Shown here one piece after another: positions 1 through 64,000 of a stretch of DNA of 64,000 nucleotides. This stretch comes from Malachius bipustulatus. Taxonomy: Eukaryota > Arthropoda > Insecta > Coleoptera > Melyridae. The position numbers were made by a program, and so were the translations under genes. The DNA is taken from NCBI GenBank assembly GCA_910589415.1, contig OU342630.1, forward strand, positions 28,491,867 through 28,555,866, given 5' to 3'. Under the pieces are notes generated by a model. The model did no database searches. It was not told the DNA's origin and was given only the letters and a program-made list of their open reading frames with translations. How positions within the stretch are numbered: the stretch's first letter is position 1; every line of letters starts with the position of its first letter.

Positions 1-189
1 TTTTGAGCGACAATCCTCTTCATGTGTGCAGGTATGTGAATCATCATTGTAATTGTTATGTTGTAAATGGAGCAACATGTCGTCAACACGTTCTAAACAA
101 AATGTCCTATGGGTATGCGACCGGCGACCGGCCTTATTTACATAAGTATGTCTTAAACAAAAATCGACTATTGTTTTTGCCCTTACTAA

Positions 190-917
190 CCACGTAGTAT
201 TCTTAATAAAGCCGCTACCCTAAAAGTGATAAACGTGCAAAAAAACTTATTCACTGTGAACACCTGGGACATTAAAATAGGTCCTTGGAAAGACATACAG
301 ATTCCTCCGTTTGTATAAGAACAGAACAGCGGACAAACTTCGACGTTGCTCCATACTGACACACCCAAATCTAGTCAACAATGCCTGTTACGAGACACCA
401 CTCTGGATACACACCGTCGATCCTGAAAGATAGAAATTTCAAGAATCTACGCTGCACACTCTCCAGCACACTGATAGTGCCCACATGAGATGGATACCAA
501 ATCAGTGAAGCATATTTTAATAATGGCCGGACCAGTGCATTGAAAAGCAACATAACTGTGCCTGTACTAGTAAAGTCTCTTGAATTCCTAATCAAATTCA
601 GAGTCTTATGTCCCTTTAAAATAGTAATTTCGATGTGAGGCTTGAAGGAGAATGATGAATCGAACAGGACAGCAAAGTCATGAACTTTGTCATTCCTCTG
701 TAAAACATTATCACTTATTGAATACGGAAATAGCATTGAATATTTACTCCTTCTAAAAGACACAACTGAACACTTCGAGGTGTTTAGCGTCCAGACCATT
801 ACACCGACACCATTTATAAAATATTTTAATATCTTCTGTAATACAAAAGCATCGCACGGTGATTCAATACGGAAATAAATCTTCATATCATCCGTATATA
901 TTGACCACGTCATTGAT
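190..917 (-). pseudogene. Non-LTR retrotransposon A, C-terminal reverse transcriptase remnant
   Basis: Decayed C-terminal half of a LINE-type reverse transcriptase. The minus-strand frame at 913-371 begins just before the catalytic motif C, read as YTDD followed by MKIYF, and continues through the thumb. It ends near a segment (RRFLKFLSFRIDGVYP) shared almost word for word with the better copy at 16.9-18.7 kb. A second frame (368-186) resembles the C-terminal region ending in a 'CP..L..V.F.VN' block. The N-terminal part of the same element lies beyond 8401, because a Penelope-like element has landed between motifs B and C. The two halves differ by one frame at the junction, so the gene was probably already dead. 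The family is the Jockey/CR1/I-like group; I cannot set the clade by eye. Confidence 0.8.
906..917. repeat. 12-bp target-site duplication of the PLE, left copy
   Basis: CACGTCATTGAT, repeated exactly at 8389-8400. It fixes both ends of the Penelope-like insertion and lies in the coding sequence of the older non-LTR element. Confidence 0.9.
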
Positions 918-979
918 TTTTATTGATTATGAATAAAACACTAATGTTTTATAAAATTCTACTGTATATTGATCGATGA

Positions 980-1035
980 TAGAAACGTTACACGTGTTTC
1001 GCTACTTTTCATGTAGCATCTTCAGACGTAAATAA
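980..1035 (-). ncRNA. Hammerhead ribozyme-like motif in PLE 3' end
   Basis: Read on the minus strand, ACGU (1029-1026) is followed by the core box CUGAAGA (1025-1019) and a stem II of GCUAC/GUAGC closed by a seven-base loop. Then come CGAAAC (GAAAC at 1000-996), a two-base-pair stem III with loop ACGU, and GUA as the would-be cleavage triplet (991-989). ACGU (988-985) then pairs with the first ACGU to make stem I. One extra U lies between CUGAAGA and stem II, and stem I is only four perfect pairs before an internal loop. Hammerhead motifs with tiny stem III are established features of PLE terminal repeats, and the position after the endonuclease gene fits. Activity of this copy is uncertain. 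Confidence 0.7.
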
Positions 1036-1154
1036 AATTATTGATACAGTAACATAGCAACAGTATTACCTAAGTGATCATGAAACAAGTAACTAGATTT
1101 AAATGAATTTTTAAGAGAACTAACTAGATCATAATGTATTTCTTCAGAATCTTC

Positions 1155-1737
1155 TTAGTTGTTGATATCAAGAAGAAAATCAAGTAGTGGAGAACGATAT
1201 GTGTCTAGCTGTTCATTTATTACTGTGTATTGTTGATTATTTAAATGTCTGTGGATCTCTAGAGATTCAAGAAAATTTAATTTAAAATAATGATCACAAT
1301 GATGTAGTAATTCAATTTTGTTGTTTGCTGTTAGAGTGTGATTGTTTTCTATTAAGTGTTTTGCAAAATTTGATCTTTCTGGATGCTTGAGTCTGTAAGA
1401 GTTTAGGTGTTCGTTGTATCTAATTTCTAGATTTCTACAAGTCTGTCCTATATAAATTGAATTACAATGAGAACAGTTTAATCGATAAATTCCAGGTTTC
1501 TGTAATTTAGATAACTTTTCCTTTGCATTCAGCAATATAGAACCATTACTCATAAAAGATTTGAATGAAATATTAAATGTAGTGGTGTTAGAAATTATCC
1601 TTGATATTTGTGTTGAAACGTTTCCAAAGTACGTTAGTGATGAATATTTTCTAATTTCATTGTTTTGTTGAGGTGACAGCTCTGTGTATCATTGAATTAT
1701 ATGCTGAAAGTTTGTGTGAAATTGAATGATTTGAATC
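1155..1737 (-). pseudogene. PLE GIY-YIG endonuclease domain
   Basis: The C-terminal domain of the PLE protein, which nicks target DNA to prime reverse transcription. The clean frame is 1553-1155 (132 codons). It shows the GIY motif and, 10 residues later, the YIGQT motif, followed by conserved R and E/H residues in a segment reading RYNEHLNSYR. A zinc-ligand-like C-x2-C pair (NCSHCN) lies between GIY and YIG, as is common in PLEs. Between 1737 and 1553 the linker is still readable, but only by changing frame near 1670 and ignoring the stop TAG at 1738-1740, so the domain is separated from the RT. The stop at 1155 is the natural end of the protein. Confidence 0.9.
1554..1737 (-). other. PLE linker between RT and endonuclease, frame broken
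   Basis: Readable in two minus-strand frames that meet near 1670. The first gives a segment with ISHKLSAYNSMIHRAV, the second one with LTYFGNVS and ISRIIS. These match the connector seen between the RT and GIY-YIG domains in PLEs. It shows that the coding region was once continuous and is now broken by one nonsense codon and one indel. Confidence 0.65.
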
Positions 1738-2101
1738 CTATGGTATTGTCATATTTGTATGTGTTGGTTTTCTATAGACAGAAAAGTCAAACTGATTATT
1801 CAATCTCGTGATAGACAAGTCTAAAAAGTTTATAGAATTATTTTCCTCACATTCTACAGTAAACCTAATATTTGGATGTAAGCTATTGATGAAATTAAGA
1901 AAGTTATCTAATTGTCTAGAGGAACCTACAAAACAAGAAAGAATATCGTCTACATACCTAAACCAAAACTTGATGCTATCTGCTTTGTCTGAGTGAAAGA
2001 TTTTCTTTTCAAGACTATTCATGAAAATATCTGCTAAAATCGGAGAAATTGGACTACCCATTGGAAGGCCTTCATTTTGAAGGTAGAACTTATTATCAAA
2101 G
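1738..2101 (-). pseudogene. PLE reverse transcriptase, C-terminal part (motifs B to E)
   Basis: Catalytic second half of the Penelope reverse transcriptase. It contains motif B (GLPMGSPISP), motif C as FRYVDDILS with the two catalytic aspartates, a FLDL block and the VYRKPTHT block typical of PLEs. The frame is interrupted at its N-terminal end by the gypsy LTR at 2102 and continues at 7014. It ends at an in-frame TAG at 1738, after which coding sequence continues towards the endonuclease. The apparent start inside the first codons is an artefact of the insertion and is not a real initiation site. Confidence 0.93.
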
Positions 2102-2384
2102 TGCAATGTTTCTACCGTCTATGACAAGTAGCCAACCCGCGTAATAAAACACGACCTGTATAATAGTAATCCCGTGTATTACGAATAACAACTGAATAGA
2201 AACAAATAATAGTTACTATAATAATTAAACATAAGTAATAATAATTATACAAATAAACCCCGGCAACGTGTGCGTGCGAGCTAACCATTCGTTACTCGTT
2301 ACTGACTGACTTTTCATATCTCTTTTGATATGCGCACACGCACTAACATTGCAATGTAAAACAACACTATATTCGGACATTACA
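2102..2384 (-). repeat. 3' LTR of the gypsy element
   Basis: 283 bp, identical to 6730-7013 except for one missing G. In element orientation it starts TGTAATGTCC and ends ACATTGCA. It follows the polypurine tract and abuts the target duplication CAAAG at 2097-2101. Confidence 0.96.
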
Positions 2385-2397
2385 TTCTTCCCCCGCT
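2385..2397 (-). other. Polypurine tract of the gypsy element
   Basis: On the minus strand the bases AGCGGGGGAAGAA lie directly before the TG of the 3' LTR. This is the expected position and composition for the plus-strand DNA primer. Confidence 0.75.
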
Positions 2398-2438
2398 AAT
2401 TTAAACGAGGACCTCCCCTATCAGAAAACTGCTTAAAT

Positions 2439-5400
2439 CTAGGTATACATCAATCTGTCAGGGGCGACTCTGTTTCGTTGAGGTCTCGCCGAGGTCGGAG
2501 TGCTACAAGTTTTAGGAGAATGTTCATGATTAACATTATCGCTCTCTCCAACCTCTGCAGTACCGTCATTTAGGTCTGACTTTCTTACACTTCCACCCCC
2601 CCATCTCTGAGGTGATTCCCGTAGTACTGCTCTAGAGGAGGAATCCCTAGGAGATGTCTCCGGTGTATTCTCAACATTATTGGTAACATTGTGATCGAAT
2701 GCATAAAAAGGTAACAGCTGGTTTACATGTCTAGTCCATATTAGGTCACTGTTATAAATTTTAACTCTATACAAATTTTTTGATACAATTTCAACAACAG
2801 TACCTATCGTCCAACTATTTTTTTGATAGCGATAATCCCTAGCTCGGACCTTTTGTCCCACATGCAGTTGTAATATCCTACCCCATTTAAAATAATGACT
2901 TTGTCTATTTTGTGATAATTTTAAGTTCATTTTTACATGATTATTATCTAAGGGTACATTCCTATTAGTTAATGGGTTTAATAAATCTAATCGCATTCTT
3001 AGTGATTTTCCCAATAAAATTTGAGCAGGAGATACGCCAGTAGAACAATGCGGCGTATTCCTGTATACTAGTAAAAATTTACTAATGCACTGTGCAAAGT
3101 CTACCTTGTCGCAATCTTTACATTTTTTTACAAGAAAACTTTTTAAGTTTTTTACAGCATTTTCGGCTAATCCATTCGATGCTGGGTTAAATGGCGGACT
3201 AAAGACTTGTTTAATGCCATTGGACTTCAAAAACGAAACGAACTCAGACGAAGCAAAATAAGAAGCATTGTCGGAACACACTGTTTTCGGAAGTCCGAAA
3301 CGCGCAAATACCTCTCTCAATTTTTCTATAGTCTTGTGTGACGTCATTGATGGCATTACGAACGCCTCCACCCATTTTGAGAAACTATCAATAATAACTA
3401 AAATAACTTTTCCTTGTATCGGACCTAAATAGTCGATGTGTAAACGCTCCCATGGTTGTTCAGTGATCGGCCATGGGGTTAATTCAACCTTAGGCGGGCT
3501 TTGTCTATAAGTTCCGCAAGCATCACAAGATTGACAATGTCTTTCTATTTCAACATTTAGTGAAGGCCACCAAACGTAACAACGAGCTAATGCTTTTGTT
3601 TTTACGATGCCTTGGTGAGATTTATGTAATTCATCCAAGACGTATCTTCGTAAATTTTGTGGGATAATAACGCGGTATCCCCAGAAGAGCACATTCTCTT
3701 CCACATGTAGTTCGTTTTTCCTTAGGAAGTACGGTCTTATTTCTGTATTTTTGATTTTGTCTGGCCAGCCGTTTAGACAAAATTCTTTTACCGTCTTCAA
3801 TACTGGGTCGTTTGCAGCTTCGTCGGCTATATTTTTAATATCTATCGGCAAATTTTTATTCTCCTCAATATAATTTAAAAAATTTACATCAAGTTCCTCC
3901 GTAATAATTGTATTTAACGGTAGTCTCGACAAAAAATCAGCCGCATTCTCGGATGACTTTACGTATTCAATTTTAAAATCGTAACACGACAAAAAATAAG
4001 CATACCTTTGTAGTTTATTTGACGACATAACCGGTATACCGTGCTTAGGACCAAATATCGCTACTAAAGGTCGGTTATCCGTACGCAAAGTGAATTTTCG
4101 TCCTGCAAGATATTGTTCAAATTTTTTAACACCGAACACTATGCCTGTAGCTTCTTTTACCATTATTGTAGCCTTTCGTTCCGTTTCCGAAAGTGTTCGC
4201 GACGCGTAAGCTATGGGTCTTTCGAGACCGTTCTTATACTTATGTGATAAGACCGCTCCTACCGCGAGATCACTGCTATCGGTTGTTAAAATCAGTTCCA
4301 AATTTGGATCATAATGGGCCAGAACAACGTCTGAACACATTAAATTTTTTATTCGATCCGTACACTCAGATGTCCAGTTCCAACAAGTGTCTGCTTTCAA
4401 TAGCTTATATAATGGACTCAATATGTGTGACATGTTATTTATAAATCTTTGATAATAATTTACCGCACCCAGAAATGACCTTAGCTGCGTCAGGTTCTGT
4501 AGAATTGGAGCTTCCTTCACAGCCCTTATTTTTTCTACTGACTTGTGAAGTCCATTCTTATCAATTACGTAACCTAAATATGTAACCGAATTTTCAAAAA
4601 ATTTACATTTATCGCGCTTTATAGTAAACCCGCTTTGTCTTAAAATTCCCAAAACTCTGCGCAACCTAGCTAAATGTTCCTCGTAATTTTTACCGGTAAC
4701 GAGTATGTCGTCTAGATATACGACTACGCCCTCGACCCCGTCAAAAAGGTGTTCCATGCATCTTTGAAATATTGATACAGCACTTTTTATACCATATGGC
4801 ATTCGTGTGTATAGGAACAATCCCTTGTGTGTATTAATGGTCGTCAATTTACGAGACTGATGGTCTAGCACCAGCTGCGCATAAGCGTTTTGTAAATCTA
4901 TCTTAGAGAATTGTATACCACCTTTCAGAACCGAAAAAATATCCTCTATACGCGGTATTGGATAAATGTCGTTTTCTACCACCGGATTCAAAGTTATCCT
5001 ATAATCACCGCATATTCTCACACTCTTATCTGATTTTAGAATCGGTACGATTGGTGTAGCCCATTCTGAATTTTCAACCGGAACTAAAACGCCAAGTTTC
5101 ACCAAGCGATCCAGTTCCTCTTCAACCTTTTCTTTAAATGCGAAAGGTAATGACCTATGTTTGCAAAATTTTGGAACAGTATCACTTTTTAATTTTATTG
5201 ATACTTTATAATTTTTAAAAGTACCTAAATTACCCGAAAAAACATCCGGAAACTCTTCGATCAATGGTTCTACAGGGCGGTTTACAAAGTTAAGCTCCCT
5301 GAACGTAATATTAAATTTTTTTAAAAAGTTCCTACCAAGCAATGTAGGTCCACCTTGCTTGATGACGTAAAAATCAACAACATGCTGAGCCTTGTTGTAG

Positions 5401-6578
5401 TCGACGGTTAAATTTATTTTGCCTACTGGAATAATTTTATCTCCCACATATCCAACTAAATTAGTCTCTGAATTTTGTAACTCTAAATCTCCAAAATTTC
5501 CCAGAAACATACTCTCAGAAAGAACAGATACAGCCGCACCTGAGTCTATTTCTACTTCAAAAGGTTTGCCATTTAATCGAACTTCAATGGTAATGGGTTT
5601 AATAAATTCAAATCCCCTCATGTGAAATAAATTTGCATCAAAATTATTATTATCTACGATTTCGGTAGAGGTGCAAGGTGCATTAGTATCACAAATTCCT
5701 TCCTGACAACCGGGTTCATCATATTCTGAACTAGGCTCTAAATAATTAACATTACGTTTATTTCTACACATTTTCCGTAGATGACCCCTAATCCCGCATT
5801 TATGACACCGAAAGTCACGATATACACACTGCCTTTCATTGTGACCAAGGCCGCACCTGCTGCACACTTCACCGAAATTTTGAACTTGAGGCTTACCTGG
5901 GAATTGAGAGCGTTGTGCATAATTAAAATTTTTACCACTCCCGTTGCCGTAGTTGCCGCTTCGATGTATAGCCCCATCGCCTCGGTGATGTTGCCGATTG
6001 TAAACTTGACCTTGATTTGACTGCTGCTGAAGTCGCTTTGAATGACCACCAGCCCGCGGCGAAAGTCGATTGATCTCAGGAGGTTCACTCTTGACGAAGG
6101 CCTCCTGCTGAACACCAAACCCTCCCGTCGCTGTTTCCGTTTGTAATGACAGTTCGATGGCTTGCTTCAGTGTCAATGCTGAGGGCTGAGTTAACAATTT
6201 ATCTAATACTGGACCTGGTTCTAATCCTGCGATGAATTTATCTAACAGTATACTTTCCAAATTCTCACCAAACTCGCAATTCACTGCATGGCTTTTCATT
6301 CTTGCTACGTAGTCCTGGATTGATTCATGCCGTAGTTTCTTAATGTGATAAAAATTATACCTTTCTGCCCATTTCAATTTAACTTCACCGAAATGCGAAT
6401 CCAATGCTTTTATTATATTACCGTAGGTTTCCGTATCAGCTTTTAATGGTAGCACTAAATTATCCACTAATTTATAACTTTCTTCTGACAATCCCGCTAA
6501 TAGAATAGCTCTCTGTTTTTCGGCAGCTTTAATCTCCCTAGCAATAAATAGTTGTTCTAGACGTTTCTTATGAACCAA
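2439..6578 (-). CDS. gag-pol: Gag-Pol polyprotein of the Ty3/gypsy element
   Basis: A single 1379-codon frame. Gag capsid-like sequence occupies about residues 1-150, followed by a Q/G/N-rich stretch and two zinc knuckles at about 239-251 and 258-271, the second a canonical CX2CX4HX4C. The aspartic protease has EIDSGAAV at 343-350. The reverse transcriptase has D561 in motif A and YLDD at 621-624. RNase H has D767 (LTTDSSD) and D834 (RTDN). The integrase has an H/C zinc-finger region at about 985-1021 and D1049, D1103 and E1139, a D-D(35)E spacing. No chromodomain or env is visible. The frame has no ATG at its start. A good ATG (MAGEII...) lies at 6628 in another frame, and the two frames meet near 6560, so one indel has separated the natural start. 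The stop is TAG at 2439. Confidence 0.96.
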   Translation of the reverse strand: MVHKKRLEQLFIAREIKAAEKQRAILLAGLSEESYKLVDNLVLPLKADTETYGNIIKALDSHFGEVKLKWAERYNFYHIKKLRHESIQDYVARMKSHAVNCEFGENLESILLDKFIAGLEPGPVLDKLLTQPSALTLKQAIELSLQTETATGGFGVQQEAFVKSEPPEINRLSPRAGGHSKRLQQQSNQGQVYNRQHHRGDGAIHRSGNYGNGSGKNFNYAQRSQFPGKPQVQNFGEVCSRCGLGHNERQCVYRDFRCHKCGIRGHLRKMCRNKRNVNYLEPSSEYDEPGCQEGICDTNAPCTSTEIVDNNNFDANLFHMRGFEFIKPITIEVRLNGKPFEVEIDSGAAVSVLSESMFLGNFGDLELQNSETNLVGYVGDKIIPVGKINLTVDYNKAQHVVDFYVIKQGGPTLLGRNFLKKFNITFRELNFVNRPVEPLIEEFPDVFSGNLGTFKNYKVSIKLKSDTVPKFCKHRSLPFAFKEKVEEELDRLVKLGVLVPVENSEWATPIVPILKSDKSVRICGDYRITLNPVVENDIYPIPRIEDIFSVLKGGIQFSKIDLQNAYAQLVLDHQSRKLTTINTHKGLFLYTRMPYGIKSAVSIFQRCMEHLFDGVEGVVVYLDDILVTGKNYEEHLARLRRVLGILRQSGFTIKRDKCKFFENSVTYLGYVIDKNGLHKSVEKIRAVKEAPILQNLTQLRSFLGAVNYYQRFINNMSHILSPLYKLLKADTCWNWTSECTDRIKNLMCSDVVLAHYDPNLELILTTDSSDLAVGAVLSHKYKNGLERPIAYASRTLSETERKATIMVKEATGIVFGVKKFEQYLAGRKFTLRTDNRPLVAIFGPKHGIPVMSSNKLQRYAYFLSCYDFKIEYVKSSENAADFLSRLPLNTIITEELDVNFLNYIEENKNLPIDIKNIADEAANDPVLKTVKEFCLNGWPDKIKNTEIRPYFLRKNELHVEENVLFWGYRVIIPQNLRRYVLDELHKSHQGIVKTKALARCYVWWPSLNVEIERHCQSCDACGTYRQSPPKVELTPWPITEQPWERLHIDYLGPIQGKVILVIIDSFSKWVEAFVMPSMTSHKTIEKLREVFARFGLPKTVCSDNASYFASSEFVSFLKSNGIKQVFSPPFNPASNGLAENAVKNLKSFLVKKCKDCDKVDFAQCISKFLLVYRNTPHCSTGVSPAQILLGKSLRMRLDLLNPLTNRNVPLDNNHVKMNLKLSQNRQSHYFKWGRILQLHVGQKVRARDYRYQKNSWTIGTVVEIVSKNLYRVKIYNSDLIWTRHVNQLLPFYAFDHNVTNNVENTPETSPRDSSSRAVLRESPQRWGGGSVRKSDLNDGTAEVGESDNVNHEHSPKTCSTPTSARPQRNRVAPDRLMYT

Positions 6579-6729
6579 CTATACCAACTATCCTTTTTGA
6601 AATCAAAATTAATAATTTCACCCGCCATTTCACCGGCGTTACTTTCCGCACCGTGCCGTTCACTTCGTTCCGCGTTATCTACCTAGGTAGGTAGGTAGTC
6701 CCGCTTATCGCTTTTCCTCGTCGCCAAAA
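6579..6729 (-). other. Gypsy leader with displaced Gag start
   Basis: The untranslated leader between the 5' LTR and Gag. An ATG at 6628 opens a frame whose first residues read MAGEIINFDFKK. That frame stops at a TAG close to 6553, just after it overlaps the long Gag-Pol frame. The Gag start therefore appears to be split from the body by a one-base indel, either a real lesion or an assembly error. Confidence 0.6.
6711..6726 (-). other. Primer-binding site of the gypsy element
   Basis: Three T residues after the end of the 5' LTR, the minus strand reads TGGCGACGAGGAAAAG. TGG, the complement of the tRNA 3' CCA, is the hallmark of a tRNA primer site. I cannot name the tRNA with confidence. Confidence 0.65.
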
Positions 6730-7013
6730 TGCAATGTTTCTACCGTCTATGACAAGGTAGCCAACCCGCGTAATAAAACACGACCTGTATAATAGTAATC
6801 CCGTGTATTACGAATAACAACTGAATAGAAACAAATAATAGTTACTATAATAATTAAACATAAGTAATAATAATTATACAAATAAACCCCGGCAACGTGT
6901 GCGTGCGAGCTAACCATTCGTTACTCGTTACTGACTGACTTTTCATATCTCTTTTGATATGCGCACACGCACTAACATTGCAATGTAAAACAACACTATA
7001 TTCGGACATTACA
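6730..7013 (-). repeat. 5' LTR of the gypsy element
   Basis: 284 bp, the partner of 2102-2384 with one extra G. It abuts the second copy of the target duplication CAAAG at 7014-7018. It should contain the element promoter; I see no certain TATA box. Confidence 0.96.
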
Positions 7014-8241
7014 CAAAGGAAAAGTAATTTTGGGATATACAAACATTGAATAAATCCATTACTTCAGAGATGTAGTCTGGTAGAAGATTGTTGGATTCTA
7101 ATAAGTTTTGAAGCATGGGTAAAACTTCTCGTGGAGGAATTGAAGAAAACATGCTCTTAACATCAAAGGAAACTAATTTGCCATTGTGTGGAACAGATTG
7201 TTGTTTAAGTTTTTGAATTAAGTCTAGTGAATTTTTGACGGTATATTTTGAAGTGTAATTAAATTTTTTTTTTTTTTTTAAGATTGTGTTGAGTTTCGCT
7301 GAAAGTTTATTATTTGGAACGTTAATGTATGAAACAACAGGTCTGATGGGTTGAAGTGGTTTATGTAGTTTGATGGTGCCGTATAATTTTGGAGCTTGAG
7401 GATTCTTTATGATGAGACTATGTTGTTCTGGTTTATTGAAAACTAAATCTGATTTATGAATAGTTTCTCTAGTTTTGTTTTGAAATTGTTTTGTGGGATC
7501 TCTGGGTAACTGAATTAAATTTTCAGTATTTATAAATTCGTAGATTTTATGTTTGTAACTGTCATGAGAGAGTATTACTGAAGTGTTACCTTTGTCTGCT
7601 TTTGTTAAAATTAAATTATTTTCTGAAATTTTAGTTTTTATAGATGTCAATATGGAAGTGTCATTATAATATTTTTGATTGTTGATTCTAGTGTTTTCGA
7701 GTTTCTTAATCAGTTTTGTGATTTGTAGTTTCTCGTATGTAAATTTATGTGAGCGTAATGCTAATTCTGATTCTGTAATCAAAATTTCTTTTACTTTAGT
7801 TGTAAATTTAGGTGTAATGTTGTATTGAAGACCTTTATTCAGAAAAGCTATTTCTTTGTCTGTGAATTGAGTGTTTGATAAATTTTGAAAACGAGGAAAG
7901 AAATTATGAGTTGTTTCGTTTTGTTCTTGAGTGTTATTGGTGTTACTGTAAGTTATTCTTTGTCTTTTTAGTTGGTTTAATTTATTGATTTGTTTCATGT
8001 ATTTTTTGTGCTTAATGTAACTAACAGTCTCTCTAATGTTATCATCTATGATGTCAAATTGTATTGGGTGTAGTTTGTGTGTTAATTCTGAATGGAGTAC
8101 CTTAATATTGATGTGTAGATTGTCTCGAATTTTGTACCATCTCTTGACTTCCTCCTTGAGCCAACAACATCTAGCTTTTTCCAATGCTTTCTGACAACTC
8201 GTTGACGAGCAGAAGTTAGCCAGAATATTTGGTTGAACCAA
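7014..8241 (-). pseudogene. PLE reverse transcriptase, N-terminal part (to motif A)
   Basis: About 410 codons of the PLE protein. After an uncharacterised N-terminal half it shows the PLE block LTKADKGNTSVIL, then PKLYGTIKLHK, then PIRPVVSYINVPNNKLSAKL, and motif A as SFDVKSMFSSIPP with the first catalytic aspartate. The coding sequence is cut by the gypsy insertion after NYFSF and resumes in frame at 2101. A lysine run (KKKKK, from an A/T homopolymer near 7265) may hide a small indel. The start is uncertain because the first ~33 codons lie within the hairpin formed with 8297-8363. Confidence 0.93.
8141..8207. repeat. PLE 5' inverted repeat, inner arm
   Basis: These 67 bp are the exact reverse complement of 8297-8363, separated by an 89-bp spacer. 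The inner arm is part of the PLE coding frame. The outer arm is therefore an inverted copy of the 5' coding end, a structure expected from strand switching during integration and often seen at PLE 5' ends. Confidence 0.9.
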
Positions 8242-8296
8242 GAATGCCTGCGACAGAAATTGACTCCAAAATACATCAATGTGACATCCAGATCTA

Positions 8297-8363
8297 CGTC
8301 AACGAGTTGTCAGAAAGCATTGGAAAAAGCTAGATGTTGTTGGCTCAAGGAGGAAGTCAAGAG
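8297..8363. repeat. PLE 5' inverted repeat, outer arm
   Basis: Reverse complement of 8141-8207. About 25 bp separate it from the target duplication at 8389. There is no upstream copy of the 3' hammerhead-bearing end, so this insertion lacks the 5' terminal repeat of a full PLE. Confidence 0.85.
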
Positions 8364-8388
8364 AAGTAAGGGTTGAAAACATAAATTT

Positions 8389-8400
8389 CACGTCATTGAT
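8389..8400. repeat. 12-bp target-site duplication of the PLE, right copy
   Basis: Exact match to 906-917, directly following the inverted 5' end of the Penelope-like element. Confidence 0.9.
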
Positions 8401-9411
8401 GAATATTATACCTAAATAGAAGAGGCCCATGAACGGATCCCTGTGGGATACCAGAGGGGACGTCAAAAATACGCGATCGATAACCTGAGATCTCTACATA
8501 CTGCATGGTGTCTATTTCTCAAATAATCTGAAAATAAGTCAACCATGCTCTGAGGTAACTCAAAAGAGTCCAGTTGTTTGGAAACAATCAAATCATGTGA
8601 TAGGCCGTTGAAAGCTTTTGTACAGTTCATATATACATATAACATCCACCTGAACACCTTCGTCAAGAGATACAGCAATATATTGCGAAATGCACATCAG
8701 GTTGGTAACCGTAGACTTACTGGAGACAAACTCATGTTGACAAGAAGAAATCCCATGAAATACCGGCCTAAATAATAGGTTATGAAGACAGAAATCCAAC
8801 AGTTTGGATGATTGACTGATCATTAAAATAATTGGTCTCTAATTATTGACATTAATCCTCTCTCCAGACTTCAGTACGGGAACAACACGAGATGCCTTCC
8901 ATTGCTTCGGAAAATTTGAGAACTGCATTATGGAGTTAAAAGATATGATGTGGTACTAACAATACCGACAAACATCTTTTATGAAAATTCCAGGAATATT
9001 GTCAGGTCTAGTGGAAAGGGACGGATTTAGTTTTTGAGCGATTTGAAATGAGTCTGCCTCTTCGAAATATTTTAGAAACAAAGAAGTTATTAGTATTGCA
9101 AAATTGTTCAGAGGATTCATCATACAGAGAAGATGTAGATTTGAAGCAGTTCTTGAAGTAGTCGGCGAAACTGTGGACTACTTCCTGTTGTGACGTTGAA
9201 AATATCCATTAGAGAGGTGGAATAGTGAAGCAACGCCTGTGAAGATTTATAAAGGACCAGAAACTTTTGGGTTACTTCGGATCGCCAATTCAACTCAACC
9301 TGTGAAGCTCAAGAAAGCACGTGGATATCTCGTTTGGTGCTAGATCGTAGCTGCTGGAATCTCTCTCGGAAAGCAATAATGCCCGAGGACTTATATCTTT
9401 GCCAAAATAGT
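8401..9411 (-). pseudogene. Non-LTR retrotransposon A, central RT region
   Basis: Minus-strand reverse transcriptase remnant in several frames. Reading from 9060 down: a STRPDNIPGIFIKD block, WKASRVVPVLKSGERI (RT block 1), then FVSSKSTVTNLMCISQY and a VDVI...TKAF block with degraded motif A. Next come a LFSDYLRNR block and SGIPQGSVHGPLLF, which is motif B, near 8460-8415. The FINDV motif spans the PLE insertion point at 8401. There are at least three frame changes and several stops, so the copy is dead. It continues with motif C at 913. Confidence 0.8.
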
Positions 9412-9419
9412 ATATTCTA

Positions 9420-10056
9420 TATCAAGGGCGGAAAGAAGTTCATTTCGGCGAGTATGAAGTTATCGGGCCGAGCGGAGCGTAGCGGAGCGAGGATCGATTG
9501 AATACGAGCTTAAATGGACTTCGGGTCCGGCCTAGATATAGACGCTATTTTTAGCGCATCGCGTTAGAACACTGAATACTTTGGTTTGCTAGCTTGTTGG
9601 CGAATATATGGTGACGTACAAATTAATTCACTGTCAGTGTCATTGTCCTGTCTAGCGTTCATTTTGTTGCTTTATTGACGAAACCTTAGAAACTAGGAAC
9701 CCCTGTTAATCGTTATAATTAGATAGGTACCTACCTGTTATTATTATATTTCCAGCTCGTTTAGACTTGATTGAAATATGCGCGTATCGTGGTCTCGGTA
9801 GTTGTCAGCTGTGTGCTTGAATTTCGCTGCCGAGCTCTCACCTCCCGCGTAATCACTAACTGATAACAACTATCAGTAATTGTTATAGTTACTAAATCTG
9901 CCCGCCCTAGGGCCAGAAAAAACGTTCGTTGCGGGCTGAAATATTTTGTACGCTTGGAAGCGAGCCGCTATTGCATGTAGGGCTGCAATTTGCGTCATTC
10001 CGCAGGCTATTAAGCTACTGAAAAATCGTCTTTCAAAGGTGATGCGCTAAAAAAAA
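9420..10056. mobile_element. 637-bp insertion of unknown class in non-LTR element A
   Basis: The non-LTR coding sequence is interrupted between 9411 and 10065. ATATTCTA occurs at both edges (9412-9419 and 10057-10064), consistent with an 8-bp target duplication. The segment starts TATCAAGGGCGG and ends in a run of A. Its first 120 bp hold a hairpin (GGGCGGAAAGAAGTTCA against TGGACTTCGGGTCCGGCC). TTTTTAGCGCATC near 9550 recurs inverted at the right end. It could be a non-autonomous hAT- or Merlin-like element or a short retroposon. I see no coding potential. Confidence 0.5.
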
Positions 10057-10064
10057 ATATTCTA

Positions 10065-10345
10065 ACTTTATGTTAGAGATAATATCTTTTGTATACCATG
10101 GGGGATATCGAAAGTTCCTACGCGAGGGCGAACTTCGAAGTATATACTTATCAAATGAAGCGAATATAGTCCTATAGAAATCTTCCAGAGCCAATTCAGG
10201 ATCTAATATGTCAGTAACGGTAGTCCAATTTACAGCAGATATGTGATTATAAAGGGAAATATAATTTCCTCTTTTAAAATTGTACGAAGAATGTTTATTG
10301 TTGCCCGTAGACTCGTCAGACCTTCGCAACAAGACATCTCGCACC
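10065..10345 (-). pseudogene. Non-LTR retrotransposon A, linker between endonuclease and RT
   Basis: The clean minus-strand frame at 10344-10065 reads YNFKRGNYISLYNHISAV, a LEDFYRTIFASFDKYI block and a YPPWYTKDIISNIKLE block. This is the connector between the AP endonuclease and RT domains in Jockey/CR1-type elements. It runs into the 637-bp insertion at its C-terminal end. I find no endonuclease upstream of 10345, so the element is probably 5'-truncated there. Confidence 0.8.
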
Positions 10346-12165
10346 TGTACAAGAAGAGAAGAGAATTATGAAATTGATTAACTTTGAAAATGAATACCTC
10401 CTTCTGCCGTACTCTGTATTCTTCAATTCTGGGAGGAGTTTCATTTATTTTTCTTTGAGCAACTTCGTTTTAAGAAAAAATTTTCTTCTCCTTTTTTTTC
10501 AAACAAAATTATTCTGATTAACATCTAAATCTTTCTAGCTTATTGAGAAAATATGATTCAATAGGAAGAATCACAAATTTTATGGATCAAGAAAGTCAAC
10601 TTATTCCTAGAAGCAGAAATTCATAAGCAAAAACATTGCAAAAATAATAATGATTTTGTAAAAAAAAATTCTATATAAAACGTGTAAAATCTAATGCACT
10701 GAAATAAAAATGCAATGTAGTATAAATGGTCTCCAGTTGATTGGCTTGGCTAATATATTATTATTATCACGGAGTACTCACAGTTTAGATTATTTGATTC
10801 CCATAGATCAAGAATAGTGCAAATGAACTGACATGCGACGTGAGGTACGATGTCATCATAGGTGATGGCATCCATTACACCTAATACAAGAGAGACTATT
10901 TATAATAATAAGGTTTTTTGCATTAGACACAGCATTGGCGTTTCATTATTAAATAATAGTGGTAGGTTTTATCAAAGACAGTACTGTTCGAGTCTGGCCA
11001 TGTGTGGTATTCATTAGTCTTGCTTCATGCTGAAAAACCTTGTAAAAGAGAGCGACTCTTTTTATATTAACTAGATAAAACCTATGTTTGCACGCGTTAT
11101 TCTTGTCGGGATGTCATTACAAAGAACTCTTTGATACATGACCGCACACCGTTAATTAATTCGATGAGCGATTTTTTCCTTGTGCGATGTGCCCACTTAC
11201 GGAACTCTTTTGTGTGCATTTCAGCCGTGAACGGCATACAAGTGTCCCATCTAAGCATGATTTCCAACTAAACGATAAACAATTAACGAAATTTAAACTT
11301 TACATTTACATGGTAAAAGTTCTGTGTATGGAAAGATGTGGGAAAATTCGTAAAAATACTCATACATAGAGCTTGTCAAAATCTCACTTGGTGATTTCTT
11401 GTTCTTAGGTTATAGCGACAAAGTAGAAATATTCTTAACGCTGGCTTATACCAAATAATATCTGCTCATCTGAACTGGTGGGAAAATCCTTTCCTTATGG
11501 ATATGATTGCTTGTCGTCCAGCCGGTAAAGTACAAAATACACTAGAAGTTCAGAAAAATTAAGATCTAAGATTTTTCTTTATGGAATGTTAGTTGAAGTA
11601 TCATGCATATAAATTACAAAACAAACAAAAATTAGTATTCGGGGGGGTCGCTTCCCTTACCCCCCCCCCCAAACCTTGCGGAAAAAAATCTAATTTAGCT
11701 AAAAATGTTGCTTATTATAGAAAAGAACGCTTCACTAAGTTACTAAAGAAACATCCTATTTTGGAATTTGATTTTTTTTCGCGGTCTCTGTTTAAAATGA
11801 AATTTAGCGAAAACACATTTTTTGAAGTTTTATTAATATAGTGTATAAAAAATAGCAATACTACATGTATATCTTATACTTGGTTGTCACTTGATTTTTG
11901 CGATTTTCACTATTTGTGAGACCATAAAAAAAAAAATAACCAAGTTTTTTATTAAAAATTAGTGTCTTTTCTTTTAGTTCAAGGGAGTACCTACTTTGAT
12001 GTAGAAAAAGTTGGAAATAAAAATTTTAACATCCACAAAAATATCAGCATGTTGAAGTTTACCAAATTTTGGTAGAATTTTCAGTTTTACCTAAAATGTA
12101 GGTAAATTTTTTTATTTTCTATTGAATTTTTGAACTATAAATAATTATACACCCTAGAACTATAC
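10346..12165. other. No gene recognised
   Basis: AT-rich sequence. It contains a C run at 11660-11669 after a G run at 11641-11646. No open frame longer than about 80 codons has recognisable content. Confidence 0.5.
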
Positions 12166-12931
12166 AATGCAGGGTGAATCATAATATGTGCGCAGGACTT
12201 CAGGATCTGACAGCTCGTTCAAAAATATGAAAAAAATTCCTTTTAACATGGGTCCGCAAAAGAAGCATTTTCGAGATAAGGGTGTCAAAAAAATAAAATA
12301 TTTTCTGTTTTGCGACGATTTCTCAGGAACCCTTTCAAATATAAAACTAAATTTTTGTACACGCATCTTATCATTAATATTATTTACTTTTTGAGTTCTG
12401 ATTGAATTTATTTCGTACGGCACTGGCGGAGATTTTGGGGTTGCTTGAAATTTTGTTGACCCTAATTTCAACGACACTGCAAAAATTGACGTTGTGGGAG
12501 CACATTTTATGTCAATGTTTTCTACATAAAAAAGGTGCTCTTGGCCAAAAACTCTAACGTGAACTGTTTTAAAGAAAAACCAGTATTTTATGATGAAAAA
12601 CATAAAAGTTGCAACATGTTTTGTTGTGAACAAAAACATCACTTGTTTTTGATTTTTTTTATGACTTATTTTACTACCACCATTTTTTTTTATTTGCCTC
12701 GCCTAACGTAGATAATATTAATGACAAGATGTATACAAAATCTGGATTCTGTATCTCAAATAGTTCCTAAGATATCGTAAAAAAACTGAAAGTAATTCAT
12801 TTTTTCGACACCCTGTATCTCGAAAACGGTTCGTTTACGGACCCATGTTGATGAGAACTTTTTTTCGTATTTTTGAACGAAGCTGTCACATCCTGAAATC
12901 CTACGTACATATTATGAATCACCCTGTATAT
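12166..12931. mobile_element. Foldback element FB1
   Basis: The ends are inverted copies. The left side reads CAGGGTGAATCATAATATG (from 12170) and the right side ends with its complement (CATATTATGAATCACCCTG, with small differences). The arms also share 'cttcaggat..gacagct.cgttcaaaaata' and 'tgggtccg'. The terminal CAGGGTG/CACCCTG next to TA matches a family found many times in the window. A 160-codon frame inside has no recognisable domain. Confidence 0.75.
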
Positions 12932-13448
12932 TACAAAAAAATATATTTTGATTTAAATCATAATTTTTGGGTTTCTTTATGCGTTTTACGAAAAAAAAAC
13001 GACCAAAAATGTTGGCTTTCAACATGCTAGTAATTTTGTGATGTACAAATAGGTATTATAGATACCTACATTATTTTTAACCTGCTTAAACTAAAAATAT
13101 ATTTATAACTCGACATCAATGCTCGTTATTATTTATGGGCCTGTTAATAGTAAAAATCATAAAAAATCAAGCAACAATAATTACATAATTATATTATTGT
13201 TATTTTTTATATTCAATGAATATTCAGAACTATTAAAAATAGCAACAAAATGCATTATATTGTATTTCTTTTAATTCCCTTTTAGATTTCTCTTTCTAGC
13301 GTATAATGGTTTTCGAGCATATCCATTTTTTCGACAAGCCACAAAAAAAATTTTAATTAAAACACATTCGCGGCAATAACAATTTAGGTATTTATTATTT
13401 TTACATTTATCTAAATTTCGATTACAATATCACCAATCACGAATTACC
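12932..13448. other. No gene recognised
   Basis: Very AT-rich spacer between two foldback elements, with short A and T runs. No coding signal. Confidence 0.5.
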
Positions 13449-13954
13449 CACCAATATTATTGCAAAGAAAAATGTACGCCACTGACTTTTTTAAGATTTT
13501 GATATTTTTTCAGATCATGCAACTAATAATACAACTTTTTGGTCTCTCGAGTTTTTCGTATCTTGATTGGTTTTCGAAATAAAAAATAGGGTCCACTTAA
13601 TTTCATATCTCTGGACCAACCAAGAAATAAACATGGGGAAAAAATTAAAAAATAAAATTCGTTAGTTTATATGTTAAGAAATGTACTTAATTTGGTGTTT
13701 ACTTGTTGTTGCTGTTTCATTTTATTGTTAAAAAAATACAAAAAAATATTATTTCCTAAATAAACTTTTCCCCACGTGTTTCTTGTGTGGTCCAGGGATT
13801 TACTAAACTCAATTTTTATATTTCCAAAACTGAATAAGATACCAAAAAAACTCAAGAAACAAAAAAGTTGTAATATTAGTCGGATAACCTGAAAAAAATA
13901 TCAACATTTCAAAAAAGCCAGTGGCGTACATTTTTCTTTCCAATAATATTGGTG
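13449..13954. mobile_element. Foldback element FB2
   Basis: Long imperfect palindrome. The left end CACCAATATTATTG...AAATGTACGCCACTG returns inverted as CAGTGGCGTACATTTTT...AATAATATTGGTG at 13919-13954. Inner arms (GTCCA/TGGTCCAG, CTCGAGTTTTT/CTCAAGAAAC) also pair. It lacks the CAGGGTG terminus and belongs to a different family from FB1. Confidence 0.7.
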
Positions 13955-13964
13955 AGGGTGTCCC

Positions 13965-14249
13965 CCTGGACACCACTGGACTTAATAATTTTAACCTACA
14001 TGGGGTTAAGGGGGGTCCTTATTACCACAAATAACACTGTCAAATTTGAAAAATATCGGCATTAATGAAAAAGTTATTGCAAAAATTAGATTTTCAACCC
14101 TTAATTTTAAAGGGTACTATCACCAGGGGTACGAGACACCCCTGGAAAGGTCTCGTAAGAATAAACGTTACAGCTATTTTTTTATTCATTTTTACTAAAT
14201 TTACTCAAATCCGTGAGATTTCCCACGTATTATGGGGCACCCTGTATAC
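13965..14249. repeat. Truncated CAGGGTG-type foldback arm
   Basis: It ends in GGGGCACCCTGTATA at 14235-14246, the right terminus of the common foldback family, but no matching left arm is visible. Short palindromes (ACCAGGGGTACGAGACACCCCTGG) lie inside. Probably half of an element. Confidence 0.45.
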
Positions 14250-16600
14250 TGCGGCCGCGTCATTCTTCAACGTCCTCCGAGATTGCCTCGTTTCGGCCGC
14301 AACCGACCTTGGCGGAAATCTATATGCGGTTCTATACATGAGCCTGAAATAGGGTTGTACGAGGTTTAAAGAACTGAACCTGATACGGATGAGCATCTGC
14401 GGCTCGACGTATATTTCTGCCCGGTCTTGTTGTGTAGGTGGGATCAAGCTCGCCACGTCTTTTGAACACTTCCCATAAAAATATCGGTAAAACAGATTTA
14501 GGTCAGCAATTTATTTTTCATCGATGTTCGAGAGTGTCTAAATTTTTTGTCAAATCTAGGTCTCCATTCAAGTGGATGGCTCTTCTCTGAATGGAGACGA
14601 GTAATTTCAGCTTATGTTTAGGAGCTGAGCTCCAAACATGTGAGAAGTACTACAAGGATGGTCGCATTTTAGCCTTTTGTATAAGAGGAGAAGCTGTTGT
14701 TGTGGATAAATTATGTATACGAAAAGAGGGAGGGGTTATTGTTATTTTCATATTAGTTATGAAAGAATTTTTGAGTTGGATATTTGATTTATGACTCACC
14801 AGCACCACCGATTTGAACTTTTATCGCTGTAAGCCTTCCAGTCTTCAGCAATACGTAGATAATTTAGTCTTCTTAGGATAAAACTTATAATAGTCAACGG
14901 GATACACAACATGTTAAAAACTGTAAGTTTATTCTAGTGAATAACATTTTATTGCAGAACTACTACAAATTGAAATGGGACATAAATCAAAGCAATTTCT
15001 AATCTCACATTCACAAAAACCTATCTCTTCCACTTTCTTAAAGAATTTGATATTTTTCCTTAGTTAATATTAATAGTTAATGATTTAAAAATAGTCTTAC
15101 AATGTTCCTAACATAGAATTTAAGGAATTGGAAAAGTTTCCTTTCAATGAGGCGCGTTTAATTGGCGAGCATCTCTCTCTTCAAGAGTAGTTTATTTAGT
15201 CTAAGTGGTGCCTTGCTAATAGCCTATCTGGTATATAAGCCTCATAATCATAAGAATCTTAATAAAGATAGGTAAAAAGCAAATTACACGTATAATACGT
15301 ACGAAAGTATACCCAATGGGACCGATAAGCAAAAAGCTTCGCAGTATTCTCGTAAGCTATAGGGGTAATATCTGAACCGTATTTATCCCATGATTTACTA
15401 TTATAGTCATTAATGAACGATTTTGCCTTGTAAGCACCTAACTGCGATGGCAGCCGGTGAGGTTTCGTGACATTTGCGAGCGATATTATTTATTGCTCAT
15501 TTCTTTATGACTACGTTATTGAGAATAGGTACCTCGGATAAGGTATTGTTTGCATTTTTATATACCGATTTCAGACGAGAGAGCGAGCAATCGAGGAGCA
15601 TCCGTGCCAGGAACGATCCATTGTAATCTAAACGATCGCAAAAACGTGTCGGTAATCAGATTTTTCACCTGAACGGGACTGTAAATTTTAGTTCAAGATT
15701 ACGACGCATAATTGCAGCAATACGTATAATTTATGACGCTTTCTATTTGCATTTGTTTATTATTTTAAATGAGTCTCGCCAGCAAGGTGGTCATAGTTGT
15801 TTCTTTGCTTATCGATCGGCGAAGAATGTTTAGGAATACTCTTTTCTGTACTAACTAGGTACCAATTTGTTAATTAGTGCTCACTAAAAAATCCGTAATT
15901 TCATATGCTTATATGCACTTCTTATGCATATGCATGCAAGTTCCAAGCAGGGAATTCAAAATCAAACAATATTTGTACCTTAAATTTATTACCATACTTC
16001 AACCCATGGATTTCTTCAGGAGATTTTCATCTTTCTCTAGTTCCTACCACTTATGGAATAATAATTGAATCTGTTGCGTCCAGCTTCTCATTTTTCACTT
16101 TCATTTTTAATCCTGTCCTTTTCCGTGCCCTTCCTTGTGTGAACTTTTGCAATGGTGTTTTACTGGTAATCTACCCACAACTGCAAAGTTGGATTAAACA
16201 ACCCACGACAAGGACAGTTGCAGGACCTTTCGTCTTTAGCAGGAAGAAAGACAGGATCAACGCAGAAATGATTCGCAATTTGTCCTTGATAGGATACGCA
16301 CAGTTTTGGACTCCGTCCCGACCATACCGGGAGTGTCTACATTTTACGTGGCTTTTCCGCGTCTCCGCAATTGTTCCTAGGTATATACCTACGCATTTAT
16401 AATATCCGCAATTAATCGGCAGTTTAACGCAAAGACAATTAATAATGAATACGTGCATCACCGCATCCACTGAGCTATCAAGAAGTTCAAGAAATTCGAC
16501 AAGCAGAGCAACTTACTTCAAAACGTAAGTCACACGCTTTCCTTTATTACTCCGCATTTACTAATTTATCTAATTATTCATTTGGTCATCAGACCCATAT
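14250..16600. other. No gene recognised
   Basis: Mixed sequence. It includes a CG-richer patch at 14250-14450 with GCGGCCG and CGGCCGC inverted. The longest plus-strand frame (15905-16402, 165 codons) has no recognisable domain, and its composition resembles translated noncoding DNA. Confidence 0.45.
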
Positions 16601-16617
16601 TCTCACTGCCGCATTTT

Positions 16618-16618
<1 letters not shown>

Positions 16619-16694
<76 letters not shown>
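16619..16694. repeat. (AAT)n microsatellite, tail of non-LTR element B
   Basis: About 25 uninterrupted TAA/AAT units. They directly follow the 3' end (minus orientation, ...GGGAATAAAGATTATT) of the non-LTR element, so they are probably its tail extended by slippage. The 119-codon frame over it is a poly-isoleucine artefact. Confidence 0.9.
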
Positions 16695-16929
16695 CTTTAT
16701 TCCCAACAGGTATTTATACACCCAATTACAGGAAATAACAAATTGAAATATAAACAACAGTAAAAAATCGACAATAACAACAAGGTCGTTGCAATTCACT
16801 ACATTGTCCACACATGTTGATATGAAGCGTGAGTACAATTGTATATACACCAGTTTATCAAAACAATAAGAGGAAAAAAAAAACAGTCGTAAACATAGCA
16901 ACAACGAACTCGGGACCACACTTACAAGG

Positions 16930-18741
16930 TCATACATGAAGTCTCGACATAGTAGCTACCACCGTGTCAAGACTATCAGAGTTTAGGTCACAAAGCTGTG
17001 ACAAGTTGTTGTCATATTTGCACATAAGAAACACTGGAGACCTAATAAGTACATTAGAGCTCGAACGTGGACAGTAAAATATTGCGTTATTCCTGGAGTT
17101 GACTTGTGGAACCAAAAACGAGACATTGTCCAACAGAGATGGGCAGTCTATCAAGTTATGCATAAGATTGAATAGAAATCTTACAATAATGATAATTCGT
17201 CTCAACTCCAGGGAACATACAAACATACTTCAAACCTCGTTAAAAGCATGTCGTGATCAAAACCCCTATCAGGGTAGACACCATCCATTACAAATGACAA
17301 GAATTTCAGGAATCTTCTCTGTATTTGTTCAAGGTTGTTAATATACACTCCGTAAATGGGATACCACACCAGGCATCCATATTCCAGCCTAGCCCTAATC
17401 AGAGTCTTAAACAAAGTAATAAGGATATTGGCATCTTTAAACTCCCGACAGTGGCGATATATGTATCCATAGATCCTGTACGCTCCAGAAATTGTGGTAC
17501 ACACATGCTCACCGAAGTGTAGGCGTCTATCAAATACTATGCCCAGATCCCTTATACTCTCCAGCCTATTCAGTATGATATTATTTACGGAGTAGTCATG
17601 TTTGATATATAACTTCTTTCTTGTAAAGGAAACAACATTACACTTCGAGACATTGAGAGATAGTCTGTTACTAGCACACCATCGACTCACGGAGTCAATG
17701 TTTTCTTGCAAGGTTACACAATCATTGATGGACTTAATGGAGGTAAACAACTTGAGGTCGTCGGCATACAACAATTTATTGCAGGTGATCACTTTTTCAA
17801 TGTCGTTAATAAAAAGTAGGAATAAGAGGGGTCCAAGTTTGGACCCTTGAGGGACACCAGAGGTGGGTACAAAAGTATCTGACATATAGTTATTGTATTT
17901 TACAAACTGTCGCCGATCAGTTAGATATTATGATCTAAATAGTTTAACCAGATCGTCAGAGAACCCAAACGAGTGCAATTTATTTAGAAGAATAAAGTGA
18001 TCGATTTGGTCAAAGGCCTTCTGAAAGTCTGTGTATACCACATCGACCTGACCTTTGCCGTCGATCACTTCGGCTGTATACTGACTAAAAGAGGCCAGGT
18101 TCGTGATTGTAGAGCGCTTTTCGACAAATCCATGCTGGTTCGGCGACAAGTAATTAGTAACAAAGGATACAGTATAGATGTGCCGATACAGTATAGATTC
18201 AAAAACTTTGGAGAAGTTACAGCATAGTGAGGTAGGTCTATAGTTGTACACCGAAGATTTATCTCCCTTTTTGTGGATAGGCGTAATGCTAGACTGCTTC
18301 CAAATCTCTGGAAATATTGATGATTTTATTGCTAGATTGAATAAAGTTTTCAGCGGCTTCACTAGTAAACAAGCGCAGTCCTTCAACAGAAAACTGGGGA
18401 TCATGTCGACGCCACAAGTGAGAGAATTTTTGCACTGTTTTAGGGCAGTTAGAATCTCATCCTCAGATACACAACCAATGGAGAAAGTCTGATTATTAGT
18501 ATAACTATGGAAAGATGGTGTGCCAGCAAGCGACACATCAGAATGAATGTAAACACCACGAAAGAAATCACCGAAAGCATTAACAATCTCCTGGGGGTTA
18601 CGCATCTCAGCATTATTGTATTTTACAAGTCCCGGTATTCTAGTATTACCCTTTTTTTTTTGTTAACGTATGACCAGAATTTTCTTGCGTCCCTTGAAAT
18701 AGAACCCTGAACATCCCTGATATACGCCTTGTGATTTTCTT
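16930..18741 (-). pseudogene. Reverse transcriptase of non-LTR element B
   Basis: From the N-terminal side: the linker (FWSYVNKKKG), a NPQEIVNAFGDFF block, WKQSSITPIHKKGDKS and YNYRPTSL (RT blocks), and QHGFVEKRSTITNLASF. Motif A is VVYTDFQKAFDQIDH, motif B SGVPQGSKLGPLLF followed by LFINDI, and motif C LLYADDLKLF, both aspartates present. Then follow the thumb (LNVSKCNVVSF, LGIVFDRRLHF) and a C-terminal tail. Lesions are few: one in-frame TAA near 17928 between LFRS and YLTDRRQF, and a frameshift near 17215. The tail frame 17226-16930 ends naturally at TAG near 16930. Everything else reads through. Confidence 0.92.
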
Positions 18742-18742
18742 A

Positions 18743-20442
18743 ATTAAACGCAACAGAATCACTCTATAACTTTGCAATAAATAAATAAATATCGTATAAA
18801 TACATAATTCAGCAATCAGAAATTATAGTGTGTCAAATTACAAATATGATCATTAGGAATTCAACATTTTAAAGGACGAATAAAGAATGTGCGTCAGCTC
18901 AGTGGCACAGTTCTTGAACCTTCACTTCGTCGGAACCGAAAGCTTTGTTTGGCTCAAGAATCATGAGAACGCCATTTCTGATATTATTCGGAGTATATTG
19001 AGCTTCAACCGGAGGATAATTTGGTGCTTTTTTCCCTGGCAATCGACAAGTCTTAGATTATGATCTTCCTTTAGCCACTTCTTCTTTGCCACTTATTGGT
19101 CCCAATTTCGAAGTCAATTCCCAATCTGAGACAACCAATGTACCAATATGAACACTCATTTTATGACAAATCATATTATGAAGAATGGGTGGGTACTCTG
19201 TCGAAAATTTTGAGCACTGCATTCAAAGGTACATGATAGCACACTCTATACACAGGTTTAAGAGAAAAAAATCTGATCGATCCTACACCAATTGCCTACT
19301 TGAATAGCGAAAGGGTGACTAGGGTCTTCGGAAACTTATGAAACTGGAGCTTATAGGAATGGTTCTAACTTTCGGCTATTCCCAATCCATTTAAAAAGTA
19401 ATTTCCACTGATACCTGAATAGTTATGAGAAAAGGAAGGGGGCACTTTCAGCCCCTTTATAGTTTTTTTTGTTAATAAATAGTAGCATCAAACATATTTA
19501 TGGCTTGTATTATTTTGTACACGATATTTCAGATCAGTTGTTTTTAAATAGACCATAGACGCCCACTATGATGGTTGCTATTTATGTGAGGTGTATGAGG
19601 CGGAAAGGAAACCGTTACCATCAAATTCTCCCTACAAAAATTGGTTGCTTGATGTTATATGTGTTCCTCATTGTTACCTATAAGCAGAAGTATCTAAAGT
19701 TCCTTTGCACATTGCATGTGATTCTTAATTCACCAGTGATACAATCATTGTGACTTCCCATAATATTAGAAGTTGAAGCACCACTGAGATTTTCATCGGG
19801 GCTGCAAATCCTGATGGGAAAATGTAAATTGGTGGGAGGGCTATTCCAGCTGCACTAATAAAAATAATATAGTCCAATAAAGTCTAAAAAGTCATACGTA
19901 TCGATTAAGAATACACATCCTTTTGATAGTTCGATTTATTTTGTTTCATGTACGTGTTTTTATAGTAACCGTCCAGTTTGTCTAAACACTCCATCCCGCA
20001 TAAATAAGTATACGTCAACATTGGTTTTGAATGAGAATTAAATGCACAACACAGAGGATAGAATGTCATTACGTGTATAAATTTTATGTAGTTGTCAGTG
20101 GCTCTCAAACTGACGTAAGCGGCTCAATTCGTTGTTTGAATGATTCCTTCAATAATTTACGCTTGTTCACAACTTGACATTTAACTGTTTGATATTTTCT
20201 GGTGAAATTGAAAATATTAATTCGGACGGTTTGTAATACGTCACATCTGACTTTTTAAAGTTAATCCTACTATACCAACAAATGTGGAGCACACCACTGA
20301 CTTGTTTTTGGTGTATTTTTTAATAAAAAAGTACACTATTTAGGACAACACTTTCCGAAAATCACCCAAACTCATCAAATGTCCACCGATCCTGACCCCC
20401 AGATCACGGAAAAGTGGTTTTCCAAAATTCACCTGCCCACGA
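18743..20442. other. No gene recognised
   Basis: AT-rich unique sequence. Short frames (61-67 codons) have no recognisable content. Confidence 0.45.
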
Positions 20443-21443
20443 TATACAGGGTGGTTAACAATTTGATGCTCACCATTGGGATCTCGGAAGCGGTAAAAGA
20501 TACAGGGTGGGTTAAATTAGAGAAAGCTGGACAATTATATGCTTTTTAAGAATCTGTAAGAAAATTTATGGAAACTCCAGGCGTTACTGAAATATCATGA
20601 AAAAACTTAAAAATTAAGATTTCTTATTTCAATCATATCATTTTTATTATCGAAAAGAAATTAAAATATTTTGGTAGGTTTACATAAGTCATCAAAAGCT
20701 ATCATCTGTCATTTTCAAAATTTTCAAGCACTACTAGATCGCAGAGTTTTCATAGTCAACTTTTATTTTTCTTATGGCCGCCATATTGTTTTTTCGTGTA
20801 ATTCGCTATTAAAAAAATCAAGGAAACAAATAATCTATTGCATTCAAAAAAAAAAAAATCTTAAAAATTTTTTTTCTTCTTTTGTGGAAAAAAATAACCT
20901 TTGTTTAACCGAATGTCATAAAAAACCTATAAGGCAGGCAATGTCAAGTCGCGACGTCATATTGACGTTATTCGGTGAAATCATTTTCTTTTTTTTTAAT
21001 AAATAATAAAATTTTTAAGAATTTTTTTTTGAATTTTTTTTTTTAATTTGATAGATTGTTTCCTTGATTTTTTTAATAGCAAATGAAACGAAAAAATAAT
21101 ATGGCGGCCATAAGAAAAACAAAAGTTGACCATGAAAACTAAGCGATCTAGTAGTCCTTGAAAATTTTGGACATGCCAGATGATAGCTTTTGATGAGTTA
21201 TGTAAACCTACAAAAATATTTTAATTTCTTTTCGATAATAAAAAAGATATGATTGAAATAGAAATCTCCATTTTTAGGTTTTTTTCAGGATATTTCAGCA
21301 ACGCCTGAAGTTTCCATAAATTTTCTTTCAGATTCTCAATAAGCATAAAATTGTGCAGCTTTTCTCTAATTTAACCCACCCTGTATCTTTTACCGTTTCC
21401 GAGATCCCAATGGTGAGCATCGAATTGATAACCAGCCTGTATA
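20443..21443. mobile_element. Foldback element FB3
   Basis: About 1 kb with long inverted arms. The left arm reads TACAGGGTGGTTAACAATTTGATGCTCACCATTGGGATCTCGGAA in sense, and the right arm repeats it inverted (TTCCGAGATCCCAATGGTGAGCATCGAATTG...) up to CCTGTATA at 21443. Inner arms share GATCGCAGAGTTTTCATAG and TATGGCCGCCATAT with their inverted partners. A relative lies at 43733-44416. Confidence 0.85.
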
Positions 21444-22343
21444 ATACCGGGTGATCCATCTTAATCTATTTTCCGAATTATTGGGAAGGGGTAACATTCT
21501 CCGAACAAAAGCTTGGAACAAAAGTTGTTTGGTTTTGAGGGGGGGCATCGTTTGCAGACAAGAACCACCCCCCCATCCCTACCCCCTGCATAGGGGTGGG
21601 GGTGACTTTGACGATTTAAATAGGAACCCCCTTTTTTATTGAGGGTTCTGATTCAGCGTAGAGAAAAACAATTTTTTGTATGAAATTTTTTTCCAGTTTC
21701 AGAAAACCATTTTTGTCTCCCACGTTTGGGGGATGACCCGCAATAAAAAACGGGAGTTAAGCCGTTTCAAAATAGCGGCCATTTTAATTTTCTGAAAAGG
21801 GACTATTTTTTGAACCCCCGCATAATCTAGATAGAAAAAAAAGTTTTATATCAAATTCACAAGATTGGAAATAAATAATTTAAAATTTAAGTTAATGTAA
21901 TAAAATTTTCATTTCTTATATTAATAAGCCAGTGGCGTGGGTAGGAAAGAAAGTAAAAATTGCTACATTTCTATAACCGTTTATGAGCACATTTTTGAAG
22001 CAATCAAACTGGAACTTTCATAGTCGACAGCTATAATAATACTAACCTTTAATCTTCAGAAATTTCAAGAAGCAACTAAGAATAACGACGAAGATATTCA
22101 AATTCTTTCAGATGTTTATGTGCATGTCTTCAAAATTTCAAATTCTCGGTTTTCAAAACTACCCTGTAGATTTTTTCGCATTTATTAAACGTAGTGTAAA
22201 AAATACCATTTTAAGGTAAAGTTAACCTGGCGGGCGTAGAAAAAAAGGGCAAAATTTTTAAATTCCGCCATATTTTTTTTGTTTTGTTAAATCTAAAAAT
22301 CCATTCTATGGCACGTTTTCAAACGAAATGAAATGATATTTTC
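21444..22343. other. Half foldback element and AT-rich spacer
   Basis: It begins with ACCGGGTGATCCATCTTAATC, another terminus-like sequence. Two complementary G/C runs (GAGGGGGGGCATCG and CCACCCCCCCATCC) lie at 21538-21577, and 21577-21605 forms a short palindrome around GCATAGGGGTGGG. No matching far arm and no coding sequence is visible. Confidence 0.4.
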
Positions 22344-24150
22344 ACACGTAATACCACTAGAGGTCAAATTATTTCCGGAAATTTTTTCGAGCTCACGAAT
22401 ATTGAGAAAATTATCGGGAGCCGAAGGCGAGGAATAATTTTCTTAAAATATTCGTAAGCGAAAGCAAAATTTCCTGATATAATTTGATTTCGAGTGGTAT
22501 TTGGAAAGAAAATTTCACAATAAAATTAGTTTTGAATAGAAAAATTACAATTTGTTAAATAAAAATATGACATGGCGACGTAACATGGCGGCGTAACAAA
22601 ATCACGTGACAACGCCAAACTGACGTTCAATAACCGCGCCGCCATTATTAGCGCTGCCAAACACAAATTTTGGTTTCTAGCCTTCACCAGCCGAGTGTGG
22701 TTTTTGATAATGATAAGTCGACAATTGCGGTAAAATAGTATGATTAGTATTGATTAGATGCCATTCTTCCAAAGCGCTAGGATTTGCTCAGCAGATGGAT
22801 TCTAGCAACAAAAAGTGCTACAATTAATTATTATACAGATAAAGTGGTCGAACCCCCATGAATTCGCAATGAGTTAATCCGAAAAATGAGGTATACCTAC
22901 CTATTTCAAATAGAATTTTACTAAATTAGGCAAATTAGGTTTCTTCAGATCATTTTTTGGATAGTGAATCGTGATTTAATACGTGGTAATACGCGAAAAC
23001 ATCACTTTAATATTAAATTATAATAGAAACTTTAACAAAACGCATTGGTTGATTATTACAGCAACAGTCAACAGTTGACGTTTATAAAGTTCCGGGTTGT
23101 CGCTTTTAAACGACAAAAAATTTCCACTATAATACCCTCCAGCTAACCCTAGCTGGAGAAAATTTCCGATTTAATACACAAATAACCATGGCAACGGTAA
23201 GCAATGCTCGTATACTTTATTGGCTCAAAATTGATGACTGAAATTTTCACATGTAATACCACTAGAGGTCAAATTATTTCCGGAAATTTTTTCGAGCTCA
23301 CGAATATTTTGAAAATTATCGCGAGCCGAAGGCGAGGGATAATTTTCTTAAAATATTCGTAAGCGAGAATAAAATTTCCTGGTATAATTTGATTTCGAGT
23401 GGTATTTGGAAAGAAAATTTCACAACAAAATTAGCTTTGAATAGAAAAATTACAATTTAATTGTGAAATAAAAATATGACATGGCGGCGTAACATAATCA
23501 CGTGACAACGCCAAACTGACGTTTAATAACTGCGCCGCCATTATTAGCGCTGTCAAACACAAATTTTAGTTTCTAAACTTCACCAGCCGAGTGTGGTTTT
23601 TGATAATGATAAGTCGACAATTGCGGTACATAGTAATTATGATTAGTATTGATTAGATGCCATTCTTTCCAAAGCGGAAGGATTTGCTCAGCAGATGGAT
23701 TCTACCAACAAAAAGTGCCATACAATTAATTATAAAGATAAAGTGGTCGAACCCCCATGAATTCGCCGTGAGTTAATCCGAAAAATTATGTAAGTACCTA
23801 CCTATTTCACATAGAATTACTAAATTAGGTAAATTAGGTTTCTTCAGATCATTTTTTCGATAGTGAATCCGTGATTTCATACGTGGTAATACGCGAAAAC
23901 ATCACTTTAATATTAAATTATAATAGAAACTTTAACAAAACGCATTGGTTGATTAATATTAATACAGTCAACAGTTGACATTTATAAAGATCCGGTTTGT
24001 CACTATTAAACGTCAAAAAATTTCCACTATAATATTCTCCAGCTTACCCCTGCAGGAGAAAATTTCCGATATAATACACAAATAACCATGGCAACGGTAA
24101 GCAATGCTCGTACTTTATTGGCTGAAAATTGATGGCGTGAAATTTTCATA
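22344..24150. repeat. 905-bp tandem duplication
   Basis: Two head-to-tail copies: TACCACTAGAGGTCAAATTA starts at 22352 and again at 23257, a period of 905 bp. The copies share most bases, with small indels and point changes. Each has an internal inverted repeat near its start: ACCACTAGAGGTCAAATTAT...CTCACGAATATT against AATATTCGTAAGCGAG...AATTTGATTTCGAGTGGT. Each copy ends with GCAATGCTCGTA...TTTATTGGCT. Likely two tandem copies of a non-autonomous DNA element. No coding frame. Confidence 0.85.
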
Positions 24151-26003
24151 GTAAACCACTACGCTGATATTACCTGACTATGGAAAGTTTCATAAAGCCC
24201 ATTTCAAAAGCGGTGAAAATGTTCGCAAAAAAATACCCTACTTATGAGATTGATGCGCTAGAAGGTTTTTGCCATTCTCAATGGCCATCTTCATTCAGCT
24301 TGGCTGATTGATATTATACCCCCTCATTTATGGTTTAATGTGCCCCATCTTGTGTTTATCTCAACACAAAAACCGTAGACAACAACCACTACCGCATTTT
24401 GAGATCAGAAATTTATAATGGCAATTTATAGACTCTGAACTATTACAAATCCAGTTTCTTAACAACTTACCTCTAAAGTTAAAATTAAAGAATTCTTTCA
24501 TCACGTTTTATCACACCACCGCTTCCACTCAAACACTTCACTAAACACAGAGTGACTTATAATATGCCTATATGTACTCATATGCCTGAAAACAACCTCA
24601 GATGACAAATTCAATTTTGTGGATTTTACAAGGGATGGCTGAATCGACCCCGTGGAGGAATTGCCCCCCTTTATTCTATACACGTCAGTAGAAGTACCTT
24701 CAGAGGCGAGTAAATGAGTAGAAGGAGAAGGTAATCTTGATGTGGTGCTTGTTAGTATGAGTAAAAAAAAAACTGTCAATGTTGCGTTAGTTTACCAAGT
24801 GACCCGGATGATTAATATTTGACATCAGATTTTTTTTTCTGATAACTGTTGCTAATCCAGTCCGTAATGTAGAAAATACACCAGGAGTTTGTAGCAACAA
24901 AAAAAAAATTAATGTAAGATTTTTCTTCGAGAACTGCTAGTGGAAATCTCATACATCATACCACCACAAAACTTGGTTGTTAATTTTTTGCCTCAAAACT
25001 ATCTTTAACTAGAAGATAATACCTACCTGGCGTAATCTCATGAATTTATTTGTAGTAAAATGAAAATGTGACTAGGTACCTGCTTACTTGCGATCGCTAA
25101 ACTTACTTTTTCTCACTTGTGGATTAGATATAAGAATCGCCAGACTTATTACGATGAAAAAAATCTACATATAGGAGTCCTTTATTTTAGTTCCTCCCTG
25201 AAAATCTATTAAAGTTTTGCCATTCTAATAATGTTTTCTAATGAGAGATAACTAAATAGTGAAGACTAGATCTATAAATTCCACTACTCCCGTAACGAGA
25301 CCATCACTGGGCCATTAAATTCTTCAACTCGATAAACTTACCGTGCACACGAGAGTTTAGTAATGAACAGGAAATAATAATATGAAATTTTTTAAAGAAA
25401 ATTACAAATCCAAAAATAGAGGATAGCTCATTTCGCAATTAAGTGCAGTAATAATCAGTTTTGCTTATTTCATCTTGGTCTGGTCGACTAAGCGAATTGA
25501 AGATAGTTGGTCACCATCGTCCATCAATATCCATTGAAATTCAAGCCTTGTATCAGTAAATGCATGTTTATAGAGGAGTCATGGCTGACAATCGTCCTCG
25601 AGCCTGGAAAATCATCGGCTCGTCGCCGTAACGCGTAACTGTGGTGGTAATCTTTCTATCTAGAGGTAGGTTCACTCACCGAGCATTGTCTTCTATTTAT
25701 GACGGCATCGTCACTGCTATTTTCTACAGCGATCGCATCTCACAGGCGCATCCTCGCTCGAATAACAGTTGTAGGTTGCACAATTCAGTGGCGTACCCGT
25801 AGTGTCGAAATGCAAATCAAGTCCTTTACTCTATTCTGGAGTCTTCGAAACACTTTAAAAATCAGCCCTTTTAGGTTTATACTTTTATAACTTAGTTAGC
25901 TGACCATTAAAATTACAAGACACAATAGCAATCGGACACCAAGTAAGACAAATACTATTTCCAAGATTTCGCATATTGTGTGTCGTGTGTTCTTGACTGA
26001 TGC
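24151..26003. other. No gene recognised
   Basis: Unique, mostly AT-rich. The minus-strand frame 24779-24501 (92 codons) has a balanced composition with many S/T and no internal low complexity, and a pyrimidine tract lies upstream of it. I cannot recognise a product and do not call it a gene. Confidence 0.4.
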
Positions 26004-26050
26004 GACATGCTGATGAGTCCAAATTAGGATGAAACGGTACCCTTTATGTC
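26004..26050 (+). ncRNA. Solitary hammerhead-like motif, partly decayed
   Basis: GACATG (26004-26009) precedes the exact core box CUGAUGA (26010-26016). Stem II is GUCC/GGAU with loop AAAUUA, followed by GAAAC (26031-26035). The stem III region has GG/CC inside a C-C mismatch, then UU at the cleavage position (26043-26044) and UAUGUC (26045-26050). UAUGUC pairs with GACAUG, one pair being G-U. An outer CUG/CAG pairing beyond an internal loop is possible. This is the arrangement of a type I hammerhead with minimal stem III. The C-C mismatch suggests reduced or no activity. There is no tandem copy nearby. Confidence 0.6.
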
Positions 26051-27109
26051 TTCAGCTTCACCTTACATGCTATGCGAAAGTCTTCTAATTAGTTCTTTAA
26101 AAGTGACATATATTGGCAATTGAATTAGAACCTAAATCCGAAGAAAATCTAATATATTTATATAATCTAAGTGGCTCAAGAATACATAATATAATTTTAT
26201 GAAGAACTTTTGTTTGTCTTCTAAAAATTTTCTACATCTTCACAATACCAATACACCAAATACTGCTCAGAGACTTTGTTTATTTAACAATCTCACTGGC
26301 ATGATGTTTATAATACTTAGTATCCGATAATAAGCGAGTACATAGGAATCGTAACGTATAAACGAATATCTATTAGCAAATTATAGTAATTATGACAATC
26401 AAGCCGGACAGTCTAAGCACATGTTTTGATATCCTTAATTGACATGCCGCCGGAGCGTCAGTGTGTCGGTTCCCAAGCTCCGGGCGCAATGTTCGGCTAC
26501 TGTACCATTTAATGAATATTAAGTGGTTCCGTGTCCAGAGCCTACTGTATACCTATGCCATATAAGGTGGCGCGATATTGACTTGGAGTATTTATTTATG
26601 GCACCTCAGGAGTATATGCGCTGCATCGTTCCGTGCTTTCATTTATAAACAATTTATTGCAGGGATCGATCACAAATATCGCATATGGCAGCTTACAATT
26701 ACCAAGACTGAGGTGGTCTTTCTTAATTATTACCATTACATATTTTAGATGCGTTTTTATTAAAGATTTATCACTTCCATTGTTTTGTATATCCGGTTCG
26801 AAAGACCACTTTTCCGTAGTCGGACTCGAAGGGCTAAATTAATTATAGGTAGAGGGTTGGGCAACAGTATTAAATTACGAAAGTTGGTGTTTCTGAAAAG
26901 ACATTTCTCGATGATAGGTTATTCGCGAAGATTTGTTAGAAAAAATATTTTAAAGATTATCGGTTGGATGAAATATCAAGAGATTGATGGATGGAACGTG
27001 AGAAGGAGGAAGCAGCCCTAAGCCTCGTCTTTCTAATAATTGATTATGAATGTTAATAAATTATCATTTATGATTATGAGTTGCATTTCTAGAAAACTTT
27101 TATCCGTTA
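26051..27109. other. No gene recognised
   Basis: Unique sequence between the solitary hammerhead motif and the outer palindrome arm. Short plus-strand frames at 26633-27021 show no recognisable domain. Confidence 0.4.
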
Positions 27110-27747
27110 CTATCCGTTACTCCCGGAGTCACCGGGAGTGATAACGGACGGAGATGGAGGCATAATTCAGGGGGAGACAATGAGATTACAGGGGCGAAAA
27201 AATTCAACACTATAAATTCATGTTTCCCAAGGGTTTCGGCCAATTTATGTGTGTATTGGTGTATAAGGGGCGAAGGGGGGAGAAACAAACTTTAAACACA
27301 AGGAATCGGACATAATTTCCACGGTTTTCGCCCCATATCGCGCAGCAAAAAAGGCATTTCCTTGGCATATCGATTGAGTTAATTTTTCCGTTATTTTTCT
27401 TATCAAATGACGCCAAAACAAAAAATTTAAAAAAAGATTTCCGATTTTTTATCATGAAGGGAGGTGGTTTGGAGATTTTTTTTAACCAACCAAAACATTT
27501 TTTCAATTCTTTATAAATTGCCCGACCTGCATGGGCTCTGTCCGTTGATTAGGAAAGGCGGGAGAGCGTTTCAAAGAACTGGATTTCTTTTATCGATAAC
27601 ACAGAAAGGAAAAGGGTTATAGGGACTCCTAGCCGGGCCCGTTTTCAGGGTAATTCAGTTTTTTCTTTCGATCAGGAAATGTTTCACACGAACCGGGGCT
27701 GAAGGCGCGCATGATCGCAAAAGACATAGAAAGTAATGAAAAAACAT

Positions 27748-28485
27748 ACAGGGTGTCCCAAGATTTCTTTATCAAGGGATATCCGCGTTATTTCAAAAAA
27801 TAAACAAATTAAATTTGGGAAATTTCAATCATACCCCTAAGGCTTTGCATCTGCACCCTCAATGCCCCTTTCGCCTTTTCACCCCTAAGTTTTTTTTTTC
27901 AAATGACACCCCCATATTTTTTTGGCTCGGCTGGATTGTTGACTTCTTTCTGAATACAATGTCACACGATTTTTTTAAATCGAGATACCTAGCACGCCGA
28001 AAACAATAAAAAATCAAAACAAACGAGGGTTGTCAAGGAGTTGCAATTGCTTGTTTTTTGTGTTAATGTTTCCTCCAACCACCTTAACTAGTAATACCGG
28101 TGTTACTGGATATAGGCGTTAATAATAAAAATTGCTCCTGGATTTTAATGTCATATTAAATGTTAATTGTTATTCCTTGGCAATCCTCGTTTGTTATGAT
28201 ATTATATTGTTTTCGGCGTGCTAGCTATATGTCTCCATTTAAAAAATCATGTGACATTGTATTCAGAAAGAAGTCAATAATCCTGTCGAGCAAAAAAAGT
28301 ATGGGGGCGTTATTTGAAAAAAAAAAGTAGGGGATGATTACTTAGGGGTGGAAAGGCCTAAAGGGGCATTGAGGGTGCAGCTGCAAAGCCTTAGGGGTAT
28401 GGTTGAAATTTCCCGAATTTCATTTGTTTATTTTTGAAATAACGCGGATATCCCTTGATAAAGAAATCTTGGGACACCCTGTATA
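27748..28485. mobile_element. Foldback element FB4
   Basis: TACAGGGTGTCCCAAGATTTC at the left end returns inverted as GAAATCTTGGGACACCCTGTA at the right. The pairing continues inward through TTATCAAGGGATATCCGCG and through a CCCCTAAGGCTTTGCA block. The loop holds a second symmetric pair around TTTTCGGCGTGCTAG. The arms are nearly identical, so it is a rather young copy. A diverged relative lies at 33230-33700. Confidence 0.88.
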
Positions 28486-28487
28486 CA

Positions 28488-29226
28488 GTGAGCGAGAAAA
28501 GTAAGGAATAAATTCAGTAAAATGGACAGTAGTAGGTACCAAATTTTTTTTTAAATAAAAAACAGAGGTCAATTTTTCTATTTTTATTATTGGTTTTTAC
28601 TTAGTTAAAAAAGGAGAAAAACGCCTGAGCGTGTTTAATATAACCAATATTAAAACACGCGCGTTTTCTAAAGCCCAAGCAACAACAACGTTACCCCAGA
28701 AATGAGGTCTAAATGCTAACTTTTTGATTGTTGTAATTGGAGTGTTACGTCAATAAAAATTTAATTACAGATATTTGAAAATCTAAATTGGAATATTTAA
28801 CAATTCGTTAATTTTAAAATGTACCAATAATAAAAACTAACGTAAAGTATTCGTGGATAATGGGTTTTATTAAAAACACTCGCTGTATTTTAAAAAATCG
28901 TGCGTGTTTTCAAGTCCTTATTATCCACTAATATGTTCTAGTGACGTAACATTTTTTTATACAGGCTGATCCTTGGTTCAGTAAACACAATAATATACTT
29001 CTAGAAAAAAAAAGAAATATAATACAATATAATATATTATATGTATAGGGTGTCATATAAAAAAATAGACAATGTCGTTATTACTGAGCCTATAGGAACA
29101 GGCTGTATAAAAAATGTTTCGTCAGTAGAACACAAATTAAATCAAAAAATTGACCTGTTTTTTTTAGTTTTTACAAAAAATCGGTACTTTCATATTTATG
29201 GAATTTATTCCTTACTTTTCTCGCCC
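28488..29226. mobile_element. Foldback element FB5 with nested small element
   Basis: GAGCGAGAAAAGTAAGGAA at the left pairs with TTCCTTACTTTTCTCGC at 29208-29224. Inside, ATACAGGCTG (28962) and CAGGCTGTAT (29099) delimit a smaller palindromic unit with TTCAGTAA/TTACTGAGC. Related sequence (CTCAGTAATGACGATATTG) forms the ends of FB10 at 58.5 kb. Confidence 0.65.
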
Positions 29227-29610
29227 CTACCTATAATAAAAATCTACCCACCCTGTCCCTTCGTAATAAATTATAATTGTAACTAAAAATTGTCATAAAT
29301 CTGACAATTTTTTTTATTTTTTGTTTTGGGCGCCATTTGTGTATTTTTATATAAAAAAAAATTAATCGACGATAGGCGGCCAATCCAAGGAAATTAGATT
29401 TTATGGTCTTGTGGTCCGAAGTTATGTACGATTCCGTGTGTTTTAGGTTTCTTCTCCTCCCCTTCGCCCCGAATACACCATTACAAATTGGCCAAAGCCC
29501 TTGGGAAATATGAATTTACTGGAGTGTATTTTTCTCCCCTGTAAACTCATTGCCTTCCCCTGAATTATGCCTCCAACTCCGTCCGTTACTCCCAGTGAAT
29601 CCAGTTTTGG

Positions 29611-30699
29611 CAAAAAAATCAAAAAACTAAGAGCCAAAACGACGATATCTGGAGTAAAATCGACGAACAATGGAAGGATTCGCAATTGCGCCACATGAAG
29701 GCAGGTCAGGTCACGTCAGGCGCGTGCGCTCTAGCGAGATCTCAGTTTTTTACCCGAATTCTTTTTTTATCCGATGACTCACGGCTAACCGCGGGACAAA
29801 AACAGTTTCCCCCTTTTTTATACCTGGTTTCTCCCGGCGACATAATAGGAGCGGTCCACTAACTTTACCAAAACAAAAAAAAAAACATAAAAGCGAGTGT
29901 CGTTTTTGAAAGTTTCTCACGCTAGATCAACCCCATGATAGGGGACAATTTTTTGTTCTCCTCGCAGAAAAACCGTACTAAATTTTCCCAAAATTTTACA
30001 TGAAGCAAACAACAAGTTTTCGAAGTTCTTCAACCAGGTTTGTACATGCATTATGGAGTAACGCGACTTGAAATCCACCCATGTATCAAAATCGACTTCG
30101 CCCAATTTTCTATTTAAATTTCGAGCTAACTTTACTAGCACCATCAACAGACTTGAAAAATGGACTCAAACTCCCTGCAGACTCTCAAGCTCCATTTTCG
30201 AAATAATGCAAAACCGCCTAAAAGATGTTCAATGAGGGCTCGAGTTTGAAGCAAATAGTTTTTTATCAACACAAAAGAGGTCAACTAATTGTAAATTGTC
30301 CAAAGCTTTTTACCACTGCTTTTTTGTCCATTAGATGTAAATGGTATTCAAAAATATTTCATTGGCATGGGAGGTTTAATAGAGACTCCGGAAATCAGTA
30401 ACTCCATTCATTGAGCTCCACTCACCCTATTAGCCTTCCTGCGACCAATTTTTTACGTCCTCCTGCAAGAATGTTAAGATTTGTAGCATAAAAACAGTTA
30501 GCTTAAGCTTGGGATGATCTAAAATGATTGACTGAAAGCCTTAGAAACCATTTTCTTGTTGACACCATTCTAAGAATTCATTCGCCCAAAACGTTCTCAA
30601 CTTGTGGTCTAAATCGTTATTTCAAATGTTGCGTAGCAGTTACTTCTAACTTTTCTGAAGGAAAATTTTTTATTTCCCGCTTTATTGCATAAAATTATC
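29611..30699. other. No gene recognised
   Basis: Includes a CG-richer patch at 29700-29850 (GGTCAGGTCACGTCAGGCGCG). A 76-codon minus frame at 30147-29917 precedes the RT remnant in the same orientation and might be its eroded C-terminal part, but I see no diagnostic motif. Confidence 0.4.
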
Positions 30700-31085
30700 A
30701 ATTAGGTGGACAACTCCACAACTGATGATTTTTTATAATTTGTGAAGAAGGCCATCTTTCCAAACTGTATCATTTGCAGGTGTTAGAGCAATTAAAGGTA
30801 ATTACTGTTTTCAGTTGTTTTTCAAAACCTGATTCGATGTAAGTAGTAAGTGACATAACTTGATCACAACAATGCCTGTTTGGACGAAAGCCAACTTGTT
30901 CTGGGGGAAGCATATCATTTATCAATGGAAAATACTTTTTAAATCATTCTCTCCATCACCTTATAACACACACTTAGTAATAATATTGGCCTATAGTAAT
31001 TTGGATCATTTGCTGTTCTCCTTGGCTATAAATTCTCTTTATCATAATTGGATGATTTATCAGTTGATGGAATGGAACTAAAGTT
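30700..31085 (-). pseudogene. Non-LTR reverse transcriptase remnant F
   Basis: Minus-strand reading gives, across two frames, a YYRPI-like block followed by CYKVMERMI. Next come a SPLINDMLPPEQVGFRPNR-like segment (the PEQ-GFRP motif before motif A), CCDQVMSLTTYIESGFEKQ, and a TPANDTVWKDGLLHKL block, the eroded motif A where DL.AA.DTVW is usual. It is the Jockey-type RT palm in a different family from elements A and B. No motif B or C is recognisable, so the copy is short and dead. Confidence 0.72.
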
Positions 31086-31193
31086 TATTCTTATTCAAAT
31101 TATTCTAAGTCCAGTATTGTTGCAGACAGCGCCCATGTGAGATGTGTGAAGGATTACGCACCCAGTACCTATTTCCCCTTTATGTTTTTTACA

Positions 31194-31709
31194 TACAGGG
31201 TGGGCCATCGAAAAGGTAACAAGCCTAATAATTTGTAAAGTGAAGAGTTATGTGAAAAACGCCGAAACAGGTCGATTTTGTTATCGAGGGGGACATATTT
31301 TCGTGACAAATTCAACTACCCAAGTTCACCCCCTTGGCAGGGGTAGCTACCCCTTTGCTTAGCATCATAGGGAACAGCTATCGAGTGATACATCATGTGA
31401 AAGCTACTTGAATTCGGGCTAGTTAGTTTCCGTTGGGCCACCCTGTATGTGAGCGAAACCCAAAATGTTGGATATGGTTGTAAAGAGAATTCAAGTAGCT
31501 TTCAAATGATGTATCACTTGATAGCTGTTCCCTATGATGATAAGCAAAGGGGTAGCTACCCCTGCCAAGGGGGTGAACTTGGGTAGTTAAATTTGTCACG
31601 AACATATGCCCCCCTCGATAACAAAATCGACCTGTTTTGGCGTTTTTCGCGTACATCTTCACTTTCCAAGCTATTAGGCTTGTTACCTTTTCGATGGCCC
31701 ACCCTGTAT
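31194..31709. mobile_element. Foldback element FB6
   Basis: Almost pure palindrome. TACAGGGTGGGCCATCGAAAAG at the left returns inverted to CACCCTGTATA at the right, and the arms pair over most of their length (TTCACCCCCTTGGCAGGGGTAGCTACCCCT on both). The centre at about 31440-31455 carries an extra CACCCTGTATG. It lacks coding sequence and would form one long hairpin RNA if transcribed. Confidence 0.9.
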
Positions 31710-33229
31710 ATGTATTTACCATGTTTTCCCGAGGCAGTTTTTTACTGAGTATGGAACCTGTTGTATACCCATACGAGAGCTGCCATAGTGAAATACGTAT
31801 GATGATTCGGTTATTCTCAAAAGGTGATTACCCTTATATCGATGAAAGCAATTGATGTACATAACTGTCGAGGAAAATGAACAATATTATAGTAATTAGA
31901 TTATCATAAATACAATCAATCCATCTATTGTTAGTATGTTCGTCCTTTCTAAAGCTTAACAAGATTGGGTTTTAGAAATATGTCATCTATAGGAATAATT
32001 GTTATGCCTTGATTATTGACGAGACTTATAATGGTAGGTACTTATTACTAATTATTATTCCGATCATTTTATAGATATATCATTTTGTACCTAGGCATAG
32101 TGAAGAAATTGTAGATGCAGGGAATTTATTCTTTCCATAGATTATCCGCTCGACCAAAACTTGAGATGAAAGAAGTTTAGTTGACATTGTTTAAAATAAC
32201 TTCTTGTATATTTAATGGAAGGTAGGTTTATTGGACCACGTCTTACCCGTATATTATCCTGACCATCCACATACAAAAGGTGCATTATTCAAATCTTCTG
32301 TTCAACTGATATAATTCTATGAATAATGGCACAGCTTTTTACCTGGTATTTTTAATAACGAATGCTTATTGGACTACATTCATCTTACTTTTCTTTTCCT
32401 CAGCATTATATTGAATATTAATGTCTTACTTAATGTCCGAGTGAAATATTAGGAATCACTTATAAGGTAAGTCGCAGTTTGGGACTCGAACACTTCGTAC
32501 AAATACGCTACAGCCCACAGCGAAAACAGTTGTAAAACCTATTATTGAATATGGGCTCACGTGTTGACTTAACACTCCAATAAAAGACTGAAGTATGCTG
32601 CAGAAAAAAATCGAATTGTGTAAGTCGGTCTGATTTATGCTTGACATAAATATTGCCCGCGCTTACGATACTCTTTCAGATACCAAACATTAATCAACCT
32701 TATTCTATTCTAAGTTGAATAAAATGGAACAACATGTCTTTAATTTTTTATTGGGTTGTGGGCTATTAAAATAATCGCGGCATTAAGGTGAAAGACCCTC
32801 GAAGTACAAGGACAAGCTTTTTAATCTAACTTTTTTTAAGTTTTGACGTAACTTTTTGGTAAATTTGGTAAATATTAGACACCAAGCGAATTAATATTAG
32901 TAAGTACAAATAAATAATTATGTAAAACAACGTTTTATTTGATTTTACGACGACGTAAATGTTTCATTTGGCAACTGTTTAAGCCTCAATTTTAATTTTT
33001 ACCCCTACCGCGTCTCTCTATCATTTTTTTTTTTATTGATAGTCCAGATTGTTCTGAGTATGAAAATACCACGAAAGTACCATTTTAAAATGTTTAACAT
33101 ACGTATTGTAAATTGTAAATTGTACATTGTAAATTGAATATGTCACACAGCTTCTTGAAAAAAAAGCTGTCAACTTAAGTTTTTTATTAGTAATCTTGTA
33201 AGTCTCAATTTGAATTTTTATCCTAAAAT
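31710..33229. other. No gene recognised
   Basis: AT-rich unique sequence with no coding signal. At 33100-33135 there is a short repeat of TTGTAAATTG-like units. Confidence 0.4.
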
Positions 33230-33700
33230 TTTCTCAAAATTTTCTTTATTAATAGATATCCGCGTTATTTCAAAACAGAAACAAAAAAAATGTGGTTATT
33301 GGCTGCGCCATCAATACAACTTTACGCCTTTCAACCCCCAAGAAATTAGAAATTATCCCCTACTTGTTTTTTTTTTTCAAATTACATCCGTATTTCTTTT
33401 CCTCAGCATAATTAAGTACAGCTTTTATTCTGAATATATTGACACGCGATTTATGAAAATGTAAACATACCAACCATAGCTTGCCAAAAGAGCGTTGACA
33501 AGGAGTAAAAATAACACCACATTGAGGTCTTTTCGAAATGAATTTATGCTCTATTTGGGAAATTATATTATACTTTACTTAATAAATTTCAAATATACCC
33601 CTAAGACGTTTCGGCTGGATCCTCAATACCATTTATGCCTTACAATTCCCAAGTAAACATCCATCACCTAAAGTCAATTTTTTATTTAGATGGCCTTATC
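33230..33700. repeat. Diverged relative of FB4
   Basis: GATATCCGCGTTATTTCAAAA, a CTTTTAGC-like/CCCCCAAG block, TTTTTTTTTTCAAATTACA and ATTCTGAATAT.TTGACACGCGATTT follow the same order as the left arm of FB4 (27775-27975). A second ATTTCAAATATACCCCTAAG block follows at 33585. The CAGGGTG ends are lost. Confidence 0.6.
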
Positions 33701-35271
33701 AAACAGCTGTCAAGTCAGTGGCGGCGATAAGGCCCTCGCAGACCAGCTTCTATAGGGGTGGGGGGGGGCAAACTACAGTATGGTCCCGCGCCGTTCTCCG
33801 TTCTCCGAAATTTTATATCGCTTGTAAAAAATGATTTAGGAATGTTCAAAATTGTTTAGATTTTCTTCACTGGGATAAGACATCCTGGGCTTTTCTTTTC
33901 TATGTTTAAAAAGAATGCGTCATTGAAGTTCCGCTCTTCTATGCTTCTTAATTTGTAAATTATTTTTACAAACCGTTGTCAGGTAAGAAAGAGCGCTGAT
34001 TCCATCCGAAAACGGTCAGATGTAGGTAATTTGGCTGCAGCTGTAATCAACATTTCGTAAAGTCTTCACAATTGCAGTTTTCCTCTAGACACAAGTTGAT
34101 TTTCATTCAATTTCGTTCCAAAACCTGTTTCCAGAAAAAATTTAAACTCGAGTAATTTGTAACACTTTGGAATAATCCTTGTAACTTTGAAAAAAAAAAA
34201 AGATATAAAAGAAAAAAAAGGGGAAAAAAAGGAAAAAAAGGGAAAAAAATAGGAAGAAAAGCAAATAGTTGAGGAGGTGATGATACCAGTTTAATTGTCG
34301 TCTTCGGAAAAAGAACCATCCTGTATTTGTAGGAGCTCATTCATCAGGGTATTTTTATTTACTTGATATTTGATTGCATTATTGCAGGAAAGTCAGTAAT
34401 TGGTTTCCTTTCCTTGTATTCCTAGTCTGCGTTTTTTGTCACGCTGCTAACCCATACTAAAATTATTATTATAATTTGCGTTCAATTCATTAAGAACTTA
34501 GTGCTAATACTGGCAAATAACAGCTATTGCTTTGCTCCAATTGTTATACTGTTGTTGTAACTCCAATTGTTACTCCAATTGTTGTAACCCTCACGGGGAT
34601 CGAATAAGGCAAAACATTCGTTGGTTCTTCTTTGTTAGCCATCCTGTTCAGCAGGGAGACTCAAGTTGATCCATATGCCTGAAAATACGATTTAATAAAG
34701 TGCTACCTTATCAGATCACTCAGCTTCGATTATTATTAAAATTAAAGGAAACTCTCTATAATACTAGGGGTAACTGTAATGAGTTTATTTTCTCTTAGAA
34801 AAAAATTGGATAATCGCTAATACAGGTGAATTACTTTTAGAGTTTTCTTCCCCCCCCCCACCTTCTCATCAGCTCCAAAACACTACGTTCGTTGCGTAAC
34901 TGGTTTGGTTCTCCTTCGGATTTTTATGGCTGAAAAACATGTAAGAAAAACATGTTAGGCTTGCCACGCTATTAAAAATTTGTTAATTTTGTTATAAATT
35001 TTTTTTTTATGAAAATGCAAGTCAAATCAAGAAAAAACACCTTGATTTTTTTTAATAAGGTTAAGATCTCTTCTATCTAATACAACTTGTCTGGCTGACA
35101 ATTTTTGTTAATAAATTTGTCAGACTTCATTTTGAATGCGCAGCATCAATGTATCAAGATTGATGTCAAGAAAAGCAATGTCAAAACACCACCTTAATTT
35201 TTTTCTGAAAGAAGCAGGTTTGACATCTATTTTATGCATAAAAATTGGTCTGTCAGCGAAGAAATAATTAT
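33701..35271. other. No gene recognised
   Basis: Contains a G run at 33761-33768, an A/G-rich tract at 34188-34265 and a C run at 34850-34860. Nothing resembles a gene. Confidence 0.4.
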
Positions 35272-36960
35272 ATAATAATAATAATAATAAAGAACCTTTA
35301 TTTGTTTGTGTACTGTACATTTTACAATACAAAATTAAACTGGGAGGCGAAGTCTAGCCTGAGCTACTCTACTTAACCTCCAGCCAATGAAATTAACAAC
35401 TTAGGTATTTACTTTAACCAATAATAACAATCACTTCACAACCGCTGCTGAATTTCCAGTAAATAAACTTTATAATGTTTTTTCAAGAAATTTAGGGTAC
35501 GTGTTCTCATAAAACTAGGTATAGCGTTAAATATTTTAACTGCATTGTACGTGAAACATCTCTGAGACCCAGCAAGACGGAATTTGGGTAGCATTAATGT
35601 ATCTGTATATCTAATAAAGCGATGATGCATGTCACCCCTTAGTAACAATTTCTCTTTGAGGTATGCAGGTGTCGATGTATATAAGATTTTGTACACTAAC
35701 GAGCTCATATGATATTTGTAAAGGTTTTCTATTCTCAACCATTTCAGCTCATTTATTTTAGCTGATACTCTGTCATATTTTCGGAGACCAAATACAAATT
35801 TGCAACACGCATTTTGCACTTTTTGAAGGCGATATTTAGTTGATTGGTACAGACATGGAAAATAAAGAACCAGACCATAATTTAGAACAGAAAGCACCAG
35901 ACTCTCGCATAATACCTTTCTCAACCGAAAGCCAAGCAAGTGTCTGTTTCTGTACAACTGCCTCAAAACTAAGTAAGACTTCTTAAGCAGAATCGAGACC
36001 TGCTCATTGAACCGCAGTCTACAATCAAAAATTATACCGAGATTTTTTTGACACCTTGCACTCCTCAATGGCTGATTCCCAACAATCAGCTGCAAGTCCT
36101 CCACATCCGGGCTCGAACCAAACGTCATAACGCTACATTTTTCGGGATTTAGCCTGAGTCCGTGGGCATCAGAAAAGGCTGCCAAAGATGCAATATCATT
36201 ATTCATGCTATTTGAAGCAAACTCCACCATCTGGGAGCTATACGAGAAATAGAGCTGGGTGTCATCCGCAAATGACTGGATACTAACATGTTGTATTGTT
36301 CTTGTACTATCGGCTACATAGATCAGGTAAAGGACCGGTCCCAAGACAGAGCCTTGGGGAACTCCAGACTCCAGATGTAACTGGAGCAAAATCAGAGGAA
36401 GAAGTATAATCGAAAATAACCTTCTGGAAGCGATCTTCCAGATAATGAGTAAAAAAACCACATGAGATGTCATCGAAGCCAAAGTACCGTAGTTTTGCAC
36501 ATAAAAGTCTATGGTCGAGGGTATCAAAGGCCTTTGAATAGTCCAACTGAACCACAGATGTGGCAAGCCCGAGGTCCAGCGACCTAATGATGTGATCTGT
36601 CAGGTTCAACATCGAGGTTGTTGTGCTGTAGCCCTTACGGAATCCCGACTGACTAGTTGGAATTATTTCGGAGTCGACCACGAATTGATAAATTTGCTTA
36701 GACACTACCTTTTCAAGTACTTTAGACAACGAAGGAAGAATACTAACTGGGCGCAGGTCGGAAAAACTCTCAGGATTAGAGACTTTGGGCAGGGGTTTAA
36801 TCAGGGAATATTTCCACTGTTGCGGGAAATATCCAGATTCCAAGCAGCAGTTGATGATATGAGTCAGATAGGGAGCGATCACATTTAAGGAGAACTTTAA
36901 CAACAAAATGTTTTTTACTATTGTCATGCAAGTAGTCATAAAAACCAGAGCACTGAAGTA
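35272..36960 (-). mobile_element. Non-LTR retrotransposon C, 5'-truncated
   Basis: A CR1/L2-like element on the minus strand. The 3' end is AATAAAGGTTCTTTATTATTATT, with a short trinucleotide tail at 35272-35290. The RT covers the interior, and recognisable coding starts near 36945. The family differs from A/B and F. The copy is little degraded apart from one frame change, so it inserted relatively recently. Confidence 0.87.
35436..36939 (-). pseudogene. Reverse transcriptase of non-LTR element C
   Basis: The upstream frame (36939 to about 36370) has IKPLPKVSNPESFSDLRPVS, a QSGFRKGYSTTT block and motif A in VVQLDYSKAFDTLDH. After a one-base shift near 36370 the second frame continues with motif B (SGVPQGSVLGP) and motif C (SFADDTQLYF, both aspartates). 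It goes on with LNPEKCSVMTF, LGIIFDCRLRF, a LNYGLVLYFPC block and the C-terminal block LNFLKKHYKVYLLEIQ, and stops at 35436. The AP endonuclease is absent. The protein end is natural, just before a roughly 160-bp 3' UTR. Confidence 0.93.
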
Positions 36961-38047
36961 ATAAGATTTCCTAACTTTTCAACAACACTGCTAGCAAGCA
37001 ATATTTCAAGTCCGCACAATTATTATTTGAATAACCACTTCAAAACTTATTGGAAAATACAAACTTGCTAGCATGATGTGAAAATTGAATTGAGTTTATC
37101 GACTTTGCTGACCTAATCAGCAGAGGTAATAACAAGGAGAGTGCGAACAGAGGGGCTTCTACTCTGGGGGAGTGTGACTCCAACTCTTGGAGGTAGCGGG
37201 TACTCCGCAAAGTCGTAAGTAAATAAGTAGTGCCGTTATTGTGAAAGTGCTGGTTAAGAAGCTGGCTCTCCGGAACAAAAGCTGTTCGCAGTTTTACAAA
37301 TTGTACAAACAAGCGTTAGGATGATGCGTATGTAAGTACATTTCTACTTTCATAAATTTAGTGTATGTATTTAATGAGCGTTCTTGACCACACTACGGTC
37401 AAATCATATAATATAAATAAAAAGTCCTCAGCAATCGCTAGAGACTTTCAGGGTAGCCGAAGTACTCTTAAGGCCTCCTCAAGGTAGCTCCCCTTCAGGG
37501 TTTTTATTTTATTTTTAATCTCTAATAGTACCAGAGGGCTCCCCTGGATACTAGCGGCGGCTGTAAAGGAACGACTTTAATAGTAAGGACCGTAGTCCAT
37601 TGTAAACATTTTAGTACCCCCCATAGTTATTAACGTATGACTATCAATTATTATTATTAATTTCTTCAAAATTATTTCAACTGTTTAATTTTCTCAATAA
37701 ACTAAATATATATTTTTTTGTAAATCTTTTATTTGTTCTTACCCCCTTTTAACCCTACGAAATAGAGCAACCCCCCCCCCCCCCCCCCCCCGGGCAAAAC
37801 AGGTACATTATATTTTCTACAAATTGTATAAATTTCAATCAGGCGTTTTGAAAAAAAAAACATTTTTTTAGCAAAGTTCATATCATAAAAAATAACAATT
37901 TTTTACTAGTCTGGCGGGCGTTACATGTTTCTTACATATTGCTCAGCCATTTTTTTCACTTTATAATTTTGAGGTGTTCTATCGGGTACCTTTTTTGTCA
38001 TAGGAGCTTAGACTACTAGTGTTTTATTATAAAAACATCACACTGTT
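36961..38047. other. No gene recognised; contains a 21-base C tract
   Basis: A 90-codon minus frame (37312-37040) has no recognisable domain. A run of 21 C lies at 37771-37791, preceded by shorter C runs. Confidence 0.45.
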
Positions 38048-39488
38048 GAATTCATTAGGGCAAACAACTTGTTCAAATAACTTTTCTCAATTAATTCAAA
38101 AAATAAAAGAGATAAAATGAAAGGCCATCCTGTGATATGATTTCAGGTAACTAAATTAATTTACACAGATAAACGATCAAACGAAACAAAATTTGCAATT
38201 AAATGAAAAACAAAGACAAGAAAATTCAACCAAATTGCATTTAATAATAGTTATTTATGCAAAAAGTGCATAAAGTGGTACTTTTTTTGCGACAATCCCA
38301 GAAGTGAAAAAAAGGCACTTTATGCATATGTTGCATACAAAATTTTATCTACGAGTGACTTAAATTAGAACTAAAAGTTATTATTATAAAATAAAAAAAA
38401 AAAAAAAAAATTCCAATGCATTCATATTTTATGTAAGTGTTTCTTTGAAGCTATTAACTTAGCTTTTTTCATCACGTTAGTTCATAAAGGTGACATATTT
38501 CTTAATACACACTTCTTTAGATTTTTTAGGTAGGTACCTACCTAACAGATTTTGTGCAGTCATATTTGATTGAATAATAATTTCTTCTAGTGCGGAAGAT
38601 ATTTCATTCATGGTTAAATGTAAACATAAAATATATAAATTATATAGCCACACATTTGATTGAAAAATAATTACTTCTGGAGTAGAAGATATTTCATTCA
38701 TTGAATCATCTACAATGGTATCCATTTTAGGTAACTAAAAGACGCAAAACACAAAATATTAATTGTACATAGATCTGGCGCTCTGCTAATAAACTGCGAC
38801 GTTTTTCTAGTATTATAGGTGCATGATGTCAACAAGCATTAGGAGTGGTTGGCGTTTAGTATGTAATTCAGCGTTCAGTCCGAACGACCGAGCCGCTCCG
38901 CTCACTACTTCACTATATATATATATTCGTTTGAAATTACAAATTGCAGTCTTACGATACATGTTGTTTAGTTTATTAAATTACATATGATTGGTTTCGT
39001 CGATCATGGGGAAAAGAACGATCTGTAGGATATTCTGATGCGATGTTGACATCATGGTGAAGCATTTGCTTTGAGAGATATAGTCTAGGGAAAACCCCAT
39101 TTAGAACCGTTGATTGGAGCTAGAACTTGCACTCGGCGAGCGTGCAGTAACCTGTCAGATTTAGCGTTAAATAATGAACCGCTACGGCACTTTATTTCAC
39201 CCAAACTACTTTATTTCACTCTTCAAGATAATCATACATTTTATGAACTAAGAACCGTCTAAAAAAGTGCATTTTATGAATCACTCGTAGATAAATGTGA
39301 TTTATTGAAACAAAAATATGATAAAAATCATCTTATCAAACTCACCGTTTCGATTTTTATTGAACCTTCATGCATAATTTATCACAGGGCTGGACTCTCA
39401 TTTGTTTGACTGTCAAAGACCGTATCTCTTTTATTTTTGACTTGATTGAGAAAAGTAATTTGAAAAAGTTGTTTGCCTTAATGAATTC
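38048..39488. mobile_element. Foldback-type element FB7
   Basis: GAATTCATTAGGGCAAACAAC (38048) returns inverted as GTTGTTTGCCTTAATGAATTC ending at 39488. The arms pair through TTTCTCAATTAA and AAAATAAAAGAGAT to about 38120/39424. Inside, TTTATCTACGAGTGA (38344) pairs with TCACTCGTAGATAAA (39281), and AAAGTGC/GCACTTTAT pairs repeat. It seems to be one element with another palindrome nested in it. No coding sequence. Confidence 0.7.
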
Positions 39489-39655
39489 TACAGGGTGTTA
39501 AAAGAAATGACTCAACACAAAAATCACCCTGGACAACCTAATTATTAACTAACAGCTTACCTATTACCTACGTTTCATTTACGATAAATCAAACGGCGTG
39601 TTTTAAAACTATCAACTTTCACCCCAATTCATATACACGGTGCTCATATTATTAT
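39489..39655. repeat. Left terminus of a CAGGGTG element
   Basis: TACAGGGTGTTAAAAGAAATG at 39489 directly follows FB7. It may be the left end of the same insertion as FB8 or a separate truncated copy. Confidence 0.4.
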
Positions 39656-40349
39656 CTGGAGACATTCAAATATATTAAAAAGTATATCGCACCTCTTAGG
39701 AGTGGGGGCAACAACTTTTGCAATCATAATGAGAACCTGCTTTTTTTATTGAAGATTCGGATTTTACAAGTGAAAACACGTATAGAAAATTGCTGCTCCC
39801 TCCTCGGCCAAGCAGGTGAGAGCGAAGGGAAATTTGAAATTTTGGATAAAAACTTTTATTTTTTATTCCAGATTCGGATTTTATGGCTAAAAATAAGTAG
39901 AGTTTGTTTTTGGTTCAATTTCAATATTATGAAGAGAAAATCGAAATAAAATAGGTCATTTAATCGATTACAGCGCCATCTGTTGTAAATCGAATAAAAT
40001 ATTTCAGAGAAATACTTCATATTTTTGGTCTCAAAACCGGAATCTGCAATAAAAAAAAATCAGAATTCCTAACAAAAATTTTAAATTTACCAGATCCTCC
40101 TCCCGTCTCACCTGAAGGAAGGGGGGAGAAGGCGGTAATTTCCTATGTGTTCTCACCCGGCAAATCCGATTTTGCAATAAAAAATGTGGGTTCTCATTTA
40201 AGATTGCAAAGTTGACCCCATCCCTAGGGCATGGGGGTAGGTTATTGGTCAATTTTGGTATCATGAATGTCGCACTTCCAGACGGACAACTTTTATTATC
40301 CACTTTTTTGATTGGCTGCGTAGTTTTTGTTACATTTGAATGTCTCCAG
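39656..40349. mobile_element. Foldback element FB8
   Basis: CTGGAGACATTCAAAT (39656) returns inverted at 40334-40349. The arms continue through GCAATCATAATGAGAACC/GGGTTCTCATTTAAGATTGC and through the TTTTATT-GATTCGGATTTT blocks. The loop holds two more copies of the GATTCGGATTTTA motif. No coding sequence. Confidence 0.75.
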
Positions 40350-40830
40350 ACAAAATGTTCAGCCTCTATTTTCAGATCTCAGATATTTTCATATCTATGA
40401 GTATAGAAAAAAATACCGGAATGGGGAGGGGGGAGAGTAGTAGGATAAAAAGTCAAATTGAGGCTTAAAAGATTTGAAAAAATATAGGTATATTTCGAAA
40501 AAATTAGATTCGAAATATATATTTTTTAATTATAAATTTCATCCCCTATAACCGCACTTACAGTTCACAATGTATCACACTGCAAGTATATTAGAAACTA
40601 TAAATTTTCACCCCACTTTTAGGGTATTCGGAAAAATCCGGACTATACATTTTCAGCATATAAAAACGGTATAAAAAATAATGACCAGAATGGTAAATGG
40701 TAATAAGAAAGCATGCTCAAAAAACATGATAGATAAAAAAATAAAAATTTGTTCAAAAAAAAATTGTATGAGTTATGAATTTTAGTCCATTAGAGAGATA
40801 AGGTACTGTTATGAAAAATTAGGTTCACCT
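40350..40830. other. No gene recognised
   Basis: AT-rich, with a GGGGAGGGGGGAG run at 40422-40434. Confidence 0.4.
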
Positions 40831-41286
40831 AAAGCTGCGTACTCATTAGAGCATTTGCTCCGAACGAGCGCGCCGAACAGAGCAGAGCCGAGCATTCGGG
40901 GCGTTTATATTTTTCACTTAGTTTGGCAGTAGAGCTGGTTAATCCCGTCCAGACTGAACGCGAACATCCTTTGATGTACCGACAGAGCTCGGATCGGTCT
41001 GAGCACGTTCGCCGAACAACCTGAGCGTGCTTGGCTCTGTTCGGATGCCCGTCCACATCTGAGCGGTTCAGCTCTGTTCGGGGCGCTCGTTCGGGGCTCG
41101 TGCTCTAGTGAGTACGCAGCTTTAAACCAGCTCTACTGCCGAACTAAGTGCCTACGAACAACTGGATCAGTGCCGAACCGAATGCTCGTTCGGGGCTCGG
41201 GTGAAAAATATAAACGCCACGAATGCTCGGCTCTGCTCTGTTCGGCGCGCTCGTTCGAAGCAAATGCTCTAATGAGTACGCAGCTT
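40831..41286. mobile_element. CG-rich inverted-repeat element with nested copy
   Basis: The outer ends AAAGCTGCGTACTCATTAGAG (left) and CTCTAATGAGTACGCAGCTT (right) are inverted. The arms share CGAACGAGCGCGCCGAACAGAG, GGCGTTTATATTTTTCAC and CAGTAGAGCTGGTT. The right arm begins at about 41125. Between the arms, 40941-41124 is a second CG-rich unit ending GTGAGTACGCAGCTTTA. High CG in an AT-rich background and GAACGAGC-type repeats make it stand out. Non-autonomous DNA transposon; class not determined. Confidence 0.75.
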
Positions 41287-41525
41287 ATTGATTAAAGTTT
41301 GGATTTCATTTGAAGATTTTAACAAATAAAAATTATTAGTACAGTTCATCGGTTATTTATTGGCGGAGAATTCTCTGAATTAATCTGGACTGATAGCAAA
41401 AATATTGATTCAGGCAGTGGCGTGCAAAAAATTATGCTTATAACTCTCACTATGGACAAAATCTTGTTAATTTTCACCTGATAATATTCAATATCAACCA
41501 TGCCGCCTATGGCAGGTGCAATTGG

Positions 41526-41636
41526 ATGAACGTTCCGACAGAGCTCGGATCGGTCTGAGCACGTTCGCCGAACAACCAGAGCTCTGTTCGGGGCGCTCGT
41601 TCGGGGCTCGTGCTCTAGTGAGTACGCAGCTTTAAA
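41526..41636. repeat. Third, partial copy of the CG-rich inverted-repeat unit
   Basis: CGACAGAGCTCGGATCGGTC through GTGAGTACGCAGCTTTA repeats 40980-41124 with an internal deletion. Only the right end is present. Confidence 0.75.
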
Positions 41637-43732
41637 TGATAAACACTCATTATCGAGACAATCACAAAGATAAGAGCGAACAAAAAATCGAATGTTCAGG
41701 GAGATCCATGCAAAAGTGTTAAATTATTTCTGTTCTCTATACATTTAGATAGGACTTTTTTGAATCACGAGTATACCGATAAAAATTTTATTGCTTATCA
41801 ATTTTCAAGAATTCTCCGCCAATAAATAATCGATGAGCTGTATTTAATTATTAAAAATGTCAAAAAATAAATTATGGATTGTTAAAAAAAAAATGAGGAG
41901 TAAAAAAAAAGTGAATGGAGGTTGTTGATAGCCACGGAGAGAGAATAAATTAGATAGAAGAATTAGAAGATTTTGGAAGCGGACTGTCAAGGAAAAAAGT
42001 AAGAAAAGTAAAAATAATTATTTGGAAGGAAAAAGGAGAAGAACAAAGAGATAGCTAACGAGGAGAATTAATTAAAGAGATTGAAATTGAGAAGAGCGTG
42101 TGTCAGAAAAGGTAAAAAGGGTGAAAGTAGTTTTTTTGGAAGCACAAAAGAGAAGAAAAAATAGATAGCGAAGAGAACGTGAAAAAGTCGGAAGGGGATA
42201 AATTATAGAGAGGATCAACTTTATTGATTATACTTAAGAAAGGAAGGAGAAGAGGAAAGAAGAAAAGAAGCAGCGAGAGACGAGGAAATTGACAGAGAGA
42301 GTTGGGATATCAGGAAAAGGAGAAGCGAGACAGCGAGACACATAGTGTGAGGGATATTGTAAGATTTTGATGTTATAATTAATTTTAAATTATTAAGTGT
42401 AGTTTTAACAAAATTTTGAATCAGAGAGCTCGAGATAGGTTTTTTTTGTAATTTTCTGTAAAACATATTCTGTCAAGTAATAAATTAGATATTTGTTAAA
42501 AAAGATTTCAAATTTGAATTAAAATTAAATTAAATCAAAATTTTTTGCAACTGAACCCAACTGGGAAAGAGAGTGCGCTCAAAAAATCATTACAATTTTA
42601 TTTTGTTTATGGTATAATTTTTTTAAATAGAATTAATTATAAGAAATAAGGAAAGGGGGGAAAGGAATACCATAACAGTACCTACTGTATTGATCTGCAT
42701 CTGAAAATTAACAAAAAAAAAAAAAAAAAACTGGAGAAAAGCATAACATATTATGAGCATTAGAATTAAATCAAGAATGATCTGTTCAAGATTTATGCAT
42801 AAAACACTTTTACAATGAGAGGTAAAAAGATCAGAACCCTTGACATCATGGAGGAGATAAAAAATGAGAATAGATTAGTGTGACCACCTGTTCACATATC
42901 TAACAGTGACGGGCGAAATTACCTTTCTAAAATTCTCTAAGTAATTTTAGGAACTCCGAAGACGTTTCACAACGGACGCGTATACCGGCTCTTATGTTCC
43001 AGTTCTCACAGTTCATAAAACAAATTACCTCTTTAAACTGTTGTCAATCAAGATCGTCTAGCTGCGGTTTCATCTCTTGAAGAAGCGGCTTCGAAATTTA
43101 ATTGGCATCAGGCATGAAATTTTTGAATTTTAGACACAATATTATGAGTGCCGTAAATCCAGTTATGATGTGCATTTATTTCATGCAGAGGCGTCGTTGA
43201 TCTGTAAATAATGGAGGTAATAAAAAACACCCAACCAGATAATTGGAGGTAATGTTATTATTAAGAACGAATTAGATTGTAAATATCACTAGATAATTTA
43301 ATACTGATTGATTTGGTAATTTAAAGGTTTCTTAATTTTTTATGAAACTTTTTCATTAACATTTTAATGTAATTTATTATTGTTTAATATTAATTTCACA
43401 CCAATCTTAGAATGATGTATATTTTATTATAATGATATAAAAAACATCATTCTCTTAATGAGTTAAAATCTTTATCAAGAATCTGGATACAAAAGATCAT
43501 AGATTTAAATACATCTTACTCTAATTTCTTCATTCGCACATCACCATAAAATTTATTTATATGTTATACCTAATACATAGTCGAACTGACAAGCAACAAA
43601 ATCGACTTGATACAGATCTTAAAAAATACCATATTATATTATTGAGTCTTATAGCATTACAGAATATTAGGTGGAAGGTAAAAAGTAACAAAAATTACAA
43701 TACAATCGAATATCAGCAATAAAATCAAAATA
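41637..43732. other. No gene recognised; A/G-rich stretch
   Basis: 41890-42340 is strongly purine-rich on the plus strand (many GAGAA, GGAAG, AGAAGA units). A run of A at 42713-42730 follows. No coding signal. Confidence 0.45.
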
Positions 43733-44416
43733 TACAGGGTGCACCGTACATATCCTTCTCTATATTGCTCTATATCTCCTAACGCTAACAAATACAGGGT
43801 CGGTTAAACAAGACCAAAGAAGCGCAACTTTTAATTTTGTGGCCATCTCGAATCAGTCAACACATACAAAATATCTGTGACCGTTCCTGAAATATCCTAA
43901 AAAAACTGAAAAATCGAAATTGCTTATTTTTGCCATATCTTTCTTATTATTGGAAATTGATAAATAATTTTTTGTTGGCTAGCATAATTCGGCAAGAGCT
44001 ATCCATCTGTCATTACAAAAATTTTCAAGGCCGACTAGATCCAAGAGTTTTCACAGTCAACTTTCGTTTTTCTTATGGTCGCCATATTATTTTTTATGTC
44101 GTTAGATATGACAATAATGGAAACCAAAAGTCAATAAACTTAAAAAAAAATCTAAAATAATAATTCTTCTTTTTTCAAAGAAAAACCTAAAAAAAATCGT
44201 CGAAAAACGTCAGCATTGGTAAAATACGCCGAAATAGTGCTTGCCTTATAGTTTTTTAAATTATCTATGAAATTCGGTCTAAAAAGTTTGTTTTTTTGTA
44301 AATAAAAAAGAAGAATAATTTTTTTTTTTGAATCTATTTTTTGAAGTTTGAAATTTTTTGGTTTTTATGATTTTTTTTATATCGAACAACATAAAAAACA
44401 ATATGGTGGCCATAAT
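43733..44416. mobile_element. Truncated foldback element related to FB3
   Basis: It starts TACAGGGTGCACCGTAC and then a second TACAGGGTCGGTTAAAC. It carries the FB3 arm sequence (CATCTGTCATTACAAAAATTTTCAAG, AGAGTTTTCACAGTCAACTTTC, CTTATGGTCGCCATATTA). The inverted arm begins at about 44280 and is cut off at ATATGGTGGCCATAA (44416), where a non-LTR fragment starts. Confidence 0.7.
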
Positions 44417-45237
44417 GTGGTACCGATTTACACACCCTCGAAGTCATCATTATCTTCCTTGGTTTGATAAGACCATCATAGAGAAAATTAAGTTAAAGGA
44501 CAAACATCGCAGATTATACGGTAAATTTGGTAGGACTTCTGATTATGCTACATTTAGATTTCTCAGGAGTAAGATTAAGTGTTTTTGCAGAACAGCGTTT
44601 ATGAACTATATGGATGCTATTGACGGCGATATATCAACACATCCTCAACACTTTTGGTCGTGCATTAATACTAAGCGCTTGTCCACATGTATCCCAGGTG
44701 TCTTAACTGATCAGGATGGTAATGTTTTCGATAGTCCTCAGCACATTGTGGACGGATTCGCTGATTACTTTGCGAGTGTTTTTGGGCCTTGGCCACAGAA
44801 TCCCAATATATCGACTCAGTCAAATGGCAGTTTACACATTGACATTTCATTTTTTTCGGTGACTGACATGAGCTAGCACTTTGTAAACTTAGGAATGCTC
44901 CAACTTCAGGTCCTGACGGGATTCCTGCATTTCTGTTGAAAGATTGCTCGGCAATATTTACTGAGCTACTTTTACATTTGTATAATAGAATTCTGTTCAC
45001 ATCGAGATTTCCTCCAATTTGGCGACTGGCAAGGGTCTGCCCCGTGTTGAAGGATGGTGACGCGGCGATGGTCTCCAACTATAGAGCCATATCTATTTTA
45101 AGCAATTTTGCGAAGGTCTTCGAGATGGCTTTGTATACTCGCATATTTCCAATGGTAAAAAACATAATTTCAGCTAATCAGCATGGCTTCTATCCGGGTA
45201 GATGGTCTCACACGACCCCTCATGTCCCGACAAAGTA
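44417..45237 (+). pseudogene. Non-LTR reverse transcriptase remnant D
   Basis: Plus-strand linker and N-terminal RT. The first frame (to 44876) has a YLPWFDKTIIEKIKLKDKHR linker block, FWSCIN, and SPQHIVDGFADYFASVF. After a frame change near 44865 a second frame has SGPDGIPAFLLKDC, WRLARVCPVLKDGD, VSNYRAISILSNFAKVFE and ANQHGFYPGR. It breaks off before motif A, so no catalytic aspartate is present. The structure parallels element B and suggests a related family. Both ends are truncated, and it interrupts the inverted arm of the FB3 relative. Confidence 0.85.
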
Positions 45238-46599
45238 AACGGGTTCACCTCAGAAACTGTGATGAAGTCGTAGTGCAGGGTTGGAGTTATTGAAGAAATC
45301 ATGCTAAAATACATTGATTCAAAATAAGCTATTTTTTTATTGCAAGCGCGTTAATTAAGGTGATGTAACATCAATTTTTAAGCCTTTGAAGTATTTATTT
45401 CATATTATAGTAGTTATACTTTAGGGTGCCGTTCTATTCACCGCCTGGAAATGTTGTTGAATCTAATAATAATTGATTCAGGGACTTCAGATAAAGAAAC
45501 TTTATGCCAAAATGAGGCTATTAATCTCTACGCTCTTCAAATATAACTGGTAATTACGGTACTAAGTACCTATGTAAAAATAAATATACACATCAGTAGC
45601 TGTTTATAAGTGTCCATTTGATATAATTCAATGCAGTTTAATGATCCTAATATGCTACCAAAAGTTCATGGCATGAGACTGTGAATAAGAAACGATTCAT
45701 ATTTAAAAATATGGGGTCATTGCAAAATAGTGAAATGCATGCATAATGCAATTATAGTGAATCTTCTTAGTATAGTTTGCGTCTAAATTGGACGGAGACA
45801 TAAAGCACATGCGATCATATCATGCAGATAAACGTTTTTGCAGGAGCCGATAAGCAACGTAGAAACAACTAACCCAGATTTTATTTCAGATATAAATAAC
45901 AAAAATCTGCATGTTCGCAATTCCCACGCAGATGATGATACAATTTATAAAAATTCCATCTACATGCGCAATCAAAAACTGCTCGTATCATAATAAAATA
46001 TTATTAAACCATATATAAGAACAGCTAGTTTCACGGAAGCCGTTCTATATTACCTAGGTAGGTAGGTAGGCACTTCACCAACGGGTCCTGGGTTCAGGTC
46101 ATTTCGTATTATCAACATGTAAACTACAACCAATTAGGTGTGTGCAAGTCATGACTGGAATCGTAATAAATCTTTCTGTAAGCACATATCCACGAGCTTT
46201 CCAAAACGCATTGCGGTTTTTAGATATATCAATTTTTCGCTGCCGAGTTTTTATTGTCGTCAAGTTTCTCCGAAAACAGTTTATTGTCAAGGAAATGGGA
46301 ATGGAATTTCTTGAATACACTTCATAAAATGAGACATTCGATGTGAACGATAAAGGATTATAGAAAAAGTGAAAGTAATTCAAAATGTCGTACCCGATGC
46401 ATCTGCCTATGATTGACCTGTTTAAAATATAACCAAATTATTTAACTGTATGCTATTTTTCATTAGTATTCAATGCATAGGTATAGAATAGAAGATACAA
46501 AAAAAATAGATCCACGAAAGACTATGATCTTTTTAAAATTGATCGTACACAAGTCAAAAGGCTTACCATTCTGGCATAGAATGTATTCGTACGTACGAG
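45238..46599. other. No gene recognised
   Basis: Unique AT-rich sequence. A GGTA tetranucleotide run (CCTAGGTAGGTAGGTAGGC) lies at 46053-46071. Confidence 0.4.
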
Positions 46600-47160
46600 T
46601 GAGGAGGCTATTTCTAATGATCCTGCTAAAATATTATGGTCATTATGTTAAAGTCCGGAAATCTTGTACACGAATACCGGGTGAACTCAGCTTTGAGGGT
46701 GTCACGATGTCTGACCCACAGACAATAGTAGATGCTTTTGCTTCGTATTTTGGGGGTGTATATGTCTACTCTAACCCTTTGCTACCTAATCGCCGCTGAT
46801 TTGCCGTGAGATTGTGATTGTGTTTTTATTTATTGCGTTACAGATGAAGAGATACTTACGGTGTTAATGGGGTCGTCTAATAAGATGACAGTGGATTCGA
46901 TGGTTTACCAAGTTTTGTATTAAAGGACTGTGCATAGATCTTTGTGACTCCCTTGAGATTAATCTTTAACTTAATTCTTCGCACTGCCAAATTCCCCTTA
47001 CTTTGGAAGCAAGCCTCTGTCATCTCCGTTTTCAAAAAGTGTGTCACCGCGATTCAAGACTACAGACTCATCTCTATAATATGCAATTTTTCTTAAATAT
47101 TTGAATCCTTGGTTTACAAGCAGTTGTATTATGCAGTGAGGGGACGCAGAAAAAAAAAAT
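46600..47160 (+). pseudogene. Non-LTR reverse transcriptase remnant E
   Basis: A heavily decayed plus-strand fragment. The readable frame 46620-46797 has a KVRKSCTRIPGELSFEGVTM block and SDPQTIVDAFASYFGGVYV, matching the linker of elements B and D. Beyond it, broken frames still show EILTVLMGSSNK, an L.LWKQASVISVFKKC-like block and YRLISIICNFS, the start of the RT palm, with several stops. No catalytic motif remains. Confidence 0.75.
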
Positions 47161-48364
47161 CAGTTTGTTATCTTGGATAAAAAAAGTTGACCACAAAGCC
47201 AGAGCGATTTTGTAATCGAATATTAATTTTATTGTTTCTGAATACTGCTAATGTCAAAAATGTTCCATTGGTCTCCTTAATAACCTTCAAATTTTACTTG
47301 TCATTTTTAGTGTCATAATGTTCGATTTTACAACGCAGAATAAGCTAATACGACCTTGGCAGACTATTTAGAAAATAATCCAAGTGTATATAACTCTGCT
47401 ATGAAAGTTTTGTTTAAAATATAGTCACGCCCACGTAAGTTATGATAAGGAAACCTGCTACAATTAGCTGAAATTTTCGTAATATGTTATAACTTTGATG
47501 TATAGAAATTTTATATAACAAGTCTGGATCGGTCTTAACACAACAAAAGTTTACCGCATTTCGAAAACACGCTGACTTAATAACAAATTGTGTGAATTTT
47601 TAGGAGGTTGTACGTCCATGGAAATACTAACGTTTTTTGAAGTTAATTTGACATTCCCAACTGGGGCATCCTGTAACTGCTCTGTCACTGCTTTTACTTA
47701 AAGAAATAATTCTTTTTCTTTTACAGCGAATTATTTCACCAAATTCGTGGTATGCAAGGATCAAAAACACCCAGTTCTATTTATTCAATAATCACCTCTA
47801 TTTATTCAGTCGCTATACAAGTAATCGCACTCTTCCGATTGACAAAATCCTATTTATACTTCCCCGAAACTTATGAAATTTTTATCAAATCAAAAAATTC
47901 ACAAAAATTCAGCTTACTGTTCATTATTTTTTATTCAATGAACGTTGAGACCTTTATTTAGATAGTATGTGTTTCTACTAACTGTATGTCTATAAGTCCA
48001 ACATGAAGATAGGTTAAAATAATTGAGTTCAAATCGGTCAATATGAGAAGTTTGAAACGAAATACGATCTAGGTATAGTTGGACCAGATATACTTATGTC
48101 GTTTTATCAATTTTTGGATTATTGAAATATTGTTGAATATTACAGTTTAACAATTAGATCATTTCGTTATATCTCTTGGTCGACTATACCTAACATTTAT
48201 CTGTTATTTTGTCTATCTATGGAACAAAAATGAGTTCGGAGATGGTAAATTTTTGAAGTTAGCAACATTTTTATTCCGTAAGCTTTCTCTTATCGGTAAT
48301 GCTGAGAGAGGTTGATAAACTTTGAGACAATAAATATCCACCTTCTACCTACAAGTAATTAAAT
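47161..48364. other. No gene recognised
   Basis: AT-rich unique sequence; short frames only. Confidence 0.4.
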
Positions 48365-48542
48365 ATGCCCGCCGGTCTGTGTGATGTTAATCAAAGTAGC
48401 GCCAGTGGTCGGACATCCAGATTTAGGTATTCCAAACAGAGCAGAGGCCTTCCATTTCAGGGCAGAAAAAGCAAAGAAAGAGCAGCAGATGCAGATACGT
48501 CGATTCGTATTCAACGACAGGAGCAGAAGTCGCTTTTTACTG
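48365..48542 (+). other. Possible first coding exon, unrecognised
   Basis: An ATG at 48365 opens an 81-codon frame in a clearly GC-richer patch. After 59 codons the sequence ACTG|GTAAGG (GT at 48543-48544) makes a good 5' splice site. The predicted peptide is rich in R, K, S and Q, with no transmembrane or signal segment and no domain I recognise. No partner exon or promoter is evident. It may be a host exon or only a fortuitous frame. Confidence 0.2.
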
Positions 48543-49872
48543 GTAAGGTAATTCCGTCAGTCGACGAATTCCGCTTTGATCTATTGCTCGACGATTTCCC
48601 GATAAATTGACAAAGTTCTAACCGCTAACCGGGGCAAAAACGAGATACCAGGAGGTTTGGCACTAGACCACCTCCGTGTTCGGACGGCTAACTGACGGTA
48701 ATGTCCCAGGGCAGCTCTTGGACGGGTCGGCACGCCGCAAATCAGCTTATACTGCTTGCGCATTAGTTCGACACGTGCCATGAATTATTTACAGTGCACA
48801 GTCCTCTTTGGGCACGTCCAGCCGCAAGTATGGACGGCTATACTGGTGCACTGTTTAGCATTGCGATATGATGGAGAGATTCCTAGGAAAAACTCCAGCC
48901 GTCGCCACGAGAGATCCGATTCTACTGAAAAAAACTATCGAGTAAAAGCAGTCGAGATTCCAAATTTGTAAATGTGAGTAAATCACATTACACAAAAAAG
49001 GAACTGTTATTGAATGAAACGAGTAAGTATTATAATGTACCACATTCGGTTCTTGTTTCTAAATGCAATTCTTAAATCATGGGAATTTGTGTAAGTTTCC
49101 AAGTAAGAATTTGCCACCATTTTACCGAGGAATAATAATTGAGCATTTTTGCGTAGTAGGTGGTAAAATGTCGCTCTCAAACCTAACTTAGGTCTAATAA
49201 TAACAGTTGCCAAGACATTCAAGTTAATTTATAAATCGATACTATAACAGTGTTAGTAATCTCGGATGTAGTAACCGAGGCAGCCCGGTGTATTTGAGGG
49301 AACAGTTGAGTTGTCACATCGGTTATTTTAGATAGTTTACATAAGCCAATTTATATTTATCTTGTCGAACTTAATGTTTAGTTGTATTTCATTTCAATAA
49401 GGTGATTAAATAAATAATAACGCGAACAGTTATAAAAACTATAACAACCCTGGTTATAAATTGGCATCCAAGCGTGCGGCCGAATATTGGTTAGCACAGA
49501 AAGTATTGGTGTATTTGGTTTTATTTGTCATTGTGGAATATCCCAGACAACCAGCAGTAAACTGAAAAATAAGCCCCGACCCTAGGACTTACAGTTATCA
49601 TCCTGTATATCGGTAACGTTAAATCAAGCATACCTACCGATAAACTTGGATATAGCGACGTTATGAGGTTTGTCTGCTCTTCTTGAGCTGAGCTGCCCGA
49701 GAAAATAGACGTAGCGCCGAGACATTTCTGATGTGACTTCTACGAACTAATTCCGTGTTTCCAATAGATTTACGTAGGCTTTATGTTGGAATAATACATA
49801 TTTTGTCTAGTTCGATTCCTTTTAATGTAAAGTGTGTACGATAGTTGTACCTTTGTGATCCCTACAATCACA
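48543..49872. other. No gene recognised; GC-richer patch then AT-rich
   Basis: 48600-48960 is GC-rich for this window and carries inverted GGCACGTCCAGCCG/CGGACGGCTA-like words. Short frames on both strands there have no recognisable domain. Confidence 0.4.
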
Positions 49873-50384
49873 ATGCCGCTAAAAAAGTCTCACACTGAAA
49901 AAGTAGCAGAGGATGTGACCACGTCACAGCAGAATATAATGTTCACTCAGGAGCAGTTCGAAACCTTGTTGAAACGACTAACTACTGATTCAGGATCAGA
50001 TCCAGAAACACAAGCTCCCACACATGATGTACCATGTCGCTGATATAGGTAGTTTCTTGCTGTGCAACGCGATTTGATGGTTCTCTCGGAGTCGACGTCA
50101 ACGCTTTTATAATCGCGATTTCTGTTTACAAGGACTGTCATCGAATCTCCGATGAAAATGTTTTGCAAGGACTGCCCATGCTTCTGGATATCTTTGCGTC
50201 AGCTTGGTTTTATGGTATAAAGACTACAGTAGCTACATGGAACGAGGCTGCAACTCTTCTGCAAACGACTTTTGGTCCAAAAAAACCGCCATATCATGTA
50301 TTTAGGGAACTCTTCTCATGCGAACAAACTGGAAACATACCTTGTGATGTATTCACCTGCAAATCCCAGTCGTTTTTTGAATGA
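49873..50384 (+). pseudogene. Gag-like capsid remnant of an LTR retroelement
   Basis: The first frame starts MPLKKSHTEK at ATG 49873, passes a FTQEQFETLLKRL block and stops at 50041. A second frame, two bases out of register, runs from about 50061 to the stop at 50382. It reads TRFDGS, IYKDCH-like (SVYKDCHRISDENVLQGLP), ATWNEAATLLQTTFGPKKP and FRELFSCEQTG. This order matches a widespread insect Ty3-type gag (capsid N-lobe and C-lobe). No zinc knuckle or pol follows. The frame break and missing pol point to a dead fragment, though a domesticated gag gene cannot be excluded by eye. Confidence 0.65.
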
Positions 50385-50442
50385 TTTGGATTAATGGTTT
50401 CATGCTAACTTACCATTAACATAAGTCTATAACATATGTTTC

Positions 50443-50700
50443 CAGCAAGACAGAGCCTCCGGTCATAATTCGGAAATTGTTCAGGAATACCTTTCAAATA
50501 GCTTTCCTGACAAACGGATAATACTCATTCAGCGCTTGCCGCTGGCCTCCAAGATAGTCGGACGAGACAACGTCTGTGTTTGGGGGGTATCAAACACTAT
50601 TTTTTTTTTGTACCAACGTAATTTTAAAACTACGTTAAAGAACGGTTTCGACAACTGATTCCACAAGCGTTTCAAACCATCACGACAGTTGCACTTATGT
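50443..50700 (+). pseudogene. Tc1/mariner-like transposase remnant
   Basis: The plus-strand frame from 50443 begins QQDRASGHNSEIVQEYLSNS, followed by FPDKRII. This resembles the QQDGAP.H.....V..YL...FP..WI segment around the second catalytic aspartate of mariner-type transposases; here QQD is intact. Downstream, a degraded 'WG' block and a possible helix (NFKTTLKN) follow with a stop. The first aspartate region and the N-terminal DNA-binding domain are not found. Confidence 0.55.
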
Positions 50701-51177
50701 TGTGGATTCCAAAGTTAGATGATGTTACTGTGAAACCGAAATAATTCGTATGCACTATAATTTAATTAGAAACAGAAATCTTCAGAAAAAGCAGACTTTG
50801 AATTTAAAAATGTCAGTTGATAAAATTATTTAACAAATTGATATTAACCCAGCAGGACCGGTATTTCGTAAACAGACCGGGGAAATCTATTTTTTTTATT
50901 TTTTCAGTCGATGGAGTCGGATCTTCCCTGTCTTTTGACATGTGTCTTAGGTTGGGTTGGGGTGGGGGGGAGGTAGGGCACGCTTTTAAAATTTACTGAA
51001 AATGAATTTTATCGGAAAAACGGATATATCTAAGCCGGATTTGATATTGGCAGCGAGTGAACGCTGTCAACATGATAGTGTTTCCGTAAAACAAATTTTC
51101 AAGTCATGGAACATATAAAATTGTAGGATTGGTATTAAACGTAACCAACAGCTTTATATAGCAAGTTAACACTATCT
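50701..51177. other. No gene recognised
   Basis: Spacer between the transposase remnant and the foldback host of the hammerhead array. It contains a G run at 50963-50970. Confidence 0.4.
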
Positions 51178-51249
51178 ACAGGGTGTCCGGTAATTACCTC
51201 CTAATCTCTCGGGAGCATACAGGGAAGGTCAAAATAAACCTAGTCTGTC

Positions 51250-51261
51250 ATAAAAAAACAT
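51250..51261. repeat. 12-bp target-site duplication of the hammerhead array, left
   Basis: ATAAAAAAACAT, identical to 52736-52747. In the opposite arm of the foldback host this sequence is single and continuous, which confirms that it marks the insertion point. Confidence 0.88.
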
Positions 51262-51424
51262 AACAAACCATAGGTAGGTAGGTCTTAATGAGTATAAAGA
51301 CAAATCAATAGCCTGTCGTATTGGAGTCGGGTTTTAACCCATCGTCCTGACAGTTGTCAAGTCTGGAGTGCCCGAGAACCCAAATAAAGAGTTTTCGACC
51401 CAGGCAGCAACACACATCCAACCA

Positions 51425-51492
51425 GACTACCAAAAGCACGGACGGCCGTTTCGGTCCCATTAGACCTCGTCAGCGTACTATATTGGAGAGTC
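51425..51492 (-). ncRNA. Hammerhead ribozyme, copy 1 (inverted unit)
   Basis: Minus strand. Stem I outer pairs are GACU/AGUC and CCAA/UUGG, with an internal loop, then AGUACG/CGUGCU. Core CUGACGA, stem II GGUCU/GGACC with loop AAUG, core GAAA, stem III A-U and C-G closing GGCC, cleavage triplet GUC (51443-51441). Stem II has a U-G pair where copies 2 and 3 have U-A, so the helix is kept. All invariant core positions are present. Confidence 0.93.
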
Positions 51493-52022
51493 CGGAAGGA
51501 TATGAATCGCTGCATGAATCGAAAACCCTATATGGAATCTCATTCAACCGGTTACCAGTGACCTCGAGACAGAGCGACATCTATCAAGAGAAACAACAGG
51601 CTCCCAGCCAAAACAAAACTCCAATGTGTATTATGGGTTGCAGACACTCCAGGGGCTACGAGACTGACATCAAATATGCATATTAAAAAGCCAAAGTATA
51701 CTCAAAAGTCACAACAAACCATAGGTAGGTAGGTCTTAATGAGTATAAAGACAAATCAATAGCCTGTCGTATTGGACAGGCCCTACCTACCTATGGTTTG
51801 TTGTGACTTTTGAGTATACTTCGGCTTTTTAATATGCATATTTGATGTCAGTCTCGTAGCCCCTGGAGTGTCTGCAACCCATAATACACATTGGAGTTTT
51901 GTTTTGGCTGGGAGCCTGTTGTTTCTCTTGATAGATGTCGCTCTGTCTCGAGGTCACTGGTAACCGGTTGAATGAGATTCCATATAGGGTTTTCGATTCA
52001 TGCAGCGATTCATATCCTTCCG

Positions 52023-52090
52023 GACTCTCCAATATAGTACGCTGACGAGGTCTAATGAGACCGAAACGGCCGTCCGTGCTTTTGGTAGTC
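52023..52090 (+). ncRNA. Hammerhead ribozyme, copy 2
   Basis: Core boxes CUGACGA (52042-52048) and GAAA (52063-52066). Stem II GGUCU/AGACC with loop AAUG. Two-pair stem III with tetraloop GGCC. Cleavage predicted after GUC at 52074. Stem I is AGUACG/CGUGCU, then an internal loop UAU/U, then CCAA/UUGG and GACU/AGUC. Loop-containing stem I and minimal stem III define the type I form seen in satellites, PLEs and retrozymes. Confidence 0.95.
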
Positions 52091-52473
52091 TGGTTGGATG
52101 TGTGTTGCTGCCTGGGTCGAAAACTCTTTATTTGGGTTCTCGGGCACTCCAGACTTGACAACTGTCAGGACGATGGGTTAAAACCCGACTCCAATACGAC
52201 AGGCTATTGATTTGTCTTTATACTCATTAAGACCTACCTACCTATGGTTTGTTGTGACTTTTGAGTATACTTCGGCTTTTTAATATGCATATTTGATGTC
52301 AGTCTCGTAGCCCCTGGAGTGTCTGCAACCCATAATACACATTGGAGTTTTGTTTTGGCTGGGAGCCTGTTGTTTCTCTTGATAGATGTCGCTCTGTCTC
52401 GAGGTCACTGGTAACCGGTTGAATGAGATTCCATATAGGGTTTTCGATTCATGCAGCGATTCATATCCTTCCG

Positions 52474-52541
52474 GACTCTCCAATATAGTACGCTGACGAG
52501 GTCTAATGAGACCGAAACGGCCGTCCGTGCTTTTGGTAGTC
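52474..52541 (+). ncRNA. Hammerhead ribozyme, copy 3
   Basis: Identical to copy 2, exactly 451 bp downstream. Cleavage is predicted after 52525. Cleavage at copies 2 and 3 would release a 451-nt monomer (52075-52525). Confidence 0.95.
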
Positions 52542-52735
52542 TGGTTGGATGTGTGTTGCTGCCTGGGTCGAAAACTCTTTATTTGGGTTCTCGGGCACTC
52601 CAGACTTGACAACTGTCAGGACGATGGGTTAAAACCCGACTCCAATACGACAGGCTATTGATTTGTCTTTATACTCATTAAGACCTACCTACCTATGGTT
52701 TGTTGTGACTTTTGAGTATACTTCGGCTTTTTAAT

Positions 52736-52747
52736 ATAAAAAAACAT
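52736..52747. repeat. 12-bp target-site duplication of the hammerhead array, right
   Basis: ATAAAAAAACAT, exact partner of 51250-51261. It directly follows the truncated last unit, which ends TTTTTAATAT. Confidence 0.88.
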
Positions 52748-53562
52748 TCCTAAAGTGTCCCTAAACGGAGATACAGAGCCCCAAAATGGTACCCTAAGAT
52801 TTAATTTCTTGGCTCTAACTTTTGAACCGACCTGAATAATTTGATGAAATTTTAATTTTTTTATAGAGGCCATAAAGACTCATTAAGCCATATCAGAGTG
52901 GATGTTTGACGTCCTAAAGGAAGTCAGGAAAGGACTTACCACCACACTCATTGTGCCAAAGTTTTGACAGGTGTCATTTTACAGAGCTGAAAACTTATTT
53001 TCAAGATAAATCGACTTTTATGCGAATTTTGATCAAATTCCGTCAATAGCAATGCATTATGTAGGTAGGTTTATCAACAAGAACCTGATTTTTACCTGTT
53101 TGTGTTTAGCGTTAGTAACTTTTTAGTGTTTCGCATACCTAAAAACCGATTTATCTCGAAAACCGTCAGTTTTACCGAAATAAATTAGGAGAACCTTTTT
53201 TAAAGATGAAGTATTAGACTATTCAAAAAAATAGTTTTTAGCTCTGTAAAGTGACACCTGTCAAAATTTTGACTCAACGAGTATGATGGTAAGTCCGTTC
53301 CTGACTTCCCTGACGACGTCAAACATCGACTTTAATATGGCCTGATGGCTCTCTGTGACCTCTATAAAGTGTTCAAATTCCATCCAATTATACAGATCGG
53401 TTCAAAAGTTAGAGCCAAAAAAGTAAATTGCGGGGCACCCTTTTAGGGCTCCATATCTCCGTTTGGGGACACTCTAGGAATTTTTTTTTATGACACACTT
53501 TAAGTTTTTTTGACCTCCCTTGTATGCTCCCGAGAGATTAGCAGGTACTTACCAGACACCCT

Positions 53563-54879
53563 AACTTCATGAAAACTAAAGAGTTATGCATTTGTCAATA
53601 TAAAATTGAAAATTCTCCAACTTTACCTTATAAAATCTTTCCAGTATCAAAACCCAATAAATTATTAAAAACATACATCATGGAGAAAAAATGATACCAA
53701 AAGAGAGTGGTCAGTTTTATAATTCTAGCAACAGCATTGTATGGGTAAAGAGCTGTTCTATACGTGTTAGTACAAGCAAAGTCGAAGGGTTTTAGCAACT
53801 CAAAGTAGCCGACAATCTCGGAGATTAAAAGATTTAATTAGAGAAACGCATCACTTGGCGCTGATTTTTTTATCAACGATCTATTCAATGGTAGCTGCTA
53901 GTTCACATGTCTGCGGTGCCGCTGACATACCAATGGGATATTAAAGGCACTTGCAGGAATATTATCAATGACTCCGAGCTCACTAAAAAAATAATTCAAT
54001 GGTACATTAAAGAGTTCCCGATTGAGATACAGAGTCCATGCCACGTATATTCTATTTTTATTACATTTTTACCGCAATCTAGTGAAAAAGTACATAACAG
54101 TTTCGATTTATGTTGTCGTGGTATACTTATTTTTTCCCTTTCAACAAAGTCTTTGAATTGATCAAGACGTCTAAAGAAACTTGCGTTATCAGACGGAGTT
54201 TATTAATCACTTTTGATTTAAATTCTAAATCTCTTGGATGTAGCGAGTGCTGTGAATATAAATTGTTACAAAAAAACTTCGTAGAGTCTAAAAGAGTGTC
54301 AGTAATTGTACAATACATAAAGAAAGTAAGAAAATAATATAGTTGCTTGATTCTACTTACTGATTTTATCCAGTTTAAGCTTGCAGGCTATTAAAAATAC
54401 ATAGAGAAACATAAAACTGGTCCTCTTTATTCGCAATATTCCCATGTTTTTGTTAATCCATTAATTTCTAATATTCATGTTTAGTAGACCTACTCCAGAT
54501 TATGATGTCAACGTTAAACTACAACAAAGTATACCTAATTGTTGTTCATTACGGCGGAAGGAAATTATTATTTAACAATAAAAAATAGTAAAAAGTAAAG
54601 CCAGATTCATTGAGATCACGAAGATCCAAAGCATCAGAGATTCACACGTAGTCGTGCTACTGTTTTAAGCCTTTTTTTAAATCAGCTGTAACTAAGAGGC
54701 CACAAAAACAGAAAATAGATTTAGATGTAATCCTCGGTTTCAACCAACTAGATTAGGTAAGATGTTTTGTCTTCTTTAAATGATCCATTTTACTAATCAC
54801 AGGAAACAATTGTACTTCTTAATAATTATGTTCACGAACTGAAAAACTGTTACAAATTCACATAATAAGCTGAGTTGAA
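53563..54879. other. No gene recognised
   Basis: AT-rich. Frames of 75-84 codons (53907-54337) overlap on the plus strand but show no recognisable domain. Confidence 0.4.
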
Positions 54880-55654
54880 ATGATCGCATTGTTTATGTTA
54901 AAAAGCCAAAATACTTTGAATACAAAAAACTTTATTTGGTCAGGGAATAATGCAGGTATGTGTATCAATAATTGTTATATTAATAACAATAATTTATCGC
55001 TTCTTACGACATTAACAGATACATTTTGGGACGAACATAATAATAATAATAGTAATAATAATAATAATAACCTCCTTGCAGGAACTGGAAAATGCCAACA
55101 ATTTCCAGAGACAATAGATCGCATCACCTCTGGTTGCAAGCTCCTTGCAGGAACTGCATATACTGATAGACACAACACAGTAGCAAAAATAATACACCAA
55201 GCCATTGAACTTCACTACAATCTTCATGCAGACTCTCAACCCTGCTACAAATACACACCGCAAACAATACTGGAAAATCAGGATCACAAATTATATTGGG
55301 ACCTAACCATCCAAACTGATAAAACAATCATGCACAATAGGCCAGATATCACGCTTGTAAATAAAAAAGAACACGTAACATTCATCATTGACATCATCAG
55401 ACTCCAACATAACAAATAAATACGCAGAAAAGAAAACTAAATATCAACCATTAGCCACAGAAGTTGAAAGGATATGGAAACAGAAGTCGGTTTACATCTT
55501 ACCCTTTATAATATCAGTAACTGGAATCACGCCGCACACATTCACACAACATCTCACACAACTTCAGCTGCCACACTACATACACACACAGGCGCAAAAA
55601 GCAACGATACTTCAAACGTGCAACATCACTCGAAACTTCCTAAATCAAAGATAA
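54880..55654 (+). pseudogene. C-terminal domain of a restriction-like-endonuclease non-LTR element
   Basis: The first frame (to 55419) contains an (AAT)n insert around 55038-55076. Then come a DRHNTVAKIIHQAIELHYNL block, YKYTPQTILEN, KLYWDLTIQTDKTIMHNRPD and FIIDII. The series H...N..., WD..IQTD, RPDI and IDI resembles the C-terminal restriction-like endonuclease region of R2/R4/NeSL-type LINEs (RPDI as the PD motif). After a frame change near 55400 a second frame reads an EKKTKYQPLATEVERIWKQK block, then ILPFIISVTGITP, ending at the stop after NFLNQR (55652). This is the usual tail of such proteins. The RT part is absent. Confidence 0.6.
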
Positions 55655-55689
55655 TGAAATCTGTGTAGACTTAGCCTGAGCCCGTCTGC

Positions 55690-55950
55690 ATGGATAATTT
55701 CACCAGCAATGATGCTGAGAATGCTGAGAATGAATCGAATAATAATAATATGAGGCTATTTCCGGGATGCAAAATCAGATTGGTCGTTCTCCTTATCGGA
55801 GTACAGGGTGTCACACCACCTTCGCTGTTGACGGAGTTGAAGGCCATTCCTGTCTGCAAAAAAGCTGCAATGTCGCTATCAGGTAGGATGCAGAGATCCG
55901 TTGTTCTGGGTTCCCTCCGTTTAATTCGATCTTGTGATCTGGTTCAATGA
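55690..55950 (+). pseudogene. Second C-terminal tail of an RLE-type LINE
   Basis: An 86-codon frame whose end reads IRLVVLLIGVQGVTPPSLL, then SLSGRMQRSVVLGSLRLIRS before the stop. The order 'VV.L..GV.G....LL..L..IP.....A..L...MQ+.V.LGSLR..R' is the usual C-terminus of non-LTR elements with restriction-like endonuclease. It sits just after a similar tail from a different family, so two truncated 3' ends may be stacked. The following sequence to about 56110 would be its 3' UTR. Confidence 0.45.
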
Positions 55951-56204
55951 TTTCAGGCCCCGCAGGTGTTTACCGCACTGTCAGGGAGCAGTTGTGGGTG
56001 TATTTCTTAGGCTTGCGGGGTGGGTGAATGGAATCGGTGACTTCATCCGATGGGATCAGGACGTATTATACCGCGTCTGGTAAAAGATTAGAGGTGTCTT
56101 CGCCGCTCATCATGCTAAATCATCAACCTTCAACCATTACTCAACACAATACCTCAAAACGCACCTAATACAAATCAAACAAAAGCGTTCACTGTGCAAA
56201 AAAT

Positions 56205-56492
56205 TGTAAGAAGATGGAAGCGGCCTTTTTCGCTCAGTTAACTTGTAAGTATGTATATGGGACACAAGACGAACACTCCAAAGTAAGATTAGAGACAGTA
56301 ATCTATATAAGAAAACATTGGGAAGATCTTAAAGATCACGACGTAGTTATTACAAATGAGGAATTAAGAGATCAAAGAAGGTATTGCTATAATACGCAAC
56401 AGGATAAAACGTATGAAACCAGTGTGGAAATTATAATAGCATTATCAAAAATATACAAGCTGAATTTTAATATCTATACATATTCCAAATAA
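56205..56492 (+). pseudogene. OTU-type cysteine protease fragment, inactivated
   Basis: The frame from 56214 contains VYGTQDEHSKVRLETVIYI, then HWEDL, and a C-terminal block SVEIIIALSKIYKLNFNIYT. These match the OTU fold as found in mobile elements, where LFR.....YG...H...R......I...W and GG..EL.ALS.......I.IY are conserved. In the frame one base before, the catalytic loop reads EDGSGLFRSVN, so the nucleophile (normally DGNC/DG.CLFR) is replaced by glycine. The catalytic His region also reads ETSVEI instead of GGH.E. One frameshift lies near 56240. The gene is therefore non-functional. It probably came from a LINE or other element. Confidence 0.5.
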
Positions 56493-57839
56493 CCCGATAA
56501 GCGTCTAATGATCACCGGATAAGATGCCCACAATAATTAACAAAACTACCCTTAAAAAATATCAACTTAATAATTTTTGGAAGCTTAGAAAGCGGACACT
56601 TTAAAAGACAAACAAACAGTCTTCAACAACAACACAATAAATGTCAAAAATGAAAAAACTGTTACATTGAAAATAGATCCTATAAAAGGGAACAAACAGA
56701 TTAGAAACCAAAACAGAACTAAATAGACGATAAACAAATACAAAGAATTATGATGGTGTCACTTCTAAATTTTGGAAAAAACTGGAACTATCAATCTAAA
56801 AGAAGCTTTCAACCTGTGGGAAAACAGAAACCTAACCTCTTATCTTAATTGAATTCTAATATAATGACAACGCAAAGCAGATTTATTCTAAGCAACAATA
56901 AGTTGTCGGAAACTGAAATAGAATATATAAAGAAAAAAGTAAAAAACAAAACATCCAAATGCAAGGTGAAGTAAAAGTACACTTTTCGCACAAGGAATGT
57001 ACACTATTTTTCCTACGAGCACAGATTATTGCATATTTTGAAATTTTTTATTACTTTTATTTGAAAACTTTACGAAGAAAACTAATGATTGAATTAGAAA
57101 AATGTGAAATAACAACAATTTAGAATTTTTATGTAAAGAACGTAAAGAATGTAAACAGTGTAAACAATTAATTTTTCTATGAAATGAAACTATGAAAGTT
57201 TAGATTTGAAAATTTATTATCTACTAGTCGTCCACAGCTACTAATTTTTAAAGTTATTCATAAATTAACTAATAAAACGATTTACTGGTTTACATTTTTA
57301 TAATAATTGGGTTCATTTGGCTTATCTATTGAACCCAACCTTTTCTACTTCTGCTTATTCCTTCTGCTTTGCCTATGCCTAGTAATAAAACTACCTATCT
57401 TCTTAATCTTGCGCATTAAACTAAATACCTCAAACGTTAATATACAGAAAACTTAGCTCAAAAAGCGGCGACAAAATTAAATGCCATCTAGAATTTCGGG
57501 TCGGAGCTAATGACGATTTAAATACTTATGCAGCGTGAGCAATTGAAAAATTGCTGCGTCAGCAAATAAAAGACGATTGCTCGTCGTTGATGCCAATTGC
57601 AGCGTGAGCGATAGGATTACAAAATCAGGAAATGCCGAACGAAACAGTAGTAAGAGCTTGCAGGGCAAGCGAAAGACAAAAAAAAAATTATTTCGGCAAA
57701 ACGGTAAGGCTGCAAAAGGAAATTTTACGACTAATTTCTCTAGAGATAATGATGTTGAATAACTTGAAAACTGAATCAAATACTATCAGAGTGCTAGTTA
57801 TTCCGCTGCTTTAATTATTAAAAAGGTACCCACTGGGCA
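56493..57839. other. No gene recognised
   Basis: AT-rich. 57490-57720 has a GC-richer patch with GCAGCGTGAGC repeated (57530, 57600) and short frames on both strands, without a recognisable domain. Confidence 0.4.
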
Positions 57840-58185
57840 TAGAAATATTGCAGCAATGTTGCATTAACATTTCACAGCAAAGTGTAACGTTGCAAATACA
57901 GACGCAGTTAACTTCCTGCAATGTTGATGCAATGCTCCTAACGGCCGTGCAGCAACGTTGCACTGCAATGTTTCAAATGCAAAGTACTAGCAAGGTTCAG
58001 AAAACTTCACAATAACATTTCAGTAACGTTGCAACCACTTTATTGCAAGGTTAAAAATGTTATATACCAGCAAAGTTCAATAAATTACGCTTGTAATTTC
58101 CGGAACTTTGTCAGGAACATTACAGTAGCTTTGCAAATGAAAAGTGCAGTGAAATCGCAAAGCAACATTGCAACTAAATTTAGAT
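57840..58185. repeat. Degenerate GCAACGTTGC-type repeat
   Basis: Many imperfect copies of GCAA(C/T)GTTGCA and AACATT(T/G)CA words in both orientations, because the word is itself palindromic. No longer period is obvious. Confidence 0.55.
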
Positions 58186-58526
58186 GTTAATTTTCTGGAC
58201 AATTCAAATGAAATTAACGGCCCACGTTCACACTAAAATTGATTGTAATTTTCACTGATACTTCAAAGGGAAGTTTCAAAGTCTATTCAGTTGTAATATA
58301 CAAATGAAACTAGCGTTTCAAGTGCACAGCAATAGAGTGGAAAAGCTGTTTCAAAATTTAAATCTGCACTTATTTCAAAAGTTGTCATAAGCTTATTATA
58401 AGTATTTGTTAACAACATGATTTTTATATGAACGAATAAATTAATTTTGTCAGTTAATATTTGCAAAAAAAAAAACGCAACAGAGGTATTTTTTTAAATT
58501 TTATTTTTGTTATAAAGTAACATTTT

Positions 58527-59162
58527 TATACAGGTTGTTCCTTTTGGCTCAGTAATGACGATATTGTCTGTTTTTTAATAGGATATCCTGTATATTGTTG
58601 CATTTTCATATTTCCTAAGAAAATCCAGTAAGATTAGTTTTGACAGTTGCAGTTTAAATTGAGTATTTTATGAGTTATAAATAGGTGAAAATCGCAATTT
58701 TCCAACTTTAAAGCAGTACCTACATCGTAAACGGCTGCAAATATCCGAAAACGGCTACATGTCCCTATCTTAACTTTTTACATGGTTTCCTGCGATGTAG
58801 ATGAAATTTTTGTACAGGGTGATAAAAAATAAAAAAATATGATAATTTTCATCACCTTGTAGCTATAGAAATTCAAACTACCTAATAAAATATTGCATGA
58901 AAAGTTAAGATAGGTGCATGTAAGTTGTTTTCCGATATTGGGAGCGGTTTCCGATGTACCCACTGCTTTAAAGTTGGAAAATTGCGATTTTCACTTGCTT
59001 ATACATAACTCATAACGTACTCAGTTTAGACAGAAATTTATTGTAAACACCATTACCTACTGGATTTTCTCAGAAAATATGAAATTACAATAATATACAA
59101 CGGTGTCCTATTACGAAAAATATTTACAATGTCGTCATTACTGAGCCACGGAACAATAGAAC
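58527..59162. mobile_element. Foldback element FB10
   Basis: ATACAGGTTGTTCCTTTTGGCTCAGTAATGACG returns inverted at the right end (ATGTCGTCATTACTGAGCCACGGAACAAT). Inner arms: CACAATTTTCC-like GCAATTTTCCAACTTTAAAGCAG pairs with CTGCTTTAAAGTTGGAAAATTGC, and CATCGTAAACGGCTGCAAATATCCG has its partner near 58925. ACAGGGTGAT lies near the centre. Confidence 0.8.
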
Positions 59163-59403
59163 ATCAATTAATTTAAAAAAATTACATTTTTCAAAAAATA
59201 ATGAAGATAATTAAATATATTTCAATAACAAATAATGACGAAAAATCATCTTATTTTTTTATAATAGGTATAGGAATTTGTAATCTCGGTAAAAGGTAGG
59301 TACATAGTAGATCAGTACAGTAACTAATAATAAGACTATTATAAACAAATAAAATTCACTTTGTATTTCAAGAATTTATAAAATATAAAATATAATAAAA
59401 AAT

Positions 59404-60282
59404 ATACCGGGTGTCCCAGACTTAATTGACCAGGCCATATCTCATATACAGGTTGAGATAATCGAGCTGAATAAAAGGCATATTATTAAAATTTTTCAAG
59501 CTGTATAACATGACGGCATGAAAACAACCCCCACTCCAACATCCCCTAAGTTACAGCCCCCACCCTTAAAAAATGAATAGCACCCTGTATATATTTTTGT
59601 ATATTCAAAACCAGTATTCGATTGTCTATTCAGATGATTTTTCAGATTCAAAATTGGTTGAGAAATAACCAAGAAAAGGTTCATCAAGGTGGTCATGACT
59701 TTTTATCTTAACTTTCTCTTGATGACTACTTTTGCTGTCAAAATTTATCAATATTTAGTCATAGTTTTTAACAGGCAGGTGATAGTTATTATTATAATTA
59801 AAGTCCAAACAATTTATTTAATCATTCTGCTTTATTAGGAAATTTAAAAAAATAAAACAAGAGACAAAGCACTTTATCATGAACCTTAATGATGACTGTG
59901 ACTGTGACCTGTTAATTGAAAACTATGACCAAAAAATTGACAAATTTCGTCAGCTAAACTCATTCAGAGAAAGTTCAGATAAAAAGTCATGACCACCTTG
60001 ATGAACCTTTCTTGGTTATTTCTCAACCAATTTTGAATCTGAAAAATCATCTGAATAGAGAATCGAATACTGGTTTTGAATATACAAAAATATATACAGG
60101 GTGCTATTCATTTTTTTTAAGGGTGGGGGCTGTAACTTAGAGGATGTTGGAGTGGGGGTTGTTTTCATGCTGTCATGTTATACAGCTTGAAAAATTTTAA
60201 TAATATGCCTTTTATTCAGCTCGATTATCTCAACCTGTATATGAGATATGGCCTGATCAATTAAGTCTGGGACACCCGGTAT
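59404..60282. mobile_element. Foldback element FB11
   Basis: TACCGGGTGTCCCAGACTTAATTGA returns inverted as TCAATTAAGTCTGGGACACCCGGTA ending at 60282. The arms pair through ATATACAGGTTGAGATAATCGAGCTGAATAAAAGGC and through GGGTGGGGGCTGTAACTT. A large inner pair (TCAAGGTGGTCATGACTTTTTATC) brackets the loop. Very little divergence between the arms. Confidence 0.9.
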
Positions 60283-61136
60283 ACAGGGTGAGTTTTTTTC
60301 AATGTCTAGTACAGGGATCTCGTAAACTACTGCAGTTAGAGGAACGGTTAAATGGGGAAAGAAGTGCAGTTTTATGAGCTTAATTCGAAACAGCTTTTGT
60401 TTTTTTTTTTTAAATCTCCATAGCTTCCTAGATATTTAACATAAAGTAAATTCCGCGGATTTCTTTACAGCGAGATAGCGGTCTTATTATTGGGATTAGA
60501 GAAAAATCGTAATGGAAAACCTTTTAGACGATTCCATAGAGAATAAAACGGCGTTACAATTTTTTGTATTTGTTGTGTCATTTTCGAGCTATGACGTAAA
60601 CTTGTGTTTTTTTAATTGTAAGTCATAGTTGGCTATGACATCATTCGATATTTTTTTTTTCTAAATACAACGATATAAAACTCGATATCGTTTTTTCGGG
60701 AAATAAAAAAGTTAGGACGGTTTTTAATTTTATTTCCTCAAATACGTGGTATAGGCGCTGAATTTAATACTTAATTTTGAATTGAAAATCTTATATGAAT
60801 TAATAGTTCAACGGAATAGCTTGTTTTCGAGAACTTAAAAAAAAATATTAATTTTAATTCTAATCTTTCAAAAATCTTGTAGCAATATACCTACCTACGC
60901 TGTAGAACTGTAGACTAAATATTCATATCAAAATGTGACGGTTGCTTAGCAACAGTAAGCAGAAACAGTGAAACTATAAAATTTGACAGTTAGTACTTAT
61001 ATAGAGGCTTATAATTTCCATTGAACTTTAAGTATGAAGTCAGGTTTTGCAGAAGTTCTTAAATTTAACCGTTCCTCTAACTGCAGTAGTTTACGAGATC
61101 CCTGTACTAAACATTGAAAAAAACTCACCCTGTATA
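60281..61136. mobile_element. Foldback element FB12
   Basis: It starts ATACAGGGTGAG...CAATGTCTAGTACAGGGATCTCGTAAACTACTGCAGTTAGAGGAACGG, with an inverted partner at 61066-61136 ending CACCCTGTATA. It shares its first bases (TATA) with the end of FB11, so one of the two inserted into the TA flank of the other. Confidence 0.88.
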
Positions 61137-64000
61137 ATGTAAGTACATACTTAGGTAGATAATAAAAAAAAATCTCATAAATTAAATCTAACTAAAAATA
61201 AACTTTGAACCATTATATTAATTAAATCGAAATAAACAAAATAATAACTTAAAAACAAAAATAGTGTAAGTACTTACACCCATAATACTTATAAAGATTG
61301 AACCTAATAAAAAAATTGATATCTTATTTAAAAACAAAATTTAAAAAGTTTTCATATAAAATGGGAAAACCTATAACATAAGTAAACTTTGAATAGGACC
61401 CAATTAAATTGCATTAAATTAAACTACTTAGTTAAATAAAAACTTAAGAAAAACCTTTACTAAACTGCATGAGTTTTACTACACCGGTGCCATAAATAGT
61501 CTACATGTATACCTATATGTATAAATAAATTGATCAAATTATTTAATGATAAAATATAAACGTAGGTTAATTAATCGGGATAGCAGTCGATAAGGAAAAG
61601 GATACCTACTCTTTTTTCTAAAAACCCAAGTTTTCCAAATTTATTTCAGTTCTTCTTCAGAGGTAAGAAAGTGAGGTCTATAATGGTTTGTTAATAATAA
61701 TGTTGGATATTTTTTGAATAAATGTTAACAACAGGTATTTCATTTTCTCTGTTTTATCGACTGCTATCCCAATTAATTAATCTACGTTTATACATACCTA
61801 TTTAGAAATATTACACCTAGATAAAATTCAATAAATTTTATTGTCTGAACATAATTCCAAATTAATAGGTACTTATCATATTTAAAAACAAAATCAAAAA
61901 ACGTTCTCTTTTAAAAAAGGTAAATCTAAACAAAAGAAACCTTAAATTGGATCGAATAAAATTGGATGGGATTAAAAAAGTTTGCTAAATGCAACAACAA
62001 AATGAAATCTAAAAAATGGAATATTAAGTTTATGATTAGATATAATCAAAATCACCGCCATAAAGAGGTCATCGAAAGTGTTAATTGATGCCCTCTTAAA
62101 TGCCCTGTCTTCGCATGCTGAAACCAGCATATGGTGTGTCTCTCGAAGCTCTCATCCGTGATTGGGAATGATAGGTATCCTTACTGCACCTGGCACCTGG
62201 AATGATTGAAAAATATTTATGTAATCTCAAAGTCTAGGGTTCTTTCAAATGTATGAGCCTAAGAATCCAATAAGGATCCACAAAAGTGAAAGCAGAAAAT
62301 CTTAATTATCAAAACTAGTTAACAATATTTTGACTACTAGGTATAATAGGTACCTACCCATCCCCAGATGGGTTCAAGAGTTCATACATATCATACTTTT
62401 ATTTTACTTGTGAAATCACTGAGCGTAAGTAGCGGTCTATAAATCAAAGAGTAAGTCGTGGATAAAATTTTCAATATTTACATTTTTGGGAGATTTTTAG
62501 AAATTATATGGAAAAATAGTCTTCTAATTCCTCTGCCTTAGGTATACTATATAATGTAAGTATAGGTAAAATACTATATATGCTTGCTATTTTTATATGT
62601 ACTACCTACTTACTTACGTATTATTTATGTAAAACCTATAGATAGGGATGTGGCGAATATTCGCAAAAGTTCGGTATTCGGCAAGTAAATATTGGGAGAC
62701 GCCGAACTTTGATTATTTTTTGCTTTCATTGTTATTCATCGTTGTTCCGATCTTTTTCAGAATATGTATTGCTTTTGCGAAAACCTCTATAGAGTCTATA
62801 GAATATTCATATCGATTTACAAATTATATACTTAACAGAAAATACTGAGCTTATTTATAAAAATGTTAAAAATGAAGAAGGTATGGAATATCCGAATAAA
62901 ATTCTGCCGATTTCAGAGAATCCCCGATAAAAACAAACTGAAATAATTTGAAGTCATTCATCAGAAATTCAAGTAAACATATGGTGTGTGTCACTGTTAT
63001 AGGGGCCACAAATATTCGTCAGAGTTCAAACAATCCAAACCCAAACATTCCAAACTAGGAACAAAGAGCCAAATAGCGGCGTTGAACTTGAAATTCAAGG
63101 GACAAACTGGTTTTCTTTCAGAGTAAAAATTAACTATTTAATCCAGGATTGTGCTGAAATGAAATTGGTGAAGTCCTGCTACAAGAAACTGACTCACCCT
63201 GTTTATTTCTTTTGTAAGTACCTATATAAGGTGTAGGTATATTATCCAATGCTTCAAAATTAACATCAATTTATTAACATCAAAAATTCATGCAATTTTT
63301 TGAGGTGAGAGTAGAAAAATTGATACCCTATTATACTATGATTTTTATACGAAGGCAAGAGTCTGGGCGTGAACTACGCATCTTGCCGGTTTTAATTGTT
63401 CCACCCATTGAACTGATAAACGCTGTTCCACCATAACAGACTAGAAATAACATCAGTGGCGCACATAATAAAAAATATTTAATATTTTTAATATATTTTA
63501 AATGTTTAGGTATAAATGATAAGTCAATAATTATCAATCTTCAATTAAAAAATCAATATGGACATCCACGTTTAATATTCCAATTTATATGAATTAGTCT
63601 CGGTTAAATTATTTTGAATTTATTTAAAATTAGGTACCTATATGCGGAAAAACGAAAATAGTAGGTAGGTAGGTACTTATTCTACAGGCAAGTAATATTA
63701 ATAATAAATTGATAACAAATAACATAATAATAAATAAAAACATGATAACAAAGAATAAATAAATTAATAATCTATGGCCGTGAATTGCCATTCTATTAAT
63801 TTACTAGGCCAATTTATAAATTGGTTAGTACGCTGATAAGTTAGTTACTACATGTGAGTCAATAAATATTTCTTGTCTAGTATCAATAATGTTAGTCGGT
63901 GTCCCAGTTACAAAACAACCAATCAGATAAGGCTGATAAGAGTATCTTCGCCGTTCATCGAACATATGAAAGCTAAGTGGTTAACTCGTATCATATTATT
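61137..64000. other. AT-rich region with one inverted pair; no gene recognised
   Basis: AAACGTAGGTTAATTAATCGGGATAGCAGTCGATAA (61558) returns inverted at 61755-61790 (TTATCGACTGCTATCCCAATTAATTAATCTACGTTT). This is a 230-bp foldback, flanked by weak direct repeats of TATTTAAAAACAAAAT (61323 and 61880). A GGTA run lies at 63662-63675. Frames of 60-68 codons show no domain. Confidence 0.5.

Follow-up and report, generated by a model that had tools for sequence, protein, structure and literature searches.

How does an element that encodes nothing recognisable become copied into new sites of an animal genome? This question is raised by a 1474-bp insertion built of 451-bp units with a type I hammerhead ribozyme in each, found at positions 51262-52735 of the window analysed here, a stretch of 64,000 bp (C1:28491867-28555866 of a 544-Mb assembly). 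The insertion is a true non-LTR retrozyme of a known kind. According to the available text of PMC7229834, animal non-LTR retrozymes carry type I hammerheads in repeats of 150-450 bp with target site duplications (TSDs) of more than 4 bp, and their mover is left open between LINEs and Penelope-like elements (PLEs), with PLEs regarded as a strong candidate helper. The accessible portion of PMC11722881 likewise leaves the choice between LINE and PLE open, and a reduced-PLE origin is only proposed there. A preliminary description of this DNA had presented the insertion as an undescribed RNA-based mobile system, which does not hold given that such retrozymes have already been described (PMC7229834). 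What is new here is evidence on mobility, namely a rule governing the two outer ends (sites A and B), a palindromic target and sequence in common with a PLE. We consider it probable, judging from the genomic copies, that the retrozyme was inserted by a PLE protein, with both 3' overhangs of a staggered cut priming on one circular retrozyme RNA.

Structure of the insertion

The insertion consists of 1.1 antisense units placed head-to-head with 2.1 sense units (Table 1). The repeat array of the preliminary description was therefore right as to the 451-bp repetition, but the copies are inverted head-to-head rather than arranged in one tandem array. Direct 451-bp repeats at 51782-52737 are 100% identical, and the left part (51262-51776) is a reversed unit with 99% identity. 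Unit positions are numbered from the hammerhead cut, so that unit 1 is 52075 and unit 451 is 52525. The GC content of the unit is 45%, and its sole frame of at least 110 codons (111 codons) had no Pfam match. The flanking 12-bp duplication reported before is indeed perfect.

The retrozyme lies within a foldback element of greater age, and the empty site can be seen in the other arm of that element. When joined without the insert, the flanks align through the insertion site to that arm with 194/236 columns identical, in agreement with the earlier view that the foldback host predates the insertion. A foldback origin of the repeat array itself was also considered and judged unlikely.

Table 1. 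Features of the retrozyme insertion and its surroundings, in window coordinates.
Feature	Position	Strand	Remarks
Left arm of the older foldback element	51180..51237	+	
Left 12-bp TSD, ATAAAAAAACAT	51250..51261		Flank comparison
Antisense block, 515 bp, 1.14 units	51262..51776	-	Outer end at site A (unit 179), inner end at unit 116
Type I hammerhead, antisense copy	51418..51491	-	RF02275, 19.6 bits, E 0.15; core by eye; predicted cut 51441/51440
Head-to-head junction between blocks, 5 nt, CAGGC	51777..51781		
Sense block, 954 bp, 2.1 units of 451 bp	51782..52735	+	Outer end at site B (unit 210)
Type I hammerhead	52036..52080	+	RF00163, 25.9 bits; predicted cut after 52074
One unit, predicted 451-nt circular RNA (unit 1-451)	52075..52525	+	
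Putative stem-loop, unit 88-128, collinear with the hammerhead of the 823-aa-frame PLE, catalytic core lost	52162..52202	+	Inferred from alignment
Proposed reverse-transcription start hairpin, TATACTCA...TGAGTATA, unit 145-195	52219..52269	+	Includes site A (about unit 180)
Site B region, unit 209-218	52283..52292	+	Second end position
Type I hammerhead	52487..52531	+	RF00163, 25.9 bits; predicted cut after 52525
Right 12-bp TSD, ATAAAAAAACAT	52736..52747		Perfect match to 51250-51261
Right arm of the older foldback element	53505..53562	-	Inner part from 53301 served as empty-site control

Hammerheads and the predicted RNA

Each unit holds a complete type I core as read by eye, composed of CTGACGA, stem II (GGTCT/AGACC), GAAA, a 2-bp stem III (AC/GT) and C, while stem I is broken by an internal loop (by eye; the minimum free energy fold differs in detail). 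All three hammerheads of the preliminary description were thus recovered with their core, stem III and stem I loop, and the two plus-sense cleavage points that it gave agree with our predicted ones. At the Rfam gathering score (34 bits), no hammerhead was found in the window, and matches appeared only in E-value mode: Hammerhead_1 (RF00163) matched both sense copies (E 0.0021 for 2.5 kb, 0.053 for the whole window), and the antisense copy matched RF02275 only. The covariance search that had been suggested as a check therefore gave hits, although below the gathering score, and Rfam evidence taken alone is borderline. We nonetheless call these structures hammerheads because the unit is exactly repeated and because every core base is kept in 178/181 copies among the fetched insertions. 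The core pattern alone is weak, given that a pattern scan returned 36 overlapping matches against a chance mean of 9.75. Another hammerhead-like stretch of the window, at 25985-26080, was rejected since its fold was no better than those of shuffles (z -0.83).

The 451-bp unit and the two plus-sense hammerheads support the self-cleaved 451-nt RNA that had been predicted. Folded as a circle, this RNA has a predicted energy of -172 kcal/mol, compared to -120 ± 5 kcal/mol for 60 shuffles, and would form a long, branched, self-paired molecule with the hammerhead and the A/B region in separate arms (by eye). Strong self-pairing is described as general for animal retrozyme circles in the available text of PMC7229834. 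No viral-contig replicon was found, with 0 exact hammerhead matches in viral_contigs, from which records of this same genome were possibly left out.

Genomic copies and target site duplications

Searching the genome with a head-to-head query yielded 423 candidate places, the best 40 of which were scored and all 40 read, representing 39 stretches with 40 insertions (L014 holds two, and L020 joins two adjacent matches). Copies were dispersed over many contigs, had their own TSDs and varied in unit number, and no LTR structure was seen in the 40 insertions. A TSD was present in 31/40, mostly of exactly 12 bp: 22 insertions had an exact 12-bp TSD, one had 12 bp with one mismatch (L038), one had 11 bp within a T run (L010), and seven had 13-15 bp (L013, L015, L017, L021, L032, L033 and L034). 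In AT-rich sequence, chance can extend such longer TSDs. The other nine had no recognisable TSD (L025, L026, L028, L030, L031, L037, L040, L044 and L047), some of them with odd ends (right end of L025 at unit 240; L026 at 303). L017 and L020 contain long unaligned stretches. This count of copies and flanking duplications, which had been proposed earlier as a check, upholds the view of a mobile, retrozyme-like unit that is not a satellite.

End sites and origin of the two arms

Site A lies about 180 nt after the cleavage site, and site B about 213 nt after it. Among the 31 TSD-bearing insertions, 30 had one outer end at unit 172-182 (A, median 180) and the other at unit 209-218 (B, median 213), the left end being A in 14 and B in 16, while A/A or B/B pairs occurred in 0/31. 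If A and B were chosen independently, the probability of 30 mixed pairs out of 30 would be 1e-9. The sole exception was L017, with ends at 147 and 212. Some ends of L021, L038 and L039 were read by eye and later checked; the short block of L021 ends at 213.

Two blocks, always antisense on the left and sense on the right, were found in 36/40 insertions, namely 33 that were aligned, L025, and two in which the second block was very short (L021, 10 nt; L039, 11 nt). Given that this order held in all 36, the 3' direction of the RNA always points outward. Only one orientation was present in the remaining 4/40 (L030, L037, L044 and L047). Inner ends were spread over the whole unit with no preference (66 ends of 33 junctions, chi-square p 0.82). 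More than one unit was contained in 59/78 aligned blocks, with L018 reaching 8.6 units; the value of 9.6 units obtained for a block of L025 is overlong.

Judged by sequence divergence and variants, both arms of an insertion derive from one RNA. Mean unit divergence was 0.69% within insertions and 0.74% between opposite arms, versus 2.7% between insertions, and the two arms of an insertion have private variants in common. Inside insertions with at least 4 copies, 150 sites were variable; 132 of these varied in a single copy, one had different single changes only, and 17 had a variant in several copies. Nine of the 17 were covered on both arms, and 0/9 were common to both. A single monomer copied again and again from either side would best explain the prevalence of single-copy variants and the low divergence within insertions. 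The template would thus most likely be a circle, with a very uniform multimer as the alternative.

The main sample of 40 places consists of the best matches to a query that is itself head-to-head. A less selective search with a 141-base one-strand query gave 508 candidates, and the best 40, with 41 matches, were scored. Opposite-strand neighbours were antisense-sense in seven cases and sense-antisense in none (by eye), and several places among the best 40 of 508 had a single match only. Three places beyond the first sample were read: L097 was head-to-head with A and B ends and a 13-bp TSD, L096 was likewise head-to-head, with its ends at B and A, and lacked a clear TSD, and L095 had one orientation, a right end near B (220 as aligned), a left end at 37 and no TSD. 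The A/B rule extends past the first sample, yet simpler copies exist. Given the single matches and L095, copies outside the main sample are likely more varied, and L095 slightly lowers our confidence in insertion by a PLE.

Target sites

Target positions were tallied for 21 of the 22 sites whose TSD is exactly 12 bp (all except L045), oriented with A on the left. Position -3 was G or A and position -1 was C or T in 21/21, followed by 12 AT-rich bases, +1 as G in 13, T in seven and A in one, and +3 as C in 13, T in seven and A in one (pyrimidine in 20/21). This pattern, GNC-12-GNC, has two-fold symmetry. Such symmetry would suit a dimer whose cuts fall ahead of GNC on each strand and produce 3' overhangs of 12 nt. 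The same pattern was found at 3/3 insertions of the 823-aa-frame PLE (GCC-12-GCC, GCC-12-GTC and GGC-12-GGT). At these PLE sites, the measured shared length was 13, the last base being G in both element and flank.

Penelope-like elements and the common start region

PLEs are abundant in this genome. GIY-YIG matches (best 150 of 775 candidates scored) fell in many cases in frames of 823-855 aa and in tandem, and a 605-aa piece of one PLE carries both RVT_1 and GIY-YIG domains. Among 120 listed matches to the PLE protein piece, the species-named relatives were beetles, foremost the ladybirds Coccinella and Henosepilachna, all 42-48% identical, which makes a beetle the probable host. Opposite-strand PLE neighbours within 7.5 kb were antisense/sense in 23 cases versus sense/antisense in two. 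Judged by their scores, these two sense/antisense pairs join different families.

Both ends could be read in 10 PLE insertions from six families (three each with the 841-aa and the 823-aa frame, and one each of 840, 848, 855 and C3:48235063). In 10/10, A marked one end, and the opposite end lay past A by about 32-39 nt (up to 43 nt in the 840 copy, where it is blurred by a TA tract). The A end was short in three of these insertions, by 13 nt in an 841 copy (L091) and by 2 nt in L088 and L090. For a seventh family (833), one end alone could be read. The PLE of the window was left uncounted for the end rule, as 27 additional nt and an inverted repeat of 68 bp are present at its left junction. 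Most other PLE families sit in (TA)n tracts, which hide their TSD.

When anchored at site A, with one retrozyme base set to the family majority, the retrozyme and the 823-aa-frame PLE align with a score of 58, whereas shuffles score 11.5 ± 6.4 and 0/150 reach 58. The five other PLE families anchored in the same way score 3 to 18 (z -0.8 to 2.1). By this comparison, the retrozyme carries the start region of one PLE family out of six. The stems around A are TATACTCA/TGAGTATA in the retrozyme and TATACCCA/TGGGTATA in the PLE, with one pair changed on both sides. We had expected the site-A stem to stand out in each PLE family, but it did not: taken one by one, neither the start hairpin of the retrozyme nor those of the six families surpassed shuffles (161 to 756 of 2000 as good).

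A longer alignment runs upstream into the PLE hammerhead and would place a remnant of it, with the core lost, at unit 88-128. This alignment is moderate (2/1000 shuffles as good; best of 169 real-sequence controls 60, compared to 64 for this alignment), and the remnant is accordingly less certain than the start region. Divergence between insertions was 0.33% in unit 78-200, within which the common start region lies, 0.53% in the hammerhead and 2.27% elsewhere. The low value of unit 78-200 was equalled by 11/451 circular shifts, which are probably near neighbours of the segment itself.

Proposed mechanism and alternative explanations

What the genomic copies show as such is the end rule, a fixed TSD length, the target motif, a single origin for both arms and the common start region; from these, we infer the circular template, the identity of the protein and the order of steps. 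Transcripts of retrozyme arrays would be cut by the hammerhead into 451-nt RNAs and then closed to circles, and each circle is predicted to adopt a self-paired fold in which a wide distance separates the hammerhead from the PLE-like start hairpin. A PLE protein with GIY-YIG and RT domains, most likely of the 823-aa-frame family, would bind the start hairpin and, judging from the insertion sites, make cuts in the two DNA strands, offset by 12 nt, at AT-rich targets with G/A-N-C on either side. Both 3' overhangs would prime on a single circle without any need for homology, starting from A in one case and from B, some 33 nt distant, in the other, and each cDNA would circle the RNA a variable number of times. 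Joining of the cDNA ends head-to-head at random positions, with the gaps filled, would then produce the 12-bp duplication.

A broader proposal, for and against which we see equal chances, is that two-ended target-primed reverse transcription is the general mechanism of PLEs and, in addition, that retrozymes are reduced PLE repeats, in which the start region was kept, the old PLE hammerhead became inactive (the putative remnant at unit 88-128), a canonical hammerhead was gained, and the closed RNA circle came to be copied repeatedly. A symmetric cut with 12-nt 3' overhangs would provide two primers, which would start on a single RNA at A and B, and their cDNAs, once joined, would be the head-to-head arrays long known for PLEs, offering a simple account of inverted PLE structures. 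Given that the insertions carry the PLE signature together with the start region of one PLE, a defined protein, RNA and target can be combined. The copies also probably record, in the genome, the reverse transcription of a circular RNA, and appear to point to how such RNA circles spread in animals.

Among the alternatives, a LINE could make insertions of this shape by ordinary target-primed reverse transcription with twin priming (5' inversion), which also yields inverted 5' parts and TSDs, and RT frames of the window look LINE-like by eye (RVT_1 in 17202-17927 and 36307-36978). However, LINEs end at the RNA 3' end with tails, have TSDs of variable length and invert in a minority of cases, while here both outer ends are internal unit sites, 36/40 insertions are inverted, and the TSD is fixed near 12 bp within a two-fold symmetric motif. 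The end rule is moreover common to the PLEs of this genome, the copies of which were compared (10/10 insertions), and we regard a LINE as a highly improbable mover. Even less credible, to the point of being nearly negligible, is the reading of the copies as a tandem satellite or as a DNA transposon bearing long inverted repeats: tandem and inverted repeats and a TSD would suit it, but the copies are dispersed on many contigs with TSDs of their own, permuted inner ends and variable unit numbers, and they have no terminal inverted repeat of fixed sequence and only the 111-codon frame without Pfam match.

Two further alternatives concern the template and the priming. The template could have been a linear multimeric transcript of an older array, with a PLE doing the rest. 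In the portions of these sources available to us, multimeric RNAs are known for other retrozymes (axolotl, PMC7229834), and insertion by an Anolis PLE needed no hammerhead cleavage in the assay (PMC11167929); a very homogeneous source array could also mimic the observed variant pattern. That pattern, single-copy at 132/150 sites and crossing arms at 0/9, is nevertheless as expected of one monomer copied repeatedly, and multimers with a core kept in almost every copy should cut themselves, making a linear template unlikely. Alternatively, the head-to-head arms could stem from self-priming (snap-back) of one cDNA, as proposed for rotifer PLEs, for which the available text reports palindromes at inverted junctions (PMC3846280); the junction in the window likewise holds a 7-bp palindrome, GCCTGTC/GACAGGC (by eye). 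Snap-back would place both inner ends together, and a few pairs are indeed close (440/443, 343/345 and 211/209), but paired positions are mostly unrelated (116/159, 166/95 and 76/195), and the outer ends are two different sites. We therefore consider self-priming quite improbable, and prefer priming by both target strands on one circle.

Relation to known elements

The retrozyme resembles the metazoan non-LTR retrozymes of Cervera and de la Pena (2020; PMC7229834, available text) in its type I hammerhead per unit, tandem units, no LTR structure in the 40 insertions read, GC content below 50%, TSD of more than 4 bp, self-paired predicted circle and presence of PLEs in the genome, and its unit of 451 nt lies at the upper edge of the reported 150-450. 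The head-to-head arrangement, two fixed end sites, 12-bp TSD, palindromic target and PLE start region are unreported in that text. More widely, we found no prior report of A/B ends or of PLE start regions in retrozymes in the literature searched, including PMC7229834, PMC11167929, PMC3846280, PMC8490949, PMC4918200, PMC11722881, PMC12910113 and PMC7761336, taken without supplements and without most subscription papers. Plant LTR retrozymes, as far as the available texts describe them, also have a self-cleaved, circularised RNA as proposed intermediate, but carry type III hammerheads, LTR/PBS/PPT and a 4-bp TSD (PMC4918200), in contrast to type I and 12 bp here, and Gypsy machinery is proposed for them (PMC7229834).

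PLEs are similar in other respects. In the accessible text of PMC11167929, the protein of the Anolis PLE Poseidon cuts and extends both strands in vitro, starting at two adjacent internal RNA sites that bound a 30-40-bp 'tail' of genomic copies, with no strand difference in start site; the retrozyme insertions, in contrast, have one A and one B end each. The head-to-head arrangement is also described for Penelope elements of the rotifer Adineta vaga, in which one inverted end may bear a 31-bp tail, and their TSDs are 8-10 bp or absent versus 12 bp here (PMC3846280, available text). PLEs encode RT and a GIY-YIG endonuclease and have a minimal hammerhead, whereas the retrozyme has a canonical hammerhead and no recognisable RT or GIY-YIG coding, and it is thus not an autonomous PLE and would be PLE-dependent. 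The partnership of SINEs and LINEs through a common 3' end is comparable, in that a non-autonomous element bears the start signal of its helper, as the retrozyme does. The retrozyme differs in that its helper would be a PLE, its template would probably be circular, and priming would occur from both target strands.

A second retrozyme family

A type I hammerhead model run against the same genome returned several matches spaced about 320 bp (best 74 scored matches at 44-60 bits, of 73468 candidates). A second family, represented by two insertions (L093 and L094), had no significant similarity to the PLE tails compared. Both insertions are head-to-head with 12-bp TSDs (one 13 with ambiguity) and have the same two outer sites, about 150 nt apart (by eye). 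Given this distance, the 33-nt spacing is not general for retrozymes, while two-ended insertion seems to be wider than the 451-bp family.

Penelope-like elements and retrozyme insertions

The Penelope-like element (PLE) at the left end of the window is interrupted by a Gypsy-type element, and its edges carry the same 12-bp sequence, ATCAATGACGTG, at 906-917 and 8389-8400. Its left junction, however, also has an inverted repeat of 68 bp (8140-8207/8297-8364).

Features of the window outside the retrozyme ribozymes
Feature	Position	Strand
Penelope-like element	906-8400	-
PLE, hammerhead-like stretch	978-1025	
PLE, GIY-YIG frame	1155-1688	-
PLE, RT frame	1738-2118	-
PLE, N-terminal frame	7009-8298	-
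Gypsy-type element inside PLE, repeats	2097-2384 and 6725-7013	
Gypsy-type element inside PLE, frame	2439-6578	
Hammerhead-like core	26010-26053	+
111-codon stop-to-stop frame, one per retrozyme unit	51351-51686, 51829-52164, 52280-52615	opposite to RNA

Elsewhere in the M. bipustulatus genome, PLE copies host or flank some retrozyme insertions (L045/L051, L036): by eye, L045 is located in an apparent PLE GIY-YIG coding stretch; L036 has a PLE block on each side, the two blocks being inverted. PLE matches on one contig (C11:3382-82839) run as 6 antisense followed by 18 sense, and an 833-aa open frame is present in 21 of these 24. Two PLE insertions (L055 and L073) lie in (TA)n tracts that, in their right flanks, adjoin the terminus CAGGGTGTCC. 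The same terminus directly adjoins retrozyme insertion L031 in its right flank, and one resembling it belongs to the window's foldback element.

Retrozyme coding frame and other hammerheads

The 111-codon frame of the retrozyme unit had no match in a Pfam search and shows no sign of being a gene. The stretch around the separate hammerhead-like core did not fold better than shuffled sequence. A second retrozyme family in the same genome (e.g., insertions L093 and L094) has a unit of ∼320 bp and a strong hammerhead (58.7 bits); in L093 and L094, copies are arranged head-to-head with a 12-bp target site duplication, and their outer ends fall at two fixed sites ∼150 nt apart.
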